From a virus, in the IMG/VR virus record IMGVR_UViG_3300027899_000553, positions 1 through 35,605 of that record: DNA of 35,605 nucleotides. One strand, given 5' to 3'. The notes under the pieces are model-generated. The model had not been told where the DNA came from and searched no databases. It worked only from the letters and a program-made list of their open reading frames with translations. The number at the start of each line of letters is the position of its first letter. Within the stretch, counting starts at the first letter, position 1. A program made the translations under genes and the position numbers. Of this stretch, positions 1 through 35,605 are shown piece after piece.

Positions 1-204
1 CTGTTAAAGCATACAGGAACCTATGTGTTTGACTTCCAAGCACAGGATCAACTGTACAAGGATTTACATGCTATGGCACAGGCCAATGCAGGTGGCGTAG
101 CTGCACCTGTAGATGCGCCTGCGGCAACCCCTGCTCCAGCAGTATCAAAAGTGCTGGCCAGCAGTAAAAAAATCGAAGCTAAAAAGAAAGCCAACAACAA
201 ATAA
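1..204 (+). CDS. C-terminal end of an unidentified protein (5' truncated)
   Basis: An open frame enters from the left edge and ends with TAA at 202-204, giving 67 residues. The visible part has a short mixed segment, then an Ala/Pro-rich stretch and a Lys-rich tail ending KKKANNK. Low-complexity Ala/Pro followed by Lys is common at the ends of phage virion or DNA-associated proteins, but no family can be named. It is followed directly by a hairpin terminator, so it is the last gene of its transcription unit. Confidence 0.7.
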   Translation: MLKHTGTYVFDFQAQDQLYKDLHAMAQANAGGVAAPVDAPAATPAPAVSKVLASSKKIEAKKKANNK

Positions 205-229
205 AAGTTTTCTGGATTGAAAACTCAAG

Positions 230-255
230 AGCCGCTTTGATAGCGGCTTTTGTTT
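230..255 (+). terminator. Rho-independent terminator
   Basis: A 7-bp stem (AGCCGCT at 230-236 pairs with AGCGGCT at 242-248) with a 5-base loop is followed by the T-rich tail TTTGTTT. It separates the upstream gene from the late block and is the only convincing intrinsic terminator I see in the window. Confidence 0.85.
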
Positions 256-261
256 ATCCGG

Positions 262-267
262 TAAATA
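262..267 (+). promoter_or_regulatory. T4-type late promoter box (TAAATA)
   Basis: TAAATA lies six bases upstream of the ATG at 274 and just after the terminator. T4-type late promoters consist of a TATAAATA-like box read by the gp55/gp33/gp45 late machinery, with no -35 element. No Shine-Dalgarno sequence fits between box and ATG, so transcription probably starts at or next to the start codon. Confidence 0.6.
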
Positions 268-273
268 CATACT

Positions 274-3200
274 ATGAATATTCTGGAATTAGATTCTTAT
301 AATCTTGCTGACGCTGTCAAATTTAATGATCAGTTAAACCCTCGTTTGTGGGGTGCAGACGAGCATCTTCGCCCAGAAGTGCGTGAACGTCTACTAGAAA
401 TAGCCCAAGATTTCCGCGAATTCTTAGGTGTCAAAGACCTAGACTTACAAGACATTACCATCAGCGGAAGCAATGCAGCATACACTTATACACCCAATAG
501 TGATATTGATCTGCACCTTGTAGTCCGCATGCCAGAAGATCCAGTATACCGTGAGCTGTTTGATGCCAAGAAGTTTCAATACAATGAACAGCACAATATC
601 AAAATTGGCGGCTACGATGTTGAGCTGTATGTTCAAGACGCAGACCATCCACACATCAGTCAAGGCATTTACAGTGTTGCAAACAATGACTGGGTACAAG
701 TGCCACGCAGAGTTAAATCTGTAGTAGATGACACTAGTACTAAAAACAAATTTGAAACAGTAGGACATCAGATTGAGCGGGCCATAGCGTCGGGCAGTTT
801 AAAACGTATCACACGCATGGCTGAAAAGATTAAAAAGATGCGCCAAACTGGACTTGAGAACCACGGCGAATTTGGCCCAGAGAATTTGGCATTTAAAATG
901 TTGCGTAGTCAAGGCAAGATTAAAGAATTATATGATGCTCGCAACGCCGCCAAGGATCGCGAACTAAGTCTCAAAGAAGAACCTAAGAAACCATTTGTGT
1001 ATGGATTTAAAGAAGACGCTGGTATGACCTGGGACGGAGTAGATCCAACTACCTGCATGTTCTTGAATGAACAAGATCCAGAACTGAGTGATGAAGAAAT
1101 ACTAAAAGACTTTATTGATTTTTGTGCAAAAGAATTAAAAATTGATCAACTGCCTGTAATTAAATTACGCAAAGATCCGCAATGGTCTGTAGTTAATAAA
1201 ACATTTGGTCGCTATATTAATGATAAACATTTATTAGAAGTGGCATGGGGTCAACGTCATATCATGGACATACTCCGTACTGTAGCGCACGAACTTACAC
1301 ATCGCCATCAACACGAACGTGATGGTGACCGCATGGGACCTGATGCTGGTGAAACTGGTAGTCCTTATGAAAACGAAGCCAATGCCCGTGCTGGTATCTT
1401 AATGCGCGACTATGCTCGCCTACATCCCGATTACTTTGCTGTTGGCCAAGTTGAAGAACCAACTGATGTTGATCAACAGTTAGATGAGAGTTTAAAAACC
1501 ACTGCTGGTGCTACCGCTGTGGTAGCTTGTTTGTTAGCCGGTGGTGGACTAAGTGGCTGTGCCACTCAACCACAACAAACTACACAACAAGTGTTGCGTA
1601 ATGCACAGGATGTTGGTCGAGTTACTATGGCTGCTAAAAACATCACTCGTGCCAATACTCAAGCCGAGGCGCGAGCAGAAATTGATACTGTGTTACGTGC
1701 TGGAGCTGGCGGCTATGGATCCGAAGGTGCGGCCAATGTTAGTAATATCTTAAGAATCTGGCGCAAGTTAAAAGGCAATCCACCGGTACCAGCAGAATCA
1801 GAGCCACCTGAGTATGGTCCTGCTGAACCACGTCAACGCATACGTCAGTATGAAAGTGCATCAGGTTACATTCCTACAAAGAAACAGGCTAAAGACCCAC
1901 GTTATAGCATGGCACTCACTGTGGACATTAAACCAGGACAAGTAGGCAAAGAAGCCAACAAGTTAGGATTAAAAACAGACCGGCAAGGCCATCCACAAGT
2001 GGCCAATCCAAATGGACTGGTAGAAGCATTGGCATTACAATTACAACAGTTCAAAGAAGGACGTGTTCCCAATCGTCCACTAAGTCAAGTTCCGGGTGAA
2101 GTAGAGGATGATCTGGGCAATCAAGAAGCCACAGGACCAGAGTTTCCACCTGAATGGCCCGAAGGCACCACCAAGGTTGATGTTAGCGACCTAACTGACT
2201 GGTATCGACTTGGACAAGATATCAGCGACATGGATGATGCCGACCCAGAAGATTACAATCAAGGCCCTCCGCAAACAGTAATAGTATTTCCAAGTGATGA
2301 AATTGAGCAGGGCTATTTGCCACAGTTCAAACGCCTGGGGTTAAAGACACACGATATGGATCCTGATGTCAAAGGCGGTGAAGATCTCACCGGTAAACAC
2401 CAACCTAAAAAAAAGTTAGCTGAACAAGAATTAGACGAAGTACGCATGGCTCCTAGCAATTTACAGCAGTGGGCCACTAGTCCAGAAGCCCAAGGTATAC
2501 GTGCTGGATTTGAAGCAGAACTAATTTTCCGCGATACTGTTAATAATGGTGACGACGATTATGATATGGAGCCCGACTATGACATGGACGAGCGTTGTGG
2601 TAGTATCCAGCAGATTATAGACTTTTTTGGCGGCGGCGATTATGGCATGAGTAGTCGTGCATTAGACCGTTTACAGGAACAGTTAGACGAAACATACTAC
2701 GAGTGGTACGATGAGCAGATGCAAAAAGACTTCAACAATGAAGCTGAAGACTTAATTCGTAAAGTATTAGTAGACGAGGATGATTGGGATCTTGACAACG
2801 AGATCCAAAAACAGTTGGTCATGCAGGATGATGTTAGCGACGACGAGCTAAATGCTATTATACAAGCTGGCGAAAAAGCTCCTAAATTTACGTCAAGTAA
2901 AGAACAAATATTATATGCAGAAGCTAATCCTTTGTATGAAAAGTATTTAGACGCACAAGAAGAAGCCGAAGGCTTGTTAGATGATTTAGTAGCAGATGAG
3001 GTGCGTAAACAAGGTGCAATCTGGGATGCTGCACTAGACGATTTCCGTGACAATTACAGTCTAGATGATGACTCAGGATTCTTTGATGATACTGGACTGC
3101 GTTGGATGAGTGATGTATCCAATAATTATGATGCAGAGTGGCCATATATGACTGGTGGCGGCCATAATGATGGATCGCGTGATTGGGAAGAGATTAGCGA

Positions 3201-5154
3201 CAGCTTAAACAAAGCTGTAGACATGCCAGTTAAAGCAAGTAGTGGCTATCACGGTACTACACGCAAAGAAGGCCTATGGATTGTGGAGCCAGACACCAGT
3301 TTACAACCAGATGATTCAGATGATTTTGGGTTAGAAATTGTAAGCCCACCAATGCCACTATTGGTAGCATTAAACAAACTACAAGAGGTGTGCGACTGGG
3401 CCAACAGTGATGAAGGCAATGCTTACACCAACAGTTCAACTGGACTACACATGGGTGTTAGTGTTCCCTACAAAGGCGGCGATGTCGACTATGTTAAATT
3501 AATCTTGTTCCTAGGTGACGAGTATGTACTACAACAGTTTGGCCGTGAAGCCAATACCTATTGTGCTAGTGCCATGAAAAAACTGCGTCAGAATGTAGGC
3601 AACAGTAATGCCCGTTATGCGGCCAATGTTACCAATGCTATGGAACTCATGCGTGGTAACTTGATCGAGTTGGCCAACAGAGAAATACAAAAAGGTGTTG
3701 GCGACAGCAAGTATACCAGTGCTCACATCCAAGACGGTTATATTGAATTCCGTAGTGCCGGCGGTGATTGGTTGGCTGAAGAGTCAGCAGACCCTGAAAA
3801 ATTATCCAGTACTATGTTGCGTTATGCTCGGGCTATGCAAATTGCCGCTGACCCTAGTGCTGAACGCAGAGAATATGCCAAGAAATTATACAAGTTAATT
3901 GCCCCCAACGGCGATGATCAACTAGCATTGTTTAGCCAATTTACTGCAGGCGAACTCGATGCTGAACAACTTAAAAAGCGTTGGGCTGAGAAGGCTATTG
4001 GTACAGAAAAGAAAATGAATCAACGTTGGAAACTGTATCAAAATGTTGACGGCCGCTGGGAACCAGTTCCGGGCGGTGAGTGGAATGGTTACGAAGAAGA
4101 TCAAGTTAAAAATGCTGTATGGAGCAAGTATGGTCGTGAAGCTCTTGACTCGGGTGAATATCAGTTGGTTAACATGGGCGAGCAATCGTGGGAAGTCTAC
4201 GATGTTAAAACTGGTAAGACACTTGAAATAGTCAAAGGCAAGAGCAAAGGCGAAGTTGCCGATCAAGTGTATGACAAGTATGTGGATCAAGGTATCGGCT
4301 TTCAAGTTCGTCCTTACGAAGATCCAGCAACTATGACACCACGTGCCAAGTTGGCCAAGCGTATTGTTAAACCAAAAGAAAAAGCTGACTGGGATGTTAT
4401 TTACAAGCCAACAGGCCGTGTAATTGATAATATCTTACATGTTGATAAAGAATCAGCACAACAATTATTAAAGAAAGTAGCTGTGCTGCACGACTTTAAG
4501 AATGCAGATGATTTAGAAATACGTCCACAAACAGCTGAAAAACCACAAAGTGCAGATGATCGCCAAGACAGTACAGACTTACAAGCAACCTTACAAAATA
4601 CCGAACGTGGCGAGTGGGAATTTTATCGCACAGAAACAGGCAATGTGATTGATCGTGTAAATGATGCTAGCCGTATGCAGGCTAATGCAGTTCGTCAAGA
4701 TATTGTTCGTAGATACGGACATCCTGATGCCAGTGTAGGTATGCGTAGAGTTGATCAATCGGGTGTTCAAGATGTTGGGCCCAATGTAGCACAAAACTTT
4801 GCCGAACCTGCTCCAGTAGATGCTACAGAAGTTCCACGTAATTGGGAATTTGTAGATCGCATAACTGGCCGGGTTATTCATAATATGACAAATGCCAGTT
4901 ACAACCAAGCCAATGTAGTGCAAGATAATCTTGAGCGTCAAAACCCTGATGCAGACATATACCTGCGTAGCGTAGCCAATTTAGAAGAAAATTTTGCTGA
5001 TGGGCGCAATCCACAAGATAAGGGCGATAGTGCTCGTCACGGAATACCCAAAGGTGCTAGTATTAGCTGGTTAGAACAAAACAAACATGCCAAAGGTCGT
5101 AAAGGTGAATTAATCCGTTGGCAGTTAAATATGCGTAAGGGAAAGAAAAAATGA
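274..5154 (+). CDS. Giant polyvalent protein: nucleotidyltransferase, metallopeptidase, amidoligase, repeat modules
   Basis: A 1626-residue multidomain protein. Residues 1-240 hold a nucleotidyltransferase-fold domain (GS at 65-66, SDIDLHL at 76-82, likely third acid E117). Residues 270-390 hold a zinc metallopeptidase (HELTH 339-343, downstream acids 366-368). Residues 408-429 look like a lipoprotein signal ending LSGC, but are internal. Residues 745-1170 resemble a putative amidoligase (GFEAEL, EIVSPP, GLHMGVSV). Residues 1252-1567 contain five copies of a W-aromatic-TGxxI module (nucleotides 4027-4974). The tail has RHGIPKGA and a basic end. This mix matches 'polyvalent proteins', which are thought to be packaged and injected with phage DNA. 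L-x-E sites occur at 403-405, 715-717, 720-722 and 1570-1572, near domain borders. It overlaps the next gene by ATGA. Domain calls rest on motifs only. Confidence 0.85.
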   Translation: MNILELDSYNLADAVKFNDQLNPRLWGADEHLRPEVRERLLEIAQDFREFLGVKDLDLQDITISGSNAAYTYTPNSDIDLHLVVRMPEDPVYRELFDAKKFQYNEQHNIKIGGYDVELYVQDADHPHISQGIYSVANNDWVQVPRRVKSVVDDTSTKNKFETVGHQIERAIASGSLKRITRMAEKIKKMRQTGLENHGEFGPENLAFKMLRSQGKIKELYDARNAAKDRELSLKEEPKKPFVYGFKEDAGMTWDGVDPTTCMFLNEQDPELSDEEILKDFIDFCAKELKIDQLPVIKLRKDPQWSVVNKTFGRYINDKHLLEVAWGQRHIMDILRTVAHELTHRHQHERDGDRMGPDAGETGSPYENEANARAGILMRDYARLHPDYFAVGQVEEPTDVDQQLDESLKTTAGATAVVACLLAGGGLSGCATQPQQTTQQVLRNAQDVGRVTMAAKNITRANTQAEARAEIDTVLRAGAGGYGSEGAANVSNILRIWRKLKGNPPVPAESEPPEYGPAEPRQRIRQYESASGYIPTKKQAKDPRYSMALTVDIKPGQVGKEANKLGLKTDRQGHPQVANPNGLVEALALQLQQFKEGRVPNRPLSQVPGEVEDDLGNQEATGPEFPPEWPEGTTKVDVSDLTDWYRLGQDISDMDDADPEDYNQGPPQTVIVFPSDEIEQGYLPQFKRLGLKTHDMDPDVKGGEDLTGKHQPKKKLAEQELDEVRMAPSNLQQWATSPEAQGIRAGFEAELIFRDTVNNGDDDYDMEPDYDMDERCGSIQQIIDFFGGGDYGMSSRALDRLQEQLDETYYEWYDEQMQKDFNNEAEDLIRKVLVDEDDWDLDNEIQKQLVMQDDVSDDELNAIIQAGEKAPKFTSSKEQILYAEANPLYEKYLDAQEEAEGLLDDLVADEVRKQGAIWDAALDDFRDNYSLDDDSGFFDDTGLRWMSDVSNNYDAEWPYMTGGGHNDGSRDWEEISDSLNKAVDMPVKASSGYHGTTRKEGLWIVEPDTSLQPDDSDDFGLEIVSPPMPLLVALNKLQEVCDWANSDEGNAYTNSSTGLHMGVSVPYKGGDVDYVKLILFLGDEYVLQQFGREANTYCASAMKKLRQNVGNSNARYAANVTNAMELMRGNLIELANREIQKGVGDSKYTSAHIQDGYIEFRSAGGDWLAEESADPEKLSSTMLRYARAMQIAADPSAERREYAKKLYKLIAPNGDDQLALFSQFTAGELDAEQLKKRWAEKAIGTEKKMNQRWKLYQNVDGRWEPVPGGEWNGYEEDQVKNAVWSKYGREALDSGEYQLVNMGEQSWEVYDVKTGKTLEIVKGKSKGEVADQVYDKYVDQGIGFQVRPYEDPATMTPRAKLAKRIVKPKEKADWDVIYKPTGRVIDNILHVDKESAQQLLKKVAVLHDFKNADDLEIRPQTAEKPQSADDRQDSTDLQATLQNTERGEWEFYRTETGNVIDRVNDASRMQANAVRQDIVRRYGHPDASVGMRRVDQSGVQDVGPNVAQNFAEPAPVDATEVPRNWEFVDRITGRVIHNMTNASYNQANVVQDNLERQNPDADIYLRSVANLEENFADGRNPQDKGDSARHGIPKGASISWLEQNKHAKGRKGELIRWQLNMRKGKKK
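4027..4974 (+). repeat. Five diverged protein repeats at the end of the polyvalent protein
   Basis: Repeats begin at protein residues about 1252, 1306, 1373, 1448 and 1524. Each starts W-[KEDE]-[LVF]-[YVI] and most continue with TG[RKN][VT][IL]. A helix with A/Q-rich positions and a short strand follow. Spacing is 54-76 residues. They are diverged at DNA level, so they are old duplications or recruited modules rather than recent tandem copies. A predicted beta-beta-alpha-beta unit is my inference. Confidence 0.7.
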
Positions 5155-5711
5155 AAGCTAGTGAATTTATAACAGAAATTAAAAAAGGTCAAAAGGACGC
5201 CAATGGTGTTACTAAGTGCTGGCCTGGATACGAAGCTAGTGGTACTAAGAAGGGCAAGAACGGACCAGTGCGTAATTGTATAAAAAAAGAAAATCAAGAA
5301 CTAGATGAAGAATTTGATCTTATCGAGTCTATTATCAATCAAATTGCTGATCATAATGGCGTAGATGCAGACGTAATCTGGAAAGACTTAGAGTCATTAA
5401 CAGAAGATGAATTATATGCATTTGCTGTAACTTCACAGCTTAACGAAGACTGGCAAAAAGTTAATAAAAAAGACAAAACAGATGGCATGAGTAAGAAAGC
5501 TGTTAGTGCTTATCGTCGTGAACACCCAGGCTCAAAATTAAAGACTGCTGTAACTACTAAGCCTAGTAAACTTAAAAAAGGCAGCAAAGCAAGTAAACGT
5601 CGTAAGAGTTATTGCTCACGTAGCCGTGGTCAAATGAACATGCACAATATTAGCTGTGCTAAGACTCCAGACAAAGCTATTTGCAAAGCACGTCGTCGTT
5701 GGAACTGCTAA
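5151..5711 (+). CDS. Cys/Lys-rich putative capsid-packaged protein (DUF5872-like C-terminus)
   Basis: 186 residues, overlapping the upstream gene by ATGA. The N-terminus MKASEFITE resembles the T4 internal-protein capsid-targeting sequence (MKTYQEFIAE in IPIII), with a possible protease site I7-T8-E9. A Cys module follows (C23 and C43, CWPGY). Further L-x-E sites occur at 51-53 and 97-99. The C-terminal part has YRREHPGSKL, a Lys/Arg-rich stretch and cysteines C155, C169, C178 and C186, a pattern I associate with a small DUF in T4-like marine phages. The basic, Cys-spaced tail suggests nucleic-acid or zinc binding, which is inference. Confidence 0.8.
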   Translation: MKASEFITEIKKGQKDANGVTKCWPGYEASGTKKGKNGPVRNCIKKENQELDEEFDLIESIINQIADHNGVDADVIWKDLESLTEDELYAFAVTSQLNEDWQKVNKKDKTDGMSKKAVSAYRREHPGSKLKTAVTTKPSKLKKGSKASKRRKSYCSRSRGQMNMHNISCAKTPDKAICKARRRWNC

Positions 5712-6622
5712 TGAGATTTAAAGAATTCATAACTGAATTTAAAAACCGTGTCAATCGAGACGGCATTACCATTGAGTATGAATTTCATAAAACCTATCCA
5801 ACTTCCAAAGATAAAAGATTATGGGTCAAAGCACTCGACGCCGGTGGTAGAGAAATGGGTTCTGTAAATTTTCGTAGCATTGGCAATGAGTGGGAGGGCG
5901 ATGATTTATACGTAGACGATCGTTTTCGTGGGCAAGGTATTGCCACTATAATGTATGATTTTGCTAAAGAAACACTTGGACGTATTGTTCCGAGTCTTGC
6001 TCAAACTGACAACGGCAAATCATTTTGGCAAGGAAAAGAAGTATGGGAAACCAAGTTAGATGAGCTCAACTATCCTGACGAACTCAATGTAAGTGATGCC
6101 TTACAGCAACACTTTATTAAACGTGGCTATCAAGTTGCCGGCGAAGGACGTGATCAAATAGCATTTGAAAGTCCTCGTGGTACTGTGGTCAAAGTAGTAG
6201 GTCTTGGTGATACCCACCGTGAAGATGTTGTCCGACAGTATGTCAAGTTCTTTGTGGCCAATCAACGCAATCCCTACTACCCACGCATATACAACACTGG
6301 TGAATTTCCAGTGGGCGATGAAACTTATTTTGTGTATGAACAGGAATACTTAACATACATATCCGACGAAGAAGAAGTGCTAGAATATATAGAAGACCTA
6401 ATGAAAGCAGTGCCTCGCGGTGAGCAAGCAATACACGCATTCCAACAAAATCGATCCCTGCCAAAATCACTAGACTCAGGTGAAGTTGACGGACTTGTCA
6501 TGGCCACCCAAGATCTTGAAGATCACCTGGGCGGATCTGCATCCTTGGATTTGAGCATGATTGAAAACATACGCCGCCGCAACAACGGACACTTGGTTAT
6601 TATGGATCCTTACAGTTTATGA
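5711..6622 (+). CDS. GNAT acetyltransferase fused to a kinase-like domain, with capsid-targeting-like leader
   Basis: 303 residues; ATG 5711 is chosen because it overlaps the upstream stop as TAATG. A longer TTG-started reading from 5681 is unlikely. The leader is MRFKEFITE. Residues about 15-110 are a GNAT domain (R71-x-x-G74-x-G76-IA, the acetyl-CoA pyrophosphate loop). A linker has L116-D117-E118, a possible prohead-protease site. Residues about 125-303 look like a minimal protein-kinase or aminoglycoside-phosphotransferase fold: Gly-containing strand pair, GTVVKVV with K161, FVYEQEYL as hinge, and HLVIMDP with D299 in the metal-binding position. No clear HxD catalytic loop is visible, so activity is uncertain. 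It could modify host proteins after delivery, as T4 Alt does by ADP-ribosylation. Confidence 0.75.
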   Translation: MRFKEFITEFKNRVNRDGITIEYEFHKTYPTSKDKRLWVKALDAGGREMGSVNFRSIGNEWEGDDLYVDDRFRGQGIATIMYDFAKETLGRIVPSLAQTDNGKSFWQGKEVWETKLDELNYPDELNVSDALQQHFIKRGYQVAGEGRDQIAFESPRGTVVKVVGLGDTHREDVVRQYVKFFVANQRNPYYPRIYNTGEFPVGDETYFVYEQEYLTYISDEEEVLEYIEDLMKAVPRGEQAIHAFQQNRSLPKSLDSGEVDGLVMATQDLEDHLGGSASLDLSMIENIRRRNNGHLVIMDPYSL

Positions 6623-7713
6623 GATTAAGAGAATTTGCACCCAGTCCTGAGCGTGATGACAACGATGATGTTCCAGATCAGTTAGTAGTGCTGGCCAATC
6701 GCTGGTGGAATGCCACGGATCGACAACCTCAAATTGAACACGTATTAAACAGCTTAGGATGGAGCATACATCAAGTTGAGTCAGAAGATGATGCGGTTCA
6801 ACTACAGCATCGTGATGGTACTACTTACTTTATCAGTGCTGATGATTTTGATCCTGATCTATTTGAAATAAGCGACGATCTACGCCGTAGTTATTTAAGC
6901 CGCGCCGGCAAGCATGTAGACCGTAGACTCGACCATATGGCTCGTGTGCGTGATAGACTTAACAAAGGTTATGAGATCTATCACGCTGATCGTCCTGCCA
7001 ACGGTAAGGCAATTGTAGATCGATTTGAAGCCGATACACCGGCATTGGCACGACAGTACTATGAACGGTTTATTCACAACTACGAGTCGGATGTGGACTT
7101 TGATTTAAGATTGCGTCGTGCGACTGGCCTAATGGAAATAGCCAAGATACCACAAGGTGATTTTGGAGATGCTGATACTATTACTCCGCCCAAGTATGCG
7201 GTAAAGAAAAAAGAGTTGCCTGGTGGTAGCGGATTTACCTATGCTGTGGGCAAACCCAACGCAGAAGATTTAGAAATCATGATCTTTGATGGCGATACAC
7301 TAGCTGCAGAACTTGATTTGTTTTATACCCGTGATGAAACTGACGCTTGGAGAGTTAGCACTGTGGCTGTTGATCCCAAATACCGTAGTCGTGGCCTGGG
7401 CAAAGCCTTGTATGGTATTGCTCTAAGCATATTACGACTTACTTTAGAAGCTGGCGATACACAGACCAAGCATGGACAACGCATGTGGTTAATGTTGAAC
7501 AGTATCCCCGGAGTTGAAGTCATGGGCTACAACATGGAACGCACTGAAAAATACAAACCCCGTCCGGGTGATAAAATTATATCACAAGCTAAAGACTGGA
7601 CAAGATATACGTTTCCTGTAAAACCAGGAACACACAGCATGCGTAGTGGACGTCATGGCACTGGTATGTATACCAGCCAAGCAAGCATGATAGCAAAGTG
7701 GACAGGCCGATGA
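6619..7713 (+). CDS. GNAT acetyltransferase domain protein with N-terminal unknown domain
   Basis: 364 residues, overlapping its neighbour by ATGA. The start MRLREFAPSPE keeps the MRxxEF leader pattern but lacks an I-x-E site. Residues 20-165 are an uncharacterised acidic and helical region. L171-M172-E173 lies exactly before the second half. Residues about 195-300 are a GNAT domain with VSTVAVDPKYRSRGLGKAL (R256, G259, G261). The C-terminus is basic and Ser/Gly-rich. Two adjacent acetyltransferases with similar leaders suggest a set of co-packaged modifying enzymes. The substrate cannot be told. Confidence 0.75.
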   Translation: MRLREFAPSPERDDNDDVPDQLVVLANRWWNATDRQPQIEHVLNSLGWSIHQVESEDDAVQLQHRDGTTYFISADDFDPDLFEISDDLRRSYLSRAGKHVDRRLDHMARVRDRLNKGYEIYHADRPANGKAIVDRFEADTPALARQYYERFIHNYESDVDFDLRLRRATGLMEIAKIPQGDFGDADTITPPKYAVKKKELPGGSGFTYAVGKPNAEDLEIMIFDGDTLAAELDLFYTRDETDAWRVSTVAVDPKYRSRGLGKALYGIALSILRLTLEAGDTQTKHGQRMWLMLNSIPGVEVMGYNMERTEKYKPRPGDKIISQAKDWTRYTFPVKPGTHSMRSGRHGTGMYTSQASMIAKWTGR

Positions 7714-7922
7714 GATTCTACGAAATATTGGAAGCTAAAAATCAAAACACAGCCGTGGCTGCTAAACTATGGACTGCTCCTGTACAGATTCGGCAACCAG
7801 GCTATGTTGGCCGTATTGATGTTACTGTTACAGCACCCAACGCACAACTAGCCCGTCAGTTAATGAAAGCACAATATGGTGTACAAGACTGGCACGTGGG
7901 TTCAGTAAAAGAAATAAAATAA
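7710..7922 (+). CDS. Small protein with capsid-targeting-like leader
   Basis: 70 residues from ATG 7710, which overlaps the upstream stop as ATGA. The N-terminus MRFYEILE contains I-L-E in the position of the leader cleavage site of its neighbours. The rest has one helix-rich body (APNAQLARQLMKAQYG) and reads like the small beta-alpha modules found in the larger neighbours. If cleaved after E8, the mature module would be about 62 residues. No function can be named. Confidence 0.65.
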   Translation: MRFYEILEAKNQNTAVAAKLWTAPVQIRQPGYVGRIDVTVTAPNAQLARQLMKAQYGVQDWHVGSVKEIK

Positions 7923-7958
7923 CTGTACTCGGTTACCTACTGGCGAAATAAACCCCGC

Positions 7959-7964
7959 TAAATA
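7959..7964 (+). promoter_or_regulatory. Late promoter box (CTAAATA) close to start codon
   Basis: CTAAATAC at 7958-7965 matches the T4-type late box and lies in a 46-base gap between genes, with only four bases between the box and the ATG at 7969. No Shine-Dalgarno sequence is present between them. Confidence 0.5.
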
Positions 7965-7968
7965 CAGC

Positions 7969-8295
7969 ATGACCAAACAATTTGTTCGTGTGATGACTGA
8001 TGTATACTGTGACTGGGCAGATGAAAATCCCATTTATCGTGTGTATGTCAATGATGAGCTGTTTGGTGAACGCAAGTGGCGCACTCCAGATGACCAGTAT
8101 CTTGAAGAAATGATACAGATCAACGGTGAGCCAGGAGATTATGTAATAAAATATGAATTGGTTGGACCCAAAACAGCCAGATTAAAAGTTGAAAATTATC
8201 GTGTTACACGTGGGCCCGGTAGAATTACAGATAATAAAGTAAGAATATACAATAACAAGTTTAGTATTTTAAGGAAAAACAATGAGAGCCAATGA
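7969..8295 (+). CDS. Conserved small T4-like phage protein, unknown function
   Basis: 108 residues. The pattern YRVYVNDELFGERKW followed by QYLEEMIQINGEPGDY and alternating hydrophobic residues predicts a compact beta-sandwich-like protein. I associate this pattern with small proteins of marine T4-like phages near structural genes, but no function is known to me. It has its own late promoter box and overlaps the next gene by 14 bases. Confidence 0.75.
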   Translation: MTKQFVRVMTDVYCDWADENPIYRVYVNDELFGERKWRTPDDQYLEEMIQINGEPGDYVIKYELVGPKTARLKVENYRVTRGPGRITDNKVRIYNNKFSILRKNNESQ

Positions 8296-8485
8296 ATTTA
8301 TTGTGGAAGAAGCCAGTACGTGTAGCACTACCAGTGGTAGTATAGCCACAGTAGCACAGCCACTAGGTGAGTTGATCACAAGAAATGGCGGATCTTTCTT
8401 TTCTGGTAAATACATGAATAGCGCGGATCCGTATCCAAATACACCTGCCTATATGAAAAAAGGAAAGAAACGCCGTGCTAGCTGA
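8282..8485 (+). CDS. Short leader-bearing peptide, unknown function
   Basis: 67 residues. The start MRANEFIVE has the capsid-targeting-like leader with I-V-E. The body is rich in Ser, Thr and Gly and ends in a basic tail KKGKKRR. A Shine-Dalgarno-like AAGGA lies just upstream of ATG 8282. Its last 11 bases overlap the Dps-like gene in another frame. A TAAATA box at 8407-8412 inside it could serve the next gene. The fold cannot be inferred; it may be an internal head peptide. Confidence 0.65.
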   Translation: MRANEFIVEEASTCSTTSGSIATVAQPLGELITRNGGSFFSGKYMNSADPYPNTPAYMKKGKKRRAS

Positions 8486-8915
8486 TTTATTGAAAACTTA
8501 TTTGGCATCAACTTTTGCTTATTACTTAAAAGCACACTATTTTCATTGGAACGTCGAAGGTCCAGACTTCGGCGAATTACACGAATTTTTCAGCAACATC
8601 TATGAAGATGCATTTGGAGCAGTAGATCCTATCGCTGAATATATTCGTACCACAGAAGAATACGCACCTGGAAGCCTCTCACGCTTTCATGAATTAACAC
8701 AAATACAGGACCAGACCAAGGTTCCTCGTGCCCGTTTAATGTTAGAAGAATTACTCGCAGATACACAGACCATGATTGATCTAAGCAAACAAGTTTTTGA
8801 TGCTAGTACAGCAGAAGGTCGTGAGGATGTAGCCAATTTTGCTGCTGAGCGCCAAAGTGCTCATGGCAAGTACAGATGGCAATTACGGAGTTATTTGAAA
8901 GACGCAAGGGCATGA
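8475..8915 (+). CDS. Dps-like ferritin-fold protein
   Basis: 146 residues from GTG 8475, close to the length of a short Dps. HFHWNV-type helix A (AHYFHWNVEGPDF) and LHEFF...YEDAFGAVDPIAEYI match the Dps family, which forms DNA-binding, iron-oxidising dodecamers. Ferroxidase positions: H24, H36, D51 and E55 are kept, but S40 stands where Dps usually has Asp. There is no basic N-terminal tail of its own and no capsid-type leader. The start overlaps the preceding short leader gene, so translation is coupled. A phage Dps could protect DNA in the head or bind host DNA; the context favours the virion. Confidence 0.85.
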   Translation: MLADLLKTYLASTFAYYLKAHYFHWNVEGPDFGELHEFFSNIYEDAFGAVDPIAEYIRTTEEYAPGSLSRFHELTQIQDQTKVPRARLMLEELLADTQTMIDLSKQVFDASTAEGREDVANFAAERQSAHGKYRWQLRSYLKDARA

Positions 8916-8918
8916 TCA

Positions 8919-9659
8919 ATGGCACAAGACCATAACAACATTTACACTATTGTAGAGAAGTTGGCTATCCTTGAAGGACGCCTTACTCCTACCACTGTGA
9001 AAAAAGGTCTTAACGCACAACAACAATCAGTGCCGCAAATGCCTGCACTGTTCAAAGCCAAAACACAAAAAATCCTAGGCGGTGACCCTAGCGAAAAGAA
9101 TCCTATGTCAGGTTATGCTGTAGGTGGCTGTGAAGAAAGCATCCGAGAAGATGAAGTAGCCGAAGATGTATTAGATAAAGTTAAAAAATCATTTACAGAC
9201 TTTATTAAAAGTGTAGAAGATAAAATTGAAGATTCTGATATTAAAGAAAAGAAAAACGGCGACAGTGATATCAAGCAAAAAGACAAGCAAGATCGAGATC
9301 TCGTTGCTAAAGATGATCACGAAATTGATCCTCCAGAATTTGACTCTGACGTTGAAGAAGGCGAAGATAACGAAGACGATCAACAAGACTTACCTAGCGA
9401 CTATGCTTATCAACGTGGCGAAAGCCCGTATGATGCACCAGAACCACAAACAGAATCGGCACCAGTTAAAACTTTAACTAACGAATGTGGTCTATGGGAA
9501 ATGCATGGTAACGAGCGTGACGGATTTGAAGTTCGCCGTGCTGGACGTAGCTTACCTACTAGATTTAAAAACCTTGACCAAGCCCAAATGGCCGTGGAAA
9601 TGTTTGCACATCACCGTCGTAAATCCGACGAGTCACAAGATTACATGGAAGAACGATAA
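8919..9659 (+). CDS. Acidic putative virion protein with possible processing site
   Basis: 246 residues, starting three bases after the Dps-like stop. The N-terminus contains KLAILEGRLTP, with I17-L18-E19 as a possible protease site, followed by a segment with HPMSGYAVGG-like character (PMSGYAVGG). The middle (about 75-170) is very rich in Asp, Glu and Lys and probably disordered. The C-terminal 60 residues form a small module (LWEMHGNERDGFEVRRAGR, then a helix ending in RRK) that resembles the W-starting modules of the large neighbours. Unknown function; possibly an internal head or scaffold-associated protein. Confidence 0.75.
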   Translation: MAQDHNNIYTIVEKLAILEGRLTPTTVKKGLNAQQQSVPQMPALFKAKTQKILGGDPSEKNPMSGYAVGGCEESIREDEVAEDVLDKVKKSFTDFIKSVEDKIEDSDIKEKKNGDSDIKQKDKQDRDLVAKDDHEIDPPEFDSDVEEGEDNEDDQQDLPSDYAYQRGESPYDAPEPQTESAPVKTLTNECGLWEMHGNERDGFEVRRAGRSLPTRFKNLDQAQMAVEMFAHHRRKSDESQDYMEER

Positions 9660-9661
9660 AA

Positions 9662-12286
9662 ATGTTTGCATTAGACCTATTCAACAACGATTATGAACGA
9701 CGCCTTGCAGAAGGTGCTGTTGACCAATTAGAACAACGTCGCATTGACGACTTGGCTATGAAAATGGACGACTTGGTTGCTCGTGCAAAACAGGTTAAAG
9801 ATCCTGAACACAAGGCTGCATTGGTCAAAGAATTCCAAAAAGTTAAAGCTGAACGTGACAGTTATTTCAAAATCAAAGATGAAGGCATGGGTTATGGCGG
9901 TTTAGGGGAAGAGAATGTTAACGAAGGCGCAATGAAAGACATGCTGTGGGATATGTGTGAACGTATGGAACGCGACGAGTTTATCAATCATTGTGTAAGC
10001 GAATGGGGATGGGATCCAGTTGAAATGGGCGAATTCTGGGACAGCATCAACGGTCCTTTAGACGAAGTTGGAATTGGGCAAGACATTGTTAATCGAACAG
10101 AAAAGATGGCTCGTGCAACTCCTAGTACTCCTGCAGGCAAAGTAGCAAGCACAGTTAAGAATGCCGCCAAGTGGTTAGCTGGCAAAGGTGGTCCTGGTAA
10201 AGAAGGCCCAACATACGAAGGTAAGGATGGTGCATGGCAAACAGAAACTCCATGGAAAGAAACTCCCAAGGCTAAATCTGGCAAGCCTGTGGATCCACGC
10301 GGTGAAGTAACACATCTCAGTGATGTTGCCCGTCGTGAAGCTGTATTAAAAGCACAAGCTCAAAAAAAAAATCCCAACAAATTAGACGAAAGTCAACAGT
10401 TACATCAAGGTGATCCTATTGTGGTCACGGCACCCAACGAATTTGAAGGTGCTACAGGTGAGATTTATGAGTTTAGCCCAAGTGGTAAGTTTGTTATTGT
10501 TGACTTATACAATCATGGTAAACACAGTATGCACTTATCAGATGTTGAATACAATCAATATGCTGATGATCAAGATGAAGATGATTGGTACGACGAAGAA
10601 GATACCATGGAAGGTTGGCAGGACTTTAATAAGGTAGAGCCATATGCTGTATGTTTGGCTGGCAAGCCAGTTAAAAAGTTTGACTACTATGAACAAGCTC
10701 GTCGCTTCCACGATAACTGGAAACAGAAGTTATACCGTGAAGGCAACAAAGAAAAAGCAGACAAGATTACACTGATGCCGCTAAATCTTGATGAAGGCAA
10801 GTGGGATTATCCAAAAAGTATGACCACCATACCAAAATATGACAAAGACGCCGATGATTATTTGGCTCTACATCAAGGTGCAAAATTTGCTAGAAAAAAC
10901 AAAGAAGATAGAAAAGAGTGGCGCAAGGCAGCAAAAGCACAGGCACATAAAGATTTAATGACTGGCAAAAAAGATGTAGCGGAAGCAGGGTCGCCAGCAC
11001 AGCAGGCCGCTATTGCAATCGCTATGAAAAAAGCTGGCAAGAAGCCTAAGTCAGTAGATGAGGATTTTAATACTGCCTCATTGGGCGACGCAGAATGTCC
11101 CAAATGTCATCAACATGATTTATCATGGGAAGAACGCACTCAGCATGTAAGTTGCAGAAATTGCGGATCAAAATTTAAAGAAAGTGGTAAAGAAATAAAA
11201 CAAGTAGACGAACTTGATGCCAGCACATTAAAAAGTTATGCAGACAAGCGTGGCGCACAAGTTGCCGCAATGCAAGCAGACAATCCTAATCCTACTACAG
11301 GTAGTAAAGAGTGGATTCAACAAGCTGTACCAGCACAGCAAGTAAGTCTTGCAAAGCGTAAGATTGCTCGTAAAGAGCGGCAAGCAGGCGTAACCGAAGA
11401 CACAGGCAGTTGGATTGTGTATGATCCAGAGACTCGACAAATCAAGAAGCGTTTTAAGACACACACAGCCGGCAAGAGTTATGCCAAGGTACACGGTTTA
11501 GGATTTGCTAGTAGTGAATACTACTTTGACAATATTAAAGAAAAAGCTGTAGCGGAGGGGCAACAACCAATGAATCGTAATGCTGTAATACAAAAACTTG
11601 AAGCTATCTATACCAAACTATACCAAGACGAAGATCCAGAAAGTTATGATCTTCCTGCGGCAGTTGATTACTGGCACAGTTTGCCCGCAGATCAACTTGC
11701 TATGGAATTTGAAGATGCCATTGATAGATTAAAACAATCACGTGGTAGTATTGATGAAGCACAAACAGATTATCAAAAACGTCGTGCTCGTGAGCGTGAT
11801 GTAGATGCTGGTCGTCCAGTAAAGCCATTGCCACGTAACCCACAAACTGACTATGCTCGTAAACGTGCCAAAGACAAGCGTGATATGGAACTTGGTGAAG
11901 ACGAGGTCGATGATTTTGTCAAAGCCGGTGGTAAGATTACCTACGGTAAACCACAAAAAGGGCCACGCCGTCCAGGACTAAGTTTGGCCAGTCGCCACAT
12001 CGGCGGTGGTGGTGATAAGATGAAGCCAAGTCGCACAGGCCGTGCAGGTGCAGCAATAGGCGGTAAGCCAGTCGGCATTAAAGAAGAACAAGATAACTCT
12101 GGAGTAGAACGTGCTATCCTTAATCGTATCATGGTTGCACATACAGACTTGTTAAAACAGTTTGGTCCACAAAAAGTTATGCAAGCCGCGGAAGAAGTTG
12201 CTTACAATGTAGGCGATGTAGATGAAATTGGCACCAGTGATGTTAGTGCTTATGTCAATCAAGTTCGACAAATTCTTGGTGCCTAA
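9662..12286 (+). CDS. Large multi-module protein, candidate head polyprotein
   Basis: 874 residues with no enzyme domain recognised. Short modules follow one another: helical N-terminus 1-80; acidic helical 85-130; KOW/SH3-like strands 247-297; PYAVCLAGKP module 326-374; Ala/Lys helix 442-462; a zinc ribbon (C479, C482, C498, C501); LDASTLKSYADKR module 518-575; WIVYDPETRQIKKRF module 584-625; acidic helix 640-690; Lys/Arg-rich 700-800; final helical 810-874. Sites of the form (L/I/V)-x-E occur at many junctions: 15-17, 133-135, 241-243, 376-378, 439-441, 465-467, 515-517, 577-579, 630-632, 697-699 and 806-808. The T4 prohead protease gp21 cleaves after (L/I)-x-E, so processing into small internal head proteins is a plausible inference. 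Confidence 0.8.
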   Translation: MFALDLFNNDYERRLAEGAVDQLEQRRIDDLAMKMDDLVARAKQVKDPEHKAALVKEFQKVKAERDSYFKIKDEGMGYGGLGEENVNEGAMKDMLWDMCERMERDEFINHCVSEWGWDPVEMGEFWDSINGPLDEVGIGQDIVNRTEKMARATPSTPAGKVASTVKNAAKWLAGKGGPGKEGPTYEGKDGAWQTETPWKETPKAKSGKPVDPRGEVTHLSDVARREAVLKAQAQKKNPNKLDESQQLHQGDPIVVTAPNEFEGATGEIYEFSPSGKFVIVDLYNHGKHSMHLSDVEYNQYADDQDEDDWYDEEDTMEGWQDFNKVEPYAVCLAGKPVKKFDYYEQARRFHDNWKQKLYREGNKEKADKITLMPLNLDEGKWDYPKSMTTIPKYDKDADDYLALHQGAKFARKNKEDRKEWRKAAKAQAHKDLMTGKKDVAEAGSPAQQAAIAIAMKKAGKKPKSVDEDFNTASLGDAECPKCHQHDLSWEERTQHVSCRNCGSKFKESGKEIKQVDELDASTLKSYADKRGAQVAAMQADNPNPTTGSKEWIQQAVPAQQVSLAKRKIARKERQAGVTEDTGSWIVYDPETRQIKKRFKTHTAGKSYAKVHGLGFASSEYYFDNIKEKAVAEGQQPMNRNAVIQKLEAIYTKLYQDEDPESYDLPAAVDYWHSLPADQLAMEFEDAIDRLKQSRGSIDEAQTDYQKRRARERDVDAGRPVKPLPRNPQTDYARKRAKDKRDMELGEDEVDDFVKAGGKITYGKPQKGPRRPGLSLASRHIGGGGDKMKPSRTGRAGAAIGGKPVGIKEEQDNSGVERAILNRIMVAHTDLLKQFGPQKVMQAAEEVAYNVGDVDEIGTSDVSAYVNQVRQILGA

Positions 12287-12924
12287 TGCGGGCTAGCGAC
12301 TTTGAAATTCGCAATCATGACAAACTAGACAATATTCTAGTACGTCTTTGTGAAATGGTAATCCAAGGTCAAAAACGAGATCCTGCAGAATATGGCATGG
12401 TAGCCGCAGCTGTATTAGATCCTGACAACAACTGTGTGGCTGCATTAAATTATCGTAACAATCAAGGTGATGTGCATGGTGAACGGGCCGCAATAGATGC
12501 TTATCACGATCGTTTTGGTGAGATACCCGAAGGTAGTATTATCCTAACCACCTGTAGTCCTTGCACCGAGCCCATGCTAGATCGTGTAGGATCGAGTTGC
12601 CAAGATTTGATTAATAGTACACCAGTGCATAAAGTTTACGCTGGTTACAGAGATCCTAGCCAACAGACTGAAGCTGGCGACAAAACATACCACTTAGAAA
12701 TTACCGGCAATAAAAAAATACAAGCACTATGTCAAGCCTTTGCTGGTACTTGGCTCAAAGATGAATTAAACGAACTGAGTTTCTTAGGTAGCCCATGCAC
12801 CAAAGACTGCTCAGGTCATCGTGCTGGTTATGCCTGGAGTCAAAGCAAAGGTGGACGTGTTGCACAAAGTCCATTTAGCCCAAGTTTTAATAATGGTAGT
12901 CAACTTCATGTGGACGGTAAGTAA
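12286..12924 (+). CDS. Nucleotide/nucleic-acid deaminase-fold protein with Cys-rich C-terminal module
   Basis: 212 residues, TAATG overlap with the previous gene. Residues 15-145 carry the zinc deaminase signature: H64-G-E66 and, later, C90-S-P-C93, with alternating strands and helices, as in CDA/dCMP or RibD-type deaminases. A linker L161-N162-E163 precedes a small module SFLGSPCTKDCSGHRAGY (C171, C175). The start MRASDF resembles the leader of the neighbours, but no I-x-E is present. The substrate is unknown; a packaged deaminase acting on host nucleic acid or nucleotides is speculation. Confidence 0.75.
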   Translation: MRASDFEIRNHDKLDNILVRLCEMVIQGQKRDPAEYGMVAAAVLDPDNNCVAALNYRNNQGDVHGERAAIDAYHDRFGEIPEGSIILTTCSPCTEPMLDRVGSSCQDLINSTPVHKVYAGYRDPSQQTEAGDKTYHLEITGNKKIQALCQAFAGTWLKDELNELSFLGSPCTKDCSGHRAGYAWSQSKGGRVAQSPFSPSFNNGSQLHVDGK

Positions 12925-12928
12925 GCAT

Positions 12929-13006
12929 ATGGAAGAAAATCAATACCCAGTATACCCTGAGGACAACAGTAGTGATTACCCAAGAAATCCTTACGCACCA
13001 GTCTGA
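12929..13006 (+). CDS. Possible 25-residue peptide
   Basis: ATG 12929 opens a 25-codon frame rich in Pro, Tyr and acidic residues (MEENQYPVYPEDNSSDYP). It fills the gap between the deaminase and the methyltransferase and overlaps the start of the latter, which would allow coupling to its GTG start. No good ribosome binding site is seen. It could be chance. Confidence 0.3.
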   Translation: MEENQYPVYPEDNSSDYPRNPYAPV

Positions 13007-13562
13007 GTTAGCAGAATCTAGCGGCTATAGTCTAGCGGGCAGTTTTACCCGTGATCTCATAGCCAGTAAAGTTTGGTTGCTACAAGAACTAGAAAAAATA
13101 CAACAGCACTACACCACCATGTATATCTTAGGATCATGGTATGGCAATTTAGCTGTGTATATGAAGCTACAACCTACTGTTGATGTGGACCAAATTATTA
13201 ATGTAGAAATTAATGTAGAAATGTTAGACACTAGTCAAAGTATTCTAGATCGAGTTGGTGCTACAAACGTCAAATACATGTTGGCCGACGCTAATAAGTT
13301 AGACTACCGACAGTTAGGTAGTGCAGGTGTAGTGGTCAATACCAGTCTAACCGAAATGCATCAAAAGGAATGGTTTGAACATATACCCAAAGGAACATTG
13401 GTTGCAATGCAGGCCCGAAATCAAGATCCTGGTGTTGAATATCACAGTGCTCAAGATATACAACGCAGATATCCTTTAAGTCAAGTCATATATCACGGTA
13501 GTATACAACTTAAAGATCCCCAAACAGAATACACACGTTATATGATCATTGGCGTGAAATAG
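12972..13562 (+). CDS. Class I SAM-dependent methyltransferase-like protein
   Basis: 196 residues from GTG 12972, the first usable start after an in-frame stop at 12918-12920. Motif I is YILGSWYGNL (G54, G58), the acidic end of strand 2 is E79 in NVEI, a D/N motif follows (LADANKLDY), and VVNTSLTEM (N123) corresponds to the motif IV region. This is the Rossmann-like methyltransferase order. Length is short but complete for a catalytic core. Substrate unknown. It closes the virion-type block and ends before a 166-base gap that carries the next promoter. Confidence 0.75.
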   Translation: MITQEILTHQSELAESSGYSLAGSFTRDLIASKVWLLQELEKIQQHYTTMYILGSWYGNLAVYMKLQPTVDVDQIINVEINVEMLDTSQSILDRVGATNVKYMLADANKLDYRQLGSAGVVVNTSLTEMHQKEWFEHIPKGTLVAMQARNQDPGVEYHSAQDIQRRYPLSQVIYHGSIQLKDPQTEYTRYMIIGVK

Positions 13563-13648
13563 AATACACTACCTTAGGACCTTATGGTTACTGGTGTATG
13601 CCCGGCTGCTGGGCTAGTTATTATGGGAGTCGTGCCCCGGAATGGTAA
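13514..13648 (+). other. Open frame without start codon, aromatic/Cys-rich (possible remnant or small gene)
   Basis: After TAA at 13511-13513 a frame stays open to TAA at 13646-13648. Its end reads GPYGYWCMPGCWASYYGSR and then APEW, a composition (Trp, Tyr, Cys, Gly) unlike noncoding translation. The only ATG is at 13598. Another frame has ATG 13584 preceded by TAGGA and could make a 24-residue hydrophobic peptide. Either may be expressed, or this is the 3' remnant of a lost gene. Confidence 0.35.
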
Positions 13649-13675
13649 CTTAAAGTGAGCTTTACCAAAATACTC

Positions 13676-13703
13676 TTGCTTTTTCTAAATAATACTGTAT
13701 AAT
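13676..13703 (+). promoter_or_regulatory. Sigma70 promoter with nested CTAAATA box
   Basis: TTGCTT (13676-13681), a 16-base spacer and TATAAT (13698-13703) precede the DsbA-like gene. CTAAATA (13685-13691) sits inside the spacer. The leader carries AGGAGA (13718-13723), five bases from the ATG. Host-type transcription is likely; the nested box may add late transcription. Confidence 0.75.
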
Positions 13704-13728
13704 AGTAAAACTTACTCAGGAGATTTAT

Positions 13729-13992
13729 ATGTCAAACAATCGCGTATTTTCAGCAGACCAAACTAACAAACTTAATCAAGTAATCAACGAAGGCATGCAG
13801 GTCATGCACGAAATTGAAACACTCACAGGCGGACTTAACGATACTGTCAAGGCCATTGCAGAAGAATTAGATATCAAACCAAACATTCTTAAAAAGGCAA
13901 TCAAGTTAGCACACAAATCTGAATTCGGTCGTGAACAACAGGATCACGAATTGCTTGAACAAATTTTGGTCACTGTAGGCAAAACATTATAA
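13729..13992 (+). CDS. dsbA: DsbA-like double-stranded DNA-binding protein
   Basis: 87 residues, close to the 89 of T4 DsbA, which binds dsDNA near late promoters. The protein is almost all helical, with a hydrophobic and charged core (TGGLNDTVKAIAEELDIKP, then ILKKAIKLAHKSEFG) and an acidic C-terminal helix. The GLNDTVKAIAEELDI...LKKAIKLAHK pattern is that of the dsDNA-binding proteins annotated in T4-like phages. It has its own promoter and a strong Shine-Dalgarno sequence, and lies just upstream of the polymerase gene. Identity by pattern and length only. Confidence 0.65.
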   Translation: MSNNRVFSADQTNKLNQVINEGMQVMHEIETLTGGLNDTVKAIAEELDIKPNILKKAIKLAHKSEFGREQQDHELLEQILVTVGKTL

Positions 13993-13995
13993 GTA

Positions 13996-14018
13996 GTAGT
14001 ATGAGTCGCTCACACTAC
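13996..14018 (+). promoter_or_regulatory. Hairpin in polymerase leader
   Basis: GTAGTATGAG and CTCACACTAC form a ten-position stem with one A-C mismatch and a TCG loop. It lies right after the DsbA-like stop and has no T-run, so it is not a terminator. It could stabilise or process the mRNA between the two genes. Confidence 0.5.
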
Positions 14019-14029
14019 GAGCATGAATC

Positions 14030-14053
14030 ATGGCTAACCGGCCATAAACGGAG
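14030..14053 (+). promoter_or_regulatory. Candidate translational operator and RBS of the DNA polymerase
   Basis: ATGGC (14030-14034) and GCCAT (14041-14045) form a 5-bp stem with a six-base loop directly upstream of the Shine-Dalgarno sequence ACGGAG (14048-14053), which serves the TTG start at 14060. T4 and RB69 gp43 repress their own translation by binding a small hairpin at the same place. The similarity is of position and shape, not of loop sequence. Confidence 0.4.
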
Positions 14054-14059
14054 AAAAAT

Positions 14060-16717
14060 TTGAGTTATATAGATGCACTTTTCGATCGCGAACACGATCG
14101 CATACATGTAGTTGAACGGAGAGATGGTCGTCGATGCTATCAAGAATATCCGGCCAACTACATTTTTTATTACGAGGATCCTCGTGGTAAATTCCTAAGC
14201 CTATTTGGCACCCCGGTTAGCAGATTCAGCACACGCAACAACAAAGAGTTTCGCAAAGAAATTCGCATACAGTCGGGCAAGCAACTGTATGAGTCGGACA
14301 TTAATCCAATTTTTCGTTGTTTAGAAGACAACTATAAAGGTCAAGACGGTCCCAAGTTAAACGTAGCATTCTTTGACATTGAGGTAGACTTTGACCCAGA
14401 ACGTGGATTCAGCCCAACAACAGATCCATTTAATGCTATTACGGCTATTAGTGTTTATCTACAATGGCTAGAGCAAATGGTCACCCTGGTTGTTCCGCCT
14501 AAACACATGAGTCGTGAGACTGCAGACGAAATTGCTCGAGAGTTTGAAAACTGTATCATCTTTGAACGTGAGGATGAAATGTTAAAAACATTCTTGGATT
14601 TAATCGAAGATGCAGATGCAATTTCAGGTTGGAACAGTGAAGGCTATGATATACCCTATACAGTAAATCGTGTTACTCGCATTCTGAGCAAAGATGATAC
14701 ACGCAGATTCTGTTTATGGAATCAGTATCCTAAGAAGCGTATGTTTGAACGTTTTGGTGCAGAGAACGAAACCTATGACTTGATTGGTCGTGTACACATG
14801 GACTATATGCAACTGTATCGCAAGTACACATACGAAGAACGTCATAGTTATAGTTTGGATGCTATTGCTGAATACGAGCTCCAAGAAACCAAGACAGTGT
14901 TTGAAGGTACCTTAGATCAACTGTACAATCAAAACTTCAAAAAGTTTATTGAATACAACAGACAAGATACAATGATTCTGGCCAAGCTGGACAAGAAACT
15001 AAAATTCTTAGACCTCGCCAATACTCTAGCACATGAGAATACTGTGCTACTACAAACCACAATGGGTGCTGTGGCTGTAACTGAACAGGCCATTATTAAC
15101 GAAGCACACGAACGTGGCATGGTTGTGCCCAATCGTAAAGAACGTTATAGTGATGATGATACTGCGGCTGCAGGTGCGTATGTTGCATTTCCTAAAAAAG
15201 GCATTCATGAGTATGTAGGGTCAATAGACATTAACTCACTGTATCCATCAGCAATTCGTGCATTGAATATGGGGCCAGAAACAATTGTAGGGCAACTTAG
15301 ACCTGTAATGACCGAACGTTATATCAGCGATAAAATGCGTAACGGTAGTAGTTTTGCTGGAGCATGGGAAGGCTTGTTTGGGTCGCTAGAGTACGAAGCA
15401 GTTATGCATACTGAGGTCGGCACAGAAATTACCATAGACTGGAAAGATGGTGAAGAGTCAGTACACAGTGCTGCTGATGTGTGGAAAATTATATTTGACA
15501 ACAACAATCCTTGGATGCTGAGTGCAAATGGCACAATCTTTACCTTTGAGAAAGAAGCTGTCATTCCTGGGTTGTTAAAACGCTGGTACGCCGAGCGTAA
15601 AGAAATGCAGGCCAAACTTAAAGAATGTACAAATGCAGACGACGAAGAATATTGGGACAAACGACAACTGGTCAAGAAGATCAACCTTAATAGCTTGTAT
15701 GGTGCTATCCTTAACCCTGGTTGCCGCTTTTTTGATAAGCGTATTGGACAATCTACCACACTAACAGGTCGTGCTATTGCCAAACACATGGATGCTTATG
15801 TAAACGAATGTATCACCGGTGTGTATGATCACGTGGGCGAGGCAATCATTTATGGTGATACAGACTCGTGCTATTTTACTGCATACCCTGTGCTACAAAA
15901 AGAAATAGAAGCAGGCAACATGAGCTGGAATCGAGAGATTGCTGTACAACTGTACAATAGTATTGCTGATCAAGTAAATGAAAGTTTTCCAGGTTTTATG
16001 GAACAGGCATTCCATGTGCCAAGAGAAATGGGCGAAGTGATCAAAGGCGGTCGAGAGATTGTTGCCAGCAAAGGTTTGTTCATTACCAAGAAACGTTATG
16101 CGGTCATGTACTACGACAAAGAAAACAAACGTATAGACACACATGGTAGTCCAGGCAAAGTAAAAGCCATGGGCCTTGATCTGAAACGCAGTGACACTCC
16201 TAAGGTTATTCAAGAATTCTTAAGTGAGATTCTCAACGATGTGTTGATTGGTGCTACTCGCGAACAAATTATTGAAAAAATCCGTGAGTTTAAATATATT
16301 TTCAAAGAGCGCCCAGGTTGGGAAAAAGGGTCACCCAAGCGTGTAAACAATTTGACCAAGTATGCCAAAGAAGAAGAACGCCTGGGCAAAGCCAACATGC
16401 CAGGACATGTTCGTGCGGCAATCAACTGGAACAATCTACGCAAGATGAACAGTGACAAGTACAGTATGCAGATCGTGGATGGCATGAAGACCATTGTATG
16501 CAAACTTAAATCTAATCCCCTAGGCTGGACCAGTATTGGATACCCCACAGACGAAACTCACTTACCACAATGGTTTAAAGAACTTCCGTTTGCTGATAGT
16601 GAAATGGAAGCTACAGTAGTAGATCAAAAGTTAGATAATCTATTGAGTGTATTAGAATGGGATTTAGCATCAGCTACTAACACAGAAAACACATTCCAAA
16701 CTTTATTTGAGTGGTAA
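14060..16717 (+). CDS. 43: Family B DNA polymerase (T4 gp43 type)
   Basis: 885 residues from TTG 14060, six bases after ACGGAG. It is the replicative DNA polymerase with 3'-5' proofreading. Exonuclease motifs: D106-I-E108 (Exo I), GWNSEGYDIPY with N192 and D197 (Exo II), EYNRQD with D303 (Exo III). Polymerase motifs: DINSLYPS from D390 (motif A), KKINLNSLYG around 539-548 (motif B), YGDTDS with D600 and D602 (motif C). All catalytic acids are present, so it is probably active. The C-terminus ends FQTLFEW, resembling the hydrophobic clamp-binding tail of gp43. T4 gp43 is 898 residues. The N-terminal domain is shorter and diverged. Confidence 0.97.
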   Translation: MSYIDALFDREHDRIHVVERRDGRRCYQEYPANYIFYYEDPRGKFLSLFGTPVSRFSTRNNKEFRKEIRIQSGKQLYESDINPIFRCLEDNYKGQDGPKLNVAFFDIEVDFDPERGFSPTTDPFNAITAISVYLQWLEQMVTLVVPPKHMSRETADEIAREFENCIIFEREDEMLKTFLDLIEDADAISGWNSEGYDIPYTVNRVTRILSKDDTRRFCLWNQYPKKRMFERFGAENETYDLIGRVHMDYMQLYRKYTYEERHSYSLDAIAEYELQETKTVFEGTLDQLYNQNFKKFIEYNRQDTMILAKLDKKLKFLDLANTLAHENTVLLQTTMGAVAVTEQAIINEAHERGMVVPNRKERYSDDDTAAAGAYVAFPKKGIHEYVGSIDINSLYPSAIRALNMGPETIVGQLRPVMTERYISDKMRNGSSFAGAWEGLFGSLEYEAVMHTEVGTEITIDWKDGEESVHSAADVWKIIFDNNNPWMLSANGTIFTFEKEAVIPGLLKRWYAERKEMQAKLKECTNADDEEYWDKRQLVKKINLNSLYGAILNPGCRFFDKRIGQSTTLTGRAIAKHMDAYVNECITGVYDHVGEAIIYGDTDSCYFTAYPVLQKEIEAGNMSWNREIAVQLYNSIADQVNESFPGFMEQAFHVPREMGEVIKGGREIVASKGLFITKKRYAVMYYDKENKRIDTHGSPGKVKAMGLDLKRSDTPKVIQEFLSEILNDVLIGATREQIIEKIREFKYIFKERPGWEKGSPKRVNNLTKYAKEEERLGKANMPGHVRAAINWNNLRKMNSDKYSMQIVDGMKTIVCKLKSNPLGWTSIGYPTDETHLPQWFKELPFADSEMEATVVDQKLDNLLSVLEWDLASATNTENTFQTLFEW

Positions 16718-16718
16718 T

Positions 16719-17792
16719 ATGAAACTAAGTGATCTAGTAGCGTTTCGTAATCATCTTGACTCTTTGGCAATTACTCCTATTAAAACTCAAGCCAACATCG
16801 AAATTGAAAACGTATTGAATGCTATCGAAAGCCAAGGAGAAAATGTCAATCAACACTTAGAAATTTTAAAAGCTCGCCAAGGCATCATTATAGAAAATTT
16901 TCAAAAGTTTGAACAAGAGTTTGCTGCACTCAGAAGGGATATTAATTCAACTATTGCCGAGGATGAAAAATTCTGGTTTGAAGAAAGTCGTAAACAATAT
17001 CAAATCAAAATTGCATTAGACCTTAGTCAAACTATACTAGAACGCAGACTAAGTTTAACTGCTGAAGAGCAAGAACTTTTTCATTCTAGGGTATCACTAT
17101 ACACAAGTTGGCAACGACCTGGTCTGATTATACGGCCCGGGCGTGAAACTCTTATTAACCAAATGGTTGATAGTGATCCACTATATCTAGTAGATCGGCG
17201 CAGTGATCTAATAGAACCCGTTCTAAACGGATTTAACCCGGTTTATCAAAATCGTCTATGTGTGTATGTGGTCAAGGAAGATATTAACACAGAAATTTTA
17301 GAAGCATTGCCCAACAATCAATTTGGTATAGCACTGGTATATAATTTTTTTAATTATTGTCCGTTAGAAGTTATTAAAAAATACCTTACTGAAATATATA
17401 AAAAATTACAGCCAGGAGGGTGCGTAGTTATGACTTATAATGACTGTGATTATTGGCAAGCGGTAGTATTAGTCGAAACAAATTTCTGTACGTATACTCC
17501 CGGGCATATGGTACGAGATATTGCTCGACAGACTGGATATGAATTTTTACATACTATTACAATCAACCCAGCTAATACCTGGGTCGAACTAAAAAAACCC
17601 GGAGAGCTAACCAGTTTACGAGGCGGTCAATTATTAGCCACACCCAGTGCCAAACCTGAAGCAATCGAGATGCATCGTTTACGGTCACTGGCTAGAGAAT
17701 TTAATATGGCCAACGTAGAAGCTATAGCAAAGTACAACAAAGAACAATTAGTGGATCTAATTATTAAAAGTGGCAAAGAAAATCTGCTCTAA
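16719..17792 (+). CDS. Coiled-coil plus methyltransferase-like protein between polymerase and clamp
   Basis: 357 residues from ATG 16719, one base after the polymerase stop; a TTG 12 bases earlier is a weaker choice. Residues 1-115 are helical and probably coiled coil. The middle (about 145-285) has methyltransferase-like order, with LVYNFFNYCPLEVIKKYL and LQPGGCVVMTYND, but the Gly-rich SAM loop is degenerate (PLYLVDRRSDLIEPVLNGF). The last 35 residues (LRSLAREFNMANVEAIAKYN) look like a SAP or Rho-N-type helical motif. It may be a DNA- or replisome-associated protein rather than an active methyltransferase. Function unknown. Confidence 0.7.
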   Translation: MKLSDLVAFRNHLDSLAITPIKTQANIEIENVLNAIESQGENVNQHLEILKARQGIIIENFQKFEQEFAALRRDINSTIAEDEKFWFEESRKQYQIKIALDLSQTILERRLSLTAEEQELFHSRVSLYTSWQRPGLIIRPGRETLINQMVDSDPLYLVDRRSDLIEPVLNGFNPVYQNRLCVYVVKEDINTEILEALPNNQFGIALVYNFFNYCPLEVIKKYLTEIYKKLQPGGCVVMTYNDCDYWQAVVLVETNFCTYTPGHMVRDIARQTGYEFLHTITINPANTWVELKKPGELTSLRGGQLLATPSAKPEAIEMHRLRSLAREFNMANVEAIAKYNKEQLVDLIIKSGKENLL

Positions 17793-17796
17793 CCCA

Positions 17797-17825
17797 TTGC
17801 AAAATCTAAATAAACCCTGTACAAT
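17797..17825 (+). promoter_or_regulatory. Sigma70 promoter with nested CTAAATA box upstream of the clamp gene
   Basis: TTGCAA (17797-17802), 17-base spacer, TACAAT (17820-17825). CTAAATA (17806-17812) lies within the spacer. The leader has AAGGAG (17833-17838), eight bases before ATG 17847. The clamp gene therefore has its own strong initiation signals. Confidence 0.7.
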
Positions 17826-17846
17826 TAACTTTAAGGAGAATTACAT

Positions 17847-18569
17847 ATGAGAGACCATTTATTAGACTTAGTAGAACACACACATGACCTGGGCGTTATT
17901 GACCTGGTCAAAATTACCGGCACAGACAAAGAAACCGTTATTTCTGGACTAGCTGAAGATCGTAGCGTAGTAGTAGAAGGGGCATACGCTGGGCCAGTAG
18001 CAGACTTCATTGGCAACTTTGGTATGCCTAATTTGAGCAAATTAAAAATTCTTTTGAACTTACAAGAGTACAAAGAAAATGCCGAATTAAGTCTCACAAA
18101 GAAAGACACAGGCGCACCAGATGGCATTAACTTTAAAAATGCCGCTGGCGACTTTAAAAACAACTATCGTTTTATGGCTAGTGAAATTGTTAACGAAAAA
18201 CTTAAAACAGTCAAGTTCAAAGGTGTAAACTGGAACATTGAGTTTGAGCCAACTATCGCTAGTATTCAACGTCTTAAAATGCAAGCACAAGCCAATGCCG
18301 AAGAAGTTAACTTTCAAGCCAAAACAGAAAACGGCGATTTGAAGTTTTTCTTTGGTGATCATTCGACCCACGCAGGTAACTTTGTATTCCACCCTGGAGT
18401 AGAAGGCACACTTAAACGTGCTTGGTCTTGGCCTATCAAGACTGTGATCAGTATTCTTGATCTGACTGGTGATAAAACATTTAAGATTAGTGACGATGGT
18501 GCAGCAATGATCACCGTTGATTCTGGTCTTGCTACTTACAACTATATTCTTCCAGCACAATCTAAATGA
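17847..18569 (+). CDS. 45: Sliding clamp (T4 gp45 type)
   Basis: 240 residues; T4 gp45 has 228. It is the trimeric processivity ring that holds the polymerase on DNA and, in T4-like phages, also couples replication to late transcription. The central segment GNFGMPNLSKLKILLNLQEY followed by KENAELSL matches the gp45 pattern (GFLGIL..LVNDDAEIS). Alternating beta strands and FVFHPGVEGTLKRAWSWP follow. Context supports this: polymerase two genes upstream, own promoter and strong RBS. It overlaps the next small gene by ATGA. Confidence 0.88.
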   Translation: MRDHLLDLVEHTHDLGVIDLVKITGTDKETVISGLAEDRSVVVEGAYAGPVADFIGNFGMPNLSKLKILLNLQEYKENAELSLTKKDTGAPDGINFKNAAGDFKNNYRFMASEIVNEKLKTVKFKGVNWNIEFEPTIASIQRLKMQAQANAEEVNFQAKTENGDLKFFFGDHSTHAGNFVFHPGVEGTLKRAWSWPIKTVISILDLTGDKTFKISDDGAAMITVDSGLATYNYILPAQSK

Positions 18570-18682
18570 TTGCAGTAATTTTAGTACTCATTGAGGTTGT
18601 GGCTTTGTTTATATTAATCATTGCCTTGGCAGGAGCCATTGGTAAACTTGCAGGTAAATTCTCTGACAATGACCCAAGATAA
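18566..18682 (+). CDS. Small single-span membrane protein (38 residues)
   Basis: ATG 18566 overlaps the clamp stop as ATGA and the frame ends at 18680-18682, inside the start of dpdA. Residues 2-28 are almost all Ile, Leu, Val, Ala (MIAVILVLIEVVALFI), a single membrane span, followed by GKLAGKFSDNDPR. Overlap with both neighbours and a clean start argue that it is real. Its role is unknown; a small inner-membrane protein or lysis-related peptide are guesses. Confidence 0.6.
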   Translation: MIAVILVLIEVVALFILIIALAGAIGKLAGKFSDNDPR

Positions 18683-20366
18683 TCTAACCGTAAAACAAAA
18701 CGACTATGCGGTATTCCTACCGGCTATCAGTGGGTTCTATGCTACTTACATAGGTAAACAACGAGATCCTGTAAACGGCCCTTATGTAGACCCCAAGACT
18801 CGCATGCCAGCAGGTATGCAGGACATGGAAATGATGAACTGGCTTAACAGTAGCAAAGGTCTATTTCCATACAAGTGGAGTCTATACTCAGGTGGTCATG
18901 CCAACTTAGATTTGAACAAGCAAGATTGGTCTGAGGATATGGTTCGTAGTCGTGAGCCTGGCACAGTAATGCTAGGTGACTCGGGCGGATTCCAGATCGC
19001 TAAAGGCCTGTGGGAAGGTGAATGGCGCGACCCGACCAGCCCAGAAGTTTTGTCCAAGATGGCCGAACTTAAGGCCAAAGGTGTTGAGCATATATTAGAT
19101 CTTAAACCAGATGGTACACCCAAGCACGACAAGAATGGCAACAAAAAGTATGCTAAAATTGACCATGTTAAAAACTATCAAAATCTGTTAGACGCCGCAC
19201 AGAAGAAGCGTGAAGCGGTACTTAAATGGTTAGATGGTGTTGCTGATTATGGCATGACCTTAGACATACCAACTTGGGTTATACATGACAAAAATGCCAG
19301 CGACAAGTGTGGAATTACTACATTAGAAGAAGCCGTAGCGGCTACCAAGTATAACAATGACTACTATATGCGTTATCGCAAAGGTGCCAAGAATGGTGGT
19401 ATGAAAGTGCTTAATGTTTTACAAGGTGCTAATCATGCCGATGCAGACCGTTGGTACGACACTATGAAACACTATTGTGATCCCACTGTGTATCCTGACA
19501 CGCACTTTGATGGTTGGAGTATGGGTGGGCAGAACATGTGTGATGTCCACTTGGTATTAAAACGTTTAGTGGCATTACGACACGATAACTTGTTACAAGA
19601 AGGTGTACACGATTGGATGCACTTCTTGGGCACAAGTAAATTAGAATGGGCAGTATTACTTACAGACATTCAAAGAGCCGTGCGTAAGTATGTTAATCCA
19701 AGTTTTACTATCTCGTTTGACTGTGCAAGCCCATTCCTAGCTACTGCTAACGGACAGGTGTATCATCATATTGACCTTCCACACAACGACAAATGGTGTT
19801 ATCGTATGAGTCCTATTGCCGATGACAAGAAGTATAGTACAGACACTCGCCCATATGGACAAGCAGTTGTAGCAGATGGCCTAGTTGATCACTTTGACGA
19901 AAGTCCAATTAGTCTGCAATTACAAATGAAAGATGTTTGCTACTATCAACCCGGTATGCTTAACAAAATTGGCAAGGAAGGCAAGACATCGTGGGATTCG
20001 TTTAGCTATGCATTGTTAATGGGGCATAATGTTTGGATGCACTTAGAAGCGGTACAACGTGCCAACCGTGAATACGATAACGGATCGTTCCCTGCTATGA
20101 TGTGGCACCAAAATGGTGATCATGCTCGATTTAAAGACATTGTAGATGCTATCTTTGCCACACCGGACCGTGCGGAAGCCGACGCTATCATCGAACACTA
20201 CGACCGTTATTGGATGGACATTATCGGTACTCGTGGATTCAAAGGCAAGAAGGCCAAAAATGCACACAGCCAATTTAATGCCTTGTTTGAAGAAGATATT
20301 GCAAACAGCGAAAGCGAAGACGAAGTAGAATTTGACGAGTCTAAATTAGATAAACTGGAGGCCTAA
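18669..20366 (+). CDS. dpdA: 7-deazaguanine DNA transglycosylase DpdA (TGT paralog)
   Basis: 565 residues from ATG 18669, inside the end of the preceding small gene; an upstream TTG is less likely. DpdA exchanges guanine in DNA for a 7-deazaguanine base, as tRNA-guanine transglycosylase does in tRNA. TGT landmarks: DSGGFQ 104-109 (general-base Asp), VLNVLQGAN and FDGWSMGGQNM in place of the VQGG and AIGGL segments, and SFDCASP with D351 as the likely nucleophile. The zinc-binding CxCxxC of TGT is absent, as is usual in phage forms. It is far longer than bacterial TGT (about 375). folE, queD and queE lie downstream in the same window, which supports the call. Confidence 0.85.
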   Translation: MTQDNLTVKQNDYAVFLPAISGFYATYIGKQRDPVNGPYVDPKTRMPAGMQDMEMMNWLNSSKGLFPYKWSLYSGGHANLDLNKQDWSEDMVRSREPGTVMLGDSGGFQIAKGLWEGEWRDPTSPEVLSKMAELKAKGVEHILDLKPDGTPKHDKNGNKKYAKIDHVKNYQNLLDAAQKKREAVLKWLDGVADYGMTLDIPTWVIHDKNASDKCGITTLEEAVAATKYNNDYYMRYRKGAKNGGMKVLNVLQGANHADADRWYDTMKHYCDPTVYPDTHFDGWSMGGQNMCDVHLVLKRLVALRHDNLLQEGVHDWMHFLGTSKLEWAVLLTDIQRAVRKYVNPSFTISFDCASPFLATANGQVYHHIDLPHNDKWCYRMSPIADDKKYSTDTRPYGQAVVADGLVDHFDESPISLQLQMKDVCYYQPGMLNKIGKEGKTSWDSFSYALLMGHNVWMHLEAVQRANREYDNGSFPAMMWHQNGDHARFKDIVDAIFATPDRAEADAIIEHYDRYWMDIIGTRGFKGKKAKNAHSQFNALFEEDIANSESEDEVEFDESKLDKLEA

Positions 20367-20572
20367 TGTCCTGGGAAAAAAGAATTAAACATTTGGAAGA
20401 AGCACACCAAGCACTCAACAAAAGAATTGATGGTTTGGAAAGCACCGGAGTATTCAACGACGTTGAAATAAACGATTTGAAGAAACAACGGTTGCAATTA
20501 AAGCAACAAATTGTTATACTTAAACAAGATCATCAACCCTCAATCCATTATAATACGGAACAAAATGATTAG
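20366..20572 (+). CDS. Small coiled-coil protein (YdcH/DUF465-like)
   Basis: 68 residues, TAATG overlap with dpdA. It is a two-helix hairpin with heptad pattern: HLEEAHQALNKRIDGLE, short turn, then DLKKQRLQLKQQIVILK. The second helix resembles the LKKxRLxLKDxI motif of DUF465/YdcH proteins, which are small and of unknown function. It overlaps the next gene by 8 bases. Confidence 0.65.
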   Translation: MSWEKRIKHLEEAHQALNKRIDGLESTGVFNDVEINDLKKQRLQLKQQIVILKQDHQPSIHYNTEQND

Positions 20573-21080
20573 AGCTGGACACGAAGAAGTAAGTTTCTTT
20601 ATAGGAACCGAAGTAGAACACACTCCTGCGTTTGGGCGTCGAACATTGTTTGTAGTAGGTGTACAAGATTCGCAGATTATTCAACAAGAAGCCAAGAACA
20701 ATGATTGCGAGCATATCTATTTTGGTGCCAATCAAAGTTTTCCTGGGTTAGCAACCAACGATGCAGATGGATGGCAAGATTGGGAAGTCATGGTACAAGA
20801 CTGTTTAGAAGCTGGTTGGTTATGTACACTTGACTTAGATGTTGATCAAGTTGAAGGCTTGCTTGAATCAGCACTAGTAGAGTTTCACAACTTTATCCCA
20901 ATGATTTCCGTTAAACTTCCTTACATTAAACAACTTGGATACAATGCTACTCTTAAAATTGATGACAAAGACTTTGCAGCAACAAACCCAGGCGTCTGGT
21001 GCCACTCGTTACACGACTTACAAAAACGTGAGGTGTTTACTGACTGGTCTAAATATACCAAGGACGAGATAATACAATGA
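20565..21080 (+). CDS. Conserved phage protein of unknown function
   Basis: 171 residues from ATG 20565; a longer reading from 20511 would run through the coiled-coil gene. Notable segments are FFIGTEVEHTPAFGRRTLFV, HIYFGANQSFP, LCTLDLDVDQVEGLLE, FIPMISVKLPYI and NATLKIDDKDFAATNPGVW. Alternating strands and helices with TLKIDD near the end suggest an alpha/beta enzyme-like fold, perhaps a barrel. I associate the family with T4-like phages but not with any function. Neighbours are DNA-modification genes, so a role there is possible. Confidence 0.7.
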   Translation: MIRAGHEEVSFFIGTEVEHTPAFGRRTLFVVGVQDSQIIQQEAKNNDCEHIYFGANQSFPGLATNDADGWQDWEVMVQDCLEAGWLCTLDLDVDQVEGLLESALVEFHNFIPMISVKLPYIKQLGYNATLKIDDKDFAATNPGVWCHSLHDLQKREVFTDWSKYTKDEIIQ

Positions 21081-21361
21081 TTAGAATGATTTGGGAAAAG
21101 ATGATGAAGTGGGGTTGGGATTACAATCGCGACCTACGAGATATCTCCATTGGCCTTGTAGATGATAGCATTAACGGTATTGATTTGCCAGATCCTATCA
21201 CTTTTAGAGTGCAAATGGTGTCAGGCGGTACAGTAGTCGAAACACGCTGGTACGATCACAAGAAGGATAACAACATTACCAAACTTCATATTGTGACCAG
21301 CGAAGAAAACTTAGCAGAATCTATTGGTAAAATTGTAACTATGGAACTATTGCAAAAATGA
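21077..21361 (+). CDS. Small conserved phage protein
   Basis: 94 residues, ATGA overlaps at both ends. The start is MIRMIWEKMMKWGWDYNRD, an amphipathic helix rich in Met and Trp, followed by strands with GGTVVETRWYD and a short helix. I recognise the general pattern from T4-like phages but know of no function. Close coupling to its neighbours suggests a shared transcript with dpdA. Confidence 0.65.
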   Translation: MIRMIWEKMMKWGWDYNRDLRDISIGLVDDSINGIDLPDPITFRVQMVSGGTVVETRWYDHKKDNNITKLHIVTSEENLAESIGKIVTMELLQK

Positions 21362-21819
21362 TACAAGCAGAACGTGAAATTATTGAACGCATCAAAGAAG
21401 CCGCACACAGACAAATATGGGTTACCTTTCGTAAGGAAGGTATTCATTGCTATCCAGCGGCTGCAACAGATCCCAAGTTAAATACAGCTGGAGAATATGA
21501 TGTATCGTTCCTTGCTAATCCTCATCGCCATATCTTTCATTTCAGGGTGTCAATCGATGTCTTCCATAACGACAGAGATATCGAATTCATCCAATTCAAA
21601 CGCTGGCTCGAGAATCTCTATTCCAGTAACAACTCTAATTCGGGTTCCGTTTTAGAACTAGACTGGAAAAGTTGTGAGATGATTGCAGACGACCTATATA
21701 TACAAATAGCAGATCGTTATCCAGGTCGTGCTGTAGTAATTGAAGTATCCGAAGACGGCGAGAACGGATGCTCCATTAGTTATAACCTTACTCGTCCAAC
21801 ACACTCAACTGTAATTTAA
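21358..21819 (+). CDS. QueD-like T-fold protein
   Basis: 153 residues. The segment NPHRHIFHFRVSIDVFHND (H56, H58, H61) matches the HGHxF...V zinc strand of 6-pyruvoyl-tetrahydropterin synthase/QueD. SCEMIADDLYIQIADRYPG and VVIEVSEDGENG match the later helix and the glutamate-bearing strand of that fold. The QueD pair DH..LN and its catalytic Cys context are not evident. It is therefore a QueD paralog rather than a second QueD. It lies in the dpdA transcription unit, so it may tailor the deazaguanine precursor, but this is inference; it might also be a structural relative without this role. Confidence 0.6.
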   Translation: MIQAEREIIERIKEAAHRQIWVTFRKEGIHCYPAAATDPKLNTAGEYDVSFLANPHRHIFHFRVSIDVFHNDRDIEFIQFKRWLENLYSSNNSNSGSVLELDWKSCEMIADDLYIQIADRYPGRAVVIEVSEDGENGCSISYNLTRPTHSTVI

Positions 21820-21832
21820 TAAAGGAAATACC

Positions 21833-22060
21833 ATGGGCAAGCCCCAACATCGTGTAAACCCTAGAGCTGTACAAGCATTTGAAGATTTATCACTCTACTT
21901 GGAATTTTGCAAGGACTACGGATACAGATACAACGAAGCAGACTTGTACAACTTCAAGAGCTATGCTTGGCAACAGTACAACAAGTTCACACAAGGCAAG
22001 AACGCCAAGAACATGTGGGAAGAAGATACTCGCAGATTCTCAGGATACCGCCGTGCGTAA
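21833..22060 (+). CDS. Small conserved T4-like phage protein
   Basis: 75 residues with AAAGGA upstream of ATG 21833. It starts MGKPQHRVNPRAVQAFEDLS and continues YLEFCKDYGYRYNEADLYN, a helical protein ending in a basic segment. I associate this pattern with a widespread T4-like marine phage family of unknown function. It overlaps the glycosyltransferase start by 8 bases. Confidence 0.75.
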   Translation: MGKPQHRVNPRAVQAFEDLSLYLEFCKDYGYRYNEADLYNFKSYAWQQYNKFTQGKNAKNMWEEDTRRFSGYRRA

Positions 22061-23255
22061 GTTATTCTACATGGGGTTGGAGTCGTATGAAGCACGATAC
22101 ACTCTACAACTTACTGAATGGAATCGTCGTGTATTTGATCAACGTGGACTAGATGTAGTTTATGTTCCTGGCAACACTATTGACAATACTCAAAGTATCA
22201 GTGTAGGCCAAGTGTTAGACGCCCACGGTCGTAGTTATTTTAGCATGAGCCAAATGATGAACCTGGTTCAGATGATGAGAAACGGAGAAGTTACCAATGA
22301 AGATGTTATCTATTTTGAAGACATGTTTCAACCGGGTATCGAAAGCCTACCTTACATTATGGATCAAATTCCAAGTGAGCAAAGGCCTCGTGTATTTGTG
22401 CGTTGCCTTGCACAGGCTATCGACCCTGACGATTTTGTACACGTTTGGGGCATGGCGGAGTGGATGTCGACTTACGAAAAAATGGTCAACTGCTTTGTTA
22501 GCGGCGTCTTAGCCACTAACGAAGAGATGGTTGCTCATATGCGTATTGCAGGCTGGAAGGCTCCAATCTACAATATTTCAGGATTAGCATTTGGCAAAGA
22601 AGAAGTTTTAGAGCGTATAGGTGGCTCGCAAAATATTAAACCGTTTGACCAACGCAAGATGCGTGTGGGCTTTGCCGCTAGGTTTGATCAAGAGAAACAA
22701 CCAGACTTTTACATGGACTTGATTGAAATGTGGGCAACTCAAGGGCCATATCCTGTAGAGTTTGCTATATTCCAAGGCGGTCCATTGCGTAGTAATAATC
22801 AGAAGTATATAGATCGTGCTAGAAATTTACAAGCTCGCGGACTACTTACAATTTACAAGGACTTGAAGAAAAATGATTATTATAATTTGGTCAACGATAG
22901 CCGTGTGCTTTTTAATTGTGCTTTACAAGATTGGGTATCTAACACAGTATCAGAAGCTGATACTCTTGGTTGTAATGTGCTATATCCTGCTTATCGTAGT
23001 TTCCCAGAAACCTTTGCCGATGACCCAAATAGGCTCTATATCCCCTGGTCAATCGACGATGCTTTTCACAAGTTAGATAATTTGTTAAAGGCTCCACATC
23101 ACAACATGGGTTTAATTAGTGACTGGACCGACGGTACTGTAGATCGTGTTGTAGACATCTTAGAAGGCAAGGGCGAACAGTGGAATCGTGCAGGCAATAG
23201 ATATCGTGATCATGTGAGTCGACCCAAATATCATGTAAGGAAAATTGAAGAATGA
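22053..23255 (+). CDS. GT-B glycosyltransferase (group 1/GT4-like)
   Basis: 400 residues from GTG 22053, overlapping the preceding stop; the frame is open further upstream but that part shadows the previous gene. N-terminal half: KLFYMGLESYEARY and a Rossmann-like pattern with IYFEDMF. C-terminal half: VGFAARFDQEKQP (205-217), FNCALQDWVSNTVSEADTLG with E301 and CNVLYPAYRSFPE, the usual nucleotide-sugar-binding region of GT4 enzymes. It probably transfers a sugar from an NDP-sugar; acceptor unknown. It overlaps the epimerase gene by ATGA. Confidence 0.8.
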   Translation: MRKLFYMGLESYEARYTLQLTEWNRRVFDQRGLDVVYVPGNTIDNTQSISVGQVLDAHGRSYFSMSQMMNLVQMMRNGEVTNEDVIYFEDMFQPGIESLPYIMDQIPSEQRPRVFVRCLAQAIDPDDFVHVWGMAEWMSTYEKMVNCFVSGVLATNEEMVAHMRIAGWKAPIYNISGLAFGKEEVLERIGGSQNIKPFDQRKMRVGFAARFDQEKQPDFYMDLIEMWATQGPYPVEFAIFQGGPLRSNNQKYIDRARNLQARGLLTIYKDLKKNDYYNLVNDSRVLFNCALQDWVSNTVSEADTLGCNVLYPAYRSFPETFADDPNRLYIPWSIDDAFHKLDNLLKAPHHNMGLISDWTDGTVDRVVDILEGKGEQWNRAGNRYRDHVSRPKYHVRKIEE

Positions 23256-24202
23256 GAGTTATTGTAACTGGCGGTGCTGGATATATTGGTGGCGAAACTG
23301 TTCTTAAATTGCTAGATGCTGGTCACAGTGTGTTTGCTATTGATCGAGTTGCGCCAGGCGAGAATCTTAAAGATTGTGGTGCTAAGTGGCTCACTGATGA
23401 TGTAGTCGGTGAAATAGCTTTGGATACCATTAAAAACTTCAAACCGGATGCTGTTATTCATTGTGCAGGAACTAGTTTGGTTGGTCCAAGTCTAATTAAC
23501 CCAGAAGATTATTATTACAATAACTTTATAAAAACTAAAACTCTTGTTGATTACATTGTTGACAATCAGCTTGGTGCAAGATTTATTTTTTCCAGTAGCG
23601 CAGCCACTTACGGAAGTCCCATAATGACTCCTTGCCAAGAAGTGGATCCATGTGAACCTATTAGTCCGTATGGCGAAAGCAAACTTATGATCGAATGGTT
23701 ACTTAAAAGTTATCATCGTGCATATGGATTAGACTATGTGGCATTCCGTTATTTCAATGCCTGTGGCGCTGACAGTCAAGGACGTCATGGTCAAGCACCC
23801 AAGGCCACACATATTATTGCTCGAGCATTAGAAGCAATAAAAGATAACACAGGTGGATTTGTACTTAACGGTAAAGATTTTGATACAGAAGATGGAACGT
23901 GTGTAAGAGATTATATTCACGTAGAGGATCTAGCCGATGCTCACATTTTAGCTATGGATACAGCAATACCTAGCGATGTTTACAATCTAGGAACCAATCA
24001 AGGTTATAGTAATCTACAGATTTTACACGGTGCAATTAAAGTAACCGGTAAAGATCTAGAATATAGTATTGGACCACAACGTGAAGGCGATCCTGCTATA
24101 TTAACTGCCGATGCTGCCAAGTTTATGAGTGCAAGTAGTTGGCAACCCAAGTTTGATCTTAAAAATATGATCGAGCATGCCTGGGTCTGGTATAACAGAT
24201 GA
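23252..24202 (+). CDS. NAD-dependent sugar epimerase (GalE-like)
   Basis: 316 residues, extended SDR family. NAD-binding TGGAGYIG (6-13), catalytic Ser in FSSSAATYGSP (114-116), Y140-GES-K144. The segment LDYVAFRYFNACGADSQGRHGQ followed by APKATHII and RDYIHVEDLADAH is typical of UDP-glucose 4-epimerase, which interconverts UDP-glucose and UDP-galactose. E. coli GalE has 338 residues, so this is full length. Exact sugar specificity is not certain. Adjacent to glycosyltransferase and aminotransferase genes. Confidence 0.85.
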   Translation: MRVIVTGGAGYIGGETVLKLLDAGHSVFAIDRVAPGENLKDCGAKWLTDDVVGEIALDTIKNFKPDAVIHCAGTSLVGPSLINPEDYYYNNFIKTKTLVDYIVDNQLGARFIFSSSAATYGSPIMTPCQEVDPCEPISPYGESKLMIEWLLKSYHRAYGLDYVAFRYFNACGADSQGRHGQAPKATHIIARALEAIKDNTGGFVLNGKDFDTEDGTCVRDYIHVEDLADAHILAMDTAIPSDVYNLGTNQGYSNLQILHGAIKVTGKDLEYSIGPQREGDPAILTADAAKFMSASSWQPKFDLKNMIEHAWVWYNR

Positions 24203-24780
24203 GCTTTCAGGCTTTGTTTGATTTTGAGCAAGCGTTAGCAGACTATACTGGTGCGCCTTATGTGGTATTAACTGATGGATGTACTCATGCCCTAGAGTTA
24301 TGCCTGCGCTATGACCGTCCTCAAATGTTGGCCTTTACAGCGTTTACCTATTTGAGTGTGCCCATGCTCATGCATCATCTCAAAATCAATTATGTGCTGA
24401 CCAGTGAAGAATGGACTGGTGAATATCAACTGCACGGTACTAGGATTTGGGATAGTGCTCGTCGACTAGAACACAACATGTATCGCCCTGGACAACTACA
24501 ATGTTTAAGTTTTGGGTGGACCAAACCTTTATACCTTGGACGAGTGGGTGCTATATTGTTAGATGATGAAACAACGTATCAGACTTTAAGTGCCTGGCGT
24601 TCAGACGGTAGAAATTTACGATTAACACCATGGGAAACTCAACAGACGTTTGGTCTTGGTTGGCATTACTGTCCTAGTTTAGAATTGTGTAAGCAAGGAC
24701 TTGAAGCATTACCTAAAGTACAACCTCAAAGTCAAAAAATTGATTATCCAGATTGTAGAAATATTCAAATTGTCCATTGA
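24199..24780 (+). CDS. Short DegT/DnrJ-type aminotransferase-like protein
   Basis: 193 residues against about 370 for sugar aminotransferases. Present are the PLP region: TDGCTHALELCL (21-36), IWDSAR with D85, and SFGWTKPLYLGRVGAIL with K109 as the likely PLP lysine. The C-terminal small domain is mostly missing, and the frame ends with its own stop, not a frameshift visible in the neighbouring frames. It could be a minimal enzyme, a dimer partner or a decaying gene. The -35 of the folE promoter overlaps its stop codon. Confidence 0.65.
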   Translation: MSFQALFDFEQALADYTGAPYVVLTDGCTHALELCLRYDRPQMLAFTAFTYLSVPMLMHHLKINYVLTSEEWTGEYQLHGTRIWDSARRLEHNMYRPGQLQCLSFGWTKPLYLGRVGAILLDDETTYQTLSAWRSDGRNLRLTPWETQQTFGLGWHYCPSLELCKQGLEALPKVQPQSQKIDYPDCRNIQIVH

Positions 24781-24805
24781 CATTTGCCTAAATAACCCTT
24801 ATAAT
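24777..24805 (+). promoter_or_regulatory. Consensus sigma70 promoter for folE with nested CTAAATA
   Basis: TTGACA (24777-24782), 17-base spacer, TATAAT (24800-24805): both hexamers are perfect consensus. CTAAATA (24788-24794) lies in the spacer. The leader has a small GGTC/GACC hairpin (24818-24831) and GGAG upstream of the TTG start. Confidence 0.88.
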
Positions 24806-24850
24806 AGCAGTAAGACTGGTCATCCACGACCCTAACTCGGAGAAACAGAA

Positions 24851-25663
24851 TTGACAACATTTACAAGTGAAGATTTAAAAAACGCATTAACTAGTTCTAA
24901 ATTAGTAGAAGAAGCACCATATCATCCTGGATATGAAGATGCCGCTGTAAAAATGAGCGACAAAGGTTACGAAGAAGCAAACTTGGCAGATGCTATTCGC
25001 TTTAATATGAAACGTGATAAGAAACGCTTTTGGGCCGGAGATAACATCAGCGATTACCTACACGAAGGTGATAAAGAAATCTTAATCAACGAAGCCGCAG
25101 AGGCTTTTGAAAAGGTATTAGATACCTTGCTGATTGATCGTGAAAACGATCCTAATAGTAAAGGCACAGCACGTCGCTTGGCCAAGATGTATTTTAATGA
25201 AATCATGGCAGGTCGTTACGAACCTGCACCAGACGCTACAGCGTTTCCTAATGACAGCAAGGATAGATATGAAGGTATGTTGGTCGTCCGTAGTGAACTA
25301 CGCAGTATGTGTAGTCATCATCACCAGCCTGTCAGTGGTGTCGCTTACATTGGCATTATTGCTGCTAACAAACTTATCGGTCTTAGCAAGTATACTCGCA
25401 TTGCTCAGTGGTGTGCTCGTCGTGGTACACTTCAAGAAGAACTCTGCAACGACATCGCAAGAGAAATAATGCGGGCCACTGATAGTGAAAATGTTGGTGT
25501 TTACATACAAGCTACACACGGTTGCTGTGAGAATCGTGGCATCATGGCACATTCGAGTTTAACACAGACAACGGTTCTTCGAGGTGTTTTCCAAAAGGAT
25601 CCAGCAACTAAGAAAGAGTTTATGGATAATATTAAATTGCAACAGGAGTTTGCGCCAAGATGA
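24851..25663 (+). CDS. folE: GTP cyclohydrolase I
   Basis: 270 residues from TTG 24851, with GGAG nearby. It makes dihydroneopterin triphosphate from GTP, the first step to 7-deazaguanines (and folate). Signature: SMCSHHHQPVSGVAYIGII with zinc ligands C154 and H157 area, KLIGLSKYTRIAQWCARRGT, and ATHGCCENRG with C225 as third ligand. CEHH of cellular enzymes reads CSHH here. An N-terminal extension of about 50 residues precedes the core (E. coli FolE has 222). It has its own strong promoter, so precursor supply is probably early. Confidence 0.95.
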   Translation: MTTFTSEDLKNALTSSKLVEEAPYHPGYEDAAVKMSDKGYEEANLADAIRFNMKRDKKRFWAGDNISDYLHEGDKEILINEAAEAFEKVLDTLLIDRENDPNSKGTARRLAKMYFNEIMAGRYEPAPDATAFPNDSKDRYEGMLVVRSELRSMCSHHHQPVSGVAYIGIIAANKLIGLSKYTRIAQWCARRGTLQEELCNDIAREIMRATDSENVGVYIQATHGCCENRGIMAHSSLTQTTVLRGVFQKDPATKKEFMDNIKLQQEFAPR

Positions 25664-25737
25664 TTGATCAAATTTTACATGAAATTTATGTATGGTGGCT
25701 CATGTTTGTTGCAATGATACAACGCCTGTTTTCATAA
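25660..25737 (+). CDS. 25-residue membrane peptide
   Basis: ATG 25660 overlaps the folE stop as ATGA and its TAA overlaps the next ATG as TAATG. Sequence is hydrophobic with Trp (YVWWLMFVAMIQ), one short membrane helix. The perfect start and stop coupling supports translation; function unknown. Confidence 0.5.
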   Translation: MIDQILHEIYVWWLMFVAMIQRLFS

Positions 25738-26105
25738 TGACACTTGAAGAAGCTCAACAACAAAAAATAGCACCATGGGATAATGTTGTTGAAGTAAAAC
25801 CCAATACTGTGATATTTGCTGATAGATACCCATGTACCCCTGGGCATTTATTATTTGTTCCGAAACAAAACAGTAATTCAAATTGGATAGTTTATGCCAT
25901 GGAAGATGCTCTAGCACATGGCACTCATATGGTAGAACAAGGAGAGTGTGATGGGTTCAACATTGGCTTTAACTCTGGCACCGCAGCTGGACAGACGGTT
26001 ATGTATCCCCATATACATCTTATTCCACGTAGAGCAGGCGATGTAGAAGATCCGGTGGGAGGTGTACGAAATACAATACCGGGTAAAGGAAATTATAAAA
26101 AATGA
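25737..26105 (+). CDS. HIT-family nucleotide hydrolase/transferase
   Basis: 122 residues from ATG 25737; the longer reading from 25692 would cover the peptide gene. The HIT fold is shown by IFADRYPCTPGHLLFVPK, GFNIGFNSGTAAGQTV (N79, Q86) and YPHIHLIPRRAGD. The histidine triad normally reads H-x-H-x-H; here the first His is Y90, while H92 (position of the nucleophile) and H94 remain. HIT proteins hydrolyse or transfer nucleotide phosphates (for example Ap4A or adenylated amines). The substrate here is unknown. Confidence 0.85.
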   Translation: MTLEEAQQQKIAPWDNVVEVKPNTVIFADRYPCTPGHLLFVPKQNSNSNWIVYAMEDALAHGTHMVEQGECDGFNIGFNSGTAAGQTVMYPHIHLIPRRAGDVEDPVGGVRNTIPGKGNYKK

Positions 26106-26287
26106 TAGCACTCACAGCACTCATGTGTATACTACTTGGTTACCAAGTGACCATGCCAGCAATTGATAATGCCAAATATACCTTTACAGTACACAAAGAT
26201 CAAATCATACGTATGAATACACAAAACGGAAGTTTTGAACAGTGCAACGAACATTTGAAATGTGTACCAGTTGAACAAAATAAATAG
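26102..26287 (+). CDS. Small protein with N-terminal membrane segment
   Basis: 61 residues, ATGA overlap with the HIT gene. Residues 2-14 (IALTALMCILLGY) are hydrophobic, followed by a polar domain with two Cys (C48, C54) that could form a disulfide outside the cytoplasm. This would be a membrane-anchored or secreted small protein. No family recognised. Confidence 0.55.
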   Translation: MIALTALMCILLGYQVTMPAIDNAKYTFTVHKDQIIRMNTQNGSFEQCNEHLKCVPVEQNK

Positions 26288-26316
26288 TATTACAGCGGTC
26301 TTTGGTGTCATCCCGC

Positions 26317-26345
26317 TTTACAAATTCTGCCACCTATGCTATAAT
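26317..26345 (+). promoter_or_regulatory. Sigma70 promoter for queD
   Basis: TTTACA (26317-26322), 17-base spacer, TATAAT (26340-26345), then AGGAG (26353-26357) eight bases... before ATG 26365. No CTAAATA lies in this spacer. AGCGG/CCGCT (26294-26298 and 26313-26317) could form a hairpin upstream, without a T-run. Confidence 0.8.
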
Positions 26346-26364
26346 TTAACATAGGAGAAACAGC

Positions 26365-26880
26365 ATGAATACCATCGAAATACCAATCCCTCGACAATAC
26401 AAATATACCAGTACCAAAGAATACCACGACGCATTTCCCTGCGCTTATCGTCAGTGGAGGGCCGATAGTCATTGTAACTTAATTCATGGTTACAGTTTTA
26501 GTATGAAATTTTACTTTGGTACTGACCATTTGGATGTACGCAATTGGGCTGCCGACTATGGTGGATTAAAAGAATTAAAACAAGTATTAGAAAGCCAGTT
26601 CGATCATACATTACTGGTAGCAGAAGATGATCCTGAACTTGAAACATACAAGTTATTGCAGGCAAAGAATCTAGCCAAATTAACTATCTTACCAAAACTT
26701 GGATGCGAAGGCCTGGCGGATCAATTGTATAATTTTGTAAACGGTGTTTACATTCCAGATAATTGGGGCCCAGGCGAAGCGGCACGTTTATGGTGCTATC
26801 GTGTAGAAGTACGTGAAACCCAAAGTAACATGGCATTCCGCGAGGGTCATCGCGAATGGAACGAAGATTTATTTGCCTGA
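26365..26880 (+). CDS. queD: QueD-family 6-carboxytetrahydropterin synthase
   Basis: 171 residues with its own promoter and RBS. QueD turns dihydroneopterin triphosphate into 6-carboxytetrahydropterin. Evidence: FPCAYRQWRADSHC then LIHGYSFSMKFYF, DYGGLKELK, FDHTLL (D80, H81), GCEGLADQLY (C114, E115) and RVEVRETQSNM (E151). Compared with E. coli QueD, the catalytic-Cys position is kept (C37), but two zinc histidines appear as Tyr: AAH is CAY (Y28) and HGH is HGY (H41, Y43). Length is greater than the 121 of E. coli QueD. Phage QueD proteins of this type exist, so it is likely functional, with an altered metal site. Confidence 0.88.
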   Translation: MNTIEIPIPRQYKYTSTKEYHDAFPCAYRQWRADSHCNLIHGYSFSMKFYFGTDHLDVRNWAADYGGLKELKQVLESQFDHTLLVAEDDPELETYKLLQAKNLAKLTILPKLGCEGLADQLYNFVNGVYIPDNWGPGEAARLWCYRVEVRETQSNMAFREGHREWNEDLFA

Positions 26881-26891
26881 TAAACGGCGTA

Positions 26892-26899
26892 TATAAATA
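26892..26899 (+). promoter_or_regulatory. Full T4-type late promoter TATAAATA
   Basis: Exact TATAAATA, nine bases upstream of the ATG at 26908, in the 27-base gap after queD. No -35 hexamer and no Shine-Dalgarno sequence. It would drive the sugar genes 26908-31621 late in infection. Confidence 0.75.
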
Positions 26900-26907
26900 T
26901 TTGTCCA

Positions 26908-27726
26908 ATGACAAATGAATATTCCATAGCAGTATTACTGCCCACCCGAGGACGCACTGATCCATTAAGCCGTAGCGTGATCAGTTTGTTTAACCGTTGT
27001 ACCCAAAAGGATCGTGTGTTATTGATCCTGGGATTTGACGATGATGATACTGTTGGTATCAATCACTTTACCGAAAATGTACAACCATGGTTAGACGAAA
27101 ATAATGTAAATTATACTGCCATGAGTTTTCAAAGCATGGGGTATGCCGGACTCAATCGCTACTATAACGAAATGGCCAAACAAGCTGACGCTGATTGGTA
27201 TTTTGTTTGGAATGACGATGCTGTAATGGAAACTGCTGGTTGGGATCGAGTGATCCAAAAGTACGACAATCAATTTCGTTTGTTAAAAATACATACTCAC
27301 AACGAACATCCTTACAGTATTTTTCCTATTATTCCCAAGGCTTGGTTTGATGTGTTTGGTCATTTTAGTCGTCAACAGATGATTGACGCTGAACTTAGTC
27401 ACATAGCTTATCTATTAGACCTAATTGAAATTGTTGACATATATGCTATCCATGAGCGAGCAGATCTTGTTGGCGGAGTGGCTGACGAAACTGATAAGAA
27501 ACGCATAAGGTTCGAAGGTAATCCCAATAATCCATATGATTTTTCCAATATCAATGTGTACAACCAACGCATGGCTGATATAGAAACCTTGGCCATATGG
27601 ATGAAGGAGCAGAATTTAGATACTACATTCTGGGAAAATGTCAAAGCTGGCAAACAAGACCCATGGGAAAAAATGCGGGCAAACGACCCTAACAAACAAA
27701 CAGTTCAAAGTACAATTGTCAAATGA
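26908..27726 (+). CDS. GT-A-fold glycosyltransferase-like protein
   Basis: 272 residues. N-terminal SIAVLLPTRGRTDPLSRSV is the first strand of GT2-type enzymes; LLILGFDDDDTV and DWYFVWNDDAVM (D103, D104) give the metal-binding acidic motif after the second half of the nucleotide-binding domain. The rest differs from common GT2. It probably uses an NDP-sugar; acceptor unknown. First gene of a tightly overlapping sugar operon under a late promoter. Confidence 0.75.
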   Translation: MTNEYSIAVLLPTRGRTDPLSRSVISLFNRCTQKDRVLLILGFDDDDTVGINHFTENVQPWLDENNVNYTAMSFQSMGYAGLNRYYNEMAKQADADWYFVWNDDAVMETAGWDRVIQKYDNQFRLLKIHTHNEHPYSIFPIIPKAWFDVFGHFSRQQMIDAELSHIAYLLDLIEIVDIYAIHERADLVGGVADETDKKRIRFEGNPNNPYDFSNINVYNQRMADIETLAIWMKEQNLDTTFWENVKAGKQDPWEKMRANDPNKQTVQSTIVK

Positions 27727-28958
27727 CCAAACACAATATAATAACCAGCTCATTGATTTCACAAGATTTGATCGCAGGCGGCTCTGTAACTAAGATTTTA
27801 GATTTTGGCCAACATGCCTATGCTGATACATTTGTGGCCGAAGATCAACTACACCTAAGCGAACCGGTGTTTCCATTACAGGTTTACCTAAGTCCGGAAT
27901 CCGGTAGCATACAGTTGGGCTATGTTAGTAATGCCGAAGAAAGATACAATCTCTACAGTTACAGCTATACTTCAAGTAATAGTCAGACAGCCAGAAATCA
28001 TTGGGATGAATATGCTTGCACAGTTAAAAATCAATTTCCCAACGCTAATTTTGTAGTCGAAATTGGCAGTAACGATGGCTATCTGATTAATCAATTCCGC
28101 AAGGAAGGTGTTCGAACTATCGGTATAGATCCCAGTACCGAAATGTGTCGCATTGCTCACGAACGCGGTGTAGAAGTTATGCCAACTCTGTTTTGCATTC
28201 CTGTAGCAGAACAGCTAGTTAAACAAGCAGGACAAGCAGATATTATTATGGCCAATAATGTTTTTAATCATGCCAATGATCCTGTAGCATTTGCTCAAGC
28301 CGTTGCCCATTTACTAAACAACAATGGTGTATTTGTATTTGAAGCACCGTACTGGTTAAGCATGCTCGAGTCTGGACGTTTTACTGACATGGTTTATCAT
28401 GAACATCCTAGTTACTTCACTGTAAAAAGTGTATGGAATTTACTCAAGGCCGCTGGCATGGAAATTGTAGACTTTGACGTAGTTGACTACCACGGTGGTA
28501 GTCTAAGAGTATTTGCCAGACGTGATACAGGCGCGGCCATGCCAGTTAAAGTTGAGGATGCTATTGCTAGAGAAACTCAAGTTGGATTGTTTAGTGCTGA
28601 ATATTATGAACAATTACAAACACTGTTTGAACGTCAGCGAGATGCTTGGTTATCTAAATTTTATCAACTTCGCGAAGCTGAACCCAATGCTGTGTTTATT
28701 GGTGTAGGTGCAGCGGCCAAGGCCAATACCTGGTTAACCTGGCACGGACTTAACAAAACTCATTTGCATTGTATCACTGATTCTAGTGATCACAAGCAGG
28801 GCAAATATACCGCACTGAGTCGTATTCCTATTCGAGGTGACGAAGAATTTGCTCAGCACGAAAACCCATACGCATTAATTTTAAGTTGGAACATTGGTGA
28901 AGGTCTACGCCAAGCCATCCTACGCATCAATCCTAACACAAGGTTTATATCACAATGA
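27723..28958 (+). CDS. Sugar C-methyltransferase (TylC3/NovU type)
   Basis: 411 residues, the usual length for three-domain NDP-hexose C-methyltransferases. SAM-binding VVEIGSNDGYL (E113, G115), YHEHPSYF (225-232) with the conserved His residues, YHGGSLRVF (257-264) and a C-terminal Rossmann-like domain (FIGVGAAAKANTWL). The N-terminal domain keeps ILDFGQHAYADTF, FPLQVYL and IQLGYV but lacks the four zinc-binding cysteines seen in TylC3. It probably methylates a keto-sugar carbon. Coupled to neighbours by ATGA. Confidence 0.85.
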   Translation: MTKHNIITSSLISQDLIAGGSVTKILDFGQHAYADTFVAEDQLHLSEPVFPLQVYLSPESGSIQLGYVSNAEERYNLYSYSYTSSNSQTARNHWDEYACTVKNQFPNANFVVEIGSNDGYLINQFRKEGVRTIGIDPSTEMCRIAHERGVEVMPTLFCIPVAEQLVKQAGQADIIMANNVFNHANDPVAFAQAVAHLLNNNGVFVFEAPYWLSMLESGRFTDMVYHEHPSYFTVKSVWNLLKAAGMEIVDFDVVDYHGGSLRVFARRDTGAAMPVKVEDAIARETQVGLFSAEYYEQLQTLFERQRDAWLSKFYQLREAEPNAVFIGVGAAAKANTWLTWHGLNKTHLHCITDSSDHKQGKYTALSRIPIRGDEEFAQHENPYALILSWNIGEGLRQAILRINPNTRFISQ

Positions 28959-29365
28959 AATCATACAACATTTATAGTTCAGTTACCGAAGCAGGTCTAG
29001 GCAGTTTTCAAGATGAACGTGGTACAATCCATGACATATTTTACGCAGCCAATATGAATCATGCCTGCATTATTACCAATCAGCCTGGTGCAATACGTGG
29101 CAATCACTATCACAAATTTACAACACAATACACCTATATACTGTCTGGAACATTGACTTATTATAGTAAAATAGTAGGCGACGACGAACCAGCACAGGCG
29201 TTTACCGCAGTGCCAGGAGACATGATCATCAGCGAGCCGTATGAGATTCATGCCATGATGTCTGGCGCCGCCGGATGTGCGTTTATTGCATTTGCCGAAG
29301 GTCCCAGAGGCGGTGAAGACTACGAAACGGACACGTATCGAGTTGAAAATATTATTGGAGTCTAA
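28955..29365 (+). CDS. Cupin protein (WxcM/FdtA or RmlC-like)
   Basis: 136 residues. GSFQDERGTIHDIF, RGNHYHKFTTQYTYILSG and PGDMIISEPYEIHAM give the two cupin motifs, with H105 to H107-type His positions and a terminal E/H pair. Such cupins isomerise or epimerise dTDP-keto-sugars. It is a single-domain cupin inside the sugar operon. Exact reaction cannot be read from sequence. Confidence 0.8.
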   Translation: MKSYNIYSSVTEAGLGSFQDERGTIHDIFYAANMNHACIITNQPGAIRGNHYHKFTTQYTYILSGTLTYYSKIVGDDEPAQAFTAVPGDMIISEPYEIHAMMSGAAGCAFIAFAEGPRGGEDYETDTYRVENIIGV

Positions 29366-29943
29366 TGAAGACCGCTGTAATATTTGGTAGTTCTGGAGGA
29401 ATTGGCTTGGCCACTGTAGAGGCATTTTTACGAGCTGGTTATACCGTTGTGCCCTATGATCGAAATAAATTAGATTTGGCCAAGGACAGTAACCGTATTA
29501 ATAATATCCTAGCCGATCTTGAACCTGATGTTGTAGTTAACTGTGCTGGAGTGTTTGCTGGAAATGATGCTGACGGTAGCATGACCCAGATTAATTTGAA
29601 CTCTAATTGGTGTATTATAAAGCACTATATTGAACAGTCATCTGTACCAACAAAAATTATCCTAGTTGGATCCAGCGCATATTCGGGTGGGCGCAAGAAC
29701 TATATGTTGTATTCGGCTACCAAAGCGGCCCTACACAATTTATGGGAAGGGGCCCGAGATTTTTTTGCCGACACTGAAATTGGCATAGATATAGTGCATC
29801 CAGTAAGGACTAGAACGGCCATGGTAGCACCGTATCAAGATACATTAGATTATCTTGAACCAGAAACAGTAGCACAGGCTATTCTGACACAGGCCACCAA
29901 ACCTGGAAGCAGTTGTATAAATTTAACATTTAAGGACGCATAA
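29365..29943 (+). CDS. Short-chain dehydrogenase/reductase
   Basis: 192 residues, TAATG overlaps on both sides. NAD(P)-binding FGSSGGIG (7-14), VVNCAG (57-62), catalytic S103/S104 region and Y116-SAT-K120. It is shorter than the usual 250 residues because the segment between the cofactor motifs and the active site is compact. It probably reduces a keto group of a sugar intermediate. Substrate unknown. Confidence 0.85.
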   Translation: MKTAVIFGSSGGIGLATVEAFLRAGYTVVPYDRNKLDLAKDSNRINNILADLEPDVVVNCAGVFAGNDADGSMTQINLNSNWCIIKHYIEQSSVPTKIILVGSSAYSGGRKNYMLYSATKAALHNLWEGARDFFADTEIGIDIVHPVRTRTAMVAPYQDTLDYLEPETVAQAILTQATKPGSSCINLTFKDA

Positions 29944-30716
29944 TGAAACTTGGAATTATTGGTAAAGGCACAGTAGGTAAAGCAGTGTACGAAGGATTAA
30001 AATATCTTGGACACGAAATGTGTTTCTTTGATCCAGCTCACGAAGGATCAAAATTGGATGACGTGTTAGATGCTGACTGTGTATTTGTTAGCGTACCAAC
30101 TAACCAAGCACTCAACGGTGATTGCGATACCAGTATTGTTGAAAATGTGCTATCTGATCTAAATCAAGTTCAGTATCCAGGATTGATTGCTATCAAAAGC
30201 ACAGTAGTTCCTGGTACTTGCGATCGATTATCTGCACAGTATCCTGATTTACGTATTTGCTCAGTGCCAGAATTTTTACGGGCCAAACATGCACTGTCCG
30301 ACTTTACTGACAATCACGACTTGTTGATTATTGGCAGCACTCGTCCTGGAGACTTTGCTGTGATGACTGCTATTCATGGAAGCTATCCTAAGAATGTATC
30401 GTATGTTACACCTACTGAAGCAGAAGTAGTCAAATATTTTAACAATGTACATCATGCTATGAGTATTATTTTTGCCAATGTTACCTATGAAGTTTGCGAT
30501 AAGCTAGGTGCTAATTACATGAATGTTTATAAAGCAATTACCAAAAGAGAATGTTTTAATCCTGCATACTTGATGTGTAATGAAAACATGCGTGGCTATG
30601 GTGGCCATTGCTTGCCCAAAGATACCAGCGCCTATGCCAACTTAATTAAAAACTTAGGATTAGACTTTGAACTAATTCAAGCAGTATTAAAAGATAACGA
30701 AAGAGTAAACAAATGA
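29943..30716 (+). CDS. Short UDP-sugar dehydrogenase (UDP-glucose dehydrogenase family)
   Basis: 257 residues. N-terminal Rossmann GIIGKGTVGKAV, VFVSVPTN, IKSTVVPGT; central domain EVVKYFNN (K164); catalytic Cys in GYGGHCLPKD (C223). It oxidises UDP-sugars to uronic acids. The C-terminal UDP-binding domain of about 130 residues, present in UGD enzymes of about 390 residues or more, is absent, and the frame stops cleanly. Similar short forms may exist in phages. The next gene, an epimerase/decarboxylase-like SDR, would use a UDP-uronate. Confidence 0.82.
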   Translation: MKLGIIGKGTVGKAVYEGLKYLGHEMCFFDPAHEGSKLDDVLDADCVFVSVPTNQALNGDCDTSIVENVLSDLNQVQYPGLIAIKSTVVPGTCDRLSAQYPDLRICSVPEFLRAKHALSDFTDNHDLLIIGSTRPGDFAVMTAIHGSYPKNVSYVTPTEAEVVKYFNNVHHAMSIIFANVTYEVCDKLGANYMNVYKAITKRECFNPAYLMCNENMRGYGGHCLPKDTSAYANLIKNLGLDFELIQAVLKDNERVNK

Positions 30717-31621
30717 AAATATTAGTAACCGGTGCCAGCGGTTTGTTAGGCACAGAAATCTGTCGTCAATTAAAAATGAACTCACAGAACGAAGTTTGGG
30801 CAATTGACAATCATAGTCGGAGTACTACTGTTCCCGAATCTGATAAGTTTATGCCTGTAGATTTATTAAATGGAGAAAACTTTAAAGATCTGCCGTTAGA
30901 CTTTGATTACATCTATCACTATGGTGCTATTAATGGTACTAAAAACTTCTACGAACGTCCCAATCAAGTGTTACTAAACAATTTTGTTTGCGACTTAAAC
31001 GTATTTGAACACGCTAGTTTATGTAAGAATCTTAAAAAATTAGTTTATGCTAGCAGTAGCGAAATTGTCAGCGATGATCCAGTTAGCCCTGTTCCAGAGC
31101 ATACAGATATTGCAATTAAAAATATTCACAATGCTCGTTGGAGTTATAGATTGGCCAAGGTTTGCAGTGAAAACTATTTGGCCAACAGTGCTATACCTTA
31201 TGTAATGTTGCGTTACTTTAATGTCTACGGTGACAATTCAAAGGCTGGACATTTCTTAGCTGACCAAATCCAAAAGATCAAAAACGGAGTGTTCGAATGT
31301 GTTGGTCCTGCAGAAACTCGTAGTTTTTGCCATGTTGAAGATGCTGTTCGTGCCACTATTTTCTGTGCTGAACATGCTGACAAAGAAGTTATCAACATTG
31401 GTAATGATCAAGAAATCACTATTGCATCTGCGGCTCAAATCATAGCCCAAGAATTAGGTCATCCAAATCCTGTTTGGATTGCTAGTCCAGGTAAAGCAGG
31501 ATCAACTGTTAATCGTAGGCCAGATATTACCAAACTCAAAAGTATAATGAGCGACTACAGCCCTATGCCATTTGAGCAAGGTGTACACCAAATTATACAA
31601 AATCTTATTGACAAACAGTAG
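30713..31621 (+). CDS. NAD-dependent sugar epimerase/decarboxylase-like SDR
   Basis: 302 residues, ATGA overlap. TGASGLLG (6-13), VYASSSEIV (S114-S116), W143-S-Y145-RLA-K149, YVMLRYFNVYG and TRSFCHVEDAVRA identify an extended SDR. Order after a UDP-sugar dehydrogenase suggests UDP-glucuronate 4-epimerase or UDP-xylose synthase activity, which is inference. Its last codons contain the -35 of the next promoter. Confidence 0.82.
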   Translation: MKILVTGASGLLGTEICRQLKMNSQNEVWAIDNHSRSTTVPESDKFMPVDLLNGENFKDLPLDFDYIYHYGAINGTKNFYERPNQVLLNNFVCDLNVFEHASLCKNLKKLVYASSSEIVSDDPVSPVPEHTDIAIKNIHNARWSYRLAKVCSENYLANSAIPYVMLRYFNVYGDNSKAGHFLADQIQKIKNGVFECVGPAETRSFCHVEDAVRATIFCAEHADKEVINIGNDQEITIASAAQIIAQELGHPNPVWIASPGKAGSTVNRRPDITKLKSIMSDYSPMPFEQGVHQIIQNLIDKQ

Positions 31622-31637
31622 GAATATGCTGTATAAT
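31608..31637 (+). promoter_or_regulatory. Sigma70 promoter next to start codon
   Basis: TTGACA (31608-31613), 18-base spacer, TATAAT (31632-31637). ATG 31643 follows after only five bases, so the transcript start should fall at or after the A of ATG. Confidence 0.8.
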
Positions 31638-31642
31638 AGTAT

Positions 31643-32197
31643 ATGAAGAAAATATACTATACCTGGCAAGACGTTGAAAAACAAACCCAAGAAATCTTGC
31701 GACAGATTCAGCAAGATGCTTGGGTTCCTGATTATGTAGTAGGGCTTACCAGAGGCGGACTGTTGCCGGCTAATCTTATTAGTCAATACTTAGAAGTTCC
31801 AATGGAAACTCTTAAAGTAAGCCTGCGTGACAGTACAGCACAGTCCGAAAGCAACTTATGGATGGCCGAAGATGCATTTGGCTATGTAGACTTGGCAGAT
31901 AGAGAACTTACCGAAGGTGATCGGTCCTGTAAGGAAAATCGCAAAAACATTTTAATTGTAGATGACATTAACGACAGTGGTGCTACATTAAGTTGGATTA
32001 AACAAGATTGGACCAGCGGTTGTATTCCTAGTGATCCTGCTTGGAACGATATCTGGGGTAATAATGTTCGTGTTGCTGTACTAGTAGACAACGAAGCAAG
32101 TCGTAGTGAATTAAATGTTAGTTATAGTGCCGTCGGCCTAAATAAAGCCGAAGAGGATTGTTGGATTGTATTTCCTTGGGAGGATTGGTGGAAATGA
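31643..32197 (+). CDS. Phosphoribosyltransferase
   Basis: 184 residues. YVVGLTRGGLLPANLI gives the N-terminal strand-loop of type I phosphoribosyltransferases, and ILIVDDINDSGATL (D107, D108, D111, T115) is the PRPP-binding motif. It may salvage a purine or transfer ribose phosphate to a modified base; in a genome with a deazaguanine route the latter is possible but unproven. Own promoter, likely leaderless transcript. Confidence 0.88.
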   Translation: MKKIYYTWQDVEKQTQEILRQIQQDAWVPDYVVGLTRGGLLPANLISQYLEVPMETLKVSLRDSTAQSESNLWMAEDAFGYVDLADRELTEGDRSCKENRKNILIVDDINDSGATLSWIKQDWTSGCIPSDPAWNDIWGNNVRVAVLVDNEASRSELNVSYSAVGLNKAEEDCWIVFPWEDWWK

Positions 32198-32397
32198 AAA
32201 TACATTATAGAAAACCTACACTGTTAGAACTAATGAATGATGCCATTGGTACCAGCTCTGCCAAGAAACCCATTGAATATTTTGAATTAACCAACGAAGA
32301 ACTTAGTTCTTGCTATAGCAGTTTTGATAGAACTAATCATAAAGATAATGTAGTATCTTATTCCTACAAAGGTATTCCAATTAAGGTTAAACAATGA
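32194..32397 (+). CDS. Small unknown protein between phosphoribosyltransferase and queE
   Basis: 67 residues from ATG 32194, ATGA overlap with both neighbours. MKIHYRKPTLLELMNDAIG then a polar middle and a short beta end (VVSYSYKGIPIKVKQ). No family recognised. Position within the queE transcript suggests co-expression. Confidence 0.65.
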   Translation: MKIHYRKPTLLELMNDAIGTSSAKKPIEYFELTNEELSSCYSSFDRTNHKDNVVSYSYKGIPIKVKQ

Positions 32398-33269
32398 AAA
32401 TTAAAGTATCAGAACTATTTTATAGTCTACAAGGCGAAGGTCGATTTGTAGGTGTACCTAGTATATTCTTGCGTACATATGGTTGTAACTTTACCTGTAG
32501 TGGCTTTGGTTGTAAGCCAGGAGAGAAGAGTACAGGTGCAGATGATGTAGCTGAAGTTGTTCACTTGTACAATAACTTCTTAGACTTGCCGTTGGTAGAA
32601 ACAGGTTGCGACAGTTATGCGTCATGGCATCCAGCATTTAAACACCTAAGCCCTACATACGAAACCGGTGAACTAGTGGATAATATGTTGGCATTGACTC
32701 CTAATAACATGTGGGCGCAAAATAATGGTAATGATGTACACTTGGTTATTACAGGTGGAGAACCATTGCTAGGGTGGCAACGTTCATATACAGAGTTACT
32801 GGGTCATGAACGCATGCGTGACCTAAAAAACATTACATTTGAAACCAATGGTACTCAACCGTTGCACAAAGACTTTAGACATACCTTGTTAGATTGGACC
32901 TTAAGTCCTGTACATGGTAAACGTGGTCGCAATGCTTTGACATTTAGTGTTAGTGCCAAGTTGAGTGCGTCAGGTGAATCATGGGAAGATGCTATTTGCC
33001 CAGAGATTGTTGCTAGTTACGAAGAAATTGGATACACTTATCTTAAGTTTGTTGTTGAAACTGTAGAGCATGTGGACGAAGCAGTTCGAGCTGTGGATGC
33101 GTTCCGCGCAGGTGGGTTTAAAGGTCCAGTTTACTTGATGCCGCAAGGCGGTGTTGTTGCACCATACGAAGCAAACAAAGTAAACATTGCCAATATTTGT
33201 TGTGAAAGAGGTTGGAACTATAGCCCTCGTTTACATGTAGACTTATGGGGCAATGGCTGGGGCAAGTAA
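32394..33269 (+). CDS. queE: 7-carboxy-7-deazaguanine synthase (radical SAM)
   Basis: 291 residues; bacterial QueE has about 220. It converts 6-carboxytetrahydropterin to CDG. The start SELFYSLQGEGRFVGVPSIF and LRTYGCNFTC are classical; GGEPLL (121-126), ETNGT (150-154) and TLSPVH (169-174) are the later motifs. The 4Fe-4S cysteines read C31-x3-C35, but the third, expected two residues later, is absent; candidates are C40 (GFGC) or C72 (TGCDSY) in an insertion of about 50 residues. Such insertions occur in some phage QueE as far as I recall. Together with FolE and QueD it completes the route to CDG. Confidence 0.9.
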   Translation: MKIKVSELFYSLQGEGRFVGVPSIFLRTYGCNFTCSGFGCKPGEKSTGADDVAEVVHLYNNFLDLPLVETGCDSYASWHPAFKHLSPTYETGELVDNMLALTPNNMWAQNNGNDVHLVITGGEPLLGWQRSYTELLGHERMRDLKNITFETNGTQPLHKDFRHTLLDWTLSPVHGKRGRNALTFSVSAKLSASGESWEDAICPEIVASYEEIGYTYLKFVVETVEHVDEAVRAVDAFRAGGFKGPVYLMPQGGVVAPYEANKVNIANICCERGWNYSPRLHVDLWGNGWGK

Positions 33270-33514
33270 TGCCAATACCGGAAAAAATTTATATGCCAGA
33301 CGATTATACAAACGAAAGATTTTTAGAATACTGCGACACTGTTGAACTTAAATGGTGTTTGTGGCCACGTCGTTGTGCGGTTACTAATCAGTGGTTATGG
33401 TTCACTCCAGCTTATCTTGCTCGATACATTATTCGTGGTCCAGGGGACCCTGCTATCTGGACTCGTTGGTATAGGCGTGAAGAGATGTTGGTATTAAAAT
33501 TGAAAGGATACTAG
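33269..33514 (+). CDS. Small Trp-rich conserved phage protein
   Basis: 81 residues from ATG 33269 (TAATG overlap with queE); an upstream ATG at 33245 is less likely. Pattern: YTNERFLEYCDTVELKWCLW, PRRCAVTNQWLWF, GPGDPAIWTRWYRREE. Many Trp and Arg residues and two Cys. I associate it with a T4-like marine phage family of unknown function. Confidence 0.7.
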   Translation: MPIPEKIYMPDDYTNERFLEYCDTVELKWCLWPRRCAVTNQWLWFTPAYLARYIIRGPGDPAIWTRWYRREEMLVLKLKGY

Positions 33515-33515
33515 A

Positions 33516-33911
33516 ATGAAATTTTTAGACAAGTTAAAAAATACTTTTCGAAAGAAAAAACCTGAAGTTAAATCAGAAGCACCCAAGACTAAAAAGAAAT
33601 CACCAAAAGAATTGGCCGCAGAGCGTGGCGAACCTTATGTGAACATTCTTAGCATGGAGATTGATCCTGAAAATATGCAAAATGGTGCGTTTGAACTAGA
33701 CTGGAATGAAAAGTTTGTGGCTAACCTGGTCAGAGCAGGATATCAAATGAAACCCACAGATACTGATGCAGATATTGTGGATCGCTGGTTTACCGCTGTT
33801 TGTCGTAATGTTGTGTTAGAAACATACGAACAGGCAGAAGCAATGAATCCAGAACGTGACCGTGTGGTCAAAAGTCGCGACATTGGCGATGGCCGGAGTG
33901 AAGTAAGTTGA
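33516..33911 (+). CDS. Conserved T4-like phage protein, basic N-terminus
   Basis: 131 residues. The first 33 residues are Lys-rich (FLDKLKNTFRKKKPEVK); a globular part follows with GEPYVNILSMEIDPEN, GAFELDWNEKFVANLVRAGY and DIVDRWFTAVCRNVVLETYE. Widespread in T4-like marine phages by my recollection, function unknown. Ends in TTGA overlap with the next gene. Confidence 0.75.
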   Translation: MKFLDKLKNTFRKKKPEVKSEAPKTKKKSPKELAAERGEPYVNILSMEIDPENMQNGAFELDWNEKFVANLVRAGYQMKPTDTDADIVDRWFTAVCRNVVLETYEQAEAMNPERDRVVKSRDIGDGRSEVS

Positions 33912-34384
33912 TATTCAATCATATTAGAAAACTCAAAGACGATGGAAAAAAGATTGGCATTACCTTTAGTACATTTGACATGTTGCATGCTGGCCATATT
34001 GCCATGTTGGCTGAAGCTAAGAATCATTGCGATTATTTGATTGCTGGCTTACAAACAGACCCTACAATAGATAGACCCGACACCAAAAACAGCCCTGTTC
34101 AAAGTATAGTAGAACGTCAAATACAGTTGGCGGCTTGTCGTTATGTGGACGAAGTTGTTGTTTACCAAACTGAACAAGACCTAATTGACTTGTTGCTTAT
34201 TCTTCCAATTGACATTCGTGTTTTGGGTGTTGAATATGAATCCAAAGAGTTTACCGGTAAACGCGAAGGATATAGTCGTGGTATCGAACACATATTCAAT
34301 GGACGTGATCATAGCTTTTCCAGCTCGGGTCTGCGTAGCCGTGTAGTTGCCGCCGAAACTGTTAAACTACTTAAAAACCCTTGA
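33908..34384 (+). CDS. Cytidylyltransferase-family nucleotidyltransferase
   Basis: 158 residues from TTG 33908, which overlaps the previous stop. ITFSTFDMLHAGHIAML contains the HxGH motif (H27, H30) and FSSSGLR (137-143) is the ISSSxIR-type motif of glycerol-3-phosphate cytidylyltransferase-like enzymes. It activates a phosphorylated alcohol or sugar with CTP; TagD-like length (about 130). It may feed the sugar genes upstream or act on lipids. It has a GGAG about ten bases upstream. Confidence 0.85.
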   Translation: MIFNHIRKLKDDGKKIGITFSTFDMLHAGHIAMLAEAKNHCDYLIAGLQTDPTIDRPDTKNSPVQSIVERQIQLAACRYVDEVVVYQTEQDLIDLLLILPIDIRVLGVEYESKEFTGKREGYSRGIEHIFNGRDHSFSSSGLRSRVVAAETVKLLKNP

Positions 34385-34409
34385 CTTTTAACATAAACTC
34401 TGTTATTAT
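34381..34409 (+). promoter_or_regulatory. Sigma70 promoter next to start codon
   Basis: TTGACT (34381-34386), 17-base spacer, TATTAT (34404-34409). ATG 34416 follows after six bases, with no room for a Shine-Dalgarno sequence in the transcript. Confidence 0.7.
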
Positions 34410-34415
34410 AGTAAT

Positions 34416-35414
34416 ATGAAATATGTCCTTATAGATACCGCAAACCTTTTCTTTAGAGCTAGGCACGGAGCATTTCGAGCCAGCGACACTTGGGAAAAGA
34501 TTGGATTTGCCCTACACATTACCTTGATGGCCGCTAACAAAATGGCCCGTAGATTTGAAGCGGATCACGTGGTGTTTGCCTTAGAAGGGCGCAGTTGGCG
34601 CAAGGACATGTATAAACCCTACAAAAATAACCGTGCTGTAGCCCGTGCGGCCCTTACAGAATCAGAACAGGAAGAAGATAAAATGTTCTGGGAAACGTAT
34701 GATTCACTGACTAAATACTTGTCTGAAAGGACTAATTGCTCAGTCATTAGATGTCCTACAGCAGAAGGCGATGATATTATTGCCCGATGGATTGCGTTAC
34801 ACCCACAAGACGAACATGTTGTTATCAGCAGTGATACCGATTTTGTTCAACTAGTAGCACAAAATGTCAAACAGTATAACGGTATTACAGACGAACTAAT
34901 TACAGTAGAAGGAATCTTTGATGCTAAAGGAAAAGCAGTTATCGATAAGAAAACTAAAGAACCTAAGCAAATCCCTAACCCAGAGTGGCTACTGTTCGAA
35001 AAGTGTATGCGCGGCGATTCGTCGGATAATGTGTTCAGTGCGTTCCCAGGGGTCCGTACGAAAGGCACAAAAAACAAAGTTGGCTTACAAGAAGCGTTTG
35101 CTGACAAGGATAAAAAAGGTTACAACTGGAATAATATGATGTTACAGCGTTGGACAGATCCAGATGGTGCAGAGCATCGTGTATTAGATGATTACGAGCG
35201 TAACCGAACCTTGATAGATTTAACAGCACAACCAGAAGAAGTTAAAGCTGTAGTAGATGCCGCCATCCGTGAACAAGTTAGTCACAAGGATATTGGACAG
35301 GTTGGTGTGCGTTTTATGCAATTTTGTGGCAAGTATGAGCTAAACAAATGCAGTGAAAGTGCCGACAGCTTTGGTCGCTGGATGAATGAAACATATAAAG
35401 GAGTCCTGGCGTGA
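34416..35414 (+). CDS. rnh: 5'-3' exonuclease / flap nuclease (T4 RNase H type)
   Basis: 332 residues; T4 RNase H has 305. It removes RNA primers and flaps on the lagging strand. Metal-binding acids are in place: D7 in LIDTANLFF, AEGDDIIARW (E117, D119, D120), ISSDTDFVQL (D140, D142) and RGDSSDNV (D201, D204) followed by the helix-hairpin-helix-like PGVRTKGTKNKVG. Arg/Lys-rich RSWRKDMYKPYKNNR is the DNA-contacting helical arch start. It overlaps the next gene by GTGA. Confidence 0.92.
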   Translation: MKYVLIDTANLFFRARHGAFRASDTWEKIGFALHITLMAANKMARRFEADHVVFALEGRSWRKDMYKPYKNNRAVARAALTESEQEEDKMFWETYDSLTKYLSERTNCSVIRCPTAEGDDIIARWIALHPQDEHVVISSDTDFVQLVAQNVKQYNGITDELITVEGIFDAKGKAVIDKKTKEPKQIPNPEWLLFEKCMRGDSSDNVFSAFPGVRTKGTKNKVGLQEAFADKDKKGYNWNNMMLQRWTDPDGAEHRVLDDYERNRTLIDLTAQPEEVKAVVDAAIREQVSHKDIGQVGVRFMQFCGKYELNKCSESADSFGRWMNETYKGVLA

Positions 35415-35605
35415 GTGCTCTTAAAGAACACTTGATAATGTGGCCTGCGCTTATTTTCTTAGGTGCCGTATTAATTTCGTTGCTGTATGGTATTCATAGT
35501 GTATTACCCAAAGAAGCTGTGTACGATTGTCGGTTATCAGAAATTAGTCCGGACTACACACCGGCCATGCGAGAAGAGTGTAGGAAAAAATTAAGGAGTA
35601 TCAAA
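35411..35605 (+). CDS. Membrane protein, 3' end beyond window
   Basis: GTG 35411 overlaps the nuclease stop and the frame is open to the right edge (65 residues). A single membrane span (MWPALIFLGAVLISLLYGI) is followed by DCRLSEISPDYTPAMREECR, with two Cys. A small, membrane-anchored phage protein of unknown role. Confidence 0.65.
   Translation, partial: MSALKEHLIMWPALIFLGAVLISLLYGIHSVLPKEAVYDCRLSEISPDYTPAMREECRKKLRSIK

Follow-up and report, generated by a model that had tools for sequence, protein, structure and literature searches.

The window analyzed here is the whole stretch of 35,605 nucleotides that makes up positions 1 to 35,605 of the virus record IMGVR_UViG_3300027899_000553. A gene at 274..5154 (+) encodes a 1626-aa multi-domain protein (phrog_36119, E 5e-41). 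It contains a nucleotidyltransferase module behind MNILE| (Pfam NTP_transf_2, E 9.5e-4, just below the cut-off), a weak match to an amidoligase (Pfam Amidoligase_2, E 2e-4, just below the cut-off), a HELTH metallopeptidase-like motif seen by eye and a C-terminal NFADG module. An LDE site (aa 403-405; 1480..1488, +), aligned as [ILVMF]xE in 4/4 different upstream contexts, directly precedes an embedded segment that resembles a lipoprotein signal (SLKTTAGATAVVACLLAGGGLSGC; 1489..1560, +). The hydrophobic region of this segment begins 3 aa behind the site, and its end is a lipobox-like LSGC.

The genes that follow share their starts. The leader MKASEFITE (5151..5177, +) is followed by a Cys-rich modular body (5178..5711, +) that ends in DUF6321 (Pfam, E 5e-9; module DWQKVNKKDKTDG... 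from about 5448, +). The module directly behind this leader (IKKGQKDANG) has internal copies in other proteins, where LNE or INE precedes it. The leader MRFKEFITE (5711..5737, +), whose ATG lies 10 codons inside the longest ORF starting at 5681, is followed by a GNAT acetyltransferase module (5738..6052, +; above the Pfam cut-off for Acetyltransf_1 at E 2e-5) and a kinase-like module (6065..6622, +; phrog_15752 protein kinase, E 2e-5). The junction of the two contains an LDE site (6056..6064, +) in a stretch of the model with pLDDT below 50. MRLREF (6619..6636, +) is a partial tag without a cleavage site, and its block EFAPSPERD also occurs inside longer proteins. Farther along are an LFE module-boundary site (6859..6867, +; [ILVMF]xE in 9/9 different contexts; in L005 and L017 a leader is fused directly at this point) and an LME site (7129..7137, +; 12/12 different contexts) before a second GNAT module (7138..7713, +; likewise above the Pfam cut-off for Acetyltransf_1, E 3e-4). 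The short leader MRFYEILE (7710..7733, +) starts 4 codons inside an ORF from 7698 and has the relatives MRFYEISE and MRFQEIIE. MRANEFIVE (8282..8308, +) heads a 67-aa gene, and directly behind it the family HMM finds a sequence that mimics the N-arm of the mature major capsid protein (EASTCSTTSGSIATVA; 8309..8356, +). An 874-aa modular protein (9662..12286, +) has boundary sites such as IDE (aa 697-699; 5/5 different contexts) and IKE (aa 806-808; 8/15).

The initial annotation had described five consecutive genes with this leader. All five N-termini are present in the sequence, with MRLREF corresponding to the first half only and lacking an [IL]xE site. The genes are not strictly consecutive, as a gene without a leader intervenes at 7969-8295 (five other contigs encode relatives that are 53-58% identical). 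The set is also larger, as the partial tag MRASDFEI (12286..12309, +) starts a deaminase-like protein, whose match to RibD-type deaminases (E 5e-4) falls far short of the cut-off. The absence of a site from MRLREF, the site between modules and the capsid N-arm copy in the short peptide had been missed.

Two or more unrelated domains can occupy one polypeptide, as in the products of the 5711 gene (GNAT and kinase-like) and the 274 gene (nucleotidyltransferase and weak amidoligase). Both acetyltransferases that had been proposed hold in Pfam. The kinase-like assignment is supported but weak: beyond the PHROG match, Foldseek returns APH(2'') and Ser/Thr kinases as best matches (E 6e-4, low TM-scores) for a mediocre model with a mean pLDDT of 67, and a homologue of the module in L005 matches phrog_15752 at E 6e-7. 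Among PDB sequences, none was related to the GNAT-kinase protein with a convincing E-value, and the 5711 protein, the L005 kinase module and the 9662 protein had no match in the annotated phage collection.

The shared leader is real. The pattern M[KR]xx[ED][FIL][ILV]xE, counted at gene starts, places tag plus site at the start of 55 of the 1791 genes of the window and 23 related contigs, against 0.22 expected. The tag alone starts 131 of these genes (5.2 expected), both expectations being derived from internal Met positions. Directly behind the leader, the bodies fall into 77 families, or into 34 when any similarity is counted; the 77 families measure diversity, not enrichment, because the leader pattern itself had been used to retrieve part of the set. 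The observation of the initial annotation is confirmed in part, and an uncultured group of T4-type giant phages appears to carry one short N-terminal tag on dozens of unrelated proteins. Many of the tagged proteins of this group are at present unnamed. The late-promoter motif [CG]TAAATA[CT] is not enriched upstream of leader genes (6/123 linked genes vs 19/545 others).

The leader has the shape of those of phage T4, as had been proposed: in the T4 record (NC_000866), ipII and ipIII, whose products are packaged in the T4 head, start with MKTYQEFIAE, alt with MELITELFDE, and gp23 carries SFLTE|A. The core EF[ILV]xE matches ipII and ipIII, and EFIxE is common to MKTYQEFIAE and MRFKEFITE. Residues 7, 8 and 10 of IPIII (F, I, E) are among those reported as important for targeting and processing (PMC9026906), and they are the conserved leader residues here. 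IPIII Tyr4 has no strict counterpart; this position is mostly Ala and sometimes Phe, Tyr or Leu. The published rule for T4 gp21 cleavage is L/I-x-E before the cut, and it is found here, as the leaders end in [ILV]xE and mostly in IxE. Val at P3 exceeds the published rule. As in T4 IPI, IPII and IPIII, a short N-terminal leader stands on unrelated bodies and a gp21-type protease is present, here in the relatives of the window. Unlike in T4, the leader is one residue shorter and mostly MRAxEF, the cargo families are more numerous and larger, and the site recurs at internal module boundaries. In the T4 examples a small residue stands behind the cut; here, behind the predicted cut, other residues occur as well.

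Late genes are absent from the window, and the S77 (gp21-type) prohead protease, for which the initial annotation had proposed a search in the rest of the genome, was sought in relatives. The large close relatives G013 and G017 encode it; their DNA polymerases share 93-94% identity with that of the window. The protease is found in 9 of the 11 leader-bearing contigs over 150 kb, and in 7 of the 8 over 125 kb that were found, beyond G013 and G017, by DNA pattern alone. Two relatives of 156-158 kb, both of which may be fragments, gave no S77 match. A portal was read by eye in relatives (portal-terminase packaging).

Published virion mass spectrometry of cultured cyanophages detects module homologues and leader-shaped proteins, which answers in part whether such proteins are present in virions. 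Detected proteins of S-CREM2 include gp137, gp156, gp160 and gp154 (PMC10665884). The Cys-rich body at 5178..5711 is 70.8% identical to part of gp137, and the nucleotidyltransferase module of the 274 gene corresponds by eye to gp156. An F[ILMVF]xE leader, a pattern fixed after some of the S-CREM2 sequences had been seen, occurs in 5/28 non-structural virion proteins of this phage vs 1/167 undetected proteins (p 2e-4). The virion cytidylyltransferase of S-SZBM1 starts with MRFRQFIIE (PMC9146016); the leader is not enriched among S-SZBM1 virion proteins (1/29 vs 4/163, p 0.56). The virions of the two phages contain cytidylyltransferase, kinase, SAM hydrolase and small Cys-rich modules, and several of these proteins begin with leaders of the type MKNFSSFLTE or MRFRQFIIE. 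Their publications call these proteins puzzling regulatory proteins, and the portions available to us make no mention of a shared leader or of protease sites. Together with the T4 leader match and the protease in relatives, these virion homologues support the capsid-targeting interpretation.

The cleavage site is also found inside proteins. In the neighboring multi-domain protein set, an [ILV]xE-type site is present at 334/805 module boundaries vs 21.4 expected, and boundaries elsewhere are at background (11/146 vs 13.8). The motifs [ILVFM]xD, [ILVFM]xK and [KR]xE show no enrichment at module boundaries. The window's own sites are kept in 175/308 different contexts vs 10/449 at control positions. 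The kinase module, for example, is preceded in other proteins by VAE, VAE, LTE, IAE, LKE and INE (6/6 contexts). Because the same site lies between their modules, the neighboring long proteins are probably polyproteins, and on these alignments the prohead protease probably frees their modules. Overall [ILVFM]xE density is not raised in leader-linked proteins (ratio 1.16 vs 1.14 elsewhere); only the position stands out, and the majority of such sites within folded domains are presumably left uncut.

The unraised density also fits a reading in which the leader is a targeting and cleavage signal, internal [ILV]xE is linker only, and the long proteins are packaged uncut as multi-domain (polyvalent) proteins. 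Such proteins have been described and some are transferred whole (PMC5512222), and recombination at flexible acidic linkers could alone put sites at module edges. We consider this reading rather unlikely, yet the strongest of the alternatives. Against it, the aligned [ILVFM]xE stays with its module across different upstream partners, even where a leader and another module directly replace each other, the similar acidic [ILVFM]xD lacks enrichment, and the GNAT-kinase junction is a low-confidence stretch of the model that contains the site. Polyvalent proteins (Iyer et al., 2017; PMC5512222) are likewise multi-domain, presumed to be carried in the capsid, and equipped with kinase, ParB and metallopeptidase-like domains. 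Their processing has been attributed mainly to built-in metallopeptidases, whereas the sites here fit a prohead protease acting in trans and are accompanied by a T4-type N-terminal tag.

When the family HMM of the 67-aa gene at 8282 was run against 1791 proteins, the sole non-family matches under E 0.01 were the two gp23 proteins (5e-4 and 8e-4). The alignment falls at the predicted gp23 cleavage point YLRE|NASSGSTVSGNIATL, and gp23 of relatives carries YLRE|N. S-CREM2 gp160 is a second arm mimic (E 9.5e-9). The capsid arm comes behind the leader as in gp23, and many leader copies retain a site half that matches T4 gp21 specificity. Both observations make it improbable that the leader is an uncut docking tag for another assembly or host partner, although partial tags without a site (MRLREFAPS, MRASDFEI, MKAKEIYP) suggest that the first half may serve a function by itself. 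It is hardly credible that genes duplicated in the recent past, or a hot spot of recombination where genes begin, produced the shared start as a side effect. In favor of this, the genes are clustered, their modules are shuffled and ATGA gene overlaps favor K or R as second residue. Against it, these overlaps put no constraint beyond residue 2, the bodies form 77 families and synonymous positions vary freely over 221 leaders (Ala GCA/GCC/GCT, Glu GAA/GAG, Phe TTT/TTC). The signal therefore resides in the protein rather than in a DNA element, and sharing at the DNA level was rejected.

Segments that resemble secretion signals start 1-5 residues behind [ILV]xE sites. They were tested first by sliding positions (0.0145 vs 0.0053) and, because overlaps diluted that test, then by the distance from the site to the hydrophobic region. 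Their placement means that cutting could unmask export signals. Tentatively, the prohead protease may activate cargo: splitting inside the capsid would create Sec-, lipoprotein- or Tat-like N-termini that are exportable only in the next host and act in its envelope (e.g., GH19/LysM wall hydrolases, lipoproteins). This is possible, and we do not regard it as the likelier outcome.

We consider T4-type capsid targeting, S77 cleavage, polyprotein splitting and injection the best explanation, and a highly likely one. For the phage of the window itself, we infer that the cargo is packaged, cleaved, injected and exported. During head assembly, the first half of the tag M-[RK]-A/F-x-E-F-[ILV]-x-E would draw proteins into the prohead core, and the S77 protease would then cut behind [ILV]xE and release the cargo in its mature form. 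Proteins with only part of the tag (MRLREF..., MRASDFEI...) may enter uncut or by other means. The protease would divide long polyproteins into effectors such as GNATs, the kinase-like and nucleotidyltransferase modules and small Cys-rich basic modules, and the 67-aa peptide with its capsid N-arm may attach to the inside of the shell. Cargo and DNA would be ejected together into the next host, which may export those modules whose release uncovers a Sec-, lipoprotein- or Tat-like signal. The site at module boundaries, the gp23 N-arm copy and the signal-like segments behind sites go beyond the initial annotation. Phage P1 offers a further parallel, as an N-terminal signal of its very large antirestriction protein DarB packages a foreign protein (PMC9024508). 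There, in contrast to the leader here, a single large protein carries the signal in its first 30 residues, and the available part of the publication reports no array of differently bodied tagged genes.

If this explanation is correct, a nine-residue tag and an S77 protease would allow injected effectors to be listed from sequence alone across a large, mostly uncultured T4-type group. It would account for the kinases, cytidylyltransferases and other enzymes in cyanophage virions, and the tags could act as head-loading signals in laboratory phages. It would also mean that head maturation can process polyproteins into effectors.

The window comprises the whole of a complete 35,605-base virus record. 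Its DNA polymerase is of the T4 type, and the enzyme's closest relatives in annotated phages are those of jumbo phages, at ~50% identity or less. The five N-termini that the initial annotation described as shared are all present in the sequence (genes starting at 5151, 5711, 6619, 7710 and 8282), with the MRLREF of the 6619 gene matching the first half of the tag only. The genes had been called consecutive, but a leaderless gene (7969) sits among them. The 5711 and 7710 genes use an internal ATG as start codon. The two proposed acetyltransferases stand, as the GNAT domains of 5711 and 6619 score over the Pfam cut-off, whereas the kinase-like domain is weakly supported by a PHROG match and a fold comparison. 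A leaderless Ferritin/Dps-like protein (8475-8915; Pfam Ferritin E 1e-20; phrog_3636, DNA binding protein) also lies within the leader cluster. By eye, the window contains a 7-deazaguanine-like set (18621-20366, 20511-21080, 24851-25663, 26365-26880 and 32394-33269), with a TGT-like member carrying SGGFQ and FolE-, QueD- and QueE-like members. This set suggests modified DNA; an NCBIfam search of the 18621-20366 and 20511-21080 proteins gave no match.

The likeness to the T4 leader is borne out by NC_000866, in which ipII and ipIII start with MKTYQEFIAE, ipI with MKTFKEFTST and alt with MELITELFDE, and SFLTE precedes the mature start of gp23. According to a review, IPIII depends for packaging on its first ten residues, which also suffice for it; residues 4 and 7 matter in targeting and 8 and 10 in processing, and gp21 cleaves behind L/I-x-E (PMC9026906). 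In the window-type leaders, the conserved F, I/V/L and E are the counterparts of F7, I8 and E10 of IPIII. Separately, the long proteins of the 9662-12286 locus, in the window and in relatives, often begin M[FLI]xLDLF or M[IL]xxDLFE, resembling the start of T4 Alt.

Related contigs were retrieved by homology to the 5711 and 6619 proteins, and nine were read from stored records. Among 1791 called genes (the window plus 23 related contigs), M[KR]xx[ED][FIL][ILV]xE occurs at 55 starts against 0.22 expected from internal methionines of the same proteins; the tag alone occurs at 131 against 5.2. Because the relatives were fetched by homology, same-family copies inflate the raw count. Even so, the 221 distinct leaders precede bodies of 77 families (34 if any similarity is counted), and the leader codons vary freely at synonymous positions. 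The constraint therefore acts on the peptide. At codon 2 of these leaders Arg is AGA in 171/213, a strong preference beside the start codon. Adjacent pairs of leader genes, ~125-135 aa long with motifs like YRFGVAxA, recur distant from the main cluster (G017 about 325384-326150, G013 about 629-1401, and many loci found by DNA pattern, e.g., L104, L105 and L134). The largest leader family, with 95 members, appears to consist in large part of this gene type.

No late genes were recognisable within the 35,605-base window, so the protease was sought in relatives. The gp21-type enzyme anticipated by the initial annotation was found as PF03420 (S77; E about 1e-25) in the two largest, G013 and G017; their DNA polymerases share 94.5% and 93.3% identity with that of the window. 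Judged by position and sequence, the genes around the protease in these contigs look like portal, core, scaffold and gp23. Further leader contigs came from a scan by DNA pattern alone, and among the matches listed S77 is present in 7 of 8 tested contigs >125 kb. Overall, again among the matches listed, it occurs in 9 of 11 leader-bearing contigs >150 kb and in all 8 >190 kb; it was not found in the two exceptions, G008 and G010 (156-158 kb).

Presumed cleavage sites also mark the boundaries between modules. Comparing the 1791 proteins all-against-all by BLAST yielded 951 non-redundant module starts. At 334 of the 805 starts that lie in leader-linked proteins, both partners show [ILVFM]xE in alignment, and shifted positions give 21.4; for the rest of the proteins the figures are 11 of 146 and 13.8. 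The other motifs tried are enriched at most 1.2-fold, save xxE (2.1-fold), which includes the site. The window's own sites are kept in 175 of 308 different upstream contexts, compared with 10 of 449 at control positions. The total density of [ILVFM]xE is not raised in these proteins, and the evidence is therefore the position of the sites, not their number. The kinase-like module is the clearest case: it follows GNAT-KLDE in the window, MRFAEFVAE and MRAQEFIAE in contigs L003 and L005, and VAE, LTE, INE or LKE in others. Structure prediction gives low confidence for the leader and for the GNAT-kinase junction.

A capsid-like arm is found in the 8282 family. In gp23 of G013 and G017, YLRE precedes NASSGSTVSGNIATL at the position equivalent to the T4 cut, and in the best family copies EFIAE precedes NASAGATGSGSIATV. 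Against the 1791 proteins, the family HMM recovers its own members and then the two gp23 proteins (E 5e-4 and 8e-4), with the next match at 0.05. In the cultured cyanophage S-CREM2, the gp23 arm matches gp160, a protein of the virion, at 75% across 24 residues (E 9.5e-9). From these sequences we infer that the arm may serve in docking.

S-CREM2 also offers virion data. Part of its gp137 shares 70.8% identity with the DUF6321 module encoded by the 5151 gene. The gp137 gene lies between the terminase genes, and 4 unique peptides of the protein were detected when virions were purified (PMC10665884 Table 3). The same table includes gp160, gp156, gp154 and gp14. By eye, gp160 has CWPGY and KDACYHK modules, and gp156 is a nucleotidyltransferase similar to the module with which the 274 gene of the window begins. 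With a pattern set after several of these sequences had been viewed, F[ILMVF]xE leaders occur in 5 of 52 virion proteins against 1 of 167 undetected (p 0.003), or in 5 of 28 against the same 1 of 167 once structural proteins are removed (p 2e-4). The authors of the S-CREM2 study note that abundant infection proteins may have co-purified (PMC10665884). Virion proteins of a second cyanophage, S-SZBM1, show no leader enrichment (1/29 vs 4/163); the one virion protein that matches is the cytidylyltransferase, starting MRFRQFIIE.

Internal export-signal-like segments were defined by a basic residue, a hydrophobic stretch and a signal-peptidase-like end. In leader-linked proteins 14 of 16 lie within 6 residues of [ILVMF]xE (background after K/R 0.099), against 3 of 21 in other proteins. 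Inspected by eye, these 16 segments reduce to about five related groups, of which four are near a site; effectively, then, the number of cases is small. Tat-like segments (Pfam TAT_signal, under its cut-off) stand directly behind the leader in two contigs, L009 and L109. Their twin-arginine-like sequences are MRAKEFLAE followed by ITRRDFLRGVG (L009:184-2034) and MRAVEFIAE followed by IDRRGFLGALG (L109:2992-3609), the latter running on into a GH19 domain. GH19 wall-hydrolase domains, one with LysM, lie behind putative signal segments in L108, L109, L161 and L166.

In the accessible text of open-access papers we found no description that combines this leader, outside T4-related phages, with polyproteins delimited by a protease, and a search there on capsid targeting sequence with cyanophage returned only the T4 review. 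As the search was confined to such papers, we regard the combination as new provisionally. T4 Ip1-3 counteract type IV restriction enzymes (PMC12373910) and Alt modifies RNA polymerase (PMC5512222); by analogy only, the cargo of the window may have a comparable role in the host.
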